A stretch of DNA of 64,000 bases from Blastopirellula sediminis (lineage in GTDB: Bacteria; Planctomycetota; Planctomycetia; Pirellulales; Pirellulaceae), in assembly GCF_020966755.1 (NCBI RefSeq), contig NZ_JAJKFT010000004.1, positions 682,001-746,000 of the forward strand, given 5' to 3'. The position numbers and the translations under genes are program-made. The notes under the pieces are model-generated. The model did not search any database, was not told where the DNA came from, and saw only the letters and a list, made by a program, of their open reading frames with translations. Of the stretch, positions 1 through 64,000 are shown in pieces (positions within the stretch are counted from its first letter, which is position 1; every line of letters begins with the position of its first letter).

Positions 1-666
1 GGTGTTGCTGGTGCCGTCGACGATATCTCGAAACTTAAAGCTCTTGTTGTAAACGAAGATGCCGCCGCCATCGGCGCTGCCGGTGTTGGAGTTGCGGCCG
101 TTGCAGCCGACGTAGGTCGCGCGAGCGACTCCTTCATCGCGACGGTAGCGGTTGCTGTACGTCGTACCGTTCCCATCGGTGAATGAACCGTCGCTGAATG
201 ACGTGAACAACTCATTGGCCGAACTCGGGCAGTTCCAGACTTCCAGAAAGCTACTCGTCGCGTATACGAAGCCTTGATACTGAGTCGGATAGCCGGAAAC
301 CGGAGTTGATCCGGGAAGGTCGCCGAGGGCGTTCAAGATTTCATACAGCTTCACTTTGCTGGCGCCGAGCGCGTCGTACTCGTTGTTCAACTCCATGAAA
401 GGAAACAAGTCGACGTTCCACGCGAACTCAGGATTGCCGGCATCCGAAACGACGGAATCGGGAAAGCCGGTTGGGAAACTCCCATAGGTGTCATGGTGGT
501 TGTGCGCGGCAATCGCAATCTGCTTCAGATTGTTGGTGCACGACATCCGTCGCGCCGCTTCGCGCGCTTGTTGGACGGCAGGTAAAAGCAAGGCAATTAA
601 GACGCCGATGATGGCAATTACGACAAGTAGTTCAACTAATGTGAACCCGCGAGACCGACATTTCAT
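1..666 (-). CDS. DUF1559 prepilin-like protein, 3' end cut by window edge
   Basis: The reading frame is open from the ATG at 666 to the window edge (222 codons), so the C-terminus is missing. The first 40 residues carry the type II/IV prepilin cleavage and methylation signature ([24 protein letters not shown]) followed by [18 protein letters not shown], which is diagnostic of planctomycete DUF1559 proteins. These are pseudopilin-like secreted proteins of unknown function, found in many copies per genome. The visible part ends in a DGTSNT segment that normally precedes the C-terminal H-x9-DG motif. The gene is divergent from the regulator starting at 853, sharing a 186-nt promoter region. Family assignment is sure; the role is unknown. 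Confidence 0.93.
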
Positions 667-852
667 GAAAATCTCCACAGACCAAAAGGCCCCAAAAAAG
701 AAGAATGGTATGAAACGACTTGTTAGGAATCCGCCTGGCGCTCCGTGCCCCTTCCGTCAGAAAAATTGATTGCAATGCAGGGATGACAGCCGTATTGTAA
801 ATTTGCAGAAGCACGATTTCGGGAAAATCAGTATCGTTTTTAGGAAAGCCGG

Positions 853-2019
853 ATGGGCAAGCGATCGAAACGAATTGCTTTAATGCTTGACCTGAACTGG
901 CCCTACAAGCGACATGCGAGCGTCTATGCCGGCACCCAGAAATACGTCGAAGAGCAGGGGTGGGAGTCAGTCATCGACGAATATGTGTACGATTCGATCT
1001 CTTCGGCTCGGAATAAGGGAGAGGTTCCCTACGATGGCATCATCGCCAGAGCGTCGAAGCTACTTGCCGAACGGACCCGTAACTTGGAACTACCGGTCGT
1101 TAACGTCTGGTCGAGTTCCCCTGTTCGCGACTTACTACCTAGCGTATTTCCGGACTATGAAGCGTCCGGTCACATGCGGGCCGAACATCTATTGTCACGC
1201 GGCCTGCGAAAGTTCGCTTGCTTGGGATGTCGAACCGACTCGTCCGACGTCTTCGAGATCGCCGCGTTTCAAAATGCGGTTCAAGAGTACGGTTACGCGT
1301 GTCAAACGGCCTGGATTCCACTTGCGTTTTCCCAGACGCTAAAGAAGTGGAAAGACTCGGCGGAGACGATCGACGCTTGGATGCAGCGGTGGAGTTCACC
1401 CATTGGCGTCTTTGTCGGCGGCGATCAACTGGGCCGCATGGTCGTCCAAAAATGTCGTGAACGAGGTTTGCGAGTTCCTGAAGACGTGGCGATTATCGCA
1501 GGACGCAATGAAGAAGTGCTCTGCGAACGGCCTAGCCCGTCCATCACGAGCGTCGAAATGGGATTTGAGCGGGTCGGTTACGAAGCGGCGCGACTGTTGG
1601 GGCATTTGATGGACGGGGGCGAACCGCCTCGCAGGCCCTTATTGCTTCAGCCAGAGGGACTCGTCGTCCGCGAGTCGACCGATTTTTTCGCCGTCCAAGA
1701 CGAGTTAGTCGCCGCAGCCCTGGAGTTTATCGCCAAGAACAGTCACAGCCGGATTGGTCAGGATGACGTCGCACGTGCGCTCGCCGTCGAAACGCGAACC
1801 TTGCAAAACCGGTTTCGCAAGGTCTTGGGACAGCCGATCGCCGCGACTGTTCGCAAGGTCCGACTGGAGCGAGCGAAACGAGAACTGGCGCAAACGGACC
1901 GCTCGCTGAAGAACATTGCTCGCGATGTTGGCTTCGGTTCGCCGATGCGAATGTACGAGCTGTTCAAGCGAGAGTTAGGCGTCACGCCGATCGAGTTTCG
2001 GCGGCAACGGAGAATCTGA
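853..2019 (+). CDS. XylR-type AraC-family transcriptional regulator
   Basis: A 388-residue cytoplasmic regulator. Residues about 8-275 form a LacI/periplasmic-binding-like sensor fold, including the conserved VPEDVAIIAG segment and the later FERVGYEAARLL segment. Residues about 285-388 are an AraC-type double helix-turn-helix ending in FGSPMRMYELFKRELGVTP. It matches two other regulators in this window (32821-33969 and 54656-55843) in the same two-part layout, like E. coli XylR. A good ribosome-binding site (AGGAAA) lies about 7 nt before the ATG. Family members bind a sugar in the sensor domain and activate catabolic genes. The effector here is unknown; the nearest gene is the divergent DUF1559 gene. 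Confidence 0.93.
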   Translation: MGKRSKRIALMLDLNWPYKRHASVYAGTQKYVEEQGWESVIDEYVYDSISSARNKGEVPYDGIIARASKLLAERTRNLELPVVNVWSSSPVRDLLPSVFPDYEASGHMRAEHLLSRGLRKFACLGCRTDSSDVFEIAAFQNAVQEYGYACQTAWIPLAFSQTLKKWKDSAETIDAWMQRWSSPIGVFVGGDQLGRMVVQKCRERGLRVPEDVAIIAGRNEEVLCERPSPSITSVEMGFERVGYEAARLLGHLMDGGEPPRRPLLLQPEGLVVRESTDFFAVQDELVAAALEFIAKNSHSRIGQDDVARALAVETRTLQNRFRKVLGQPIAATVRKVRLERAKRELAQTDRSLKNIARDVGFGSPMRMYELFKRELGVTPIEFRRQRRI

Positions 2020-2388
2020 GCTGATTTCATATGCTTAGAAAATCGGAATGAAGTTGACTTTTCCAGATATCGAGGATGAGGCCAGTACACGATTCGTCAC
2101 AGGCATAATGGCGAAATCATTGTCGCACAAGAGGTTGCGTAAGCGGGAGAAAACCGATATCTCTGTCTCCAATTTGTGGCGAAAAGAGTTGGCGAATATT
2201 AGGGCTTGGTTTAATGGTATGAGTCCTGTAGACGATTCTTAAAACTAGTTTCTCAGACTGCCCAATTCGGGGTAATATTAGTCCCGTCACGGCGAGTGGC
2301 ACCTGATTCAAAAGAGGACTTAAGGATTACCGCGGACGCCGCCACTAGTTCTGATTTGTAGTGTTCGCAAGACCAGGGTTACCTCCCA
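2020..2388. other. Gene-poor spacer with no supported feature
   Basis: This spacer of about 370 bases lies between the regulator and the nuclease-like gene. It is visibly more AT-rich than its surroundings. A 64-codon frame at 2048-2242 has no ribosome-binding site and no recognisable product. I see no tRNA, hairpin terminator or repeat. It may be remnant DNA that arrived with the downstream foreign-looking gene. Confidence 0.5.
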
Positions 2389-3348
2389 ATGAGTGAGTCG
2401 TTGACGATGTCCGGAAATGCTACAGAATCCGAAATTGCTGCTTTGGACGCCAGGGTGGGTGACCTTTCAAGGAGACTGCATGCCGTCAATGAGGCGATTT
2501 ACTCCGCAAACTCGAAAAGAGGGGTCAGGTGGTGTATCGTCTCATACTACTCGGTCGCGCTATTTGCAAACGGCTTGGTCGACAGGTTGGTGTTTTGGCG
2601 AAGTGGCGTGCTGTTAATGGTGTCAATTTGTGTTGGCGCATTGGGGTTTATCGCTGCTGACATAATTACGTCGCACCGTACATTCAGCATCGTCTCGGGC
2701 ATTGCATGCACAGTGTTTGGGTTGCTTGCCGGGTACTTTCTGTTGTTCTGCGTAAACATGCAAGAAGCTAGACGCAGGCATGAAGATTTGTCCCTCGAAT
2801 TCCAACGTCTCAACGATCAGATAAAGACGCTACGAAATGAAAGCAAAGACCTTACTTCGGAGATGATGCAGGTGCAAGCTCACCGCCAATTACTAGTTGA
2901 GCACCTTGAAGATCAGCGGAAACTGCGCTCGATGGAATATCGACGGAACCAACTTTTTCAGCGCAATTGGCGAGCAATGCGAAGCGTCGAATTTGAAGAG
3001 TATCTCGAAGAAGTCCTTCAACTGCTTGGCTATACGATCGAGACAACTGCAATAACTGGTGACCAGGGCGTGGACCTTATCGCGGTCAAGCAGGGAATCA
3101 GAATCGCTATTCAGGTCAAGGGATATTTGAACAGCGTTTCGAACTCTGCTATCCAAGAAGCTTTTGCTGGTATGGCCCACTACAAATGTGATTGTTGCGC
3201 CGCGATCACCAACAGTCGATTTACAAATGGGGCTATCCAGCTTGCGCAAAGCACTGGTTGCATTCTTGTTCACGAAGATAACTTTCGCGATTTTGTAATG
3301 GGACAGCTGGACCTCGTGCAAATGGCCAGAGGAAGATACGGTAAGTAA
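2389..3348 (+). CDS. Membrane-anchored Mrr-like restriction endonuclease-fold protein
   Basis: A 319-residue protein with three visible parts. Residues about 48-122 hold two or three hydrophobic membrane segments. Residues about 123-190 are highly charged and likely coiled coil. Residues about 195-310 form an Mrr_cat/PD-(D/E)xK nuclease domain with the motif GDQGVDL (Asp229) followed by IQVK (Gln242, Lys244). This QxK variant is typical of Mrr-type nucleases that cut foreign or modified DNA. The domain probably faces the cytoplasm. No methyltransferase or partner gene is adjacent. Base and codon use are less GC-rich than in neighbouring genes, suggesting transfer. The start is uncertain: neither ATG 2389 nor ATG 2407 has a good ribosome-binding site. 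A defence role is inference. Confidence 0.82.
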   Translation: MSESLTMSGNATESEIAALDARVGDLSRRLHAVNEAIYSANSKRGVRWCIVSYYSVALFANGLVDRLVFWRSGVLLMVSICVGALGFIAADIITSHRTFSIVSGIACTVFGLLAGYFLLFCVNMQEARRRHEDLSLEFQRLNDQIKTLRNESKDLTSEMMQVQAHRQLLVEHLEDQRKLRSMEYRRNQLFQRNWRAMRSVEFEEYLEEVLQLLGYTIETTAITGDQGVDLIAVKQGIRIAIQVKGYLNSVSNSAIQEAFAGMAHYKCDCCAAITNSRFTNGAIQLAQSTGCILVHEDNFRDFVMGQLDLVQMARGRYGK

Positions 3349-3547
3349 ATAGACGCCGCTTCTAATCGCGGGATTAACGCAAAATGCGAAAACCATAGTT
3401 GCAGGTTAGAGAGGCGTTTAGTTGGTCTAGAGAGTGTTAGCGACCTGCTAAGCGTCGCGAAGGCGCCATGCCTCGTCTACGACTTACTGCTCATTGGAAG
3501 AACAGTTCAGTCGTAGTTGATCGGTTTCTTTTGGTGCCGGGTTGCGA

Positions 3548-6007
3548 CTACGGGGTATTGGCGGGCTGGGTACGAGTTCGATAGAGGAACGCGTCTGACG
3601 TCAGCAGCGAAGTCAGCAGCGCATTCATGCTCCCGTCATTCTCTTTGTAAGCCCGATGGGCTTCTTGCAAGACCGGGGCGTCGTTTAGCGTTTCGTTGCG
3701 ACCCATCCAGAAGCGGAAGGCATGGCGGACGAAGACTTGTTCGACTCGTTCGCTTTCGGCCAGTTTCTCGATTAAGTCAATCGCGTTGTCGACTTTGCCG
3801 TCGAGATTCGGATCGCCGGAGTCGATGATTACGCCGCTGGCGTCGACCGGCTGGTTGAGTTCCGTCGTGCGGTGGAGGCCGGCGTGGTTGAACATCTCGA
3901 ACGGCAAGCCGAGCGGATCCATCTTGCGGTGACAGGTCCAGCAGTAGGTTTCTTGGGTCACCCGCATCCGATCACGGAGCGTATGGTCCGGTTCGTCGGG
4001 GAGCATCGCGTCGACGGTGATCGGCACGTCGGGAATGCCGCCGCCGAGAAGGCGTTCGCGAATCCAGCGCCCGCGGCGGATGGCGTGATTGTCCATCGCG
4101 TCGGAGTGGGAAACGAGCCAGCTGGGATGGGTCAGAATACCGAGACGTTCTCCTTCGGGCGCGGTGGCGAGGATGCGTTCCGGCTGCATCGATCCGGATC
4201 CGAAACTTCGTCGGCTGACACGAGCGAAAATCTGGGGCCCGGAAAGTTCGGCGTAGTCGACTTTGTGATTGACGTTGTTCTTCTTCTTGAAGTCGGCCGG
4301 TTTGCCGCCAGGGTGCTCCTGAAGCCAGGCTTCGAGCGCCTCTTTCTCTTTCTTGAGCGATGCGGCGATCTCTTGCTGTGACCGTTTGGTGCCGAAGTAG
4401 AGTCTGTCTCCTTTGGTGGCGACAACTTTGTCGGTCGTCAGGAGACGCTTCAGCACGTCCTTGTCTTCCTGCAGTATCAACTCGACCAGACGATCGGTGC
4501 TGGCCGTCGCGTCAAACATGGCGCTGTAGTGGGCGTTGCCGGATCCGGCGCCACTATCGGCCAGTGCTTTGGTGTCTTTGCAGATGTAGCCGCCCTGGTC
4601 GTAGTCGAAATAGTCACGGAAGAACTGCAGTACGCGCGGCTTACGAATGCTGTCGTCCGCCAATATCCGCTCGACTTCCCGCTTCACATCGTCTTGGGTG
4701 CGCATGCGCCCTGCGAGGATCGCGGTGCGGAGTTGTTCGTCCGGCTTGATGTAACAAAGGGCATGGTTAACGGCGAGGCCAAGTTCCCAATCTTGCAGCA
4801 TCACGCGACCGTATTGGTCGGGCTGGCCATATTCGACCAGTTCTGGACGGAAAAGAGCGTCACGATCAAGGAAGATCGACGACAATCCCAGGACGGCGCC
4901 GTCTTCTTTGCCAAGCTTGTCGATCGACTGTTGTGCTATCGACAGGTACGCTTCCGACTCTTGCTTGCTGGGAGGACGGAAGGTTACCGCTTCAAACAAA
5001 TAGTCGACGGCGGCCCTCAGACGCTGCTCGTCCACTTCCTCCGCTTCGAGCAGATCTTTGACCGGCGTCAGCGGACGAACGACCTTTGTGCTGTAGACGA
5101 GCGAAGTGGGGAGGCCGCGAATGTCTCCATCCCATTTGGCGACGACCGATTGCGTATCGTCACTGATCTGATAGGGCTCGGCGATGCTGAGTGGGCCGTA
5201 AGCCATATAGCGAAGGATGTCGTCCGCCATGCCGAGGACCTGCGTCGCTTCGGCGCTGTTGACGGTGTAGAAGTCGGGGTAGTTCTCCAGGCCGTGAGCG
5301 CGGGCCGAAGAGAGAACGGCCGGGACGCTTTTCACCGCGGTCGCATAGGCGACGGTTCCCCCTTGCCACTTGGTGATCCGATCAACGCCGAAGTAGAGCT
5401 TCAGTTCGCCGCCATGGTTGGTCGGAACGGCGTCGCCGTGGGTGCGCAGACCCGGCTTGCGCGGATCGTAGGTCGGTTCGGTATTGATCAGTTCGTTGAG
5501 CCGCGTGATATGTTCCTGCGGCGTGACGCGCCAGATGCGAGCCGGCGAAGAAGTGGGGCGAAGCTGAATTCCTTCCGGGAGCGGACCGAAGAGGAGGTTG
5601 TGATCGACGAAGTTTCCTTTGTTCGGATCGAGCTGGGCTTGAAAGCCCCCTTTGTCTTTGAGGACGTCGGTCAGCTGGTCGACGATCCAGTCGGCGAACT
5701 GGAGCCGCTCGATCACTTCCGGCTGCTCCTCTTCCTTGGGAGGCATTTCCTGCAAAGCGACCTGCGCCCAAACGCGGGTCCAGATGTCGGCGTTCACTTC
5801 GTCGACCGGACCGAGACCTTCCAGCGTCAGGTCCCCTTCCGGGAGCGTTTCGCCGTGACAGTCGACGCAGTGCCGCGTGAGAAACGGCTCGACGAAGCCG
5901 CGAAAGTCTTTCTCGACTTTCTGGCCGGGGACGTAGGTCTCGCCGGCGGCGGCCGAAGTGAGACAGCACCCCAGGAGGACCGCCAAGGCGTATCCAACCT
6001 TGCTCAT
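3548..6007 (-). CDS. DUF1592 domain protein with two CxxCH motifs
   Basis: An 819-residue exported protein. It has an N-terminal signal peptide (hydrophobic residues 5-21), then a planctomycete cytochrome c-like CVDCH motif at residues 47-51, followed by DUF1587, DUF1592, DUF1588 and DUF1585-type regions. A second motif, [12 protein letters not shown], lies near residue 687. Both CxxCH motifs could bind covalent heme. This family is expanded in planctomycetes, and its reaction is not established. The ATG overlaps the stop of the upstream DUF1552 gene by 4 nt (ATGA), so the two are translationally coupled. A comparable protein lies at 22787-25228. Domain assignment is strong; function is unknown. 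Confidence 0.93.
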
Positions 6008-7323
6008 GCCAGCACTTCCTTCAGCGGACCGTTGGTCGAATCGAATTTCTGGGCGAGCTTCTCGCTCATGTTGTAGCGATCGCAGTTAACCCCGGCGGCG
6101 TTCATGATCGCCGTGTAAAGAGAGTTGATCGGACGCGTCCCGTCGAGTTGCGTGAAGCGGCCGGTCTTGAACGCGCCGTCGAAGTTGCCGAGCAGCATCA
6201 CGGGCCAGTTGGCGCCGCTGGTGTGCTGACTGTCGGCGTTGTTGCTGGTGTAGACGATCAACGTGTGATCCATCATCGTGCCGCTTCCTTCCGGAATGCT
6301 TTCGAGCGATTCGATGATCTTCACGAGCATACGGCAGTTGTACTGACGGATCTTAACCCAGATCGGATTGTTGGGCTGATCCATGTGCCCCAGGTTATGA
6401 CCCTGTTGATCGATCCCCAGTCCCTTCCAGGCGCCAAAGATTTCGCCGCGACCGGAACCGATCGTCAGCGTGTTGGTGATGCCGGAGGTCAGGGCCGAAA
6501 TGCCAAGGTCGAGCAGCGCGTCATGCCAGTCGGTTTCGAACTCGGGCTTGGTATATCGCTCGTCTACGGCCGGGGCGAACTTGCGCAGATGATCCGAAAC
6601 GGTGTCGAGCCGCTCACGCAGGCCGTTAATGTCTTTGAAGCCGTCGACGTACTGGCGATAGCGCTGCTGGTCGGCGACCGGAAGCGACTCGCCTTTGGCG
6701 GCGGCTAGTTTTTCGATCTGGTCGAAGGCGTTCGAGCGGGCCTCGTGCTGACGGCGGATATCGCCGGTCGAGATGCCGCCGTAGAGCATCTGGTAGAGCT
6801 GATTCGGATTCGAGTACATAAAGACCGGCTGACCGGCGCCGCTGGCCGAGAGGGTCGCGAGAGTCGGCTTGGCCGTCATGTTCTCCATCGAGTCCATGCC
6901 GATGCAAAGATGCGGCAACAGCGTTTGCGGCAGGACCTTGCTCAATTCGTAGTCGATCGTCGCGGCGCTGGGAGGAACGCCATCGCCGCCACGATAACCG
7001 CCGAGCGCGCCGAAGAAGGCGCTATGGGAGGGGCTGGTATGTTTGCCATGCAGACCGTTGATGATATGCAGGCGTTCTTTGTACGGTTCGAGTGGGCTGA
7101 TCGGATCGGGGAGTTTCACGCCGGCCAGGGAGCCGCTGTTTTTCATCCCTTGGGGGACGCAGGTTGCCGGATCGAAGCCTTGATTCTGCAGGAAGAAGAT
7201 GACGCGTTTCGGCTGCGACGTTTGGCCGCTGGAGGCGAAGAGACGCTCGGCTGACAGGGGAAGGCCCAAAGCGGCCCCGGCTCCTGTCGCCACGGCTTGC
7301 AGCATTCTTCTACGGTCCAGCAT
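6004..7323 (-). CDS. DUF1552 domain protein (DUF1592 partner)
   Basis: A 439-residue protein with a twin-arginine-like start ([19 protein letters not shown]), so probable Tat export. The body matches DUF1552: residues such as [18 protein letters not shown] near the N-terminus and [20 protein letters not shown] near the C-terminus. DUF1552 proteins occur next to DUF1592 proteins in planctomycetes and have an alkaline-phosphatase/sulfatase-like flavour, but no known substrate. It is the first gene of a two-gene operon and overlaps the next by 4 nt. The spacer 7324-7648 should carry its promoter. A second, diverged copy lies at 21389-22783. Confidence 0.92.
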
Positions 7324-7648
7324 GTTCGCTCCTTCTACGAAGTGAAGTGACGGTCGTCTTCGGTCGGCGCAGGGAAAGTCTTGCGGAGGGAAAACCAGCG
7401 ATTCTCTGTCCCCTTGGGGTTAGGGGGAGATCACCGGCAAAGATACGGCAAATCGGGAGTGTTTCGGGCAGGGGGGCGACTTTTGAGTATATCGATCCCA
7501 CGACGGGGAGACTACAGAATTCGGCCGAAAGCGCAACGGAAGATCGATGCAATTGCCATGCGGAATCAGCACAAGCACATTTTTTGCAACGTCGTGAGAG
7601 ATCGCCATACTCTAGCGGGGGCGACGGTGAGGCTCGGACCAAGAAAGC
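7324..7648. other. Promoter-bearing spacer of the DUF1552-DUF1592 operon
   Basis: About 325 bases between the terminator of the giant surface-protein gene and the start of the DUF1552 gene. It must contain the promoter for the minus-strand operon. I could not single out convincing -35 and -10 boxes. Short frames here have no coding features. Confidence 0.5.
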
Positions 7649-7684
7649 AAAAAGCCGGCTGGCGATCAGTCGCCAGCCGGCTTT
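7649..7684 (-). terminator. Rho-independent terminator of the giant surface-protein gene
   Basis: A perfect 15-bp stem (7651-7665 with 7670-7684) closes a 4-nt loop. On the minus strand it is followed by a T run (A run at 7649-7653 on the plus strand). It lies 22 nt past the stop codon at 7707. Confidence 0.93.
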
Positions 7685-7706
7685 ATTTCGGTTTTGCCGT
7701 GTGGGA

Positions 7707-10700
7707 TTAGAAGACGAACAGTTCGTCCAGCTCGTCCTCTTCCTCGGTGAACAGGGCGTCCACCGTTTCAAAGTTTTCGCTGTCGCCGGTTAGCGAGTCG
7801 AGCAGCTGCTCGTCGACCAGTTCCCCGTCCAGCGACTGCTGGGCGACCACTTCCGCGTCGACCGCCTGGTAGGTAGTCGACTCGACCGACATGGTCGTCG
7901 TCGAGGTAACGTCGCTCGGGATCCAGAAGACCGGGGCGGCCGAGACCGATTCCCCTTCGATCGCGACGCCGCCGCTGATCATCGACTCCGAATCGTCGCT
8001 GGCAACCGGCGAAACGACCTCGAAGTACGAGGTGCTCGCGGCCGGCGCCGGAGCGGTCGACTCCGCCACTTCTTCCGCTTCCAGCGTGAAGCTGGACGTC
8101 GAAGGCGCCGAGGTACCGATCTTCTTGATGATCTGCGTCAGGTCGAGCAGGCTGACGACGCCGTCATGGTCGAAGTCAAAAGCCCACGCGACGTCCGACG
8201 GCAGGTTGAACAAGTTGCCGATCTGGCGAATGACCAGCGCCAAGTCGAGCAACGTGACGGCGCCGTCATGATCCAAGTCGGCCGCTTCTTCCCAGGACGA
8301 GCCATGCGACGGAGTCGGCAAGTTGATCTCGGGGAACTCGATTACCGGCGTCGGGTTTTGCGGCGGCGCGTCGGCGACCGGCGGATCGAAGTTGCCGACG
8401 ATCGGCAGGCCGTTGTTGTTGCCGAACATCGCGTATTGATCCGGACCGAACGGATCGGTCAGGAACTTCGCCACGTTCCGGCCCAGCGGATCTTCCGAAG
8501 GCGGAATCATGCGATCCGGGTTTTCCCAGATCGGGCGAGCGACGCCGTTTTCGTCGCTGTCCGAAATCAACAGGAACCATTCCGCCTGACTGCTCGACGA
8601 GTTCTGTTGATCGGGGACAAACAGGCCGAGGTCTTCGACCCCGTCCGAGTTGAAGTCGGCCGAGACCGGACGTTCACGCACCCCTTCGAATCCGAACCAG
8701 AAGGTTTGGTCCGCCTTGCCGTCCCAGCCGTTTTCAACGCCGCCGGTCAGATCCAGGAAGAACTTGTCGTCTCGCCAGACGCCGAGATCGTCAAAGCCGT
8801 CGCCGTCCCAATCGCCGACGATCGGCTTGCCGACCAATTGCGTGTAGATCGGCGTATCGATCTGGTTGTCGTGGTTGGTGTCGATCCAGAAGGTGCCGGT
8901 TTCGCCGACGTAGACGCCGACTTCGTCACCGTTGTCGGCGTTGCCGTCAAAGTTGCCCGCGACCGGTAGGCCGTTGACCTGAATGTTCTGGATGACCGTC
9001 GCGTCAGGTGCTCCGTCGTTGTCAAAGTCGAACTGGAAGCGGAACTTGCCGTTCACCTTGCCGTAGACCGCCAGGCGATCGAAGCCGTCGGCGACGCTGC
9101 CGGCGCTGGGCGTGAACTGCCCGGCGAAGACGTCGTCGGTGCTGAAGCCGATCGCGAAGGTGAGGTCTTCGTTGGTGTCGTCCGAGTTCTCGGTGTCGAC
9201 CATGAAGTTGCCGTTGATGTCGATCAGCGTCGTGCCGTAGCTGGTGACGCCGATTTCGGGATGGCTGTCGATCGTGAAGCGAGCCAGGAACGATCCGCCG
9301 GCGACGCCGTTGCCGGTGGCGAACGACGGATCATCTTGCGGTTCGGCCGCGTTGCTCTCGCCGTCCAGCATGTTGCCGGCCGGATCGGTGAGCGAATCGG
9401 CGATCTTCAGCGTGTAGCGATCGTCCGGCAAGGCTTCGAAGAATTCGAGCGTTACCGTCGAACGGGCTACCGAACCGGCAGTCGTGTCGTGCGTGATCGT
9501 GATCGACTTGATCGGGATCAAGCCGTTCGCGTCGCCGATCAGCTGGAACGTGCCGGCCTGCAGCGCGGTCGCATCGGAGATCGCCGGATAGAGGAAGCCG
9601 AAGTCGTCGACCGACGTGGGAGCGACGACGCTGGTGTTGAGCAGCGCGTTGGTGGTCTCATAAACGGCGGCGTCCGGATCAATGATCTGGAGTTCGGCCA
9701 AGTCCGAAGTCCCGACGCCGATCGCGTAAATGTTCTTCGCCACGGCGGCCAAATCGGCGGCTGCCGCGGTGTGGGCGCCCGGCGTACCGGAGAAGCCGTC
9801 AGCGAAGAAGAGGACGGTCGAGTTGGCGAATCCGGAGTTCTCCAGAATCGTCGTCGCGGCTTGCAGACCGGCGGTGTAGTTGGCCGAACCGCCGGCGTTA
9901 ATCGACTCGAGGGCGTTGATCAGGTCGAGCTTGCCGTCGTTGTTGTTGTCGGCGGCGGCCGTGGTGAACTTCGAGCCGATGCTCAAGTCGAGCGAGACCG
10001 CGGTTCCGCTGACCATCACCACCAACGAGACTTTGGCGACGTCGCCCAGTCCCGCGTCGATCAGCTGCTGATTCGCCTTGATGATCGCGGCGATCTCGGC
10101 GTCGAGCTTGGTGTTGTAGATGCCGTCGCCGTTGAGGTCGCCAACCTGCGTGCCGGCAATCGCGCCCAGCGTGCTGGCCGAAGCGTCAATCACAAAGGTG
10201 ACGTCAGGCGAGTTGCCAGTGGCGAACAGCTGGACGCCGGGGCGAATCGGGAGATCGCTGAAGTCGATGTCCAGACTGGTGATCGGCGGAGTCGGACCGT
10301 CGACCGAAGGCTTCGGTGCGAACAGGTCGTAGTCGGGCGAGCCGGTCACGCTGACGTTGTCGATCGTCGGACCTTGCGTGTCGACCATCATTTCGAGCGT
10401 CGTGACGATCGAGATGTTGCCGGCCAGGTCTTCCGAAGTGACCACGATCTGACGGATGCCGTCGAACGCGAAGTAGTTCGGGTTGTTCAGATCGTACTTG
10501 CCGGTCAGGCTCCAGAAGCCGACTTCCGGGTTGCCGTCGTTACCATCGAGCGGCGAAGCGGCGGTTAGACCTTGATAGACGTAATTGCCATTGAGGAAGG
10601 CGATCACATCGGCGGCCGACATGCCGTTCAGCACGGAAAGGGCGGCGCCATCCAGCGGCGTGTCGGTGGCGTACAAGCGGATCACCGAGTTCGACTCAGC

Positions 10701-13700
10701 GTCGCCGACAAAGCCGGTATTCGAGTCGCTGGTGATGTTGTCGGCCAACGTGTTCGGATCGCCGGTCACGCCGGTGTCGGTCGTGCTCGGATCGATTTCG
10801 AGCGTCGGAGCGTCCGGCGACACGGTATCAATCACCACGTCCAACAGGTAGTCGGTGCTGATGTTACCGGCACGGTCCTCAACTTCCAGTTTGAAGTCAT
10901 GGTAGCCGTCGGCCAGCATGTCCATCGTGCGGCTGAGGTACTCCAGGTCGGTGAAGCCGTCGAGCAGCGGATCCATCGAGGTGAACTCGGCGGCCGAATC
11001 GTAGATCAACGTTTCGGAACCATTCTCCGCTCGCAAGTAAATGCGGAACTTGTAGTTCTCGCTGAACAGATGGAGCGGTTGGTTCGGATCAGTCGTCGTT
11101 ATGTTGAAGGTCAACGTGTTGTCCATCGTCACGTTGTCTTCGTCATTGCGACCGGTGTCGCTTTCGGCGGCCAGATCCAAGTAGGGAGTGTTCGGCACGT
11201 AGGTGTCGACTTCCAACTTCGAGTCGGCCAGTTGCGGCATGCTGCGGTTGCCGGCCAGATCTTCGTAGACGGTCGAGATCACATAGACGCCGTCTTCCAG
11301 GGCGGTCGACTTGATCGTCCAGGTGCCGTCGGCATTGACGATCGTTTGACCGACCAACTCGGTATCGGCGTAGAGGAAGACTTTCGAGTTGACTTCGCCG
11401 GTTCCGCTGAAGCTCGGCGTGTCGATGTTGGTCACCCAGTCGTTGTCGAGCATGCCGCTGTCGCTCGACGCAAGCAAATCAGGCGCATCCCCGGTCGGAG
11501 CGACGGTGTCGACCGTCACGCCCAGCAGGAAGTCGGTGCTGATGTTGCCGGCACGATCTTCCACTTCCAACTTGAAGTTGTAGCGACCGTCGGCCAAAGC
11601 GCCGGTCTCGCGGGTCAGGAAGTTCAGGTCAATCATGCCGTCAGCGACGTTGGCGGCCGGAATGGCGCCGTCGGTCGACGAATCGTACAGCAGGAACTCG
11701 GCGCCACCTTCCGGACGTGCGTAAATCCGGTACTGGAAGTTGGTTGTGAAGATGTGCGACGCCGAGTTGGGATCGGTCGTCGTCATCGTAAACGTCAACG
11801 TGTTGTCGTTGGTGACGTTGTCGTCGTTGACCTGGCCCGAATCGCTCGCCGTGATCAAGTCGAGATAAGGCGTGTTGGGCGCCAGAGTGTCGATTTCGAT
11901 CTGCAGGCCGGGCGAAGGAGCGCTGCGGTTGCCGGCCAGATCTTCGTAGGCGGCGCGAATGCTGTAGACGCCATCCGCTAGCGGAGAGACCTGGACCGAC
12001 CAGTTCCCTTGCGAGTCGACCGTCCCTTGGCCGATCGGGTTAGTGTTGTTGTTGGCGAAGAGGAAGACCTTCGTATTCGGCTCGCCGGTTCCCTTGAAGA
12101 TCGGCTGCGAAATGTTGGTCACTTCGTCGTCGGCAAGCTTGCCGCTGTCGCTGGTGGTCACCAGGGTCGGCATCGAGCCGCCAGGGGTAACCGCGTCGAC
12201 AGTCAGGCGAACCGAAGTCGCCAGGTTGGCGTTCCCCTGGGTGATCGGCGTCTGGCCGTCGAAGACGACGGTGCGGGCCGAGAACAGGTAGTTGCCGTCG
12301 GCTAGCGAGTCGCCGTAGACGGTTGGATCGTAAACGAAGACGGTCGCCTGATCGGCCGGACCGACCGGATTGGCGAAGCGACGGATGGCGACGCCGGTCG
12401 TGAGGTTGGTGATCGTGACCTGCACGGCGTAACCGTCGGTCATCCCCAACACCGCTTCGGCGGCGGTCAAGATACGCAGTTCGCCATTGGCCGGTTCCGA
12501 GATGTCGTTGCCGTTCTCATCGACGAACTGCAGCAGGTCGTCTTGAACGTAGATCAGCGGAGTCGGGCTGTTGGTGACGTTATCCAGCGACGACGTGCCG
12601 GTATCGGACAACGGCGAAATCAGAATGCCGTGCGGCGCCGGAGCCTCGAAGTTCTCAACTTCCAGCGAATATTGGTTGACGTCGTCCGTAGTTCCCTTCA
12701 CGCGGATGAAGTACTTCTGCTGACTGACGACCGGAATGATCAGCTGCTCGTTATCGTCGTTGGTGTTGACCGACGCGATGAGATCACCTGACTGATCGAA
12801 GACGTCGAGTTGCAGATCCCCTTGCGGAACGTTGGTGAAGAGGGCGTTGATGTAGAGCTTACCGGTAAAGTGAGCGGTGTACCGGAAGAAATCGACGTCG
12901 CTATCATCGTGGATCGACAAATTATTGATGATCACCGACTCGGGCGAACCGAGGATCGTCGCCTGAGCGATCGAGTCATTCGTTTCCAGGGCATCCGGGA
13001 CGATGATCGTTTCGATGCTAACGTAGTTGATCGCCGCGTGGCTGCTGGAGGTCACTGAGCCGTTCGGAGTCGAACCGACGACCGGATTGACGACGCCATC
13101 CAGGTAAAGAGCCAGCACGTCGCCCGGCGGAACGTCCGGATCGCCAAAGATTGGGGCGCCGCCGTCGATATTGATGACGGTCGTCAGGTGAGGCGCGATC
13201 GTGAAGCGATCGAGTCCCTCGAACGTATTGACGAACATCTGGGCGACGTCGGTGAACTGGACGATATCTTGATAGGCGCCACCGCGATTGTGCTGGAAGT
13301 TGCCGGCGCCGCCGATCGACGGCGAATTGATGTCGACAACGTCAGCTTCGCCGGTCGTGGTGTTGTAGGTGAACGAGCCGACCATCATCAGCTGGCTGTT
13401 CTGGGCGTTGCCTTGATATTCGACGTCGGTCATCACGACGCTCGGCGTCGTGTTGATGACGAAGCCAGCCTCGCCGTTGTTGTTCAGGATCAGGTCTTCG
13501 AGCAGAAGCGATCCGGCGGTGGGGACGAAGACGCCGTTGCCGACGGTCGACTGGATCTGCATGTTTTGTAGAATGACGTCGCCGGCGGTGTCGATGAAGA
13601 AGCCGTGGGTAACGGTTTCGGTCACCATGACGTCGGACGGGTTCATCCCCTCGCCATGAATGGTCATGCCGCGGAGAACGATGGCGCCGGCGTCGTACGA

Positions 13701-16700
13701 GCCTTCACGGACGAGAACGTCGCCGTCGGTATCGACGTCGTCGACCCCTTCCTGGATCGTCGCGAAGGCGTTGATCTCGAAGAAGAAGCCGGGCAGGACT
13801 TCCTGGCCGGGGAGAACGCCCATCGCCCAGTCGTCGTCAACATAAACGGTCGGCGTCACGTCGGCGTCGCGGATCAGGACGACGTCATTGCCGTCGCCCC
13901 CATCGTAGAACAGTTTGTAATTCTCGCCGTCGATCGTAATCACGTCGCCGTTCACGAGGCCGGCGAACGTGCCGATCACGGCGTCCATCCCGTCGTTGTC
14001 GATCAGGACCAGTTGGTGACCGAGCATCGAGGTCGAAGGGGGCGGCAGGTCGACGATATCAAGCGTGGCGCCTCCCAGGTCGACCGTTCCGGTAACGACA
14101 TACTGATCGTAATCGGTCCCGGCGACGTTGACGTCGTTGACTTCGACCGTCAACTTCGATCCGGCCGTCAGCGTCAGATCGGTCGAGTAAATCGTGCCGG
14201 GGCTGAAGCCAGCGTTGATGTTGGCGTCCGTGACGCTCGCCTTCAGTTCGCCGTCGAGCGTGAACTCGCCGCCGACAGTGACCGGCTTGTTGACGTCCAG
14301 GTTTTCGACGTACGTTCCGTAGAGGTCGAGGAAGTAGAGAGTCGAACCGTCCGTCGCGGCGTTTACGGCGCCTTGCAGCGTGCCGTCGTTTTGCTCCAGC
14401 GTGCGAACGACCAATCTGTCCTGGCTCGGCGTCATGCCGGGGATGAATTCGAAGTAGGCCTTCGGCGTCGTCATGCCGTCGACCAATGTGTTATCGTCGA
14501 TGAAGTCGAAGAGCGTGTCGGGCGCGATCGAGAGCTGACCGGTCGACGTGTTGAGCAGCGAGACGATATTGGTGAAATCGCCTTGTAGCGCGGTGTCGAA
14601 CGTGTTGCCGGTGATGACGGCGTTCTTGCCGCGAGCTTGCAGCGTCGAAGCGGTGCCGGTCGTCGTTCCCTTGAATTCGTTGCCGGTAATCGTCGCGCCG
14701 TCCGAGTCGATCGTCACCAGCGATGCGCCGACTTCCATCATCATCGCGTCGACGCCGCCGCTTACGCCTTCAATCGTATTGTTGGTGAAGGTGATGTTGG
14801 CGGTCATGCCGGTGTTGTCGTTGGTGCTGCCGCCGTTGATATAGACCAGACCACGGGGAACGTTGTTGGTGCTGAACTGCGGGCCGCCCATCGGAGGAAC
14901 GACGAACGTGGTTCCGCCGATGATGTTGTCGTTGATCGTCAGGTTGGTGACCATCTGGTTGTATTCGGTCAAGATCGCCGAATCGCCGTTGGCCAGAATG
15001 CGGTTTCCTTCGATCGTCGTTCCATCGTTGTTGTTGTCGATGTAGATCGCGGCGTTTTCGATGGCCGGATTGCCGTTGTCGATGCCGATGATCGTGAAGC
15101 CCTTACCGCTTTCGCCGAGCTGCACGTTGTCGGAAGTGATCAGCACCGTCGCCAAGGCGCCGACGCCGGAGATCCCTTCGATCGTCGTGTTGTCGCGGTC
15201 GGCCGACGAGATGAGGGTCAGCTCTTTGTTGAGGGTCACGTTCTCGACGTACGTGCCGGCGTTGACCGTCACGGTTCCGCCGACGGTGACGTCATTCACG
15301 CCTTCCTGGATGGTGGAGAACGCATTGACCAGGTAGAAGAAGCCAGGCGAGACTTCGGTGTTGGCCGCCATGCCGGCGAAGTCGTCGTCGACCAGCACGT
15401 CCATCGACGCGAGCGTATCGCGGACCAGCGTCACGTCGTTGCCGTCGCCGCCGTTGTAGAAGATGCGGTAGTCTTCGCTGTTGAGCGAGACCACGGCGCC
15501 GTTGGCCAGACCGGCGAACGTGCCGGTCACCGCATCAACGCCGTCGTTGTCGATGATGGTGATCTCATCGAAGAGGGAGAGCCCCGCGGCGGTACCGGTC
15601 AGGGAGAAGGTGGCGCCTCCCAGATCGACCGTGCCAGTTACCTGATATTGATCGTAGTCGACGCCGGCCGTGCCGAGGGCGTTGAATTCGACGGCGAGCG
15701 TCGTAGCTGTCGTCAAAGACAAGTCGCCCGACGCAATGATGCCGGGGCTGAAGCCGGCCGAGATCACGGCGCCGCTGGCGCTAGCGGTCAGCGTGCCGGT
15801 TAGGTTGAATTCGCCAGCCACGGTTACCGCTTTGTTGATATCGACGGCGGCGTCGGTGTAGTTGCCGATGAAGTAGAGAACGTCACCCGGCGAAGCGTTA
15901 TCGATCGCTTGTTGCATCGAGTTCACGCCGATCGAGCCGTTCACGAAGTAGGCGTTATCGCCGAAGTTATTGTTGTTGAAGATGTCTTCAAAGGTGTCCG
16001 GATCGGTCGACAACGCGCTGCCGTTCCACAGGAACAACGCGTTAGTCGTCGGCGTTTGATTCGTCAGATCGAACGTGTTGTTTTCGATTTGGGTCGAAAC
16101 GCCGCGGGCTCGCAAACTGCTGCCGTACCGCGTGGTCGTGCCGGCGAAGGTATTTCCGGTGATTTCGGCGTAGTCCGAGTCGATCGTGACCAGGGTGTTC
16201 CCCTGTTCCTGCATCATCGCGTTCAGACCGCCGGCAGTACCGGTAATCTGGTTGTTGGTGAAGATGATGTCGGAGGTGTTGCCGCCGCCGGAGCCGCCGC
16301 CGATGACGACCAACTGGCGCGGGACGTTCGCTTCGGTGAACTGCGTGCTGAAGCCAAGCCCGGCCGGATTCGGACCGACGAACGTCTGACCCGAGAAGAT
16401 ATTGCCGTCGATCGTAAAGAAGTCGATCGTGGCGCCGTATTCGGTGATCAGGCCGCTGTCGCCGCGAGCGACGATGTCGTTATTCAGGATCTTCGCGCCG
16501 GAGTGCGAGCCCTGGAAGTAGATCGCCGCCTTCTCGAGGCCGGGAGTTCCATCCAGACCCAAAACGGTGAAGCCGTCGATCGTGACGTCGGTCGTGTTAT
16601 TCTTGACGAAAATGGCGCCCAGTTCGGTTCCGGCATTGTTGCCGTCGATCGTGGTGAAGTCGCGACCATTGGCCGACTGCAGCGTCAGGTTCTTACTGAT

Positions 16701-18470
16701 CGTGACGTTGCCCATGTAGGAGCCGTCATTGACCGTGACAGTTCCGCCGACGTTGACGTCAGCGACGCCGGCTTGGATGGTCGAGAACGCATTGATCAGG
16801 TAGAAGAAGCCAGGGCTGACTTCCGCACCGGAAGCCGTGCCGGCGAAATCGTCGTCAACCAACACGGACGCCGACGAGAGCGTATCACGAACCAGGACGA
16901 CGTCGTTGCCGTCGCCGCCGTCGTAGAAGATGCGGTAGTCGTCGCCGTTGAGCATAACGGTGGCGCCATTGGCCAGACCGGCGAACGTGCCGGTTACCGC
17001 ATCGGTATCGTCGTTGTCGATGATCGTGATTTTGTCGCCGAGCGTCAAACCGGTTGCGGCGCCGGTCAACGACAAGGTCGCTCCGCCGAGACTGACCGTG
17101 CCGACGACCTGGTACTGGTCGAAATCGGCGCCGGGCGTGCCGATGTTGTTGAATTCAACCGCCAGCGTCGAACCAGCAATCAACGACAGATCGCCGGAGG
17201 CAATAATGCCGGGGCTGAAACCTGCCGAGAGAATTGCACCGCTGTCGGTAACGCTGAGCGTGCCGTTAAGTTTGAAATCGCCGCCGAGGGTAATCGCCTT
17301 GTCGACGACGACGTTCTCAGTGAAGTCGCCGCTGAAGAGGAGGACGTCGCCCGCGGTCGCGGCGTCGATCCGCCCCTGAATAGAATCAATCGGATAGACC
17401 GTGTTGCCGATCGCGAAGACCGGATCGGAGAAAGTGTTATTGTTGACGACATCGCCGAGCGTATCGGGATCGGTCGAGAGGCCGCCCGAACCCTGGACGA
17501 ACAATGCATTGGTGGTCGCTGACTGGTTCGTCAGATCGAACACGTTGTTTTCGATCTTGGTATCTTCGCCCCGTGCGCGCAAACTGCTGCCGTAGCGCGT
17601 GGTCGTGCCGGCGAAGGTGTTGTCGCTGATCGTCACTCCCTTGGCGTCGATCGTGACCAGGGTGTTCCCCTGTTCCTGCATCATGTCGTTCAGACCGCCG
17701 GCGGTTCCGGTGATCTGATTGTTGGTGAAGGTGATGTTGGAGGTGTTTCCACCGCCGGTACCGCCACCCATCGCGACCAGCTGTCGCGGAACGTTCGGCG
17801 TGGTGAACTGCGAACCGAATCCGCTTCCTCCGGCGGTGAGCCCGGTGAAGGTCTGCCCCGAGAAGATGTTGCCGTCGATCAGGAAGTTGTCGATCGTCGC
17901 CCCATATTCGGTCAGCAGGGCGCTGTCGCCGCGCGCGACGAGTTCGTTGTTGAGGATTTTCGCGCCGGAATGCGAGCCTTGGAAATAGACCGCCGACTTT
18001 TCCAGCCCCGGAGTTCCGTCAAGGCCGAGGATCGTGAAGCCTTCGATCGTCACGGCGGTCGTGTTGTTGGTGACGAAGACGGCGCCAAGTTCCGTGCCGG
18101 CGTTATTGCCGTCGATCGTGGTGGCGCTACGACCATTGACGGATTGCAGCGTCAGATTTTTGTTGATCGTGACGTTCTCGTTGTAGGTCCCGTCGCCGAC
18201 GGTAACCGTACCGCTCGGATCGACGGCGTTGACCCCAGCTTGGATCGTGGCGAACGCGTCGACGCCGATTTCGGTGGCGGGGCCCATCGGTCCGTCAGGA
18301 TCGACGCCGGCCATCAATCCGACCCAACTCGCATCGACGTAAACGTCGGCCGCCAACAGTTGGCGCGCTTCCAAGAATTCCGCTTGCTGCGTTTGTCGCT
18401 GACGATTTTTACGCAGTTGATTTTTCGAGAGAGCCTTGCGTCGCTTGCCGCGCTGGAATGAGAAACTCAT
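7707..18470 (-). CDS. Giant secreted surface protein: beta-helix units, PPC, Ig-like repeats, vWA and dockerin
   Basis: A 3587-residue protein from the ATG at 18470; an upstream frame extension to 18536 lacks protein-like sequence. Residues 1-35 are very basic and lead into FLEARQLLAADV, a variant of the planctomycete LEPRLLLAAD export signal. Residues about 42-1540 hold three tandem units with right-handed beta-helix repeats, plus a partial fourth. A PPC-like domain follows at about 1827-1940 and bacterial Ig-like repeats at about 2100-2714. A von Willebrand A domain (MIDAS-like DASAS near 2763) spans about 2747-2943, followed by FG-GAP/VCBS-like calcium repeats. A dockerin-like pair (DLDHDGAVTLLDL and DFDHDGVVSLLDL) lies at about 3400-3457, before a very acidic tail. 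Likely an adhesin or cell-surface scaffold (inference). Confidence 0.93.
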   Translation of the reverse strand: MSFSFQRGKRRKALSKNQLRKNRQRQTQQAEFLEARQLLAADVYVDASWVGLMAGVDPDGPMGPATEIGVDAFATIQAGVNAVDPSGTVTVGDGTYNENVTINKNLTLQSVNGRSATTIDGNNAGTELGAVFVTNNTTAVTIEGFTILGLDGTPGLEKSAVYFQGSHSGAKILNNELVARGDSALLTEYGATIDNFLIDGNIFSGQTFTGLTAGGSGFGSQFTTPNVPRQLVAMGGGTGGGNTSNITFTNNQITGTAGGLNDMMQEQGNTLVTIDAKGVTISDNTFAGTTTRYGSSLRARGEDTKIENNVFDLTNQSATTNALFVQGSGGLSTDPDTLGDVVNNNTFSDPVFAIGNTVYPIDSIQGRIDAATAGDVLLFSGDFTENVVVDKAITLGGDFKLNGTLSVTDSGAILSAGFSPGIIASGDLSLIAGSTLAVEFNNIGTPGADFDQYQVVGTVSLGGATLSLTGAATGLTLGDKITIIDNDDTDAVTGTFAGLANGATVMLNGDDYRIFYDGGDGNDVVLVRDTLSSASVLVDDDFAGTASGAEVSPGFFYLINAFSTIQAGVADVNVGGTVTVNDGSYMGNVTISKNLTLQSANGRDFTTIDGNNAGTELGAIFVKNNTTDVTIDGFTVLGLDGTPGLEKAAIYFQGSHSGAKILNNDIVARGDSGLITEYGATIDFFTIDGNIFSGQTFVGPNPAGLGFSTQFTEANVPRQLVVIGGGSGGGNTSDIIFTNNQITGTAGGLNAMMQEQGNTLVTIDSDYAEITGNTFAGTTTRYGSSLRARGVSTQIENNTFDLTNQTPTTNALFLWNGSALSTDPDTFEDIFNNNNFGDNAYFVNGSIGVNSMQQAIDNASPGDVLYFIGNYTDAAVDINKAVTVAGEFNLTGTLTASASGAVISAGFSPGIIASGDLSLTTATTLAVEFNALGTAGVDYDQYQVTGTVDLGGATFSLTGTAAGLSLFDEITIIDNDGVDAVTGTFAGLANGAVVSLNSEDYRIFYNGGDGNDVTLVRDTLASMDVLVDDDFAGMAANTEVSPGFFYLVNAFSTIQEGVNDVTVGGTVTVNAGTYVENVTLNKELTLISSADRDNTTIEGISGVGALATVLITSDNVQLGESGKGFTIIGIDNGNPAIENAAIYIDNNNDGTTIEGNRILANGDSAILTEYNQMVTNLTINDNIIGGTTFVVPPMGGPQFSTNNVPRGLVYINGGSTNDNTGMTANITFTNNTIEGVSGGVDAMMMEVGASLVTIDSDGATITGNEFKGTTTGTASTLQARGKNAVITGNTFDTALQGDFTNIVSLLNTSTGQLSIAPDTLFDFIDDNTLVDGMTTPKAYFEFIPGMTPSQDRLVVRTLEQNDGTLQGAVNAATDGSTLYFLDLYGTYVENLDVNKPVTVGGEFTLDGELKASVTDANINAGFSPGTIYSTDLTLTAGSKLTVEVNDVNVAGTDYDQYVVTGTVDLGGATLDIVDLPPPSTSMLGHQLVLIDNDGMDAVIGTFAGLVNGDVITIDGENYKLFYDGGDGNDVVLIRDADVTPTVYVDDDWAMGVLPGQEVLPGFFFEINAFATIQEGVDDVDTDGDVLVREGSYDAGAIVLRGMTIHGEGMNPSDVMVTETVTHGFFIDTAGDVILQNMQIQSTVGNGVFVPTAGSLLLEDLILNNNGEAGFVINTTPSVVMTDVEYQGNAQNSQLMMVGSFTYNTTTGEADVVDINSPSIGGAGNFQHNRGGAYQDIVQFTDVAQMFVNTFEGLDRFTIAPHLTTVINIDGGAPIFGDPDVPPGDVLALYLDGVVNPVVGSTPNGSVTSSSHAAINYVSIETIIVPDALETNDSIAQATILGSPESVIINNLSIHDDSDVDFFRYTAHFTGKLYINALFTNVPQGDLQLDVFDQSGDLIASVNTNDDNEQLIIPVVSQQKYFIRVKGTTDDVNQYSLEVENFEAPAPHGILISPLSDTGTSSLDNVTNSPTPLIYVQDDLLQFVDENGNDISEPANGELRILTAAEAVLGMTDGYAVQVTITNLTTGVAIRRFANPVGPADQATVFVYDPTVYGDSLADGNYLFSARTVVFDGQTPITQGNANLATSVRLTVDAVTPGGSMPTLVTTSDSGKLADDEVTNISQPIFKGTGEPNTKVFLFANNNTNPIGQGTVDSQGNWSVQVSPLADGVYSIRAAYEDLAGNRSAPSPGLQIEIDTLAPNTPYLDLITASDSGQVNDDNVTNDNTLTFTMTTTDPNSASHIFTTNFQYRIYARPEGGAEFLLYDSSTDGAIPAANVADGMIDLNFLTRETGALADGRYNFKLEVEDRAGNISTDFLLGVTVDTVAPTGDAPDLLASSDSGMLDNDWVTNIDTPSFSGTGEVNSKVFLYADTELVGQTIVNADGTWTIKSTALEDGVYVISTVYEDLAGNRSMPQLADSKLEVDTYVPNTPYLDLAAESDTGRNDEDNVTMDNTLTFNITTTDPNQPLHLFSENYKFRIYLRAENGSETLIYDSAAEFTSMDPLLDGFTDLEYLSRTMDMLADGYHDFKLEVEDRAGNISTDYLLDVVIDTVSPDAPTLEIDPSTTDTGVTGDPNTLADNITSDSNTGFVGDAESNSVIRLYATDTPLDGAALSVLNGMSAADVIAFLNGNYVYQGLTAASPLDGNDGNPEVGFWSLTGKYDLNNPNYFAFDGIRQIVVTSEDLAGNISIVTTLEMMVDTQGPTIDNVSVTGSPDYDLFAPKPSVDGPTPPITSLDIDFSDLPIRPGVQLFATGNSPDVTFVIDASASTLGAIAGTQVGDLNGDGIYNTKLDAEIAAIIKANQQLIDAGLGDVAKVSLVVMVSGTAVSLDLSIGSKFTTAAADNNNDGKLDLINALESINAGGSANYTAGLQAATTILENSGFANSTVLFFADGFSGTPGAHTAAAADLAAVAKNIYAIGVGTSDLAELQIIDPDAAVYETTNALLNTSVVAPTSVDDFGFLYPAISDATALQAGTFQLIGDANGLIPIKSITITHDTTAGSVARSTVTLEFFEALPDDRYTLKIADSLTDPAGNMLDGESNAAEPQDDPSFATGNGVAGGSFLARFTIDSHPEIGVTSYGTTLIDINGNFMVDTENSDDTNEDLTFAIGFSTDDVFAGQFTPSAGSVADGFDRLAVYGKVNGKFRFQFDFDNDGAPDATVIQNIQVNGLPVAGNFDGNADNGDEVGVYVGETGTFWIDTNHDNQIDTPIYTQLVGKPIVGDWDGDGFDDLGVWRDDKFFLDLTGGVENGWDGKADQTFWFGFEGVRERPVSADFNSDGVEDLGLFVPDQQNSSSSQAEWFLLISDSDENGVARPIWENPDRMIPPSEDPLGRNVAKFLTDPFGPDQYAMFGNNNGLPIVGNFDPPVADAPPQNPTPVIEFPEINLPTPSHGSSWEEAADLDHDGAVTLLDLALVIRQIGNLFNLPSDVAWAFDFDHDGVVSLLDLTQIIKKIGTSAPSTSSFTLEAEEVAESTAPAPAASTSYFEVVSPVASDDSESMISGGVAIEGESVSAAPVFWIPSDVTSTTTMSVESTTYQAVDAEVVAQQSLDGELVDEQLLDSLTGDSENFETVDALFTEEEDELDELFVF
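13848..18344 (-). repeat. Three in-gene tandem units of about 1.47-1.55 kb plus a partial fourth
   Basis: The segment encoding VLVDDD or VYVDAS recurs at 18327-18344, 16848-16865, 15381-15398 and 13830-13847, giving unit lengths of 1479, 1467 and 1551 nt. Units 1 and 2 remain very similar at nucleotide level, for example around 17580-17620 against 16113-16153. Unit 3 is more diverged and unit 4 is only a start. Each unit encodes a pectate-lyase-like beta-helix block, an AGFSPGIIASGDL block and a closing GGDGNDV block. The pattern indicates recent duplication within the gene. Confidence 0.9.
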
Positions 18471-18668
18471 TTCGTTCGATCGCCTCAGCTGGAGAGAAAC
18501 TGGCCATAACGTCCCCCTGGGGAGGTGCTGCATCACTTTTCCGGACGATCGGTCCGGATGTAAGGATGGTAGCGATTGGGGTGTTTAGGGGGATTTTCAG
18601 AGCTGATAGTAACCGAATGTTTAGCGCATTCAAGTCGATTCCTGAGCCGCCAAATAATTAGGCGCATG

Positions 18669-18704
18669 AAAAAAACGGAACCTTCTCTTAAAAGAAGGTT
18701 CCGT
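18669..18704 (-). terminator. Rho-independent terminator of the beta-barrel gene
   Basis: A perfect 12-bp stem (18675-18686 with 18693-18704) closes a 6-nt loop. It is followed on the minus strand by a run of T (18669-18674), 39 nt past the stop of the gene at 18743. Confidence 0.93.
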
Positions 18705-18742
18705 TGAGTAATTTGTCGTTATTTTGCGCTTAGTGGTCGTTA

Positions 18743-19921
18743 TTACCACACATACTCGATTTTGGCGGTCAAGCCGTCGAAAGTCATCCCGTTATTTAGA
18801 CCAACAAAATTTGAGTTTTGCACTCCTTGGATCCACGCATCGGTGCTCACCGTGTTGAACCACGACTGGACGACGTAACCCGCCGTTAGTCGGAGATGAT
18901 TGTTGTAACCTTGCCACCCGAAGCCGAGTTCGAGATCGAGGACCGGCACGATGCGACCGGCTTTCCAGTCGGTTTGGATTTCGAGCGGGTCGGTCGAGTC
19001 GAATTGGGTGTAGTCGCCGCGGAATTCGCCGGCCAAAAATGCCGCGTTTCCTTTGCTATAGATGAGCCACCCGCTGCAAGGAGCGTAACGCTCGGCGTCA
19101 AAGCCGAAGGTGAAACCGACGCCGTCAAAATCGAGTTCGGACTGGACGGTCGTCGTCCCGTTTACCGAAATCTCCGACTGAAACTGTTGTTGGATGCGAC
19201 CATAGCGAACGCCGGCGAGCCAGTTGACCGACGCCGTTTCGGTAGCGCCCCAGATGCGGCGGTAGGTGATGTCGACCTGGTCGAAGCTGACGTCGAGCGA
19301 CGCGTTGGCTTCCAAGCCGGTTGATCCGGCCGCGACGGAACCGGGATGAATGACCAGCGACGCGATCGACAGGGGAGCGTCGGTCGCCAGCGTGTCGGTG
19401 GTGTTGCTGCAGAAACCAGTGTACGAAACGCCAAGACTGGAGCGGCAATCCCACGCCGACCAGAAGCCGACCCGGAGACCGCTGCTGTAATCAGGATCGG
19501 CCACGGCGGTACGACCGAACGGCGTCGCTCCGTCCCGAATCTGAGCGTAGGCGACGTCCGCGTCGCGGGCACGCAGATAGAGGAATTCGCCGTAGCCGCC
19601 GGTGCGATGGGCCCAGCGTTGATCGCAGCAGCAAGTGTCGAAGCCGCAGGGACTGCAGCGTTGGCAATCGCAAGTGGCGGCCAGCTGCGATTCAAAGGAA
19701 ACCGGTGTAACCGACGTGACCGCGTTTCCGGGCGAGTAGACGGCTGGAGCGGCTTCCGGCCATTGCAATTGGTCTACCGATTGCGGAACGGGAGGCGTCT
19801 GATTGCCGCCGTTCGGCTTGGCGAAGAAGCCAATGCCGTGCGCAGAAGAAACGGGAGCATCTTGAGCAAACGCCGGCGTCGCCAGCAACGCAGCCATTAA
19901 AACGAAAACGCTTCTCCGCAT
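18743..19921 (-). CDS. Outer-membrane beta-barrel protein, Lpg1974-like
   Basis: A 392-residue protein with a signal peptide (RRSVFVLMAALLATPAFAQ). A cysteine-rich linker follows at about residues 85-105 (CDCQRCSPCGFDTCCCDQRW). From about residue 110 to the end there are alternating amphipathic strands, ending in an aromatic residue (EYVW) as outer-membrane barrels do. The pattern GVRYGRIQQ, FGFDAERY and LDLELGFGWQGYNN resembles the Lpg1974/MOMP pore-forming family seen in many planctomycetes; this assignment is by eye. The ATG at 19921 has AAAGG/GTAGG upstream; a GTG one codon earlier is possible. It has its own terminator, so it is probably monocistronic. Probable porin. Confidence 0.8.
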   Translation of the reverse strand: MRRSVFVLMAALLATPAFAQDAPVSSAHGIGFFAKPNGGNQTPPVPQSVDQLQWPEAAPAVYSPGNAVTSVTPVSFESQLAATCDCQRCSPCGFDTCCCDQRWAHRTGGYGEFLYLRARDADVAYAQIRDGATPFGRTAVADPDYSSGLRVGFWSAWDCRSSLGVSYTGFCSNTTDTLATDAPLSIASLVIHPGSVAAGSTGLEANASLDVSFDQVDITYRRIWGATETASVNWLAGVRYGRIQQQFQSEISVNGTTTVQSELDFDGVGFTFGFDAERYAPCSGWLIYSKGNAAFLAGEFRGDYTQFDSTDPLEIQTDWKAGRIVPVLDLELGFGWQGYNNHLRLTAGYVVQSWFNTVSTDAWIQGVQNSNFVGLNNGMTFDGLTAKIEYVW

Positions 19922-20147
19922 CACGCCTACCTTTGCCTAGGAGCAAAACCGTTTACCGGCAAATTGTTATTCCCAAGAGGAGATCGGAATTTGACGATTG
20001 GAAGGTCAGTCAATTCGATTCAATCGACAAGAACATTGCCGCCGGAATAACCGGATCGGGAGGACTTTGCGGATTACGGCAAGATTGCCATGTAGACGTA
20101 GCTAGCGGCGACTGCAGAACCGTCGCGACGCTGATAGCGTGGGCGCA

Positions 20148-20179
20148 AAAAAAGGCGCCAGGATTTCGTCTGGCGCCTG
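20148..20179 (-). terminator. Rho-independent terminator of the second DUF1592-DUF1552 operon
   Basis: A 9-bp GC-rich stem (20154-20162 with 20171-20179) has an 8-nt loop. It is followed on the minus strand by a T run, 56 nt after the stop at 20235. Confidence 0.9.
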
Positions 20180-20234
20180 TGGGATTATCGCGTTGTTTGT
20201 CGGAACGGAATCGCCGCTTGATGAGCGGATTGCG

Positions 20235-21383
20235 CTATTGGCGCTCCGGCCAGAGGGTCTCTTCCTGGGGAATCGTGACCATCGGCCAACTCATCGGAAA
20301 CAGGCGGACGATGCGACCCGGGCGGAAGCCTTCCAGTAATAGTTGCGGCTGGAAGCTGACTTGCATTCCGCTGCTGCCGGGGACACGATCGACGTCCTTA
20401 ACGGAGACAATCGGGCCTGACTTGCGATCGTTGACTTGGTCATAACTTTGTAGGGTAGGTTCCGCGACGACGCCTTGAACCGAACCAGGGACTTTGAATT
20501 CTTCCAAAAGGTGGGGATCAACGCCGTCGAACAGAGTGACGGTTACGATCCGGTTCTGGTTGTCGACTTCGTCGATCCAGCCGGGAACGCCGCGATACTG
20601 GATATGCAAGCGGTGCTGTTCAAACTGCCGCTGACGCGCAACTTCACGGCTTTCTTCGTCGAGCCAGAGATCGGTGCAGCGGCCGATGCCGTAGAGCGTC
20701 GCCCAGGTAAGGTTGTAGAGGATCTGCTGACCCGGTTTGACGTCCTCAAGGGTGGCGAATTGTTTGCCCAGAAAAACGCGCGTCGCTGGAGTGACGTCGA
20801 GCTCAAACGTCTCTTTGTCCGCTTCGCCCGACTTGGTATCGACGCCGCGCAAGAGGAGCTTCTTCTTTTCAAGATCGATCGACTCTACGTTGAAGAGCCG
20901 CTTTTGCTCGTCATAGTAGCTGAAGTCGTCCATCAGGCGAATCGCCTTGTTGAAGGGGGACTCGATGCTCTCGCGATTGAAGTAGAACTTCGTCGCTTCC
21001 TCGTCTTTCCCCTTGGCGTAGTACCAGCCATGCAGATGGGTTCCGATCGGAATGTCGCGCAGCGCCGCGAGGGCGCCGTGATACTTGATCGAACCATACG
21101 GCAGCATGCGAAACGCGATCGGCACATCCCAGTGGTGACGACGCTGTTTGTCGGTACGCGAGACCCGAAGTTCGCCGGTGCGATGGACGTGGTCCATCTC
21201 GATCAACTCGCCGGCGAAATAGTGGGCCGAGTCCGCTGGCGGAAACTTGCCTGGCTCGATCTGAAACCAGGGCAACTTTTCGTCGTCGTTCTTATCGGTT
21301 CGATACGCCGCTTCTTCCGCCGCGACGGGGTGAGCGAAGTAGAGACCGGGAAGTAGAAACGCCAGCAGGAGTAAATATCGCAC
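20235..21383 (-). CDS. Exported protein of unknown function, third gene of DUF1592-DUF1552 operon
   Basis: The product is 382 residues from a GTG at 21383, six nt after the upstream stop codon. The frame is open much further upstream, but that part overlaps the DUF1552 gene and is not protein-like. The start is supported by the signal peptide that follows immediately (MRYLLLLAFLLPGLYFAHPVAA). I do not recognise the family. Two similar beta-rich modules are visible: about residues 45-115 (FAGELIEMDHVHRTGEL ... IPIGTHLHGWYY) and 150-235 (FNVESIDLEKKKLLLRG ... VKPGQQILYNLTW). Each pairs a modulation segment with a statement-like 'PIGTxL/KPGQQI' turn, as in OB-like folds. Operon position suggests it acts with the DUF1592/DUF1552 pair. 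Confidence 0.82.
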   Translation of the reverse strand: MRYLLLLAFLLPGLYFAHPVAAEEAAYRTDKNDDEKLPWFQIEPGKFPPADSAHYFAGELIEMDHVHRTGELRVSRTDKQRRHHWDVPIAFRMLPYGSIKYHGALAALRDIPIGTHLHGWYYAKGKDEEATKFYFNRESIESPFNKAIRLMDDFSYYDEQKRLFNVESIDLEKKKLLLRGVDTKSGEADKETFELDVTPATRVFLGKQFATLEDVKPGQQILYNLTWATLYGIGRCTDLWLDEESREVARQRQFEQHRLHIQYRGVPGWIDEVDNQNRIVTVTLFDGVDPHLLEEFKVPGSVQGVVAEPTLQSYDQVNDRKSGPIVSVKDVDRVPGSSGMQVSFQPQLLLEGFRPGRIVRLFPMSWPMVTIPQEETLWPERQ

Positions 21384-21388
21384 GCGAC

Positions 21389-22783
21389 TTATCCCATGAT
21401 TTCCGAAATGACGCCGTTGCTGTCGGCGAAGGAATCGACCGGAATGTCCATCTTTTGCATCATCGTCAGCAACAAGTTGCTGAGATGGGCGTCGCTGTCG
21501 ACTGGACGAGAGCAGACGCCGTAGTGCCCGCGGGCGTCGGCCAGATTGTACTGACCAAGCTTCGGCAAGTTGTAGTCGACGTGCTGGCCATGCTTCAGGC
21601 CGAGACCTGATCCGCCGGCCAAGACCATCGGCAAATTCGCGTTGCCGTGGCTGTGCCCATACGCCATACCGCTGCCAAACAAGACCATGGTCCGGTCGAG
21701 CAACGTTTCGTTCTCTTCCTGATACGACTTCAGTTGGCCGATGAAGTAAGAGAGTTGCTTCGCGAGGAAGGCGTCGGTTTCGGTCAGACGACGCAATTGT
21801 TCCGGGTCGCCGTTGTGATGCGACAGTTCGTGACGCGTTTGCGCGACGCCGATTTCCGGAATCGCCAGACCGTTGCTTTCGCTGCCGCTCATGCAAGTGA
21901 TGACGCGGGTCATGTCGGTCCGGATCGCCAACACCATCAGATCGTAAATGGTGCGATAGAGATCGCCGGCGTCGGTCTGCGGAATGTCCCGCGCGAGCTT
22001 TTGTTTCGTTTCGGCTGCGATCGACGGCTTCGGAATGTCGAGCCATTCGTAGGAGCGGCGCGTTCGCTTTTCGACGTCGCGGACCGCGTTCAGGTATTCG
22101 TCCAGTTTGTTACGGTCCTCCGTGCCGATCTGTTTACGGAAGCGATCGGCGTCTTCCAACAGCGTATCGAGCACGCTGCCGCGACGGCTTAGGTTCCGTT
22201 TGGCCGCATCAGCGCCGCCGGGCTCGACGCCGAACAAGCGATCGAAGATCACCTTCGGACGCCGTTCGGCCGGGAGCGGAATACCATCGCGCGACCAGGC
22301 GAGCGTGCCGCCGGTGATCGCGACTTCAAGCGACGAGAATCGTGTATGAGGCGAAGTTACTTCGGCCATCATCTGGTCGGCCGATACGCTGTTGCGGAAC
22401 GCGCCCCCTTCTTGGCTGATCTTGGCGCCGGTCAGCCAGATCTTATCGCACTCGTGCGCCTGGCCGATGCCGTTGGGATGGTGGAGTCCGCTGATCGGCG
22501 TGATCTCTTGACGGTGCTCTTCCAGCGATTTGAGCGGTCCGCTCAGTTCGTAGTCGGTCCCGGCCTTTTCAATCTGCCACGTGAGCGTGTTCACACCGTT
22601 CGGGATGTAAATGAAGACCGACCGTTTCGGCTTGGCGAGCGCCGGTTCGTCTTTGACGTTTTCGGCCGCGACCATCTTGCCGGGATCCATGCAGTTCATC
22701 AGCGGCAACGCCAACGTTGCGCCGATCCCGCGCAGAACGTGACGTCGGTTGATTCTCCACCGATTGAAATTGAAGTGGCTCAT
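21389..22783 (-). CDS. DUF1552 domain protein, second copy
   Basis: A 464-residue protein with a Tat-like N-terminus ([26 protein letters not shown]) and a DUF1552 body: [17 protein letters not shown] near residue 55, the [14 protein letters not shown] segment near 320, and [20 protein letters not shown] near 370. It starts 3 nt after the DUF1592 gene and is followed by the unknown exported protein. It is clearly diverged from the copy at 6004-7323. Function is unknown; likely extracytoplasmic. Confidence 0.92.
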
Positions 22784-22786
22784 GGT

Positions 22787-25228
22787 TCACCGTTTCTGAA
22801 ATAGGTCGGAAAGTACCAGCGCTTCCACCAGATCACGCACGCGGTAATCGGCATCCTTGCTGCGAGTTGCGATCGCTTCTAAATCGGCCCGATCGTCGAC
22901 CGTCATGGTTCGACGCAAGGCGTAGGTCGCCAGCTTGTTGACGACGGTCCGATTGAACGGATCCATGTCGGCCAGCAGCAACTGTTTGAATTCATGCGGC
23001 GTCGAGAACGCGCGGCCGTCCGGCAACGTCCCGCTCGCGTCGACCGGAGGATTGGCGCCGGTTCCTTGCGCGACGACTTCCTCTTCGCGCCAACGGCCGA
23101 TCGCATCGAAGTTGTCGAAGGCCAGGCCGAGCGGGTCAATCTTACGATGGCATGCTGCGCAGTTCGGGTCATGCTTGTGCGCTTCGAGCTTCATCCGAAT
23201 CGTCGCCTTCGGCGAATCGACCGGATTCGGTTCAATCGGATTGACGTTCGCCGGGGGCGGAGGAGGCGATTTGCCGAAGACCGACTGCAACACCCAGACG
23301 CCGCGATGGACCGGGCGATGACGCGTTCCGTCGGAGGTGAGCGACAACACCGCCGCTTGCGTCAGTAGGCCGCCTCGTTGATCTTCCGGCGGCAGCGAAA
23401 CTCGTTGGTATTCGTCCGCTTCGATTCCTTCTATTCCGTAATGCATCGCCAGACGCGGATTGACCATCGTCCAGTCGGAATCGATGAACTCATGGAGCGT
23501 CAGGTTCTTGTCGAGCACTTCCTGGAAGAACGCGTACGTTTCTCCTTCCATGCTTCGTTCAAGATGCGGATCGTAGTCGGGGTAAAGTTCTTTGTTCGGC
23601 GGGAACATTCCGAGCTTGTGCAGTTGCAACCATTGCCGCGGGAAGTCGTGACTGAACTTCTCGGCTCGCTCGTCGGCGATCATCCGCTCGAACTGTTGTT
23701 TCAGAACGTCCGGTTCGCGCAGCTTCCCTTCGCGAGCCAACGCAAAGAGTTCGTCGTCCGGCATCGTGCTCCAGAGCAAGTAGGAGAGCCGCGACGCGAT
23801 TTCATAGTCGTTCAATTGGGCCTGCGGTTTATCGAGATTCCCTTCGACGACGAACAGGAAGTTCTTCGAGCAAAGGATCGCCAGCATCCCGGTCTTCATC
23901 GCCTGGCGCAAATCTGCGCCTGCCGCGATTTCGCTTTCGACGATCTGGTAGTAGCGTTCGACTTCGGCCGTTTCGGCAGGTCGGCGGAACGCCGCTTCGC
24001 AGAGTCGTGCGACGCAGGCCTTCGCTTGTTCCATGTTTCCGTCTTCGTCCGGCATAAAGCGAGCCCGTTTGGCGACGAGCGCGTCCGGCTCCAGCGGTCC
24101 TTCCCACTCGATCCAGTCGATGATCAGGAAGGGATAGAGGGGCAAGCCTTCTTCATCAGTCAGCTTGATCTGCCACGGAATGCGGCCATCCTGCAAACTG
24201 AAGAAGGGGCGAGAGCCGCTACGTCCCGATCGCGGCAAGTTCGACGGGCCAGGGACGTCGTTGGTCACCTTGAACGTATGCCCGCCGGCCGGCAAATCGG
24301 CCAGAAACTCGACGACGACCGGCTGCTCTTCCGGCGCCAGAATATCTTGCTCAAACAACAAGCGATCAATCTTGTCGGCGTAGAAGGTCAAGTGCGGGGC
24401 GCGACCACCTTTCGGCTTCATTCCGCTGACCTGAATGCGGACTTTGAACAAGCCGCCGTTCTTCAGCATGTCTCCCTCGGGACCAGGACGTCCCCCTTGG
24501 ATCTCGTGACCGGGCCACATATCGACGCGAACCTTGTCGACGAGCCCGCTCGCCTCGAGTTCTTTGACGACTTCGCCGCTTGGTCCGCCGCGAAGCTTGA
24601 GCGCATTTTTGCGAACGACCTGCGTTTGAACCGGTCGCGTCGGATACGCTTCCTCTAAGATTCGCTCGGCGGCGCTATAATACTTTTCAATATGAGATGC
24701 GGAGAGGGAAAGGACCGAACCGATTCGCTCGAAGCCGTGCCACTCCGGCTCTTCGTTGAGTCCGCTGGGATCGGAAACGCCGAACTGCACGCCAAACAAA
24801 TCGTCAACCGTATTGGCGTACTCGTCGCGCGTCAGACGGTGGAACGAAACCGGTTGTTTCTGGGCGAGGCGAGCGGTGCGACCTTCTTCGATGCGGGTTG
24901 CCAACCACTCGACGATTTCGGCGTTCTGCTGGGCGGTCGGCAGTTCCGGTTCATCCTCCGGAGGCATCTCGCCGTTGTTGATTTTTTCGATGACTTCCAG
25001 CCAACGATTCACCGAAGGCCCATCGCCGACATCTTTGGAAAGCGTATCGACGCGGAAGTCTCCTTCCTGCAATTCGGCGCCGTGACAGCGGACGCAGTTT
25101 TTGATCAGGTACGGCTCAATCGCTTCCCCGAAAGGAGCGTGATTGGGCGATTCCGCATACGTGAACTGGGCGTTCGCGCACCCCCAGAGTATCAGCGCAA
25201 AGACGAACTGCTGAGTCAGTCGCGGCAT
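22787..25228 (-). CDS. DUF1592 domain protein with two CxxCH motifs, second copy
   Basis: An 813-residue exported protein with a signal peptide (QQFVFALILWGCANAQFTYA). A CVRCHGAELQEGDF cytochrome c-like motif lies near residue 42, and CAACHRKIDPLGLAFDNFD near residue 690. Between them are DUF1587, DUF1592, DUF1588 and DUF1585-type regions, including HRLTRDEYANTVDDLFG near residue 130. Here the DUF1592 gene comes first in the operon, the reverse of the order at 3548-7323. The ATG at 25228 is the first gene of the unit; its promoter must lie in 25229-25426, shared divergently with the AST operon. Confidence 0.93.
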   Translation of the reverse strand: MPRLTQQFVFALILWGCANAQFTYAESPNHAPFGEAIEPYLIKNCVRCHGAELQEGDFRVDTLSKDVGDGPSVNRWLEVIEKINNGEMPPEDEPELPTAQQNAEIVEWLATRIEEGRTARLAQKQPVSFHRLTRDEYANTVDDLFGVQFGVSDPSGLNEEPEWHGFERIGSVLSLSASHIEKYYSAAERILEEAYPTRPVQTQVVRKNALKLRGGPSGEVVKELEASGLVDKVRVDMWPGHEIQGGRPGPEGDMLKNGGLFKVRIQVSGMKPKGGRAPHLTFYADKIDRLLFEQDILAPEEQPVVVEFLADLPAGGHTFKVTNDVPGPSNLPRSGRSGSRPFFSLQDGRIPWQIKLTDEEGLPLYPFLIIDWIEWEGPLEPDALVAKRARFMPDEDGNMEQAKACVARLCEAAFRRPAETAEVERYYQIVESEIAAGADLRQAMKTGMLAILCSKNFLFVVEGNLDKPQAQLNDYEIASRLSYLLWSTMPDDELFALAREGKLREPDVLKQQFERMIADERAEKFSHDFPRQWLQLHKLGMFPPNKELYPDYDPHLERSMEGETYAFFQEVLDKNLTLHEFIDSDWTMVNPRLAMHYGIEGIEADEYQRVSLPPEDQRGGLLTQAAVLSLTSDGTRHRPVHRGVWVLQSVFGKSPPPPPANVNPIEPNPVDSPKATIRMKLEAHKHDPNCAACHRKIDPLGLAFDNFDAIGRWREEEVVAQGTGANPPVDASGTLPDGRAFSTPHEFKQLLLADMDPFNRTVVNKLATYALRRTMTVDDRADLEAIATRSKDADYRVRDLVEALVLSDLFQKR

Positions 25229-25426
25229 GAGATTTTGTGGGATAAATTGGCGGGAGAAAAACGGGGGCGAGAAGGTTGGTTATAGTCCGTTTGAAGGAGC
25301 CGAGTCAAGGATTTTATGTAATCCGAACTCTTGCGAAGGAGTTTCGATTTGTTAATGGGAAGATAGGCTCCTTATAGTTTGTGTGCTATATTGTTATGGG
25401 GTGAGGGCATCAGGCGGAGATTGGTC

Positions 25427-26623
25427 ATGGACCCAGCTATCGCGTGGATCGACTCGCAGCAAACGGCGATGGAGCGGCTGCTCATCGACTGGGCGTCGAT
25501 TAACACCGGCACGTTCCATCTAGCCGGAGTGCAGCGCCTTGTTGACGAAGTTGCCGGTCAGTTTGAACCGATCGCGGAAAGTATTCTGCGGCTGCCGCTG
25601 GCCAGTCATCACGAAACCAATGCCCGCGGCGAAGCGATCGAAATGCCGCTGGGAGACGCGCTGGTGATCACGCGTCGCAGCGACGCTCCGCTGCAAGCGG
25701 TATTGGCGATCCATCTTGATACGGTCTATCCGGTCGATTCGCCGTTTCAGGCGGTTATTTGTTCGGATGAGCGAATCGAGGGCCCCGGCGTCGCCGACGC
25801 CAAAGGAGGTTTGGTCGTACTTCTCTACGCACTGCTGGCCTTCGAACACTACGTCGCAGCGACCGGCGATCAGCGACTCGGTTGGCGCGTGATTTTGAAC
25901 AGTGACGAAGAGATAGGCTCTCCTTGCTCGGCCGACGTTTTCGCCAAGTATGCGGTTGGCGCTGACTTTGGCCTGGTCTACGAGCCGAGCTTGCCCAGCG
26001 GCAATCTGGTTGGCGAGCGGGGAGGCTCCGGCAATTTCGCGATCGTCGCGCGGGGAAAATCGGCACATGCGGGGCGTGAGTTCGCCGCGGGACGTAACGC
26101 CGTGATCGCCGCTGCGGAGGTCGCCCGCGAGTTGCATTCACTCAACGGACGCTGGCCCGGCGTTACGATCAACGTCGCGCGGATCGATGGCGGTTCACCT
26201 TACAACGTGGTCCCGGACGTGGCGATCGTCCGTTTCAACGTCCGTTACCCGAAGCCAGAATTGGAAGCGGAAATCTCCACAGCGATCGATCAGATTGTCG
26301 CTGGCGCTGCGGAAGGAATCACATTGACGCGGGAAGGAAGATTCTCGGCGCCGCCGAAGCTGTTTGACCCGCAATACCAGACGTTGTTGCGACAAGTCCG
26401 CGACTGTGGATTGCATCTAGGGCTCGACCTGGCGTGGGAGCGATCTGGCGGGGTCTGCGACGGCAATCGTTTGGCGGCGCTCGGCGTGCCGAACGTCGAC
26501 ACGCTTGGCGTTCGGGGCGGCAATATCCACTCGACTGAGGAGTTCATGTGGCGCGCCAGTCTGGCCGAGCGCGCCAAACTTTCGGCCAGTTTCCTAATTA
26601 CCAAGAGTCTTGCCGGGAAATAG
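25427..26623 (+). CDS. M20-family zinc hydrolase, candidate AstE substitute
   Basis: A 398-residue cytoplasmic M20/ArgE-DapE-CPG2-type metallohydrolase. Metal-site motifs are visible: HLDTV (His96, Asp98), GPGVADAKGG (Asp124) and NSDEEIGSP (catalytic Glu161, ligand Glu162). The dimerisation-lid segment includes GKSAHAGREFAAGRNAV. The ATG at 25427 has GGAGA about 10 nt upstream; the frame also opens at an upstream TTG, which is less likely. It is first in a run with the aminotransferase, AstA, AstD and AstB. No AstE (an M14-like enzyme) is present, while M20 enzymes include desuccinylases such as DapE. Removing succinate from N-succinylglutamate is therefore the likely role, by inference. Confidence 0.88.
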   Translation: MDPAIAWIDSQQTAMERLLIDWASINTGTFHLAGVQRLVDEVAGQFEPIAESILRLPLASHHETNARGEAIEMPLGDALVITRRSDAPLQAVLAIHLDTVYPVDSPFQAVICSDERIEGPGVADAKGGLVVLLYALLAFEHYVAATGDQRLGWRVILNSDEEIGSPCSADVFAKYAVGADFGLVYEPSLPSGNLVGERGGSGNFAIVARGKSAHAGREFAAGRNAVIAAAEVARELHSLNGRWPGVTINVARIDGGSPYNVVPDVAIVRFNVRYPKPELEAEISTAIDQIVAGAAEGITLTREGRFSAPPKLFDPQYQTLLRQVRDCGLHLGLDLAWERSGGVCDGNRLAALGVPNVDTLGVRGGNIHSTEEFMWRASLAERAKLSASFLITKSLAGK

Positions 26624-26707
26624 GCGAACTTCCCGCGATAACATTTCCACCTCTTTTCGGAGCAATACGTATAATTAATTGATAGTCAGCGTATAGGAGT
26701 CGATGGA

Positions 26708-28102
26708 ATGGACGAGCCGAAGTTGACCGCGGATTTGTTGAAAGCGGACTGGAGAGTCGTGAAAGCGAAACGACTCCTCCGCGAGGCGCTCGCCGAACAT
26801 TCCGAGAACCTGACGCGTCGCGATCCATCGCCAGAGCTAGAAGCGGACTATGCGGCGGCGCTGGAGCAGTTCGCCCAGTTGCGTGGCAATCCTCTCTACT
26901 TTCCCTTTCTCGGCAGCGGAGTCGGCCGCGGCAGTTTGGTCGAACTAGCCGACGGCAGCGTCAAGTACGACATGATCTCCGGGATCGGCGTCCATGTTTG
27001 CGGGCATAGCATGCCGGAACTGGTTGACGTGCTTACCGACGCGGTGATTGCAGATACCGTGATGCAGGGGAACTTGCAGCAGAATCGCGAGTCGCTGGAA
27101 GTGAGCGAGCGACTTGTCGCACTGGCCCGGCAGCAAGGCGCCCCGCTCGATCACTGTTTTCTAACTTCTAGCGGCGCGATGGCGAATGAGAACGCGCTGA
27201 AGATCTTGTTTCAGTATCGCCCGGGTTCGCACCGGATTTTGGCGTTCGATAACGCGTTCGCCGGACGTTCGCTCGTCTTGTCGCAAATTACCGATCGCCC
27301 GCAATATCGAGCCGGGCTGCCGGCCACCATCCCGGTCGACTTCGTGCCGTTCTTTGATCCCGATCACGCCGAAGTAAGCCAGCACGACGCGGTCGCGGCG
27401 CTCCACATGTATCTGTCGCGTTATCCCGGCGCCCATTGCGGTTTCATGATGGAACTCGTGCAAGGGGAAGGAGGCTACCGAACGGCGCCTCATTCGTTCT
27501 TCGCGGCGCTGTGCCAAGAGCTGCGTCAGGCTGGCGTCCCGATTTACTTTGACGAGATCCAGACCTTCGGCCGCACCCTGGCGCCGTTCGCCTATCAGAT
27601 GCTTGAGCTGGATCAATATGCCGACATCGTCACGGTTGGCAAAATGACCCAGGTCTGCGCGACGTTGTTTGGCAATGCGATGAATCCGAAGCCGGGTCTG
27701 TTGAGTCAAACTTTTACCGCGTCGACGACGGCGCTGATCGCGGCGAAGTTCATTTTGCACAAGCTGGAACATGGCGGCTTCTACGGGCCCGATGGCCGCA
27801 ACGCCCAGATTCACCGCCGGTTCTGTATCCGATTCGAAAAGCTCCATCGACAACATCCCGAACTGATTCGCGGCCCTTGGGGCGTCGGTGGGATGGTTGC
27901 ATTTACGGCGCTCGACGGTTCGCCTACCGTCTCGAAACGGGTGTTGACCGAACTCTTCTCGGCCGGCGTGATCGCGTTCGCCGCCGGATCGGATCCGACT
28001 CGCATTCGATTTCTGCCGTCTCTGTTGGCGGTGACCGACGATGAGATCGATTCGGTTTGCGATATCCTGGAGCAAACCCTCCTCCGTCTTCACGAGGAAT
28101 AA
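26708..28102 (+). CDS. Class III PLP aminotransferase, probable succinylornithine transaminase
   Basis: A 464-residue fold-type I PLP enzyme of class III. Visible motifs are a CFLTSSGAMANENALKI phosphate-binding segment near residue 150, IYFDEIQTFGR with the PLP-binding Asp near residue 280, and VTVGKMTQV with the probable Schiff-base lysine near residue 310. In the AST pathway this step converts N2-succinylornithine to succinylglutamate semialdehyde, the work of AstC. It is not an obvious close AstC orthologue; the long N-terminal extension (about 60 residues) resembles lysine or 4-aminobutyrate aminotransferases. AGGAG sits 8 nt before the ATG at 26708. The substrate call rests on operon context. 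Confidence 0.85.
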   Translation: MDEPKLTADLLKADWRVVKAKRLLREALAEHSENLTRRDPSPELEADYAAALEQFAQLRGNPLYFPFLGSGVGRGSLVELADGSVKYDMISGIGVHVCGHSMPELVDVLTDAVIADTVMQGNLQQNRESLEVSERLVALARQQGAPLDHCFLTSSGAMANENALKILFQYRPGSHRILAFDNAFAGRSLVLSQITDRPQYRAGLPATIPVDFVPFFDPDHAEVSQHDAVAALHMYLSRYPGAHCGFMMELVQGEGGYRTAPHSFFAALCQELRQAGVPIYFDEIQTFGRTLAPFAYQMLELDQYADIVTVGKMTQVCATLFGNAMNPKPGLLSQTFTASTTALIAAKFILHKLEHGGFYGPDGRNAQIHRRFCIRFEKLHRQHPELIRGPWGVGGMVAFTALDGSPTVSKRVLTELFSAGVIAFAAGSDPTRIRFLPSLLAVTDDEIDSVCDILEQTLLRLHEE

Positions 28103-28116
28103 GGTGGGAGCCCTGT

Positions 28117-29166
28117 ATGAGCGAAGTTCCGCTGCTTGTGGTGCGTCCGGTACGGATCGAAGATCTGGGGCAACTTAACGCGTTGGCTCATTTGACGGCG
28201 ACCGGACTGACGACGCTGCCTCGCGATGAGTCGCTGATGGAAAAACGCGTAAAGCAAGCGGTGCGGACCTTCTCGCAAATGGAGGACGACTCGGCCCAGC
28301 ACGAGCTGTTTCTCTTCGTGATGGAAGAGAAGCCGAGCGGGCAGATCGTCGGCACCTGCGGTATCGTACCGAAGGTAGGAGGTTTCAAGCCGTTCTACGC
28401 CTATCGATTGGGGACGGACGTTCACGAGTCGGAAACGCTGAAATTACGCTACGAACACAAGGTTCTACATCTGCTCCGCGAGCATGATGGACCGACCGAG
28501 ATCGGCAGCCTGTTCTTGCGGAGCGAATATCGCGGGGGTGGAACGGGACGCGTGTTGTCCCTTTGCCGCTTTCTCTTCATGGCGAATCATCCCTCCTTGT
28601 TTGAGTCGGAAGTCATTGCCGAATTGCGAGGAGTGATCGACGACGACGGCGTCAGTCCGTTTTGGGAGGCGCTGGGGCATCACTTCTTTGGAATCGATTT
28701 TCCTAACGCCGACATGCTAAGCCTTTACAACAAAGAGTTCATCGAAAAGCTGATGCCGCGGCACCCGATTTACGTCACGCTCCTTCCCAAAGAGGCGCAA
28801 GCGTCGATCGGCGAAGTCCACCGACTGACGGCGCCGGCACGACGACTGTTGGAAGGAGAAGGTTTGCGGTGGTACGACTTGGTCGATATCTTTGAAGCGG
28901 GGCCGATCTTGCAGTGCAAGCGGGAGGAGATCCGCGCGGTCCGGGAAAGTCGCGTTGACGTGATCGCCGCGATCGATGATCACCCCGACGGGATGGGACC
29001 GTATCGCAAATGCATCGCGACGACGGTTGGCAAGTCGTTTCTTGCCGCCGGCGGTTTGCTTTACCTGCGTGAAGACGGCTTGGTGCTGGAGAAGTCGCTG
29101 GCCGCGGCGCTCGAAGTGCAGCCAGGCGAATCGGTCCGATACGTCGATCTGCGAGCGGAGGCGTAA
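28117..29166 (+). CDS. astA: Arginine N-succinyltransferase
   Basis: A 349-residue acyltransferase that moves succinate from succinyl-CoA to the alpha-amino group of arginine, the first AST step. It matches E. coli AstA along its length: VVRPVRIEDLGQLNALA, then GLTTLPRDE, SLFLRSEYRGGGTGRVLSL, ELRGVIDDDGVSPFWEALG, and LMPRHPIYVTLLPKEAQ. The start is ATG 28117, preceded by GGTGGGAG at 7 nt spacing. The gene follows the aminotransferase by 14 nt and precedes astD by 2 nt, so all are co-transcribed. In some bacteria AstA also acts on ornithine. Confidence 0.96.
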   Translation: MSEVPLLVVRPVRIEDLGQLNALAHLTATGLTTLPRDESLMEKRVKQAVRTFSQMEDDSAQHELFLFVMEEKPSGQIVGTCGIVPKVGGFKPFYAYRLGTDVHESETLKLRYEHKVLHLLREHDGPTEIGSLFLRSEYRGGGTGRVLSLCRFLFMANHPSLFESEVIAELRGVIDDDGVSPFWEALGHHFFGIDFPNADMLSLYNKEFIEKLMPRHPIYVTLLPKEAQASIGEVHRLTAPARRLLEGEGLRWYDLVDIFEAGPILQCKREEIRAVRESRVDVIAAIDDHPDGMGPYRKCIATTVGKSFLAAGGLLYLREDGLVLEKSLAAALEVQPGESVRYVDLRAEA

Positions 29167-29168
29167 CT

Positions 29169-30602
29169 ATGTTATTCATCGATGGCAAATGGAGACTCGG
29201 AGAGGGAGAGCCGTTCACGTCGACCAATCCGGCGAACGACCAAACGGTCTGGCGCGGCGCCGCAGCGAGTGCGGCGGATGTCGGCGAAGCGTTTGCCGCC
29301 GCCAAGAGTGCGCTCTCCGCGTGGAGCGTGAAGTCGGTCGAAGAACGCTCTCATGTGCTACGTGCCTTTGCCGAGGTTGTCCGGCTCAAACGCGACGAGT
29401 TGGCGGCGGCGATCTCCGCCGAAGTTGGCAAGCCGCGGTGGGACGCTGCGTCGGAAGTCGACGCGACGATCGGCAAGATCGACGTGACGATCGACGCCCA
29501 TTTGCGTCGTCGCGCCGTCGAGACGATTGACTTGAAGGGACGCTTAGGGCGAACTTGGTATCGCCCTCTCGGCGTGGTCGCCGTTTACGGCCCTTTCAAT
29601 TTTCCGGCGCATATCGCCAACGGTCAGATCGTGCCAGCGCTGTTGGCCGGCAACAGCGTTCTATTCAAGCCGAGCGAATTGACGCCGCACGTCGCGGAGT
29701 TGATGACGAAGTATTGGGGAGACGCCGGTTTGCCCCCGGGCGTTTTGAATCTGTTGCAAGGCGCGGCGCCGACTGGACGCTTAATCGCGGAACACCCTGA
29801 CCTACGCGGACTCTTCTTCACCGGCAGTTTGCCGACTGGATTGAAACTGCGCGAGACGCTGGTTCATCGCCCCGAAGTTTTGCTGGCGCTGGAACTTGGG
29901 GGCAACAATCCGCTGGTGGTGATGGAACCCGATCAGAGCCTTGCGTCGCTCGATCAAGTTATTCAATCGGCGTTCATCACCTCGGGACAGCGGTGCACCT
30001 GCGTGCGGCGACTGATCCTGGTTGGAGAATGCGAACGTTTTCTCGCAGCGCTGCGTGAACAGACGGCGCAGATCGTCGTCAATTCGGCCGATGCGAATCC
30101 GGAGCCGTTCATGGGGCCGCTGATTCACGCGGCGGCGGTCAATCGGATCTTGTCGGAACAGCGGCGACTTGTCGAAGGGGGAGCCGTCGCCGTGCTGCCG
30201 AGCAAACGCTTGGCCGAAGGAGCCGCGTTTCTCTCGCCAGGGCTGATTGATGTGACGTCGTGCAAATCGCGCTCGGACGAGGAGATGTTCGGTCCACTGT
30301 TGCAAGTAATCCGCGTTGACGATTTTGACGCGGCGATTGCCGAAGCGAACGATACTCGGTTTGGGCTCGTCGCCGGATTGCTGGGCGGGGATCGCGAAGA
30401 CTTTGAACGGTTCCGGCGGGAAGTGTCGGCCGGGTTGGTCAACTGGAACGTACCCACCACCGGTGCCAGCGGGCGACTTCCGTTTGGCGGGATTGGTTGG
30501 AGCGGCAACTATCGCCCGGCCGGTTATTTCGCGACAGATTTTTGCAGCGTTCCCGTTGCGGGACTCGCCCCGTCTGACGATCTGCCGAGGAGCGACGCGT
30601 GA
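29169..30602 (+). CDS. astD: Succinylglutamate-semialdehyde dehydrogenase
   Basis: A 477-residue NAD-dependent aldehyde dehydrogenase oxidising N-succinylglutamate semialdehyde to N-succinylglutamate. Seen: a proline- and Asn-containing GPFNFPAHIANGQIVPALLAGNSVLFKP cofactor region in two stretches, LELGGNNPLVV with the general-base Glu, and SGQRCTCVRRL with the catalytic Cys near residue 278. These follow E. coli AstD closely. It starts 2 nt after astA and overlaps astB by 4 nt (GTGA), indicating tight coupling. Length is normal for the family. Confidence 0.95.
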   Translation: MLFIDGKWRLGEGEPFTSTNPANDQTVWRGAAASAADVGEAFAAAKSALSAWSVKSVEERSHVLRAFAEVVRLKRDELAAAISAEVGKPRWDAASEVDATIGKIDVTIDAHLRRRAVETIDLKGRLGRTWYRPLGVVAVYGPFNFPAHIANGQIVPALLAGNSVLFKPSELTPHVAELMTKYWGDAGLPPGVLNLLQGAAPTGRLIAEHPDLRGLFFTGSLPTGLKLRETLVHRPEVLLALELGGNNPLVVMEPDQSLASLDQVIQSAFITSGQRCTCVRRLILVGECERFLAALREQTAQIVVNSADANPEPFMGPLIHAAAVNRILSEQRRLVEGGAVAVLPSKRLAEGAAFLSPGLIDVTSCKSRSDEEMFGPLLQVIRVDDFDAAIAEANDTRFGLVAGLLGGDREDFERFRREVSAGLVNWNVPTTGASGRLPFGGIGWSGNYRPAGYFATDFCSVPVAGLAPSDDLPRSDA

Positions 30603-31921
30603 CGGTCGCCGGGGAAGTCAACTTCGACGGTCTCCTGGGGCCGACGCATCACTTTGGCGGGCTCTCGGCTGGCAACATCGCTTCCCTTTCGCACCGCCAT
30701 CAAACTTCGTCCCCGCGTCGTGCGGCGCTCGAAGGATTGGAGAAGATGCGGCGCGTGGCTGAACTGGGAGTCACGCAAGCGATCTTTCCGCCCCAGCGTC
30801 GTCCTCATTGGGAGGTCTTGCGTGAACAAGGATTCTCGGGCGACCGCCGCGCATTGATCGAAGCCGTGGCGGAGCAGCGCCCAGAATTATTGAGCGTTGC
30901 TTACAGTGCATCGGCGATGTGGGCCGCCAACGCGGCGACCGTTTCGCCCAGCGCGGATACGGCCGACGGACGAGTCCACCTGACGCCGGCCAATTTGCGC
31001 ACGATGCCGCATCGGCGGATCGAAGCGGCGCAGACGACCCAGTTGTTGCGTGAGATCTTCGCCGACGAGCGACTTTTTGTCGTGCATGATCCGTTGCCTG
31101 ACCAGGCGAAATTCAGCGACGAAGGAGCCGCGAATCATACGCGACTCTGCAACAGTCACTCGCAGCAGGGAGTCGAATTTTTCGTCTATGGTCGCGGCGG
31201 CGAAACGGAGGAATCGGACGGACGTTTCCCTGCCCGCCAGACGCGGATGGCTGCGGAATGGATCACCCAGCAGCATCAACTTTGGCCCGAGCGGACCGTG
31301 CTGGCTCAGCAAAGTCGCAGGGCGATCGACGCCGGCGTCTTTCACAACGACGTGATCGCCGTTGGGAACGAGTCAGTTCACCTGGTGCACGAATATGCGT
31401 TCGCAGATCAAATCGTCACGCTGAAGGAGTTGGAGCAAAAGTTCGACGGCGAGCTGACGACGCTGGTCATTTCCGATCAAGAGTTGCCGCTTGAGGAAGC
31501 GGTTCGCACTTATTTTTTCAACAGCCAACTCCTGACGATACCGGACGGGACGATGACGCTCGTTTGCCCGGCCGAGTGCGAACGCTCCGACGCAGCGCGG
31601 AAAGTGATTGACCGTCTGCTACGGGACGCGAATCCGATTCAGCGGTGCGAGTTTGTCGATGTGCGCGAAAGCATGCACAACGGCGGCGGGCCAGCTTGTT
31701 TGCGACTGCGGGTGGTGCTGACGCCGGAAGAGTTGGCGGCGATTCCCCCGGTGATTCTCTGGACGCCGGAGTTGCATGAGCGGCTCCGCAACTGGATCGA
31801 GAGTTACTATCGGGACGAACTCTCCATCGCCGATCTGGCGGATCCAATCCTGGCGGACGAAGCGGAGCGGGCGCTCGACGAACTGGGGCGCCTGCTCGGG
31901 AACGAACGGCTGGTCGCTTAG
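30599..31921 (+). CDS. astB: N-succinylarginine dihydrolase
   Basis: A 440-residue amidinotransferase-superfamily enzyme hydrolysing N2-succinylarginine to succinylornithine, two NH3 and CO2. Active-site blocks are all present: DEGAANH near residue 175, VFHNDV near 248, and GGPACLRLRV with the catalytic Cys367. The N-terminus VNFDGLLGPTHHFGGLSAGN matches AstB. The start is GTG at 30599, overlapping the astD stop. Its TAG stop overlaps, on the opposite strand, the TAA of the HglS-like gene. Confidence 0.96.
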   Translation: MTVAGEVNFDGLLGPTHHFGGLSAGNIASLSHRHQTSSPRRAALEGLEKMRRVAELGVTQAIFPPQRRPHWEVLREQGFSGDRRALIEAVAEQRPELLSVAYSASAMWAANAATVSPSADTADGRVHLTPANLRTMPHRRIEAAQTTQLLREIFADERLFVVHDPLPDQAKFSDEGAANHTRLCNSHSQQGVEFFVYGRGGETEESDGRFPARQTRMAAEWITQQHQLWPERTVLAQQSRRAIDAGVFHNDVIAVGNESVHLVHEYAFADQIVTLKELEQKFDGELTTLVISDQELPLEEAVRTYFFNSQLLTIPDGTMTLVCPAECERSDAARKVIDRLLRDANPIQRCEFVDVRESMHNGGGPACLRLRVVLTPEELAAIPPVILWTPELHERLRNWIESYYRDELSIADLADPILADEAERALDELGRLLGNERLVA

Positions 31922-32724
31922 CTGCGGCTGTCGGTGCTCTGAAAAATCTTGTCGGCGCTCTTGGCGACGAAGCCGGAGAAGAGCTCGCCGTTTGGCAGCG
32001 GGTAACGACGCGCGAATTCAAAGTAGCAACCGGGGACCGCATGAACGCCGTCGGTGAACTCGACATTGACCGTGGACGCCAGGGTCGACGATTGTTCGAG
32101 GAAGACTTCCGGCGAACCTTTGACGGCGCCCCCTTCGGCGTTCAGCTCAAAGCCTTTTTCCACCAGCAGCGAATTCAACTCTTGGAGCGACGCGACTGAC
32201 TTTAACGCGTTGACGAAGACGGTGAAGTGATTCGCGCAAAAGCCGTGAGCGGCCATCCAAGCGGCGTACTCGCTGACGTCGCGGAGCAGCTTCCAATCTT
32301 CGTACGACGAACGCCAAGGTCGAGCGGCGATGCAGAGAGGATGATCGTCGTTGATCGCGTGGGTATCAACTTGATCGATCAGCCGCTCTACCGTTTTTCG
32401 CACCGGGGCGTCGAACTTCTCCAAAAGCAGCTCGCTGATAAAGATCTTCGGCATCTCCGGATCGGGATGCTCAAAGTGCTGCGCATAGAGCTTCTTCTCT
32501 TCGAATTGGTATTCGTCCCCGACGACGTATCCGCCGGCCACGAACGGCTTGGCGAGAACCGAGACGCCGATTCGCGGATCGTTGAACGTGCGAAACGCGA
32601 TATGGTCGTTTTGCAGGCGATCGCCGCGCTCGGCGAGCAGATCGACGATCTGCCCCGCTTGCGGATTCATGTCGCGAAACTTTAACCACAGAATATCGAT
32701 CAGTTCGAGGACGGGAATCGACAT
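31918..32724 (-). CDS. hglS: 2-oxoadipate dioxygenase/decarboxylase (DUF1338)
   Basis: A 268-residue iron enzyme converting 2-oxoadipate to 2-hydroxyglutarate, the HglS step of lysine degradation. The metal and substrate residues known for Pseudomonas HglS are in place: DHIAFRTF (His41, Arg45), ANHFTVF (His166) and FEFARR (Glu236). The ATG at 32724 has GGAGA closely upstream; the frame extends to 32820, but that part is not conserved-looking. It is convergent with the AST operon and lies downstream of the regulator gene on the same strand, 96 nt away. No other lysine-pathway gene is in the window, so its substrate source is open. Confidence 0.9.
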   Translation of the reverse strand: MSIPVLELIDILWLKFRDMNPQAGQIVDLLAERGDRLQNDHIAFRTFNDPRIGVSVLAKPFVAGGYVVGDEYQFEEKKLYAQHFEHPDPEMPKIFISELLLEKFDAPVRKTVERLIDQVDTHAINDDHPLCIAARPWRSSYEDWKLLRDVSEYAAWMAAHGFCANHFTVFVNALKSVASLQELNSLLVEKGFELNAEGGAVKGSPEVFLEQSSTLASTVNVEFTDGVHAVPGCYFEFARRYPLPNGELFSGFVAKSADKIFQSTDSRS

Positions 32725-32820
32725 GCGAATTCTCCGCGGTTCCAGGGTGGGACGTGTAAGGACGTGCTGATCCCAAATTGTACGGCGCAGATGGCGCCGC
32801 GGCGAATTGCTAGCGCGCAA

Positions 32821-33969
32821 TTAACCTTTGCGGTAGTCGGCTGGGGTGACGCCGGTATGTTCGCGAAAGGCGCGAATGAAGCCGCTGGTGCTGTCAAAAC
32901 CGCTCCGGATGGCGACATCGACGATGCTAAGCGGAGTCGACGTAAGCAAATGCTGGGCATGACGCATGCGGGACAGCCGGATCTCGTGGGCGATCGAATG
33001 GCCGATCGCGTTCTTGAACCGCTTTTCAAGCGTTTTGCGACCGAGCTGCAAATGGTCAACCACGTCAGTCACCGTGATCGGCCGATGACAGCGATCACGT
33101 ATGAATTCGATCGCCGCAACGACGTCGGCGTCTTCCAGGGCGAGAAACTGCGACGAGCGGCGGACGATTAGCTGTCCCGGCGGGACGAGAATTGGTCCCG
33201 CCGGCAGCTCGGCGCCTTCGATCAACTGATCGACCAGCTGAGCGGCGAGATAGCCGATCCGCTCCGAGTTCTGAGCGACGCTCGAAAGTTGCGGCGTCGT
33301 CGTTTCGCAGATCAAACGGTAATCGTTGACCCCGATCACCGAAACGCTATGCGGTACCGAACGGCCGATCGCCTTACAGGCTTCGACAATCTCGTGGGCG
33401 AACTCATCATGGCACGATCCGACGCCACAAGGTTCCGGCAACTGTTCGATCGCGTGTTGCAGCGCTCCTTGGTGAACCTGGCGGTTGATGGTTTCGAGCG
33501 ACGTCTCCGACTCGAAAGCGATATCGATCGATGCGGCGTCGAAACCGCTTTCCGCCAATCGCTGGCGAAAGCCTTCTTGCCGCATTCGATTGTGATGCCA
33601 AGCGAAATGCCCGACGAAGGCGAAGTTACGGAGGCCGAGAGTTAGCAAATGCTCGGCCAGTCGCCGCCCGAGTTCGAAGTTGTCGGAATGGACGACCGGA
33701 ACGCCGGCTTCCGGCTCGGCATGGAGCGTGAGATTTACGAACGGCATTCCTAGGCTCTTCAGGAAGTCGATTCGCCCCTGACTTTCGGCGTAGGCGATGA
33801 TCCCTTCGGCGGCGACTTTATCGAGCAGCTCGATCGGAACGTACGGAATTGCGGCCCGCTTAGTAATCTGAATGCGCCCCGTTTCGGCCGCATATTGCAT
33901 GACGCCCCGGATCATCCGCACTTGATTGTCGGAACTCGGCACGACGGCGAGCGTAATCTTGTGCGGCAT
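32821..33969 (-). CDS. XylR-type AraC-family regulator of the sialic acid cluster
   Basis: A 382-residue regulator with a LacI-like sensor (residues about 1-275) and a C-terminal AraC double helix-turn-helix (about 280-382: GRKTLEKRFKNAIGHSIAHE, then DSTSGFIRAFREHTGVTPADY). The frame is open upstream to 34293; I chose ATG 33969 because MPHKITLAVV aligns with the start of the sensor fold in the two sister regulators. ATG 34104 is an alternative, and neither has a strong ribosome-binding site. It follows the epimerase gene of the sialic acid cluster on the same strand, so it probably senses an amino sugar and controls that cluster (inference). Confidence 0.88.
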   Translation of the reverse strand: MPHKITLAVVPSSDNQVRMIRGVMQYAAETGRIQITKRAAIPYVPIELLDKVAAEGIIAYAESQGRIDFLKSLGMPFVNLTLHAEPEAGVPVVHSDNFELGRRLAEHLLTLGLRNFAFVGHFAWHHNRMRQEGFRQRLAESGFDAASIDIAFESETSLETINRQVHQGALQHAIEQLPEPCGVGSCHDEFAHEIVEACKAIGRSVPHSVSVIGVNDYRLICETTTPQLSSVAQNSERIGYLAAQLVDQLIEGAELPAGPILVPPGQLIVRRSSQFLALEDADVVAAIEFIRDRCHRPITVTDVVDHLQLGRKTLEKRFKNAIGHSIAHEIRLSRMRHAQHLLTSTPLSIVDVAIRSGFDSTSGFIRAFREHTGVTPADYRKG

Positions 33970-34114
33970 ACCGGTGAGCGGAACGATTTTGGAAAACTGC
34001 CGCCGATCGCGCCACGGAGGTTCATCCCGCGAAGCGTCGTCATGCAGGCCAGAGTTGGCGCGCCAATCCACGAGAGGTGTTGACCTTGTCAAGTTAAGGG
34101 ACATCGGCTCAGCT

Positions 34115-34141
34115 GGCAAGTCGCTTACGTGGCGACTTGCC
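34115..34141 (-). promoter_or_regulatory. Hairpin at the stop codon of the epimerase gene
   Basis: A perfect 10-bp stem (34115-34124 with 34132-34141) with a 7-nt loop containing the epimerase stop codon (34125-34127). There is no following T run, so it is not a canonical terminator. It could stabilise the upstream mRNA or reduce read-through into the regulator gene. Confidence 0.5.
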
Positions 34142-35331
34142 CTAGCGCGGCCTGACGATCGGCGGCCGAGGCGCCTCTGTCGAGCAGTTTCCAGCAGATC
34201 AGCTGCATGCGGGGAAGGTGGAAGGGACCTTTCCAAAGATTGCCTTTGAGCGGAGTGCTGATTCGCCCATCGCGATGAAGGTAGCCGTACCACTCCCCAT
34301 GTTCCGGATCGGGGAAGTGGCGGTACGCCCAGTCATGAATCTGCTGGTGCATCGCGGCGTACTTCTCGTCGCCGGTCAATTGGTACGCCATCAGGGTGGC
34401 GATGATCGTTTCGTTTTGCGGCCACCAGAACTTCATGTCGTGCCAGTATTCCTGCACTGGCAAACCATAGAGATCGACGAAGTAGAGGAGCCCGCCGTAC
34501 TCTTCGTCCCACCCCCGTTTCCACATCCAATCGAGGATCCGGCAGCCGAGCTGCACCAGCGACGCGTCCCCCCGGTATTCTCCTTCCTGCATCACAAACC
34601 AGGCCGCTTCGATCGCATGTCCTGGATTGAGCGTTCGTCCATCGAAGTGATTGAGGACCTCCCCCTCCAGGCCAACGGTCTCCATCACGCACTCCAGCTT
34701 TTCCTTGACGTGATAGGTGCGGATGGCGTCGATGCTGCGGTCGATCCACTCGTTCGCCTCTTCCAGGCCGATCGACTCGCGCAGCTCTTGCGCCGTGTTG
34801 ATCGTGATCATCGGGAAGCCGATCCCGCGCGTCGGGCGGACGTCGGTGAATTTGGGGGTCACTCCTTGCGGATTCAGATTGTGCTGGATGAAGCGATGAA
34901 AGAGTGCGCGGGCCTTGGTTGCGTATTCGTCGCTGCCGGTCGCCTTGGCGTACTGGGCGAAGGCGATCGCCGCGAACGATTCGCTGAAGGCGTAGCGGCG
35001 TTTGCGGATCGGGGCGCCTTCGCGCGTGACGTGAAACCACATGCGACCGTCGGCGGAATCAAAGCAGTGTCGCTCGATAAACTGAATGGTTTGCTCCGCT
35101 TGCTGGAGCCATTCCTCGCGTCGCTCGACCTGGTTGTACAGCTTTCCCATGAGCCAGGCGAAACGCCCCTGTTGCCAGACTCCCTTGTCGGTGTCGAGAA
35201 GCGAACCGTCTCGATTGACCGCGGTCATGATCCCGCCGTACTGCCGGTCGACGGCATGCCGCAGCCAATACGGGACGACATTTTGCAGCAATCCGTCTCG
35301 ATAAAGTGAGAGCAATTCCGAGCGACGCGCA

Positions 35332-35339
<8 letters not shown>
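34125..35339 (-). CDS. AGE-family N-acylglucosamine 2-epimerase
   Basis: A 404-residue (alpha/alpha)6-barrel epimerase of the renin-binding-protein/AGE family. It would interconvert N-acetylmannosamine and N-acetylglucosamine without phosphorylation, directly after the lyase step. Supporting segments are [20 protein letters not shown] near the N-terminus, [20 protein letters not shown] near 180, [16 protein letters not shown] near 240, and [10 protein letters not shown] near 365. The start is ATG 35339, overlapping the upstream transporter gene by 8 nt. Cellobiose 2-epimerase is a sister family, but the genomic setting favours ManNAc. Confidence 0.9.
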
Positions 35340-37941
<2,602 letters not shown>

Positions 37942-38001
37942 GCTAGGTTGACTCCGGTGGGGTCGCGCCCAGATCAGGCGTTGGCCTGAAGGGGCAAGCG
38001 A

Positions 38002-38919
38002 CTATCGAGTGACGAACCCCTCGAAAAAGCCGACCTGACAGAGCAATTCACGCAGGCGAATCTTTTCGTCCGGCGTGAGTGCGCGTTGCGGTAGGCGACA
38101 GTCGCCGAAGTCATAGCCGAGCATTCCCAGAATCGCTTTCATCGCCGAATGGAACGGGAAGGTTCCGATGGCGTTGATCATTTCGATCGCTTGATTCTGC
38201 AAAGCGCGGGCTTCGTTCCAGTCGCCCGCCTCAAATGCTGCGATGATCTGGTGGTAGAGAGGGGCGGCGATATTATACGTGCTGCCGATTGCGCCCGTCG
38301 ACCCAGAAGCGAGCGCGCCGAGCAACATCTCGTCGCAGCCCCAAACGACGTCAAATCGCTCGTTTTGCAGCTTCAAGCATTGTTGGAATTCATGCAGTTT
38401 GGTGTCGGTATATTTCAGTCCGACCAGATTTGGAATCTGCTGGCCGCCCAGTTGCATGAACTGCGCGATGTCGATCGACGAGCCGGTCAGGACCGGAATG
38501 TGATAGTAGTAGAAGGGGAGATTCGGCGCTCCGCCGGCGATTTCCCGCATGCAGTCGACCAACAGTTGGGCCGATTGGACCTTGAAGTAGGAGGGGCACG
38601 TGGCCGAAACCGCATCGGCGCCAATCGCCTGCGCGTGGGCGGCCAATTGTTTCGCTTCCACGACGCTGTTGTGCCCGACCTGGATAATCACCGGCAAACG
38701 ACCATCGGCCGCTTGCACATAGCTTTCGGCAACCAGCCGACGTTCTGCGCTGGTGAGCGACATCCCTTCGCCGGTGCTGCCGCAGACGTAAAGTCCGCTG
38801 ACGCCGGCGGCAATCAAGTGCTCCACCATCTGCGGCGTTTGCTCTAAGCGAAGCTGGCCGACTGCGTCAAAAGGGGTATAGGTCGCGGCGATCAGGCCGG
38901 TCAATCGTTTGGCGTTCAA
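38002..38919 (-). CDS. nanA: N-acetylneuraminate lyase, DHDPS/NAL superfamily
   Basis: A 305-residue class I aldolase splitting Neu5Ac into N-acetylmannosamine and pyruvate. Seen: the carboxylate-binding GSTGE loop (residues 47-51), catalytic Tyr139 in YYYHIP, and Schiff-base Lys169 in GLKYTD. The YYYHIP and GLKYTDT segments look more like the vertebrate NPL/Pasteurella type than like dihydrodipicolinate synthase. The start is TTG 38919 with AGGAG at 9 nt spacing; no ATG fits. It sits 41 nt downstream of the sialidase fusion and 60 nt upstream of the transporter fusion. Confidence 0.92.
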   Translation of the reverse strand: MNAKRLTGLIAATYTPFDAVGQLRLEQTPQMVEHLIAAGVSGLYVCGSTGEGMSLTSAERRLVAESYVQAADGRLPVIIQVGHNSVVEAKQLAAHAQAIGADAVSATCPSYFKVQSAQLLVDCMREIAGGAPNLPFYYYHIPVLTGSSIDIAQFMQLGGQQIPNLVGLKYTDTKLHEFQQCLKLQNERFDVVWGCDEMLLGALASGSTGAIGSTYNIAAPLYHQIIAAFEAGDWNEARALQNQAIEMINAIGTFPFHSAMKAILGMLGYDFGDCRLPQRALTPDEKIRLRELLCQVGFFEGFVTR

Positions 38920-38960
38920 AGTGGGGTGCTCCTGAGGCGGCGTCTATATTCTGCGGCTGA

Positions 38961-41900
38961 CTAACGGGGCGGAAGTTGGAGATAGTTTTGATATTCCCAT
39001 GACTCGCCGACGGCGTATTTGCCGTTCTTGCGCTTCTGGACGACCCTGTCATGTTCTTCCGCGAGACGCTTTAGCGCAGCAGGGGAAAGAAGTGGATCGT
39101 CATGTTGCAGGCGGAACGTCTGCAATTGGGCCAGCAACTTTTGCCGAACCGGTTCATACTTCGGATCGTTGGCTAAGTTCGTGAATTCCCAAGGATCGGC
39201 TTTAAGGTCATACAATTCGACCTCCGGCGGCGAGCGCCACGTTTCGTAGGCCTGACGAACAGGCGGTTCGGCAGCAGCGATCTCCGCTTCGGTTGTTCCG
39301 TAGACGAAGAAACTGTTGGCGTGATTCGCATACGCATCAGCGACAGGATTCGTCCGGTCGGGCGTCAAATTCAAAATCAACTTGAACTGCCGATCGCGAA
39401 GCGTCCGCTGCGGAAAGAAACTGTCGGCGCTATAGGCGGTTCGTTCCGCGAACAAGAAGTCGCGCCACGCAATATTCTCATTGCGGGCCAATGGAAGCAA
39501 CGATTTCCCCGGAAGAGTTTCGCTCGGCGGCAATCCAGCGGCGTCCAAAATGGTTGGGAGAATGTCGACGGTCGAAATCAATTCGTCTCGCACTACTCCA
39601 GACGGTAAATGCCCGGGCCATTGGACGATCAGCGGAATTCGGAGTCCTCCCTCGTAGCAGGTCGCTTTGCCACGCGAAAACTGAGCGCCATGATCGCCGA
39701 AATAGATGATCATTGTATCTTCGGCCTTGCTCGACTTGTTGAGTTCGTCCAGCAACATGCCGATTCCAGCGTCAAGACGCATGATGCAGTTGTAGTAGTT
39801 GGCGACTCCCTCGCGGATACGAGTATTGTCGACGCCGATAAAGGGAAGCGTTTTCACGTCGTCGGCGCTAAGCGGTTGCTTTGGCAAGCCGTACTGCTGT
39901 CGCAAAAGGGGGAAATGAGCGTCGGGAAAGTTGACTGTCAGAAAGAAGGGCTGATCCGAGTCGTTGATGAACTTCGCCGCCGCCTCGACATACTGGGCGA
40001 CAGGGCGATCGCCAAAGCCGTTGCCGGTGATAGCCTTGTAATCGAAGGGGAACGCCGACTCTGGATTGACGTGTAATTTGCCGATGATGCCAGTACGATA
40101 GCCATTCTGGCGTAGCACGCTGGGGATATTGTCCCACGCTCGAAACATTGCGTAGCGGTGCGTCGCCAGACCGATCTGGCCATTCTGAAAGGGAAATAGC
40201 CCGGTCAAGTAGCTCGCTCGAGACGAAGAGCAAATAGGGTGGGTCACATAGGCGTTCTCGAACCGGCATCCGCGTGCAGCCAATCGATTAAGATTCGGCG
40301 TTTGCGCGTATGGATCGCCATAGCAACCAAGTTCCTGGCCGTTGTCCTCCGAGATGATTACCAAAATGTTCGGCCGCTTCTTTGCGGTGGTGCGCTCGTT
40401 GATTGTCGCTGCTGTGGTGAAGGGAGATGCCGGCAATCCAGCGCCATTGAAAAAGTTAACGCTTGGCTGCGGAAACGGCGACCAGGCGTAGCGCGCCATC
40501 TGCGGCGCCGGAACTTCTGGGCTGGTTAGAATGACCGATGCACCGATGATTTTCGCAATGGCGGAGTGGAAATTGCCGTCAGCGCCGGCGAGCTCAAAAT
40601 GTCGTAGCGGCTTCCCGTCGCTCGACACCAGGCCGCTGTTGACGTGGTCGAACGTGAGGCGGAATTGATTCCCTTTCGCCTCGCAGTTGCAAAAGAGGGG
40701 ACCGCAGTCGTCGGCCGCTTGCGGCTGTTGATAGACGTTCGCCAGCGCCCAATAGGCGAGCCGATCGCCAACGACCTGTTTGGCGTGCGGATGGACGTTG
40801 GTGCGTTCGCCGGTATCGATGGTGATCGCCATCCCGACGTTCTCCAGTTGATCGAGCATTCGCCGCTGACCATCACGAAACGCCGGCCACTCGGGACGCT
40901 CGATCGCAGGTAGTTGCACTTGCAGAAATGGAAGGTCGGCTCGCCCCCATTGCTTGCGCCAATCGGCGATCATCGCTGGCAACAGCGTATTGTGCTGCAC
41001 GACGCGCTCCGCCGTTTCGGCGTTCGATTCTCCCTGGTACCAGAGGACGCCCCGAATGGCCAGAGGAATGACCGGCGCGACCGCGGCATCCCAAAGGAAC
41101 CCGGGCTTGAACGGATGGTTGGGACCAAGATCGTCGCTGGGAACTTGTGCGCCGGCTTGAATGTTAGGAAGTAGATTCTCGACGCCGCGCATCTTACAGA
41201 AGTCGCCGAGGAGCGGATTGCGCAGCCAGTCTCCGGCGACCAGTCCTTGCAGCTCGGGCGTCGATTCCAGCAACTCGCGACGCATCCAGGCTTCGGTCGG
41301 CGAGCCTCCTTGGCCAACGTTGATCAGACCAATTGGCACGTTGAGCGTTTCCTCGAGCTTCCGGCCAAAGTACCAGCCGACGGCCGAAAACTCAGAAGCT
41401 GACTCAGGGGACGCCGTCTCCCACTGTCCGACGCAATAGTTTTCAGGCAGAAGGTGCGAGAGATGTTCGGCGTTGTTGACTCGTGGAACGCCGGGGGCGC
41501 CTCCTTGCAGATTGAGCAACCGAATCAAGGGACGGTTGGCGGCGGCGATTTCTTCCGCGCCATGGTTAGTTGAACGGAGCGGCCAGGCCATGTTCGACTG
41601 ACCGGCACAATACCAAACTTCGCCGATCAGAATGTCGCTAATGGTCACGCGCGAGCCTTCGCTCTCGACTTCCAGTTCAACCGGCGTACGGCTCGCTTCG
41701 CGAACAGGAAAGGTAACCTGCCAACGTCCTGTTCGACTGGCGACTGTCGATTGACGCTCGTCGCCCAGACGGACGTCAACGCTTGCTCCGACCGGAGCCG
41801 TTCCCCAGATCGGCAGCGGAAGATCGGCTTGCAGCACCATGTGATCGCCGAAAACTTGCGGCAGCGACAGTCCGACCGGTTTTTTGGCCGTTGGTTTCGG

Positions 41901-43973
41901 CTGTTCAGCGCCGATCACGTCGACCAGCGGGACTCGCTGGAATTGAAGATGCGATCCGCTTCCTTCGTAAATGATGCCGATCGTTTCGGAATCGATCATC
42001 GTCATACAGCTGTAACCGGCGCCGCTTCCTTCGTCCAGCAACAGTCGATTCTCTTGCGGCCAACTCTTGCCGCCGTCGGGCGAACCCTTGATCATGATCC
42101 GCTGGCGGCCGCTTAGGCTGTCGGGGTTCGAGAAGAGGAGCCAGCCGGGCTGTTCGTGGACCAGTTCACGATTGACGTTGATCAGGCTCGCCATGCAGGC
42201 CGTCGGTTCGATTAGCGAACGACGGGAAGTGGGGTGCTCCTTCCACGTCTTGCCCATGTCGGTCGTCGTCATCACGACGCGGGTCGACTCTCGGTTGTAG
42301 CGGCAGTTGAGCATCAGTACGCCCGGCTCGACTTCGACGACCTGCGCTTCGGTCGTGTCGTCAAAAGCGCCGGCGCCTGCGTGCCACGTTTTGCCATGAT
42401 CCTTGGAGTAGATGATCGTTGAGTGAGGGAGTCGCTGCTGCTCTGGCGGATCTTGATACTGCGCGGCGAAGACGAGCGTGCCGTCCTGCATCGCGATCCC
42501 CTTGCCGGGACCTTGCAGTAAGAGAGACCATTCAGGGCGTTTAACCTGTGCGGTGATGTTGATTGGCGCGGACCAGGTGCGTCCATCGTCGCTTGAGCGG
42601 ACGAGCATCAACTGGCCCGTTTCTTCCGGCGAAAGCCCTTGGCCGGAGCGATGCCAAGCGCGATCCCCGTGACTCCACAGGGCGGCGACCCAGATGTCGC
42701 CGGTCGCTGGATCGACCAGCACCGCCGGATCGCCGACGCCGTCATAGCGCCACTTTGGATCGCTCCCCATATCGAAGATGATCTGCATCGGTTCCCAGGT
42801 GCGCCCGCCATCGGTGCTGCGCGACATGCCGACGTCGATGTCGCCGGGTAGATCCCCCCCGGACCGATGACGAACGTCGTAGACGGCGATCAGCGTCCCT
42901 TGCTTCGAGGTCGCGAGACCTGGAATGCGACAAGTGTGAACCCCGTCGTCCCCTCCTTTACGCAGTGCGTAGCCGATTCGCTGGGCTCGTGGCGTCGCCA
43001 CCGCTTCGATTGCGTACGACTTACCGGCGATCTTCGCCGAGCTCGCCTGAACGTCGATCGTCTTCGCGGAGTCGGCGGTTTCTTTTAGCTCGATCGAAAC
43101 GAAGAAATGATTGGGGCCGGGCGAAAGTTCGTAATCCCCGTCGAACTGCAATTGAGACGACAACTTCGACACGCTGCCGAAAGACTGCAATTCTTTCGAA
43201 TCGAGTCGGAGGCTTCTCCAATTGGGAGCGTCAAGGTTTCCCGTGGCGAAGAGGTCGAGCCTGGCGATCTGGTCGAGCGGCAGGGAGCCGGCAAGCTTCA
43301 GATCAAGTTGAGACAAGCGGAGCGGCTGAAGGCTTCCCTCGACCGTTACGCAAATGTCGAGCACCGGATTCAGCTGGCTGTTGACCAGTACCGGCACGAC
43401 CGGTTGTCTGGCGGTGACCGAGACGATGCGCTGCGGCGTCGCAATTTCGACCGACAAGTCGTCGATCATCACGCCGCTCTCGTCCGGCGTCGTGCTAGTG
43501 AAGCGGATTTTCTGCGGAAGTCCGTTCGGAAGCGGCAGCGATAGTCGATTCTGGAACGAGCCGATCTTGGCGGTTCCGCGGTCGTGATAGAGCGTCGTCC
43601 ACTTCTGCCCGTCGCTCGCTTCTACGAGAAAATCAAACGGTGCTCGCTGCGTCCAACGTTCGAACCAGAATTCCAGCCGATCAACCTTGGCGCTCGTCTT
43701 CGGCGGCGTCCAGGTGACGCTCCGTTTCTCGCCACCCAGCAGACGCAAGCTTTGCTTGCCGCTGCGGTGGTGCGCGGTATGAACGACGGCCTGATTCGGC
43801 TCGGCAGTCCAATTGCCCGACGTGTCGTCGGTAGAGCGAAGTTCGCCGGCAGCGAACTCTTCAAAGCCGGTTGCGATGCGACTTGGTGCGACTGGCTCTG
43901 CGACGGCGAGATTTCCCCACGCAATCGCAGACCAGGCGATGCAGAACGCTAATGGTGAACGGCGAATAAACAT
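38961..43973 (-). CDS. Tri-enzyme protein: sialidase, sialate O-acetylesterase and sulfatase
   Basis: A 1670-residue secreted protein with a signal peptide (FIRRSPLAFCIAWSAIAWG). Residues about 30-340 are beta-rich sialidase N-terminal modules. Residues about 345-690 are an exo-alpha-sialidase with a CRIPGL motif near 350 and five Asp boxes (STDGGRTW, SSDDGRTW, SKDHGKTW, TTDMGKTW, SPDGGKSW). Residues about 700-1190 are a SASA-type sialate O-acetylesterase (GQSNM at 791-795, WYQGE at 978-982). Residues about 1200-1670 are a type I sulfatase with ICSSSRASYLTG, whose Cys1248 would become formylglycine, plus FGDHGAQF. It would strip sulfate, acetyl and sialic acid from host or algal glycans. A GTG at 43985 is an alternative start. 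Confidence 0.94.
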   Translation of the reverse strand: MFIRRSPLAFCIAWSAIAWGNLAVAEPVAPSRIATGFEEFAAGELRSTDDTSGNWTAEPNQAVVHTAHHRSGKQSLRLLGGEKRSVTWTPPKTSAKVDRLEFWFERWTQRAPFDFLVEASDGQKWTTLYHDRGTAKIGSFQNRLSLPLPNGLPQKIRFTSTTPDESGVMIDDLSVEIATPQRIVSVTARQPVVPVLVNSQLNPVLDICVTVEGSLQPLRLSQLDLKLAGSLPLDQIARLDLFATGNLDAPNWRSLRLDSKELQSFGSVSKLSSQLQFDGDYELSPGPNHFFVSIELKETADSAKTIDVQASSAKIAGKSYAIEAVATPRAQRIGYALRKGGDDGVHTCRIPGLATSKQGTLIAVYDVRHRSGGDLPGDIDVGMSRSTDGGRTWEPMQIIFDMGSDPKWRYDGVGDPAVLVDPATGDIWVAALWSHGDRAWHRSGQGLSPEETGQLMLVRSSDDGRTWSAPINITAQVKRPEWSLLLQGPGKGIAMQDGTLVFAAQYQDPPEQQRLPHSTIIYSKDHGKTWHAGAGAFDDTTEAQVVEVEPGVLMLNCRYNRESTRVVMTTTDMGKTWKEHPTSRRSLIEPTACMASLINVNRELVHEQPGWLLFSNPDSLSGRQRIMIKGSPDGGKSWPQENRLLLDEGSGAGYSCMTMIDSETIGIIYEGSGSHLQFQRVPLVDVIGAEQPKPTAKKPVGLSLPQVFGDHMVLQADLPLPIWGTAPVGASVDVRLGDERQSTVASRTGRWQVTFPVREASRTPVELEVESEGSRVTISDILIGEVWYCAGQSNMAWPLRSTNHGAEEIAAANRPLIRLLNLQGGAPGVPRVNNAEHLSHLLPENYCVGQWETASPESASEFSAVGWYFGRKLEETLNVPIGLINVGQGGSPTEAWMRRELLESTPELQGLVAGDWLRNPLLGDFCKMRGVENLLPNIQAGAQVPSDDLGPNHPFKPGFLWDAAVAPVIPLAIRGVLWYQGESNAETAERVVQHNTLLPAMIADWRKQWGRADLPFLQVQLPAIERPEWPAFRDGQRRMLDQLENVGMAITIDTGERTNVHPHAKQVVGDRLAYWALANVYQQPQAADDCGPLFCNCEAKGNQFRLTFDHVNSGLVSSDGKPLRHFELAGADGNFHSAIAKIIGASVILTSPEVPAPQMARYAWSPFPQPSVNFFNGAGLPASPFTTAATINERTTAKKRPNILVIISEDNGQELGCYGDPYAQTPNLNRLAARGCRFENAYVTHPICSSSRASYLTGLFPFQNGQIGLATHRYAMFRAWDNIPSVLRQNGYRTGIIGKLHVNPESAFPFDYKAITGNGFGDRPVAQYVEAAAKFINDSDQPFFLTVNFPDAHFPLLRQQYGLPKQPLSADDVKTLPFIGVDNTRIREGVANYYNCIMRLDAGIGMLLDELNKSSKAEDTMIIYFGDHGAQFSRGKATCYEGGLRIPLIVQWPGHLPSGVVRDELISTVDILPTILDAAGLPPSETLPGKSLLPLARNENIAWRDFLFAERTAYSADSFFPQRTLRDRQFKLILNLTPDRTNPVADAYANHANSFFVYGTTEAEIAAAEPPVRQAYETWRSPPEVELYDLKADPWEFTNLANDPKYEPVRQKLLAQLQTFRLQHDDPLLSPAALKRLAEEHDRVVQKRKNGKYAVGESWEYQNYLQLPPR

Positions 43974-44018
43974 GGCGGATTTCACAGGTTCGTACTTCGT
44001 GCAAGTCGTGCAGGCAGT

Positions 44019-44465
44019 TTAGTGGCGTTTGGTGGAGAGGGCGAACTCAAACTGGTTTTTATCTTGGCTGACGATCGCGGAAAGTTCCGAGCGAATGTTG
44101 TAGCGGCTGGGAATCAGGATCCCGGCTACTGAACTGCCGGGCTCGCTGGCGGTCGGCGTGGCGCCCGGATCGGCGTCGGTCGCTTCTCCTTCCCAGGTTA
44201 CTTTGACGGTATGTTTGCCGGGAACCGCCCCTTTAATTTGCGTCAAATATTCGAGATAGAACTCGCCTGACTCGTTGGTCATACCGACCGAACGGCGGCC
44301 AAATTCCGGCTCAAACACGACCCGCAGTCCCGGGACTTGTTTACCGTCGACCGTGATCTTGCCGGTCACGTTGACCAGGTCAGGGAGATCGCTCCGGCTG
44401 GAACCGCATCCTGCGGCGCTTGCGAGCGCTAGGATGGCCAGCCACTTCCAAGGTTTCTGGAACAT
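44019..44465 (-). CDS. Small lipoprotein with carboxypeptidase-regulatory-like domain
   Basis: A 148-residue lipoprotein. The lipobox ALASAAGC precedes Cys20, and residues about 35-148 form a beta-sandwich resembling the carboxypeptidase regulatory/transthyretin-like fold (VTGKITVDGKQVPGLRVVF, PGKHTVKVTWEG). ATG 44465 is preceded by AAAGGA at 7 nt; a longer frame would place this site inside the gene. It directly follows a DUF1559 gene, a pairing common in planctomycetes, and precedes the sialidase fusion by 45 nt. Role unknown; possibly a partner of the pseudopilin-like protein. Confidence 0.88.
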   Translation of the reverse strand: MFQKPWKWLAILALASAAGCGSSRSDLPDLVNVTGKITVDGKQVPGLRVVFEPEFGRRSVGMTNESGEFYLEYLTQIKGAVPGKHTVKVTWEGEATDADPGATPTASEPGSSVAGILIPSRYNIRSELSAIVSQDKNQFEFALSTKRH

Positions 44466-44551
44466 CGACGTCCTTTGCAAAGTAAGTAGGGTTGGCTCGG
44501 CTGACGACCACTTCGCGGCGGTCGTCAGCGGTTCGTGAACTTCGGAGGCGA

Positions 44552-45487
44552 TTAGTATTCGCCGATCACTTCTCCGTCATTGCGCTGACCGAGTCGCAAG
44601 TAGGTGGTGGTGTCGATCGTTTCGGGGACGAAGCGGACCGAACCGTCGCCGAGGGTGAACTGGGCGCCGCCGGCGTGACGACTGGTGAAGACCCGTTCGC
44701 GCTGCCAGGTGCTGGAGCCCCCGTTTTCGTTGATCGGAAAATCAACGACGCCGACGATGCCGAAGACGCTCGCCACCGAGCAAGCCATGCACTTGTCGAG
44801 TCGCGTACCGACCCAGACGCCTTGCTGCTTGATCACCTTCTGGCTTTTTTCTCCCACCATCAAGGTGTTGCTCAGGCCGTCGGTGATTTCGGCGAAGCGA
44901 ACGCTGCGCGGGCCCAAGATTCCTTCTGGACGATAGGTGCCGTTTACCGCGTCGGTGCGGCCATACAGCGGATTGGACGAAGCTGCCGCGGTTGGCGAAT
45001 AGCTGGTTCCGGCCGCTGCCGTATCAAAGCGTCCGAGTACGCCGCTGTAGTTTGACGCGCCCGATACAAAACTGCCGCTGGTGACCAGTTTGGCGGGGTT
45101 GTCAGAGGGGCAGATGTAGGCCTCCAGGTAAGTCCCGGTCAGATTGACGTCGGCCGAGCCGAGCGACGACGTGTTGGGATTCAACTGATCATGCAGCGTG
45201 GTTTGTTCGATGAAGGGGAGGATGAGCGTTCCCCAGCCCCACGAAGCTTTGCCGAGCGTGCTCGCGGCGCGTCCTTCTTGGAAGTAGATCCAGCCAGGGG
45301 GAAGCTTCTGGAACGTGTCGTGATAGTTGTGCATGCCCAGTCCAATCTGTTTCAGATTGTTGCTGCACTGCATGCGACGTGCGGCTTCGCGGGCTTGTTG
45401 AACTGCCGGAAGCAACAGCGCGATGAGAACGCCGATGATCGCGATGACCACCAACAGCTCAACGAGCGTAAATCCTTTGCTTTTCAT
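44552..45487 (-). CDS. DUF1559 prepilin-like protein
   Basis: A 311-residue protein with an N-terminal prepilin signal ([18 protein letters not shown]) and the conserved [20 protein letters not shown] segment. The body is beta-rich with a DGLSNTLMVGEKS segment near residue 205 and a C-terminal HAGGAQFTLGDGSVRF, the H-x9-DG motif that defines the family. It is followed by its small lipoprotein partner (44019-44465). It is probably exported by a type II secretion/type IV pilus-like system. Confidence 0.95.
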   Translation of the reverse strand: MKSKGFTLVELLVVIAIIGVLIALLLPAVQQAREAARRMQCSNNLKQIGLGMHNYHDTFQKLPPGWIYFQEGRAASTLGKASWGWGTLILPFIEQTTLHDQLNPNTSSLGSADVNLTGTYLEAYICPSDNPAKLVTSGSFVSGASNYSGVLGRFDTAAAGTSYSPTAAASSNPLYGRTDAVNGTYRPEGILGPRSVRFAEITDGLSNTLMVGEKSQKVIKQQGVWVGTRLDKCMACSVASVFGIVGVVDFPINENGGSSTWQRERVFTSRHAGGAQFTLGDGSVRFVPETIDTTTYLRLGQRNDGEVIGEY

Positions 45488-45565
45488 GCGACTGACTCGT
45501 ATTAAAGAAAGATAAATGAAAATGCGATTGCGAGGGCATGGATGGGGCGAATCTTGGGAACAGTA

Positions 45566-46039
45566 TTAATTCGACAATTCGATATCAAAGTGGTTTTCGG
45601 CGCCGGTCACTTCCAGCTCGATCACCTTCGGGTTGCGTGCGCAAGAGGGCAATTTGCGGGATGACGGAGAAGGGCGCCGTACGGCGTATTCCGGATTCGA
45701 CTCTTCGATCAGCGGAACGGAGTCGAGCTCCTGGCCGTCGAACATTACCGTAACGCGGTGCGAACCGAGCACGGCGCCGTCGTGCGTTTGATAGGTGGTC
45801 AGCTCGAAGCTGCCATCGGGGCCGAGCTTCGAGGTCGCCGGCTTGCCGACCAGCGTCGAACCGCTCTTCGCAACCGGCGTGAACAGGATCGTGGCGTTGG
45901 TAATCGGTTGCGTTTGGCAGGTGACCCGTCCGGTGACGTGCCCAAGCGGAAAGTCCTCCGAGCCGCAGCCGCTCGCCAGCAGTAAACAGCCGAGGAGCAA
46001 TACGGAGCCGCCCTTGCGTTTCAGCGCGGAAGCGATCAT
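45566..46039 (-). CDS. Small lipoprotein, DUF1559 partner
   Basis: A 157-residue lipoprotein with lipobox LLLASGC and a transthyretin/carboxypeptidase-regulatory-like body (GHVTGRVTCQTQPITNATI; LGSHRVTVMFDGQEL). The ATG at 46039 overlaps the stop of the upstream DUF1559 gene (TAATG), which fixes the start and shows coupling; the frame's longer upstream extension is spurious. It resembles the lipoprotein at 44019 in layout but is only distantly similar in sequence. Function unknown. Confidence 0.88.
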   Translation of the reverse strand: MIASALKRKGGSVLLLGCLLLASGCGSEDFPLGHVTGRVTCQTQPITNATILFTPVAKSGSTLVGKPATSKLGPDGSFELTTYQTHDGAVLGSHRVTVMFDGQELDSVPLIEESNPEYAVRRPSPSSRKLPSCARNPKVIELEVTGAENHFDIELSN

Positions 46040-46962
46040 TAGAATTCTCCCACCGGGTTGCGATCGTCGATGCGGGCGAGATTCGGGAGCAACGTGGTCT
46101 GGTCGAGGTTTTCGCTCAAAAAGCGAGCCGAACCGTCGAACAGAACAAACTGCACGCCGCCAGGATGTTGACTGGCGTAAACCATCGGAGCGAAGGCGAG
46201 ATCGAGTCCGGCCGCTTGCGGATCGCCATTCAGGCCATGGCTCGAATGAAGTGCGCCGAGGCACGATCCAACCGAGTCGGTATTCTGTCCCGACGTTCCC
46301 ATCCGATCGGTCCGGTTAGCGGCAGCCCAGACGGCGCCTCCCAGGATGTTCTTGGTGCGGGGATGAGCGAGCGTCTTTTCGCCGACCATCAACGTATTGC
46401 TGGTTCCGTCATGAACGTCGGCCAACGTCTTGAAGCTGTTGCGGAAGAAGGCGCCGCCGCGGTCGAGCGTCGTCGTGTTGGTGTAGGCGTAACCGGCGAC
46501 GGCCGCGTAGTTGGAAGTGGCCAGCTTTTCGCCGCTGAAGAGATAGTGCGAGTTGAGCGTTTCGTCGACCGAGCTGGGGCAACGATAGGCGGTTAACGGT
46601 TGTTGCAGCAGCGCCAAGTTGGAGGTAAGCGCCTGGCTGACCGTTTGCGGGCCCGGCGAAAGTTGATCGTGGAGCGCTCGTTGTTCTACGAAGGGAAGGA
46701 TGAGAACGGACCAACTCCAGCCGTAGCCGTCGACTCCGCCGCTGTCGTTGGCGACGTCGATATAGCCCGACGGTAATACGCGGTGGGTGTCGTGATAGTT
46801 GTGGATCGCCAGGCCGACTTGCTTCAGGTTGTTGATGCATTGCATCCGGCGGGCCGATTCGCGGGCTTGTTGCACCGCCGGCAATAGGAGGGCGATCAGA
46901 ACCCCGATGATCGCGATCACGACCAGGAGTTCCACAAGGGTAAAGGCTCGTCGCCGAGTCAT
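46039..46962 (-). CDS. DUF1559 prepilin-like protein
   Basis: A 307-residue protein with an N-terminal prepilin signal ([19 protein letters not shown]), then QQARESARRMQCINNLKQVG. A DGTSNTLMVGEKT segment and the terminal HPGGVQFVLFDGSARFL block complete the family pattern. ATG 46962 has AAGGA about 8 nt upstream. It is the first gene of a same-strand run reaching through the lipoproteins into the sialic acid cluster, with gaps of 45-86 nt. Confidence 0.95.
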   Translation of the reverse strand: MTRRRAFTLVELLVVIAIIGVLIALLLPAVQQARESARRMQCINNLKQVGLAIHNYHDTHRVLPSGYIDVANDSGGVDGYGWSWSVLILPFVEQRALHDQLSPGPQTVSQALTSNLALLQQPLTAYRCPSSVDETLNSHYLFSGEKLATSNYAAVAGYAYTNTTTLDRGGAFFRNSFKTLADVHDGTSNTLMVGEKTLAHPRTKNILGGAVWAAANRTDRMGTSGQNTDSVGSCLGALHSSHGLNGDPQAAGLDLAFAPMVYASQHPGGVQFVLFDGSARFLSENLDQTTLLPNLARIDDRNPVGEF

Positions 46963-47310
46963 GGACAATTCCTTAGAAGAGGATCGAAGGATGGAGTGAT
47001 GACTTCAAATTACCACCACCGTTTCGGCCATGAGTCCGAAAAATGGTATTGCGATGTGCGCAAATGGACATGCGGCGTAGGGGAAGAAGGTCGCCGGCAA
47101 TTGGCAAAAGAAGGCCGATTGCTAGAGGTTAGACTGCATCGACGGGCGGCAGATGGCCGTAAGATAAGCACGCCGAGCGAATCGAACGCCGGTTCGCCGG
47201 ACAAACGTGGGGATGCGTTCGGCCAAAATGACGAGTGTCGAAAGAGGCACCACCCTCGGTCGTCATCGGATTACAAACGCCAAACGCATTCCCCCGCTTG
47301 CGCGGCGAGC
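46963..47310. promoter_or_regulatory. Spacer with upstream promoter region and a degenerate repeat
   Basis: About 350 bases between two minus-strand genes, with no coding evidence. A perfect inverted repeat TTGCG-N5-CGCAA (47049-47063) lies about 87 nt upstream of the DUF1559 start and could be an operator. At 47287-47315, overlapping the end of the NamZ-fusion gene, the sequence resembles one arm of the repeat seen at 55982-56013. Neither is proven functional. Confidence 0.4.
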
Positions 47311-49617
47311 CTATTCGTAGAGCAAATAGGGAGTGCGGCGTCGGGCGAATTCGTCGAGCGAGGAGGAGTACGACTGCATGATCACCTCCGGCGAATCCCC
47401 GTTTTCGATCTGCTTCAGAACGCCTGCGTTGCCAAGCAGCGTGGGAAGTTTTTTGGACTCCCAAGTTTCGGGATAGGTCTTATGCAGCGCCGCCGCAAGC
47501 GCCCAGGCGAGATGGACCGGACGGAATTTCTCCCAGTCGGTGATCACAAAGTTGACGCCGCCGCATATCTCCCCTTCGTACTTGCTGCTGGTCGGCTGGA
47601 ATTCGATTGGAACGATTCGCACGCCAGGCGGGTTGTACGCTTCGATTTCGGCGGCCAATTCCGGACCTTTGATCCATGGAGCGCCGATCAGTTCAAACGG
47701 CGTATCGGTTCCACGACCGACCGAAATGTTGGTCGTCTCCAACAGCCCGACGCCGGGATAGAGGAGCGCCTCGGTCAGCGAACGCATGTTGGGCGAAGTA
47801 TTCCGCCAAGGCAGCCCGGTGTCGAACAGTAGCGCATCGCGGCGCCAGTTTTCCAATTTGATAACGGTCAGATCGGTTCCAAACTTGCGTTCCGCGTTGA
47901 GCATCTGCGCCATTTCGCCGATCGTCAGCCCGTGACGAACTGGAATCTGGTGGAAAGCGACGAACGAGTGCTTTTCTTCGTCGAGCAGCGGGCCTTCCAT
48001 CAGCACGCCGCCGATCGGATTGGGACGATCAAGAACAACGAACGAGATCTTGTTCTCCGCCGCCGCTTCCATCGCCAGGCCCATCGTCGAGATGTAGGTG
48101 TAAAACCGGCAACCGACGTCCTGAATGTCAAAGACGAGCGTATCGACTCCTTTCAGCATCTCCGGCGTCGGCTTCCGCGTCTTGCCATACAAGCTTTTCA
48201 CCGCCACTCCCGTGGCCGGATCGACGGTGTCGCCGATTTCCGATTGATCGAGAGCGCCGTGGAAGCCATGTTCGGGACTGAAGATCGCAACAAGTTCGAC
48301 GTTCGGCGCTTTCGCCAACAACTCCACGATCGAATCGCCCGACTTGGTGCGGCTCGTGTGATTGGCGATCACGCCGACCTTACGTCCTTTCAGCGCCGCA
48401 AAGTTGCTGTCGGCCAGCACGTCGATGCCGAGCTTGGTCGGCGGGGCAGGGGATGGCGCCGACGGCGTCAAGCAAGCGGCGCTGGCGATCGTACCGATCT
48501 TCCCCGCCAAGTCATTGACCGAGCCTTTGCCGTCCGGATGAACGCGATTCGAGAGGAACAGCACGACCAGATCCAAGCCTGGATCGATCCAGAGAGCGGT
48601 ACCAGTAAAGCCGCCATGTCCATAGGCGGCCGGGGTCATCAGGTCGCCGCGATTGCGCGAGTACGCGCTCTTCTTGTCCCAACCCAGGCCACGAATGTTG
48701 CCGACGGCGTCATACGGGCTGGTCATCAGCGCGATGGTTTGCGGCTGCAGTAGCGCCTTCTCGCCGCCGAAGCGCGAGTCAAGCATTGCCTGAGCGTAGA
48801 TCGCCACGTCGTCCGCAGTGCTGAACAAGCCGGCGTGACCGGCGACTCCTCCCATCGCGCGAGCGCGCGGATCATGCACCGATCCCTTCAGCCACTTGCC
48901 GTCGACTTCTTCGGTGGTAGCGGCGTTCTCGCACAGTTGCGGCGCGGGGTTGTAACCGCTCTGCTTCATGCCGAGCGGCTCAAAGATGTTTTTCTGAGCG
49001 TATTCGTCCAGCGTCTGGCCGCTCACGCGAGCGACGATCTCGCCGAGCAAGATAAAACCAACGTCGGAATAACGAAACTTGTCTCCCGGAGGCGACAGCA
49101 ACTTCAATTCGCAGATCCGCTTGTAAGCGTCGGGCCAACCGTTGTCGTAGTCGCTCAGCGCATTGTCAGGCGTAAGGCCGCTGACATGGATCATCAACTG
49201 TTCGACGGTGATGTCTTCTTTGCCGTGGTCACGGAACTCGGGGAGATAGGTCGACACTTTCTCCCACAATCGGACGTCGCCCCGTTCGACCAGCTGCATG
49301 ATGCTGGTCGCGGTGACGATCGGCTTGGTGATCGAGGCCATGTCGAAGAGCGTGTCGGTCGTCATCGCTTCGGTCGTCGGTTGAACGCGGCGATTGCCGA
49401 ACGACTCTTTAAAGACGATCTTCCCGTGGCGAGCGACCAGAACGACGCAGCCCGGCATCTTCTTCTCTTCCAGTGCAATCTGCACCTGACGTTCGATGTC
49501 GGCGCCAAAGTCGGCCCGCATGCCGACTTCACTCGGCGTAGCGTGCGGCAACTGTGCCTGTGCAGCACAGGGAATCGCCAACAGAATCGCGGTCCAGATC
49601 AACGAGCGGTGAATCAT
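47311..49617 (-). CDS. Serine beta-lactamase-like domain fused to exo-N-acetylmuramidase NamZ (DUF1343)
   Basis: A 768-residue secreted protein with a signal peptide (SLIWTAILLAIPCAAQAQ). Residues about 22-375 are a class C beta-lactamase/AmpH-EstB fold with the SxxK motif in MASITKPIV near residue 93 and a YGHGGFTGTALW box near 350. Residues about 395-768 are DUF1343, now known as NamZ (GH171), which releases MurNAc from the non-reducing ends of murein fragments; markers are GVIANHTSRT, FSPEHGFHG, VFDIQDVGCRFYTY and DRPNPIGG. The start is ATG 49617, overlapping the upstream symporter stop (ATGA). The lactamase-like half may be a peptidase trimming the stem peptide (inference). Confidence 0.93.
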   Translation of the reverse strand: MIHRSLIWTAILLAIPCAAQAQLPHATPSEVGMRADFGADIERQVQIALEEKKMPGCVVLVARHGKIVFKESFGNRRVQPTTEAMTTDTLFDMASITKPIVTATSIMQLVERGDVRLWEKVSTYLPEFRDHGKEDITVEQLMIHVSGLTPDNALSDYDNGWPDAYKRICELKLLSPPGDKFRYSDVGFILLGEIVARVSGQTLDEYAQKNIFEPLGMKQSGYNPAPQLCENAATTEEVDGKWLKGSVHDPRARAMGGVAGHAGLFSTADDVAIYAQAMLDSRFGGEKALLQPQTIALMTSPYDAVGNIRGLGWDKKSAYSRNRGDLMTPAAYGHGGFTGTALWIDPGLDLVVLFLSNRVHPDGKGSVNDLAGKIGTIASAACLTPSAPSPAPPTKLGIDVLADSNFAALKGRKVGVIANHTSRTKSGDSIVELLAKAPNVELVAIFSPEHGFHGALDQSEIGDTVDPATGVAVKSLYGKTRKPTPEMLKGVDTLVFDIQDVGCRFYTYISTMGLAMEAAAENKISFVVLDRPNPIGGVLMEGPLLDEEKHSFVAFHQIPVRHGLTIGEMAQMLNAERKFGTDLTVIKLENWRRDALLFDTGLPWRNTSPNMRSLTEALLYPGVGLLETTNISVGRGTDTPFELIGAPWIKGPELAAEIEAYNPPGVRIVPIEFQPTSSKYEGEICGGVNFVITDWEKFRPVHLAWALAAALHKTYPETWESKKLPTLLGNAGVLKQIENGDSPEVIMQSYSSSLDEFARRRTPYLLYE

Positions 49618-51119
49618 GAATGTTCCTCGGCGGGAGTTCCCTGCGGCACGGCCGCTTCGCTGGGGAGAAGTTTGGATAGGAGGGTCGCGACGCAAAACGT
49701 GCTGCTCGCGGCGAGCGGTGCGTACCAATAGCCGCTGACGCTGGTCGAGTATTTGATGGTAATGATCACCACGGCGCCGCAGATAAGCGCGGCGTTCGCC
49801 TGCCAACTCGGAATGCGACCGACGACGATGGCGACGAAGAAGAGCCCCAGCAGCAGCCCCGCCGAAAAACCGGCGATCGCCAGCGCTTGATCGACGACCG
49901 AGCTACCGAAGGCGAACGAATAAGCGCCGATCGCCACGGCGGCCTGCAACATGGTGAACAGCAAGGTAAAACTGCGACCCAAGAGAAGACGCCGGACATC
50001 GGGCAGGTGACGCCAAGCGTCTCCTCCCAGGTCATCAAGAAGCGAACTGGCGGACGAATTGACCGAACTCGATAGGGTCGACATTGCCGCGGCGAAAACC
50101 GCCGCCAGGATGACTCCGCGTACGCCGATCGGCAAATCGTCGACGATAAAACGAGCGAACGCCTGATCTCCGGCAAGTTCCAATTTGCTGGGATCAAACT
50201 GTGTAAAGTAGCAAGCGAGTCCCACGCCGATCGCCAGGAACAGGGCGAACTGCAAAAAGACGATTGGCCCGCTCCAGAACAGAGCCCAACCGGCGGCCCG
50301 TTGATTCTTCGCACACAAGTAACGCTGCACGATCAGCTGATCGGCGCCATGGGTCGCCAGGCTTAGGACGCCGCCGCCAAAGATCCCCGCCCAGAGCGTT
50401 AGGTGGCCATCGCTCGGCAGGAATTGAAAGTCGAACATGTGTAGCCGGCCGGTCTCCGAGGCGAATTGCCAATACTGCCCAAAGCCGCCGGGAAGTCGGG
50501 CCCAAATCAGGCCGATCACGATCAGCGCGCCGGTCATATAGACCGCGAATTGCAGACAGTCGTTCCAGATCACCGAGCGAACGCCGCCGCAGAGCGCGTA
50601 CACTGCGGTCGCGACCGCCAAGATCAACACGCTCACTTCAAACGGAATGTCGACGACCTGTTGCAGGGCGAGTGCGGTAAGAAAGAGCCGTAGCCCGTCT
50701 CCGAGCGTCCGCGCTCCGAGAAAGAAGATCGACGCCAACTTGCGGGTAGAAACGCCAAAGTTGCGCTGCAAAACGGCATAAGCCGTTGAGTTCTCATGAC
50801 GAAAGTAAAGGGGCAAGAGAAACGTCAACACCGCGATTCGGCCAATGATGTAGCCGATGGCGAGTTGGAGAAATGAAAAGTTTCCGCCCGAGACGAACGC
50901 TTTGCCGGGCACGCTTAAAAACGTGACGGTGCTCGTTTCGGTCGCGACGATCGAGAGGAGGAGCGCCCACGAGGGCAAATCGCGGGAACCGAGAAAAAAC
51001 TCGGTCGTCGAACTTTGACCCCGTCCGAGCCAAACGCCAAACAACGTCGTCGCGACGATGTAGCATCCGATGATGCTGATATCGACAGGAGAAATCGCTA
51101 GTGATGCGATGAAGATCAT
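49614..51119 (-). CDS. Sodium:solute symporter, probable MurNAc/amino-sugar importer
   Basis: A 501-residue inner-membrane protein with about 13 hydrophobic segments and SSS-family features, including GRGQSSTTEFFLGSRDLPSW near residue 35, SVIWNDCLQFAVYMTG near 183 and the ASTxSSSVNSSASS segment near 350. The start is ATG 51119. It is coupled to the NamZ fusion gene by a 4-nt overlap and divergent from murQ. It would import the MurNAc released by NamZ, since no MurP-type PTS gene is present. Substrate is inferred from context. Confidence 0.9.
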   Translation of the reverse strand: MIFIASLAISPVDISIIGCYIVATTLFGVWLGRGQSSTTEFFLGSRDLPSWALLLSIVATETSTVTFLSVPGKAFVSGGNFSFLQLAIGYIIGRIAVLTFLLPLYFRHENSTAYAVLQRNFGVSTRKLASIFFLGARTLGDGLRLFLTALALQQVVDIPFEVSVLILAVATAVYALCGGVRSVIWNDCLQFAVYMTGALIVIGLIWARLPGGFGQYWQFASETGRLHMFDFQFLPSDGHLTLWAGIFGGGVLSLATHGADQLIVQRYLCAKNQRAAGWALFWSGPIVFLQFALFLAIGVGLACYFTQFDPSKLELAGDQAFARFIVDDLPIGVRGVILAAVFAAAMSTLSSSVNSSASSLLDDLGGDAWRHLPDVRRLLLGRSFTLLFTMLQAAVAIGAYSFAFGSSVVDQALAIAGFSAGLLLGLFFVAIVVGRIPSWQANAALICGAVVIITIKYSTSVSGYWYAPLAASSTFCVATLLSKLLPSEAAVPQGTPAEEHS

Positions 51120-51263
51120 GGAAGCCGTGACGATAGACGCAAGCTTCGATCGCGGACTGCGATGGAAACAGCTTGCGAGGTCAAAAGTTACGAACGCGCA
51201 AGTGGGCGCAGATGGGCCCGCTTTTCCTCCAGTTTAGTCTATCTGGAGATAGCCGAATCGCTA

Positions 51264-51318
51264 GACGCAAAAGCGCAATTATTGCTGCGCTTTGCGCAAT
51301 GAATCTTCATTTTGCGTC
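51264..51318. promoter_or_regulatory. Candidate operator between symporter and murQ genes
   Basis: Two octamers, AAGCGCAA (51271-51278) and TTGCGCAA (51292-51299), start 21 bp apart. They are bracketed by a 9-bp inverted repeat (51264-51272 with 51310-51318). The site lies in the divergent spacer of the MurNAc locus. Similar octamers occur before the genes at 54406 and 59402. Two sites two helix turns apart fit an AraC-family regulator, likely the one at 54656. Confidence 0.55.
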
Positions 51319-51380
51319 GGGGGTGGTTAAACTTTGAAGTGTTGAAAGTTCCCCCGCTTCGGTTGAAAACGCAAACTCGC

Positions 51381-52295
51381 ATGCTAAAGCATCTCACCAC
51401 GGAAGCTATTAATCCGGCTTCGGAGTCGCTTGATGATTTCACGACATATGAAATCGTGCAGGTCATCAACAGTCAGGACGCCGGCGTCGCCGAGGCGGTA
51501 GGAAAACAAGCCAAACCGATTGCCGAAGCGATTGACGTGATTGCCGATCGTTTGGCGAAGTCGGGACGCTTGATTTATTTCGGCGCTGGCACTTCCGGCC
51601 GCTTGGGCGTGCTCGACGCTTCCGAATGTCCGCCGACATTCAACTCCGATCCGAAGCAAGTCGTCGGCTTGATCGCCGGCGGCCCGATCGCGCTGACGAC
51701 CTCGGTCGAAGGCGCCGAAGATCATCCCGAACTCGCCGTGCAGGATTTGCAAAGCATTAATCTCTCGGCGAAGGATGTCGTCGTCGGCATCGCCACCAGC
51801 GGAAGAACGCCGTACGTAGTCGGGGGACTAGACTACGCACAGCAAATTGGGGCGTTTGCGATCGGGCTGGCTTGCAACGACAATAATGAACTGGCGTCGC
51901 GCTGCAACGTAGCGATCACGCCGGTGGTGGGACCGGAAATCTTGAGCGGGTCGACGCGGATGAAAGCGGGGACTGCGACCAAGATGGTCTTGAATATGCT
52001 CAGCACCGGCGCCATGATTCGGCTAGGGAAAACGTTCGGCAATTTGATGGTCGATTTGCGTGCGACCAACACCAAGTTGAACGCTCGCGCCATTCGGATC
52101 GTGGAAGCGGCGACCGATTTGGGAGACGCCGAAGCGGACGAACTGCTCAAAAGCTGCGGGGGCGAAGTGAAGACCGCGATCCTGGTCTACCATTCCGGCA
52201 AAAAGCCGGAAGAAGCCCGCAAGCTGCTGAAGGACGCCGACGGACATTTGAAACAAGCGCTACGCACCGCAGGCGGGGAGGCCTCGCCTGATTAA
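51381..52295 (+). CDS. murQ: N-acetylmuramic acid 6-phosphate etherase
   Basis: A 304-residue SIS-domain lyase that removes D-lactate from MurNAc-6-phosphate to give GlcNAc-6-phosphate. MurQ hallmarks are the N-terminus HLTTEAINPASESLDDFTT, the GAGTSGRLGVLDASECPPTF phosphosugar loop near residue 75, IAGGPIALTTSVEGAED near 105, and STRMKAGTATKMVLNM near 200. ATG 51381 was chosen by family alignment; no strong ribosome-binding site is visible. It is followed after 12 nt by the kinase gene. Confidence 0.96.
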   Translation: MLKHLTTEAINPASESLDDFTTYEIVQVINSQDAGVAEAVGKQAKPIAEAIDVIADRLAKSGRLIYFGAGTSGRLGVLDASECPPTFNSDPKQVVGLIAGGPIALTTSVEGAEDHPELAVQDLQSINLSAKDVVVGIATSGRTPYVVGGLDYAQQIGAFAIGLACNDNNELASRCNVAITPVVGPEILSGSTRMKAGTATKMVLNMLSTGAMIRLGKTFGNLMVDLRATNTKLNARAIRIVEAATDLGDAEADELLKSCGGEVKTAILVYHSGKKPEEARKLLKDADGHLKQALRTAGGEASPD

Positions 52296-52307
52296 GGCGA
52301 AGTCCCA

Positions 52308-53306
52308 ATGAGCGAAAGCGAATCAGCGGCAGGCCAACGCGACCTCTTTCTCGGCGTCGATGGGGGTGGGACGAAGACTTCTTGCTATGTCGGCGCCGCT
52401 GGACCGAGCGGGCAGATCCATATTCTTGGCCGGGGCGCTTCCACCGGCAGTAATCCAAGAACTGCCGGAATCGATAACGCTGTCGCCGCAATTCTGGAAA
52501 GCGTCCAGCGGGCCAAAGAGGATGCGGGGTTTGCTGATTCCCCGTGTCAGCGCGGATTGTTTGCGATCGCCGGAACGCTCGATCTCACGTTTCGCCGCGA
52601 ACTTGCCGCTCGGTTGGCGGCGGCCCAGATTGCGAATCGCTGCGACGTGGTGCCGGATCTCGTGCCGCTGTTGGGATCGGAGACGGGAAGCACGATTGCG
52701 ATTGGGATCATCGCCGGAACCGGTTCGGTCGGTATTGGCCGCGACGCCGCTGGGCAGATCGCCATCCTTGGCGGATGGGGACCGTTGCTTGGAGATGAAG
52801 GGAGCGGCTTTGAGATCGGCAAACATGCCTTGCGAAACGCGGCAGGATCGCTCGAACTGGGCGCCGGGATCGATTCGCTGACCGAAATTGTTTGCGATCA
52901 ACTTCGGGTGCAGACCGCCGAAGAGATTCGCGCGCTGTTGGCCGCAAATGCCGATCAGCGCGGACTCATCGCGAGCCTGGCGAAGTGCGTCATCGAAGCG
53001 GCTGCCAGCGGAGAGCCGGTCGCTGGAATGATCGTCGATCAGGCGATCGATTCTCTAGCGACGCTTGTCGAAAACCTCCGCCAACGCGTGCAGTCGTATG
53101 ACGCAAAGCTTGATGAATCGCCGCTCCCGCTCACTCTTTCCGGCAGCCTCTTTCAGTCGTCAATCTACTTCCGCGAGAAGTTTGAACGGCGGCTCTGCGA
53201 TTGGGGAATCGTGGTCGCAATTCGGATTCTGGAAGATCCGACGTTCGCTTGTTTAGAACTTGCGGCACGCGGGGAGTTTACCGGCGAATTGCGGTTTCTG
53301 CGCTAA
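52308..53306 (+). CDS. BadF/BadG-type amino-sugar kinase (GlcNAc/MurNAc kinase)
   Basis: A 332-residue actin-fold ATP kinase. Visible motifs are GVDGGGTKT (phosphate 1, near residue 18), AGTGSVGIGR (near 145), and GGWGPLLGDEGSGFEIG, the signature shared by GlcNAc kinase and MurK. It would phosphorylate MurNAc at C6 to supply MurQ and may also phosphorylate GlcNAc from the sialic acid route. An AAGG site precedes ATG 52308. It is convergent with anmK, with only 14 nt between their stops. Confidence 0.9.
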   Translation: MSESESAAGQRDLFLGVDGGGTKTSCYVGAAGPSGQIHILGRGASTGSNPRTAGIDNAVAAILESVQRAKEDAGFADSPCQRGLFAIAGTLDLTFRRELAARLAAAQIANRCDVVPDLVPLLGSETGSTIAIGIIAGTGSVGIGRDAAGQIAILGGWGPLLGDEGSGFEIGKHALRNAAGSLELGAGIDSLTEIVCDQLRVQTAEEIRALLAANADQRGLIASLAKCVIEAAASGEPVAGMIVDQAIDSLATLVENLRQRVQSYDAKLDESPLPLTLSGSLFQSSIYFREKFERRLCDWGIVVAIRILEDPTFACLELAARGEFTGELRFLR

Positions 53307-53320
53307 CCAAGACGCGGCCG

Positions 53321-54406
53321 TTAGTGCAATGGAGTGATGCTGCCGCCGGTGGTTGGTTCGCTACAGCCGGTCGTTTCGGGAATCGTCAGCGGCAAGCCCA
53401 ACTGGTGGCGAACGGCGAGCCAAGCGAAGCATTCCGCTTCCAGCGTATCAGGCGACAATCCTCGCTCGCTGATCGAGCGGACCTCTTTGAAGCGATCGGT
53501 CAGCATCTTCATGATGACCGGGTGATGGACGCCGCCGCCGGTCACCCACAGGACGGCCGGCTCTTTCGCCATGCGAGCCACGGCGCCGGAGATCGCCTGA
53601 ACGGTTACGGCGCACAACGTCGCCGCGCCATCCTCGACGCTCAGCCCCGAGACGTCGACATGGTCAAAGTCAAAACGGTCGGCCGACTTCGGCAGCGGTT
53701 TGCGGAAGAAGTCGACGGAGAGCGCTTCGCGAACGATGCTATCGTGAACTTTTCCTTTCAGCGCCAATCGGCCGTCGACGTCATGACTGAGATCGGCCAT
53801 CTCCTGGACCCACTCGTCGAGCAAACCGCAGCCGGGGCCGGAATCGCCGGCGATGATTTCGCCGTTGGTGCCGAGCCAAGTAACGTTCGCGACGCCGCCA
53901 AGATTTAGGACGACGACCGGTTCGTTTTCGTTGGCGAATAGCGCTCGGTGGAAAAGAGAAACGAGGGGCGCTCCTTGGCCGCCGCGAGCCATGTCATGGC
54001 GGCGAAAGTCGGAAACGACCTGGATGCCGGTTTGCTCGGCCAAGAGCCAAGGGTTGCCGAGCTGCATCGTCAGCCCTTCGCCGGGGATGTGGCGAACGGT
54101 GTGGCCATGAAAGCCGATCACCTTGGCCTCTTTGGCGGTTTCCCCTAATTGCGCGATCAGCGCTTTGACTGCTTTGACGTGATGGATCGTCAGCTCGCGT
54201 TCGACCCGCAGCAATTCGTCCAGGCGGACGTTGTGCTGCGAAGCTTCCAGAACGCGGGAGCGAAGCTGTTCGCTGTAGGGGAGGGTCAATCCGCCCAGAA
54301 AATCGATATCACTGTCGCCATCGGTACTGACCAGCGCCGCGTCGACCCCATCGGCCGAGGTGCCGCTCATCAAGCCAATCGCAAAATGTCGTTTTTTCGT
54401 TGCCAC
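53321..54406 (-). CDS. anmK: Anhydro-N-acetylmuramic acid kinase
   Basis: A 361-residue kinase that hydrolyses the 1,6-anhydro ring of anhMurNAc while phosphorylating it, giving MurNAc-6-phosphate for MurQ. Marker segments are AIGLMSGTSADGVDAAL, GFHGHTVRH near residue 98, LNLGGVANVTWLG near 175, and DSGPGCGLLDEWVQ near 197. I chose GTG 54406 (AGGAAGG 11 nt upstream); a TTG at 54433 is possible but adds a non-conserved leader. It is divergent from the regulator gene at 54656. Confidence 0.95.
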   Translation of the reverse strand: MATKKRHFAIGLMSGTSADGVDAALVSTDGDSDIDFLGGLTLPYSEQLRSRVLEASQHNVRLDELLRVERELTIHHVKAVKALIAQLGETAKEAKVIGFHGHTVRHIPGEGLTMQLGNPWLLAEQTGIQVVSDFRRHDMARGGQGAPLVSLFHRALFANENEPVVVLNLGGVANVTWLGTNGEIIAGDSGPGCGLLDEWVQEMADLSHDVDGRLALKGKVHDSIVREALSVDFFRKPLPKSADRFDFDHVDVSGLSVEDGAATLCAVTVQAISGAVARMAKEPAVLWVTGGGVHHPVIMKMLTDRFKEVRSISERGLSPDTLEAECFAWLAVRHQLGLPLTIPETTGCSEPTTGGSITPLH

Positions 54407-54502
54407 GACGGTCGACGCCTTCCTGCCGGTCAATCGAACACTTCAGCAATAATCCTAGTAGATAAAGAACCGCGAATCCCGTCGCTCTTTGCAGAAAGAC
54501 GA

Positions 54503-54571
54503 TTTTGCGCTTAACTTGCCGTCTTGCCGAAGTATGTGATATAGAGAGAATTCTAGATCGCGTTTGCGCAT
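54503..54571. promoter_or_regulatory. Candidate TTGCGC sites between anmK and regulator genes
   Basis: TTGCGCTT (54505-54512) and TTGCGCAT (54564-54571) lie in the divergent spacer. They match the octamers at 51271-51299 and 59491-59519, although the 59-bp spacing here differs from the 21 bp seen there. Confidence 0.45.
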
Positions 54572-54655
54572 CCGCCAAGCAGGCGTGGCGGAGATTCGCG
54601 CGTTACCGGTAGCTCGACTTGTCTCGTCCTTCACACCCATTGGAACGTCGTTTTG

Positions 54656-55843
54656 ATGGAATCTGATTCGCAACGACGCGGCGAAAAACTGCAGATCCGG
54701 CAGGTAGCCGTCCTGGTCGAGACCGAGACGAGTTGGGGACGTCGCGTCATTCGCGGGATCGCCAGCTACGCCGATAAGCATACGCTTTGGCATTTGCTCA
54801 TCGATCCCCGCGACCATGAACAGCGCTCGTCGCTTCCCGACGGTTGGAAAGGGCATGGGATCATTGCCCGCATTTCGACGCGACTGCAGGCCGACCAGAT
54901 CGTCGAAAAAAAATTGCCGGCGGTGAACGTCGACGACGTCTACGGCGACCTTCCCCGCGTTGGCCGCGTGATAACGAACGAGGCGGCGCGAGCGGAGCTG
55001 GCGATCGAACATTTGCTGGCCCGCGGCTTTTCCAATTTCGCCTTTTTCGCGCCCCCCAGTCAGCGCTACTCGAATCGCCGCTGGGAAGAATTTGAAAATG
55101 CGGTGACGCAGCGCGGTTTCGAGTGCCAGACCTATCGTCCCGGCTATCGCGCCGGACGCAAAATCAAATGGAGCGAGCAGCAGCGGCGCGTCAATCGTTG
55201 GCTGACGTCGTTGCCGCGGCCGATCGCCGTATTGGCGGTCGACGCCTACCACGCGCGCCAGTTGGCCGAGGTCTGCCACTTTTCGTCAATTCGCGTGCCG
55301 GACGAAATTGCAATTTTGGCCGGGGACTCGGACGAACTGCTTTGCGAAGTTTCGACGCCCCCTCTTTCTTCCATTTCGCTGGCGTGCGAGCGGATCGGCT
55401 ACGAAGCGGCCGCGATGATTCACCGGATGATGGAAGGGCAACCGCCGTCGACCACGCCGATGACAATCGCGCCGCATGGCGTCGTCAGCCGACAGTCGAC
55501 CGACGTGTTGGCGATCGACGACCCGATGATCGTCCGCGCGTTGCGGTTCATCCAAAAGCATACGCAGCGCGGCATCAGCGTCGCCGACGTGCTGCGCGAG
55601 GTGCCGATCTCGCGACGCAGTTTAGAAATGCAGTTCCGCTCGTACTTGGGACGCTCCCCAGCGGAAGAAATCCGCCGCGTCCAACTGGAACGAGGTCGGG
55701 AACTGCTCGGCAATCGCGAAATGTCGATCACCGAAGTCGCGATGGCGTGCGGCTTTTCCAACGCGACCCGCTTTGGGATCGCGTTTCGGAAAAGCTTTGG
55801 AACGACGCCGCGGAACTTTCGTAAGCGGTTGTTGGCCGACTAA
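54656..55843 (+). CDS. XylR-type AraC-family regulator of the MurNAc locus
   Basis: A 395-residue regulator with a LacI-like sensor (residues about 15-285; VPDEIAILAGDSDELLCEV and CERIGYEAAAMI segments) and a C-terminal AraC helix-turn-helix region (about 290-395; RRSLEMQFRSYLGRSPAEEI and FSNATRFGIAFRKSFGTTP). The start is ATG 54656; the frame also opens at a TTG one codon earlier. Lying inside the MurNAc locus and divergent from anmK, it is the obvious candidate to respond to MurNAc, GlcNAc or a phosphate ester and to bind the TTGCGC sites (inference). Confidence 0.92.
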   Translation: MESDSQRRGEKLQIRQVAVLVETETSWGRRVIRGIASYADKHTLWHLLIDPRDHEQRSSLPDGWKGHGIIARISTRLQADQIVEKKLPAVNVDDVYGDLPRVGRVITNEAARAELAIEHLLARGFSNFAFFAPPSQRYSNRRWEEFENAVTQRGFECQTYRPGYRAGRKIKWSEQQRRVNRWLTSLPRPIAVLAVDAYHARQLAEVCHFSSIRVPDEIAILAGDSDELLCEVSTPPLSSISLACERIGYEAAAMIHRMMEGQPPSTTPMTIAPHGVVSRQSTDVLAIDDPMIVRALRFIQKHTQRGISVADVLREVPISRRSLEMQFRSYLGRSPAEEIRRVQLERGRELLGNREMSITEVAMACGFSNATRFGIAFRKSFGTTPRNFRKRLLAD

Positions 55844-55864
55844 ATGTTCCAAGCGAGCTACGCC

Positions 55865-56013
55865 CAACACTAGCCCGCAGCGCAAGCGAGGGAATGCGAC
55901 CGCAAGCTCCAGTCGGAGTACGAAGTGCGTTGAGAAGTTGCAATCACGGAAGTTGGCGAAATCGATTCGGCTGGCCGACCACATTCCCTCGCTTGCGCTT
56001 CGGGCTAGTGTTG
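55865..56013. repeat. Inverted 32-bp repeat of the planctomycete GCTTGCGCTTCGGGCTAGTG type
   Basis: The left arm (55865-55896) and right arm (55982-56013) are inverted copies that differ at one base. They are separated by 85 nt and lie between two convergent genes. The arm contains CTCGCTTGCGCTTCGGGCTA, which I recall as a repeat dispersed through Pirellulales genomes. It could act as a REP-like element or a bidirectional transcription barrier. Confidence 0.85.
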
Positions 56014-56037
56014 TGTTGAGTCGACGTTTAGCAATCT

Positions 56038-57306
56038 CTACTTCGCCGCCGCCGGTTCCTTCTGCAGCGACTTCGCGGTCTCTTCCACCTTTCGCATCAC
56101 CCGCAGTAAATTCCCGCCCATGATCGCTTCGATCTGCTCCGGCGTGTAGCCGCGATCGAGCAAGCCTTGCGTGATGTAGGGATAGCGGCTGACGTCTTCC
56201 AGTCCTTTCGGCAGCAGCGTGACGCCGTCGTAGTCGGAACCGATTCCAACGTGCCGCCAACCGGCGACTTTGGCGATGTGATCAATATGGTCGAGCAGGT
56301 CATGGATGTCGCCCGGCTCGAGCGGGTGCTGGGCTTTCCAGCGTTGCAACAGAATCGCCGCTTCGTCTTTGCCATGCTTTTCGGTCAGCTCTTTTTCGAC
56401 CACCTTCGTCTCTTCGTAGGTCGCGACCGCTTTCGGCACGATGAAGGCCGAAAAGAAGTTGACCATCACGACGCCGTCGTTTTCGGCGACGCGCTTCAGA
56501 ACGTCGTCCGGAACGTTACGCGGAGAGTCGGCTATCGTTTTGGCTGACGAGTGAGAGAACATTACCGGCGCCTTGCTGACGTCGAGCGCCGCGTGCGCTG
56601 TCGCCGGCGAGACGTGCGACAGGTCAACCATCATCCCCAGGCGGTTCATCGTTTCGACGACATGGACGCCGAACGGGCTGAGCCCGCCGCTGATCTTCTC
56701 GCCGGTGCAGGAATCGGCCCAGCTGAGACTCGCACTGTGGGTCAGCGTCATGTAACGTGCGCCGAGCCCGTACAAGCGTTCGAGGTTGCCGATCGAATCT
56801 TCGATGCAGTGTCCCCCTTCCATGCCGATCAGCGACGCGATCTTGCCTTGCTTCGAGATCCGCTCGATGTCATCGACCGTCAGGGCCAACTCCATGACCT
56901 CGGGATATTGTTTGATCATCGCTTTAACCAGTTCGATCTGTTCCAGCGTCGAGAGGAGCGCCGTGCCATCGTAACCGGTTTGCACCGGAACCCAGACCGA
57001 CCAGAACTGGGCGCCGACGCCCCCTTCGCGAAGCCGGGGAATGTCGGTTTGCAGTTTGGGCTGCGGTTGGCTGATGTCGAGCTTGCTGAAATCGCTGGAA
57101 CCCTTGGTCCGAATCTCCCACGGCAGATCGTTGTGCCCGTCGATCATGAGCAGCGACTCGTGCAGATTCTTCGCTTCGTCGGTCAGAACGATTTCGCCGC
57201 GCGACTTGGGAGGAGTCGGCTGAATCTTCGAATCTTCGGCCATGATCGGAGCGGCGGCCAACGTTACGATTGCGGCGGCCAGCCATTGAATTCGGTCGTA
57301 GTGCAT
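56038..57306 (-). CDS. M19 membrane dipeptidase (renal dipeptidase family)
   Basis: A 422-residue exported zinc dipeptidase with a signal peptide (QWLAAAIVTLAAAPIMA). All metal ligands are visible: His and Asp in IDGHNDLPW, the bridging Glu in GMEGGHC, His in VDLSHVS, His in MFSHSSAK, and Asp in GIGSDYDG. M19 enzymes cleave dipeptides, including those with D-residues at the C-terminus such as L-Ala-D-Glu from murein stems. It lies 35 nt downstream of the beta-lactamase/DD-carboxypeptidase fusion and is probably co-transcribed, which supports a murein-peptide role. Confidence 0.94.
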   Translation of the reverse strand: MHYDRIQWLAAAIVTLAAAPIMAEDSKIQPTPPKSRGEIVLTDEAKNLHESLLMIDGHNDLPWEIRTKGSSDFSKLDISQPQPKLQTDIPRLREGGVGAQFWSVWVPVQTGYDGTALLSTLEQIELVKAMIKQYPEVMELALTVDDIERISKQGKIASLIGMEGGHCIEDSIGNLERLYGLGARYMTLTHSASLSWADSCTGEKISGGLSPFGVHVVETMNRLGMMVDLSHVSPATAHAALDVSKAPVMFSHSSAKTIADSPRNVPDDVLKRVAENDGVVMVNFFSAFIVPKAVATYEETKVVEKELTEKHGKDEAAILLQRWKAQHPLEPGDIHDLLDHIDHIAKVAGWRHVGIGSDYDGVTLLPKGLEDVSRYPYITQGLLDRGYTPEQIEAIMGGNLLRVMRKVEETAKSLQKEPAAAK

Positions 57307-57341
57307 GCTCGATTTCGCTTCCGTGAAGAATGTGACGGCGA

Positions 57342-59402
57342 TTAGCCGCCGATTGCCTTCGATTTTTGGGCGGACTGGTCCGCGAGTTGTTTCCAGATCC
57401 AGCGGTAGAGATTCCGCGTGTCGGCGTAGCGGGCCTCGGTCGAACTCGACCCGAGCACCACCATCAACAGTTGCTTCCCGTCGCGCTCACAGCAAGAGAC
57501 CAAGCAGGCCCCGGCCGGACCAGTGGTGCCGGTCTTCACGCCGAAGTATCCCTGCTGATCGAGGAGTTGATTCGTATTCCGCCAGAGGACGTTCCGCTCG
57601 TAGCCTGACTTCGACTGAACCGTGGTCGCACGCTGCGGCGTGGCGACGATTTCACGAAAACGTTCTGACTGCATCGCAGCCCGGGCGAGCTTCGCCATAT
57701 CGGCTGCGGTGGTGACGTGACCTTCGGCGGTCAGTCCGTGCGGATTGGCGTAACCAGTTTTCGTCATGCCAAGCGACTTCGCTTTCTCGTTCATCGCAGC
57801 GACGAAACCGTCGTGCCCTTTTTTCTCCGGATCGGGAGAAAGGCGATCGCCGAAGTGCTCCGCGAAGGCGACTGACGCGTCATTGCCCGACGGCAGCATC
57901 AGGCCGTACAGCAGTTCGCTGACCGAAACTTGTTCGCCTGCCTTCAGCCCGGACGTCGACCCAGGCGTTTTGTCGGCTCGCTCGCTGAAGGTGACGATTT
58001 CGTCGAGCACTTCCGGCGACTTTTCGGCCAATTGCAGAACGAGATGGGCCGTCATGATCTTCGTGACGCTGGCCGGATCACGAACGGTCTCCGCATTTTC
58101 GCCGCCGAGTGCGACGCCGCTGTCGAAATCAACGACGGTCCAGGCCTTGGCGGTGACGAAGGGAATACCTTCGAGCGAATCAGCCGGCGTTTTTTCGGTG
58201 ACGGCGCTGTTGATCGTCGCGACATCGGCGACCGCTTCGTCTTCGGTCACCAGTGGACCGAGCGCCTTCCAGACGCTCTTGTCGACGATCCCGTTGGCCG
58301 TGAGTCCCTTCGCGGTTTGAAAGCGAAGAAGGGCCGATTCAGTGTTCGGTCCAAAGTCGCCGTCGACTTGCAACTGCGGCGAAGGTTCCATCCGCGCGTT
58401 GAGGGTTCGCTGCAGCGATTCGACCAGGTCTCCTTCGGCGCCAAGCGCCAACGTGTTGGTGGTTGGCGAAGGTGGGGCGATCGTGCCGTCGGCGAAGTAG
58501 TGATAAGCGACTTGGCCGATTTCGGCGGCGAGCAGTTCCGCCTCGTTCTTGTCGCCGAAGCTATGGTCCTCGTTCTTTTGCGTCAGGACGCTGAAGAGGA
58601 GGACTCCTTCGGGAAGCGGAATGATGCCGGCGTCGGTTCGGACGTCGCTCACTCCGCCGGTCTTGTGGGCAGGTTTAATGCCGGGAGGGAGATAGCGGGT
58701 CACCTTCGACTTGTCGTCGCCGAAGGCGAGATGGGCGACGATTTCCTTGGAAGTCGCGTCGTCAATGAATTTCCCGGCATGCAGCATTTCGAGCATGTGA
58801 ACCATGTCGCGACACGAGGTGACGCCGAGACCGTACTTTTGACTGCTCGCCAAGTCGATCGACGTATCGCGGCGGTAGACCTTCGAGTTGAGCTGCGTGC
58901 TGGGGCAGGCGAGCTCTTTCATCAACTCACGCGTCGCCGGTAGTCCGACCTGATCGATCACCAGGTTGGTCGCCGTGTTGTCAGAGTAGGTGATCATCAG
59001 GTGGGCGGCGTCATGGACTGACAGTTTCAGGCCAGGTGAAAAGTGCCCGGTCAGGATGCCGGATCCGGGGACCTGGTCTTCCTTTTTCATTTCGACCAGC
59101 GTGTCGAGCGAAACCTGTTTCTCGTCAACCGCTTTGTAGAGCGCCATCAGCAGCGGCAGCTTGATCAGGCTGGCGGTCGCTTGCGGGCGATCGGCCTCGT
59201 AAGCGAACGTGGCGCCGCTTGGCAGGTGTTTCAGCAAGACTGCCGCTTCCCCCCGATGCCGTTTGATCGCCGGCAGCAGCGTTTCGGCCAGTTCCTTTTC
59301 GACTTGCTTGGGGTCCTCCGGCGGCTTGGCCCTTAGCGGAGACGTGACGGCGAAGGTCAGCAGCAGGAACAAACAGGCGGGAGTGCGAAGCTGCGGCGTC
59401 AT
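57342..59402 (-). CDS. Fusion of class A beta-lactamase, peptidoglycan-binding domain and DD-carboxypeptidase
   Basis: A 686-residue exported protein with a signal peptide (residues about 9-25). Residues about 35-300 are a class A beta-lactamase-like domain: TASLIKLP (SxxK near 78), YSDNTATN (SDN) and HKTGGVSD (KTG near 247). Residues about 318-382 are a PG_binding_1 domain (VDGDFGPNTESALLRFQ). Residues about 410-680 are an S11 D-Ala-D-Ala carboxypeptidase: PASVTKIM (SxxK near 445), PSGNDASV (SGN near 503) and VKTGTTGPAG (KTG near 623). Both catalytic sites look intact. The start is ATG 59402; the frame upstream is not protein-like. Possible roles are trimming pentapeptides and beta-lactam protection. 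Confidence 0.94.
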   Translation of the reverse strand: MTPQLRTPACLFLLLTFAVTSPLRAKPPEDPKQVEKELAETLLPAIKRHRGEAAVLLKHLPSGATFAYEADRPQATASLIKLPLLMALYKAVDEKQVSLDTLVEMKKEDQVPGSGILTGHFSPGLKLSVHDAAHLMITYSDNTATNLVIDQVGLPATRELMKELACPSTQLNSKVYRRDTSIDLASSQKYGLGVTSCRDMVHMLEMLHAGKFIDDATSKEIVAHLAFGDDKSKVTRYLPPGIKPAHKTGGVSDVRTDAGIIPLPEGVLLFSVLTQKNEDHSFGDKNEAELLAAEIGQVAYHYFADGTIAPPSPTTNTLALGAEGDLVESLQRTLNARMEPSPQLQVDGDFGPNTESALLRFQTAKGLTANGIVDKSVWKALGPLVTEDEAVADVATINSAVTEKTPADSLEGIPFVTAKAWTVVDFDSGVALGGENAETVRDPASVTKIMTAHLVLQLAEKSPEVLDEIVTFSERADKTPGSTSGLKAGEQVSVSELLYGLMLPSGNDASVAFAEHFGDRLSPDPEKKGHDGFVAAMNEKAKSLGMTKTGYANPHGLTAEGHVTTAADMAKLARAAMQSERFREIVATPQRATTVQSKSGYERNVLWRNTNQLLDQQGYFGVKTGTTGPAGACLVSCCERDGKQLLMVVLGSSSTEARYADTRNLYRWIWKQLADQSAQKSKAIGG

Positions 59403-59490
59403 GCAATTCGCCCTGATCGGAAGTTGGCGGAAAAAAGAGGAAGGACTAGCTTCGATGGTAGGCTGGCGGTGGGCGAACCCCAAGTGAAGG

Positions 59491-59519
59491 ATGCGCAATA
59501 AAATATCCCAATTGCGCAA
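59491..59519. promoter_or_regulatory. Candidate operator before the beta-lactamase/DD-carboxypeptidase gene
   Basis: ATGCGCAA (59491-59498) and TTGCGCAA (59512-59519) start 21 bp apart, about 90-115 nt upstream of ATG 59402. Both the sequence and the spacing match the pair at 51271-51299. Confidence 0.55.
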
Positions 59520-59540
59520 GACGCGGTTTTTGCCGAGTAG

Positions 59541-59577
59541 AAAAAAAGATCCGGCGACTTCCGAGGAAATCGCCGGA
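59541..59577 (-). terminator. Rho-independent terminator of the RP-repeat protein gene
   Basis: An 8-bp stem (59550-59557 with 59570-59577) is followed on the minus strand by a run of seven T (59541-59547), 31 nt past the stop at 59609. Confidence 0.88.
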
Positions 59578-59608
59578 CCCTGCGTTGTGGATCAGCCGTA
59601 GCGGAAGG

Positions 59609-61174
59609 TTACTTCGTCGTGCTGTCGGAACTTGGTTCCGGCAAGCGAACCATCAGCCAGGTTTCGGTCCGGTCTTGGCCGTAGTGAACCAGCGCCGTCG
59701 CTTCATCCTGGGTCAGGTTGTAGATCGCCGTCTCCATGACGACTTCCGGATTTTTGTCGTCAGCAAACTTCCATGCGGCCCGCTGCGTATCTTTTTCGAC
59801 CATTCCTTGCAGCGGACGGCCAGAGTCGGTCGCGTCGTTGTAAAACGTGCCGGCGATGATGCCATCTTTGCTGACCGCCAGTTGGATCAACATACCGGTG
59901 TCGGTCGCATTCTGTTCGGCGATCGCGAAGACGCCCAGCGGCATCCATTCGATCTTTTCCGGATCGGCGTCTTGCGGGACGCTCGCGGCGATCGTCTCGG
60001 CCTGTTGATAGTACTGCTCGGTAGTAACGGTTTGCTGGTCGTTGATGTAAACGTAGTTGTCGCGATAAACGACGTTCGAGCCGTAGTCATAGACGACCGG
60101 CTGCGCCCAGTTCCAAGCGAACCAGGTGCCGAACGACGCCCAAGCGGCGGTTCGCCAGCACCAGTTGCCGGGGTAACGATTCCAACCGGCTTGCCAGCGC
60201 CAAGCCGGATTGTTGTGGAAGTAGGGATTACCCCACCAGTCGTGGCCGAACGGACGATCGCCGATGTGGCGATTGTCGAAGTTCGCCCAGTTATTGCGGA
60301 TCGAATTGATGTTGTTCTGGCGGTTGCCAATGTTGACGTTGTTGCCGCCGCCGATGTTGATGTTCGTCCGGTCGCCGCCTCCAATGTTGACGCGATCTCC
60401 GCCGATATTCGTTCGATCGCCGCCGCCGATGTTCACGCGGTCGCCTATGTTCGTCTTATCGCCGATGTTGGGGCGATTGGCAAAGTCTGGTCGATTGCCT
60501 GATCCGGGGCGATTGCCGGAGCCGGTCCCCGGCAAGTCGAGGAAGTTCTTCAAGTCGTCGCCTGAGGGGCGATTCGACAGATTCGGACGGTTCAACAGAT
60601 CAGGGCGATTGCCGCTGCCGGCGCCGGGGCGATTTAAGTCCGGCCGATTGGAAAAGTCAGGCTTGTTGAAACTGGGGCTATCGCCGCTGCCGCCGGGGCG
60701 ATTCGCGAGGTCAGGCCGCGAGATGTTCGGCGTATTTCCGCCGGTGCTGGGACGGTTGATGTTCGGCCGATTCGAGAGATCGGGCCTCGAAATGTTCGGC
60801 GTGTTGCCGCCGGTCGAAGGTCGATTGACGCTCGGACGATTCGCCAGGTCCGGTTTCGAGACGTTCGGGCGCGAGACGCTGGGGGTGGAAGCGGTCGGAC
60901 GCGAAACGTTCGGGCGACTGGTCGATGCGGTCGGACGAGAAATGTTCGGTTTCGACGCAGTCGGGCGACTCATCGAAGGAGTGCGCGACGCGGCGCTGGG
61001 ACGGGAGACTCCGCCTCCTCCGCCGCTTGGACGCGAGATGCCGCCGCCTCCTCCACCTCCGGGGCGACCGCCACCTCCGCCCCCGCCGGCGCGACCGCCG
61101 CGGGCCCACGCGTCCGTTACCGAAAGGGATGCCGCCAAGACGATGGCGACGCCGATTGCATATTTCAAAGACAT
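59609..61174 (-). CDS. Secreted RP-rich repeat protein of unknown function
   Basis: A 521-residue protein with a signal peptide (LKYAIGVAIVLAASLSVTDAWA), then a Gly-rich segment (about 25-60). A low-complexity region follows (about 60-285), built from SRP/NRP repeats including 23-residue units RPDLSNRPNINRPSTGGNTPNIS, and NIGGGDR repeats. Residues about 290-375 are Trp- and Asn-rich. A folded C-terminal domain (about 400-510; EKIEWMPLGVFAIAEQNATD ... TETWLMVRLPE) resembles a mu-protocadherin-like family seen in planctomycetes; I cannot name it with certainty. ATG 61174 fits the signal peptide. A sticky, possibly cell-wall or matrix-associated protein is plausible. Confidence 0.85.
   Translation of the reverse strand: MSLKYAIGVAIVLAASLSVTDAWARGGRAGGGGGGGRPGGGGGGGISRPSGGGGGVSRPSAASRTPSMSRPTASKPNISRPTASTSRPNVSRPTASTPSVSRPNVSKPDLANRPSVNRPSTGGNTPNISRPDLSNRPNINRPSTGGNTPNISRPDLANRPGGSGDSPSFNKPDFSNRPDLNRPGAGSGNRPDLLNRPNLSNRPSGDDLKNFLDLPGTGSGNRPGSGNRPDFANRPNIGDKTNIGDRVNIGGGDRTNIGGDRVNIGGGDRTNINIGGGNNVNIGNRQNNINSIRNNWANFDNRHIGDRPFGHDWWGNPYFHNNPAWRWQAGWNRYPGNWCWRTAAWASFGTWFAWNWAQPVVYDYGSNVVYRDNYVYINDQQTVTTEQYYQQAETIAASVPQDADPEKIEWMPLGVFAIAEQNATDTGMLIQLAVSKDGIIAGTFYNDATDSGRPLQGMVEKDTQRAAWKFADDKNPEVVMETAIYNLTQDEATALVHYGQDRTETWLMVRLPEPSSDSTTK
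60700..60860 (-). repeat. 69-nt tandem repeats within the RP-rich gene
   Basis: About two and a half copies of a 69-nt unit encode RPDLxNRPxxNRPSTGGNTPNIS. Copies are nearly identical at nucleotide level, so the number may vary between strains. Confidence 0.75.
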
Positions 61175-61235
61175 GGGGAAAGTTCCTGTTGGATGTATGA
61201 ATGAAACTGCGCGACGGAGACTTCCTGCTACAGGA

Positions 61236-62213
61236 TTACTCAACGACGCGGGTGACGGTAACCGGTTCAATACTGGGCATCAGTTCGCCATCGACCTGGC
61301 GACCAATTGACTCGAACCGCATCGTGTTCTCGTCGATCTTTTCGTAAATGTTGGTCGCCGTGCCGCGGCGTCCGTCGGACAGAACGTTGATCGTTTGCAC
61401 CGTCCAACGATCTCCCTGGTTGGTCCAGCGACCGGCTCCGAAACCGCCGTCCGAATCAAACAGCCACGAGCGAATCGTCTGTGCATACGGATCCCAGCCG
61501 ATGATCTGCGTCCCTTCAAACTCGACGACGCCTTCAATCGTGACTTTGAACGACGTGGTGATGAAGTTGCGATTCTTCGTCCACTGGGTCGTCGACTCGA
61601 TCGACGAATTCTCGTCGGCGTCGACCCACTGACCGACCATCCATTCCAACTCTTTCAGTTGATCGTAGTGGGTTGGAGCGAGCTCTTCCGGCTCTTGTTC
61701 GGCGATGCTGTCGATCTTCCACCCTTCCGACGTTTTGACGTGGATCGCGGCGTAGGTCGTGTCGGTCGGTTCGCCGCCGGGAACGATCACGCGAGCGATA
61801 CCCACTTCGTTGGCGACGCTCGGTGAAACGAGACTGACCGCCGTTTCCAGCAGTTCGATCTTCGCCTCTTTGTTTTCGCTGAAGTAGGCGGCGAAGCTGT
61901 CGGTCAGCGCTTTGCGACCTTTGAGCGTTTCGCCGGACGGCGTGGTGAAGACCCCCTCCGGCGTCCAGTGCGAAGCGAGCGTGGCGGCGTCCCCTTTATT
62001 GAACGCAATCACGTACGACTCGATCGCGGCCAGGATGGCCGTCTCGTCTTCGCTGACAGGCGCCTTTTCTGCAACTTCCGCGCTGGCGGCGTCGGCTGGC
62101 TTGTCGGGTTTGGCCGCTTCGGTCGCCGGCTTCGCGGTCGGCGCCGCATCTTGGGCGTATACGGGAGTGGAAAGAAGAAGCAGCGCAAGCAGAATTCGTG
62201 CGGATCGGGTCAT
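61236..62213 (-). CDS. Secreted SnoaL-like (NTF2-fold) protein
   Basis: A 325-residue exported protein. A signal peptide (RILLALLLLSTPVYAQ) leads into an Ala/Lys-rich linker (about 20-50). Residues about 52-170 are an NTF2/SnoaL-like fold (AAIESYVIAFNKGDAATLASHW, near the N-terminus of the domain; EGWKIDSIAEQE at its end), as in the SgcJ/EcaC family. Residues about 180-325 form a second lipocalin-like beta domain (LKELEWMVGQWVD ... EGTQIIGWDPYAQTIRSWLF). Substrate and activity are unknown. The start at ATG 62213 is clear. The next gene downstream is the RP-repeat protein, 61 nt away. Confidence 0.88.
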   Translation of the reverse strand: MTRSARILLALLLLSTPVYAQDAAPTAKPATEAAKPDKPADAASAEVAEKAPVSEDETAILAAIESYVIAFNKGDAATLASHWTPEGVFTTPSGETLKGRKALTDSFAAYFSENKEAKIELLETAVSLVSPSVANEVGIARVIVPGGEPTDTTYAAIHVKTSEGWKIDSIAEQEPEELAPTHYDQLKELEWMVGQWVDADENSSIESTTQWTKNRNFITTSFKVTIEGVVEFEGTQIIGWDPYAQTIRSWLFDSDGGFGAGRWTNQGDRWTVQTINVLSDGRRGTATNIYEKIDENTMRFESIGRQVDGELMPSIEPVTVTRVVE

Positions 62214-62525
62214 GTACGCACCTCCATTCCAATTCGTTATGTAAAGAAGAGTTGGGGGAAATCGTCGTGGTACGCGAGTTGCCCCATTGAAGCGACTAAT
62301 TTGGTCGTTCTCCCAAAAGGAGATTTACCGCTGGCCTACTGTAAGAATACCGGATTCAAAAGCGCAAAGAGAGGAAATACTGCCCGAACTTGGCAAAGAT
62401 TTAATACGGTCGATGTGATGCAAGAAAACTACTATCAGGTTGACGCAAATTAACATTTTGTGATGGTTCTGCGTCGACGAAGACGTGGCAACGGCGCCCA
62501 GCCCTCTTTCGACCGCAAGAAACGG
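62214..62525. other. Spacer with no supported gene
   Basis: About 310 bases between the SnoaL-like gene and the terminator of the ceramidase-like gene. It is AT-richer than the genes on either side and must hold the promoter of the SnoaL-like gene. I see no RNA gene or repeat in it. Confidence 0.5.
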
Positions 62526-62563
62526 AAAAAGACCGCCCAACAAAGGTTGTCGAGCGGTCTTTT
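62526..62563 (-). terminator. Rho-independent terminator of the ceramidase-like gene
   Basis: A 10-bp stem (62527-62536 with 62554-62563) with a small inner hairpin (CAAC/GTTG) is followed on the minus strand by a T run, 32 nt after the stop at 62595. Confidence 0.9.
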
Positions 62564-62594
62564 CGCCTCTTATCTGTTCCGCCGCTTGTTGCGG

Positions 62595-64000
62595 TTATTT
62601 GGGCAATCCTGGGCCGATTGTGTCGGTGAAATCATTGGGACGCACTTTGGTATCGGGAACTTCCAGCAGCGTCGCGATCGCCGTCGTTAAGACTTGTTCG
62701 ACCTCGGGCGAAACGTTGGTTGCCCGTTCGCTCGTTTCGTAGCCCCCTTGCCAGTAGGCGACGCGGGTACCGATGTAGAACGGACCATAATCGCCATAGG
62801 CGGCCATAAGTACGTTTTTATCCGGCCGCATATGCTGAGCGGCCAACTGGTATTCGACAAACAGCTCGCCGGGCAAAAACAAGACCCGCGTATCGCCCAG
62901 GCTCAAGCAGCCGATGTTGATTTTCTCGCCTGCTTTCAGGCTGTTATAGAACGAGAGCTTGTCGGCCGCATGCACACGCAGCGCCTGCGGCGTCGCATCG
63001 CTGGCGACTTCCTTCGCGAGCGCTTCGCCATCCAAATGCGGAGCGGCCGGAAGCTGCACGCCGACGCTCTTCCAAGCGACGTCGGCCGCGGTGATCGGCG
63101 TCTTCTCTTGCGATTCCCAGGCGCGATTCATGGCGTTGGCGACTTTGTCGGCCAAGACCTGACGGTTTTCATGCGAGCCGTCGTTGTACTTGCCGGCGCC
63201 GACGTTGCCGCCTGCTCCGTTGAAGTGGAGATGGAAGATCCCGGTTTCCTTTTGGCGCATGTCGCGGGCCATTCCGGGGAAGTCGGGATTGGCGCCGCCG
63301 GTTCGATAGAAGCTTTGCGGATGGGTGGCGTAGGCGGTGATCACGGCGACCGGCTTATCGCCGTTATAGAACGTGACCAGACGCAACATTGGATCGATCA
63401 CGCCGACCGGCAGATCGCGGATCTTTGGATCTTTACAAGCGGTGTAGCGAGTGATCGCGACTTTCCCTTCGGCGTCGAGCATGCGGCGATTCGACGCCAC
63501 TTCCTTCACCTCGGCCGAGCCGATCGCGATGCTGGTGATCGGCGTCGTCGATTCGAGCGACTTGCCGGCAGCGACGGCTGCCCGGTCGATCACGTCATGC
63601 AGGAACTCGACGTCGTAGTGCAATTTCTCAGCGTTGTACTTCGCCAAGATCGCGGCGGAACCAAGATCGCAGCGCGGCGCGTCATGCTGATGCAGGGTAT
63701 GGACCGCGACCCGATCGATGGTCGTGCCGGTCGCATCGGCCAGCTTCTGGCGAAACAAGCGATTCGAATCATTGCCGATCCCAATCCAGTCGACCGCACA
63801 AAGAACAATTGGCTTGTCGGCGCCCAATAGCACCGCTCCGCGACAACTAAGCGGCCAGGTCACCTCCTTCGTCGGATCATAAGCGAGCGGCGAACCGACC
63901 GCCGGAGAAGCGTCGACAGCGAACGTCGTCAACCGGAACTCACCGGCCAAGGCAGGCGATACGATCAGGCAACCGACGACAAGGAGCGACAACAGACGCA
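62595..64000 (-). CDS. Neutral/alkaline ceramidase-like secreted protein, 5' end cut by window edge
   Basis: At least 468 residues of an exported protein with a signal peptide (RLLSLLVVGCLIVSPALAGEF). The frame runs to the window edge; the last two bases would complete an ATG (or other xTG) codon if position 64001 supplied the first base, so only one base of the gene seems to be missing. The body matches the N-terminal domain of neutral/alkaline non-lysosomal ceramidases: HTLHQHDAPRC near residue 100, ITAYATHPQSFYRTGGANPDFPG near 220, and FHLHFNGAGGNVGAGKYNDG near 255, which hold the probable zinc and oxyanion residues. Planctomycete homologues may act on other amides, so ceramide is only suggested. 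Confidence 0.9.
   Translation of the reverse strand, partial: RLLSLLVVGCLIVSPALAGEFRLTTFAVDASPAVGSPLAYDPTKEVTWPLSCRGAVLLGADKPIVLCAVDWIGIGNDSNRLFRQKLADATGTTIDRVAVHTLHQHDAPRCDLGSAAILAKYNAEKLHYDVEFLHDVIDRAAVAAGKSLESTTPITSIAIGSAEVKEVASNRRMLDAEGKVAITRYTACKDPKIRDLPVGVIDPMLRLVTFYNGDKPVAVITAYATHPQSFYRTGGANPDFPGMARDMRQKETGIFHLHFNGAGGNVGAGKYNDGSHENRQVLADKVANAMNRAWESQEKTPITAADVAWKSVGVQLPAAPHLDGEALAKEVASDATPQALRVHAADKLSFYNSLKAGEKINIGCLSLGDTRVLFLPGELFVEYQLAAQHMRPDKNVLMAAYGDYGPFYIGTRVAYWQGGYETSERATNVSPEVEQVLTTAIATLLEVPDTKVRPNDFTDTIGPGLPK

Follow-up and report, generated by a model that had tools for sequence, protein, structure and literature searches.

Can a single secreted polypeptide strip O-acetyl and sulfate groups from a sialoglycan and then release the sialic acid itself? 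The question is raised by a gene of Blastopirellula sediminis (Planctomycetota) that lies in a 64,000-nucleotide stretch of contig NZ_JAJKFT010000004.1, hereafter the window. The original prediction, drawn from the letters of the sequence, was that this gene joins a sialidase, a sialate O-acetylesterase and a sulfatase in one chain. Our analysis indicates that the product is probably a secreted, single-chain sialoglycan deblocking enzyme, with its activities, order of action and substrate predicted from module content, gene context and relatives.

Modules of the chain

The chain is encoded by one stop-free frame on the minus strand (38961-43985), which spans 1674 codons from a GTG; an alternative start, the ATG at 43973 used in the original prediction, gives 1670 codons. 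We count residues from the GTG, so that the formylglycine cysteine predicted as Cys1248 from the ATG is C1252 here. The chain begins with a probable signal peptide and a beta sandwich resembling carbohydrate-binding modules, followed by BNR_assoc_N, a GH33 sialidase, a SASA (sialate O-acetylesterase-type) esterase and an S1 sulfatase. All Pfam domains of the chain score above their gathering thresholds, and all three enzymes have both Pfam and PDB matches within the single frame, the latter well outside what chance would give, which bears out the predicted fusion. Every predicted motif (CRIPGL, GQSNM, WYQGES, CSSSR and five Asp boxes) was found in the translation. The two checks proposed with the prediction gave one frame rather than separate genes, and three intact sets of catalytic residues that are conserved in relatives. 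The roles of these sialidase, esterase and sulfatase residues are those known for the respective families. The host genome holds a single full-length copy of the chain.

The probable signal peptide (aa 1-29, 43899..43985, minus strand, as for all features of the chain) is a hydrophobic leader ending in AVA, judged by eye. The N-terminal domain that follows (aa 30-185, 43431..43898) appears, from AF2 and Foldseek, to be a beta sandwich like those of carbohydrate-binding modules. These roughly 150 residues are conserved across 38 aligned sequences, with ERWT and others invariant, and the window copy has no Pfam match. The AF2 model has a middling pLDDT of 65; its top Foldseek matches were CBM61, CBM16, CBM29 and CBM4, with TMq about 0.5, and it also resembles other jelly rolls. 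As modelled, the sandwich may anchor the chain on its glycan.

The sialidase part consists of a BNR_assoc_N domain (aa 189-322, 43020..43421; PF14873, 9.7e-18) and a GH33 module (aa 341-695, 41901..42965; PF13088/PF13859) with its BNR_2/BNR_3 match at aa 355-662. Its best phmmer match among solved enzymes was 4fj6 (433 bits, E 1.5e-128). It has the features of a GH33 exo-sialidase, namely a propeller, six-bladed in enzymes of this kind, with five Asp boxes (aa 390, 464, 527, 574 and 635), the arginine triad R353/R562/R627, D378, E546 and Y658, and each of these six residues is retained in 84-86 of 86 aligned sialidases. We predict that the module is an exo-sialidase, which would hydrolyse alpha-linked sialic acid. 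The closest solved relatives with BNR_assoc_N, 4fj6 and 4bbw, are from Bacteroidota. Sialidases of that phylum (L023-L025, L030 and L031; L numbers denote loci) are 55-58% identical to the window propeller and, unlike the window chain, occupy sialidase-only frames of about 550-580 aa.

The esterase module (aa 701-1192, 40410..41885) has a SASA match at aa 976-1077 (PF03629, 2.2e-17), and its best phmmer match among solved enzymes was 9ega (E 5.5e-80). The SGNH-type serine in GQSN (S797) is retained in 43 of 43 aligned esterases and the histidine in HPxxK (H1065) in 42 of 43. Solved relatives carry the name sialate O-acetylesterase, and a further match, 9h4u, is named only carbohydrate esterase. 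Activity toward O-acetylated sialic acid, as opposed to other acetyl esters, is the predicted function of this module.

The sulfatase module (aa 1196-1674, 38964..40400) matches Sulfatase at aa 1205-1484 (PF00884, 8.5e-48) and SGSH_C at aa 1440-1538. By best hit it appears to be SGSH/S1_8-like: the leading phmmer match was human SGSH (4mhx, 185 bits, E 4.2e-52), followed by S1_8A (164 bits) and the other S1_8A-C matches (109-136 bits), and the K, H, H, D and metal-site positions of these enzymes align with those of the module. The metal and catalytic residues of an S1 formylglycine sulfatase (E1213, D1214, C1252, R1256, K1303, H1305, H1357, D1431, H1432 and K1440) are retained in 15 of 15 aligned sulfatases. 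The codon of C1252 is at 40230..40232. Its motif, CSSSR, conforms to C-x-[PAS]-x-R and is a variant of CxPxR; fused and nearest sulfatases have S, A or P as the third residue, and three fused relatives share or vary at this deviating position. Formylglycine maturation is plausible given 13 matches to the FGE-sulfatase family in the host genome. We note that the G+C content of the sulfatase module is 0.551, against 0.587 to 0.617 in the other modules, a weak hint that it arrived later.

Related chains and known fusions

We searched for relatives with the sialidase module. Within 241 same-family genomes, 89 matched at 1e-70, in 117 places; we examined 65 of these places, window included, and the remaining 52 are open frames of 614 aa or less. 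Wider draws, which overlap the family, gave 67 matching genomes of 397 at class level (at 1e-100) and 15 of 392 at phylum level, and 37 further places were fetched from these two lists. The unfetched places are frames of at most 619 aa on the class list and include five of 689 to 779 aa on the phylum list. A sulfatase shares one frame with this sialidase type in 29 of 103 examined sialidase frames, a proportion that is not a frequency, because large frames were fetched deliberately. Of the genomes behind these 29, 22 are among the 241 of the family and 7 belong to one other family (f19) in the class draw of 397.

We sorted 83 sialidase modules sharing 40% identity or more by the architecture of their frames; 81 come from the searched genomes, the window among them, and 2 from Bacteroidota, and several of the frames end at contig ends. 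The most common forms were the sialidase alone (27/83) and sialidase-esterase (16/83). Ten had a sulfatase at each end (N-sulfatase-sialidase-esterase-C-sulfatase, chains of about 2200 aa) and nine were N-sulfatase-sialidase-esterase. Sialidase-Abhydrolase_3 accounted for seven and sialidase-two esterases for three. Two modules each fell to sialidase-esterase-C-sulfatase (the window and L166, the latter cut at its 5' end), sialidase-two esterases-C-sulfatase, SASA-GDSL-sialidase and N-sulfatase-esterase-sialidase, and one each to N-sulfatase-sialidase, esterase-sialidase and sialidase-GDSL. Twenty added places comprised 3 N-sulfatase-sialidase frames stopping at or near contig ends, 14 sialidase-Abhydrolase_3 frames and 3 without a recognised partner. 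Among the examined frames, the window chain is the only one of exactly sialidase-esterase-sulfatase order that is complete at both ends, and esterase and sialidase are swapped in L173, L174 and L177. This bacterial group shows many combinations of these modules, and the fusion in the window is not a single oddity.

Several of these loci deserve separate mention. L085 (sialidase-two esterases-sulfatase) has, by eye, a sulfatase-like frame directly upstream, and may be a broken five-module chain. Sialidase, esterase or sulfatase frames are broken by a stop or a change of frame in L095, L099, L103 and L131. SASA and GDSL domains, two N-terminal esterase-type modules, precede the sialidase in one frame in L108 and L110. 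In a second sialidase clade, whose members are 44-48% identical to the window propeller, fusion to Abhydrolase_3 is a regular feature (L119-L123, L175, L176, L199-L209, L211, L212 and L215; L119 also has a GHL10 match), so that a different esterase seems to have joined a different sialidase clade. In the tree of sialidases, L067 of the same genus is the sister of the window; the sialidase of L067 is alone and free-standing. This locus (3898-9122) contains sialidase, lyase and regulator only, with no kelch-symporter and with an epimerase-like remnant of 202 aa that matches no Pfam family; it looks like a sister locus that was partly lost. Two other genomes of the genus gave no sialidase match in the 1e-70 search.

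Joining of a glycosidase to a sulfatase has a precedent in PDB 6hr5, by its entry name a rhamnosidase and a sulfatase in one molecule. It differs from the window chain in glycosidase family and substrate, has no esterase, and presumably has a role in the use of ulvan. Two sialidases of Bifidobacterium bifidum are closer in kind. SiaBb1 is likewise an O-acetylesterase/sialidase fusion, from a different phylum and with no sulfatase mentioned in the excerpt of the source (PMC10017367). In SiaBb3, according to an excerpt of its report, GH33 is likewise fused to a second enzyme and sialic acid removal precedes the second step, but the partner is a GH123 beta-N-acetylgalactosaminidase that acts after the sialidase, with neither esterase nor sulfatase (PMC12856340). 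Full-text searches of the open-access literature, outside which most subscription papers lie, returned no paper on a sialidase-sulfatase or triple chain or on a sialate sulfatase, as judged by title and abstract. A paper on digester Planctomycetota reports many sialidases and a Nan cluster, and its excerpt does not name such a fusion. Sialidase-esterase and sialidase-GalNAcase fusions are already known. Our analysis adds that the window chain belongs to a modular, repeatedly assembled sialoglycan enzyme set in this bacterial group.

Origin of the fused sulfatases

A tree of 58 SGSH-like sulfatase modules, built without S1_8 rows, pairs the window with L034 (support 100/95). The other fused SGSH-like sulfatases fall into two further clades, which consist solely of fused, frame-broken fused or double-sulfatase chains. 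With L099 and L103 scored as frame-broken fused and the double sulfatase L143 placed among those without a sialidase partner, the fused state changes 4 times on this tree. Constraining the 14 fused modules together lowered the log-likelihood by 214.8 (AU p 5.7e-5), which rejects one common fusion for all of them; constraining the 13 without the window lowered it by 101.2 (p 3.4e-6). We note that the constraint groups were defined after inspection of the tree, that long branches are present, and that the number of events is uncertain. Since the fused SGSH-like sulfatases do not form one clade, we conclude that recruitment took place on more than one occasion. The larger chains carry a different type of sulfatase at their N terminus; its best matches are 6hhm, an arylsulfatase by name (300 bits), and iduronate-2-sulfatase (255 bits).

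The closest relative of the window sulfatase that we found, in L034 (a 3 kb Planctomycetota contig), is a separate gene. It is 69% identical to the window over 175 columns, is cut by the contig end and fills 36% of the tree columns. It is divergently oriented from two genes, one sialidase-like and the other a lyase homologue 60% identical to that of the window; the sialidase-like protein scores 135 bits to the solved sialidase 1eur and has an altered RIP motif. To place the lineage more broadly, 40 of 93 sulfatase homologue rows, chosen by identity, were fetched with their context, and 37 of the 40 proved free-standing. None of these 37 had a lyase, kelch or symporter match in its fetched region, some regions ending at contig ends. 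Many adjoin other sulfatases, and four have a distant GH33 neighbour (L147, L157, L162 and L163). Specificity of the sulfatase lineage as such for sialic acid was thus not borne out (0/37); the lineage is general, and what ties it to sialic acid is the fusions together with L034. A distant GH33 is also the fusion partner of two more sulfatases of the lineage (L107 and L165), and in L079 a further SGSH-like sulfatase and a main-type sialidase are about 8 kb apart.

Proposed function and alternatives

The chain lies directly upstream of sialic-acid catabolic genes on the same strand. These are a gene resembling N-acetylneuraminate lyase (38002..38919; DHDPS 6.7e-62), a kelch mutarotase of the NanM type joined in one frame to a sodium:solute symporter (35332..37941; PF24996 NANM 5.2e-39, PF00474 SSF 5.2e-37), an N-acylglucosamine 2-epimerase-like gene (34125..35375; PF07221 7.3e-45) and a regulator with a Peripla_BP_3 sugar sensor and an AraC-type HTH (32821..34293; Pfam). 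The lyase-like and epimerase-like genes are named by their best NCBIfam matches, which fall below the curated cut-offs (190 bits against 281, and 373 against 600, respectively). Lyase, transporter, mutarotase and a ManNAc-processing enzyme alongside a sialidase make up a sialic acid catabolic cluster, and together the neighbours form a route from freed sialic acid to GlcNAc. The mutarotase-symporter is a single protein of 869 aa, and the same fusion occurs in related loci (e.g., L069, L070, L098, L100 and L112). Scans for promoters (3 found, 3.7 expected) and terminators (11 found, 12.9 expected) were at chance level.

We propose that the SASA module would take O-acetyl groups off sialic acid, that the sulfatase, once C1252 is converted by a formylglycine-generating enzyme, would strip a blocking sulfate from sialic acid or an adjacent sugar, and that the GH33 module would then hydrolyse the bared sialic acid. 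The mutarotase-symporter would import the product, and the lyase and 2-epimerase would convert it to ManNAc and GlcNAc. O-acetylated sialic acid generally resists sialidases, according to an excerpt of a 2023 review (PMC10017367); by inference, sulfate on sialic acid may block them likewise. Where a chain has two sulfatases or two esterases, each module might clear a position of its own. In outline, then, the catabolic context and the repeated fusions in relatives support the predicted one-chain deblocking of sialoglycans, with activities assigned from family resemblance. Weighing against it are the neighbourhoods of the 37 free-standing homologues, the free-standing sialidase of L067 and the lack of a match in two other genomes of the genus, the departure of CSSSR from CxPxR, the altered RIP motif in L034 and the other partners to which sulfatases are joined in this genome.

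What would the sulfatase act on? Sulfate on the sialic acid itself has close to an even chance, sulfate on an adjacent sugar is possible, and something else is unlikely. The first of these would make the fused modules dedicated sialate O-sulfatases. Single polypeptides, built repeatedly, would then undo a code in which sialic acids bear both acetyl and sulfate groups; we advance this reading tentatively. In it, one sialidase would be accompanied by as many as two sulfatases and as many as two esterases, with a module for each position, and the bacteria would feed on sulfated sialoglycans like those of sea urchins and vertebrates. One study reports sulfated sialic acids as ubiquitous among vertebrates, along with two identified sialate O-sulfotransferases (PMC9304399), and 8-O-sulfated sialic acids are described from sea urchin gametes (PMC9630641). 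The authors of the 2023 review knew of no report of a microbial sulfatase that acts on sulfated sialic acid (PMC10017367), which makes the fused sulfatases good candidates. Sulfatases joined to sialidases thus make a short, testable candidate list for the missing sialate sulfatase activity. If active, they would serve as reagents for acetyl and sulfate removal in sialic acid analysis, and the repeated, reordered fusions offer a natural experiment on which glycan modifications must come off together.

Alternatively, the sulfatase might target a neighbouring sugar (sulfated Gal, GlcNAc or GalNAc), and the chain would trim sulfated sialoglycoproteins with no sialate sulfatase involved. This possibility, which we consider real if somewhat doubtful, draws on the known enzymes. 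SGSH and S1_8A-C, free-standing unlike the window module, have N-sulfoglucosamine and 2-sulfated galactose or xylose as substrates, and characterised S1_8 enzymes act on sulfates at position 2 of hexoses or glucosamine, as given in excerpts of two reports (PMC12549532, PMC10154612). Sialic acid has no obvious equivalent of that position, and the known activities on 2-sulfated and N-sulfated sugars predict no sialic acid position. In addition, gut sulfatases characterised on colonic mucin have 3S-Gal or 6S-GlcNAc as targets, according to the review excerpt (PMC10017367), and the free-standing homologues sit in general sulfatase clusters. However, the genes adjacent to the chain handle sialic acid only, no galactosidase or hexosaminidase gene was recognised among its annotated neighbours, and the sulfatase is fused to a sialidase and a sialate-type esterase. 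These points argue against a neighbouring-sugar target.

The shared chain could also exist so that its modules are secreted together or displayed at the surface on a mixed sulfated polysaccharide, with the sulfatase taking no direct part in sialic acid release. Sulfatase joining per se is not unusual in this genome, which fuses sulfatases to unrelated partners: a weak GH43 match in L189 (960 aa frame), a xylose isomerase-like TIM barrel in L194, where the sulfatase shares 47% identity with the one at the N terminus of the four-module L088 chain, and a second sulfatase in L188 (924 aa). We nevertheless consider this explanation improbable, because two sulfatase types were joined separately and repeatedly to one sialidase type and because the L034 sulfatase lies beside a lyase homologue. 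Finally, relatives whose frames are interrupted within a module or around the junction of two modules (L099, L103, L095 and L085) might suggest that the single frame is an assembly artefact or a missed stop and that separate proteins are made, but we reject this as extremely improbable given 1674 codons without a stop, a 1.8 Mb contig in a 10-contig assembly that is 99.96% complete, and similar intact chains in many other genomes.

The host genome has a second sialic acid-type locus (L195, C2:573000-579000), where a sialidase-like gene stands on its own in a 417 aa frame (36% identical to the window propeller), along with a lyase homologue (48%) and a divergent regulator. Within the window, a beta-lactamase-fold domain is fused to the N- and C-terminal domains of NamZ, an exo-beta-N-acetylmuramidase (47311-51119, minus strand); this gene adjoins a second sodium:solute symporter gene, and the pair looks like a locus for scavenging peptidoglycan sugars.
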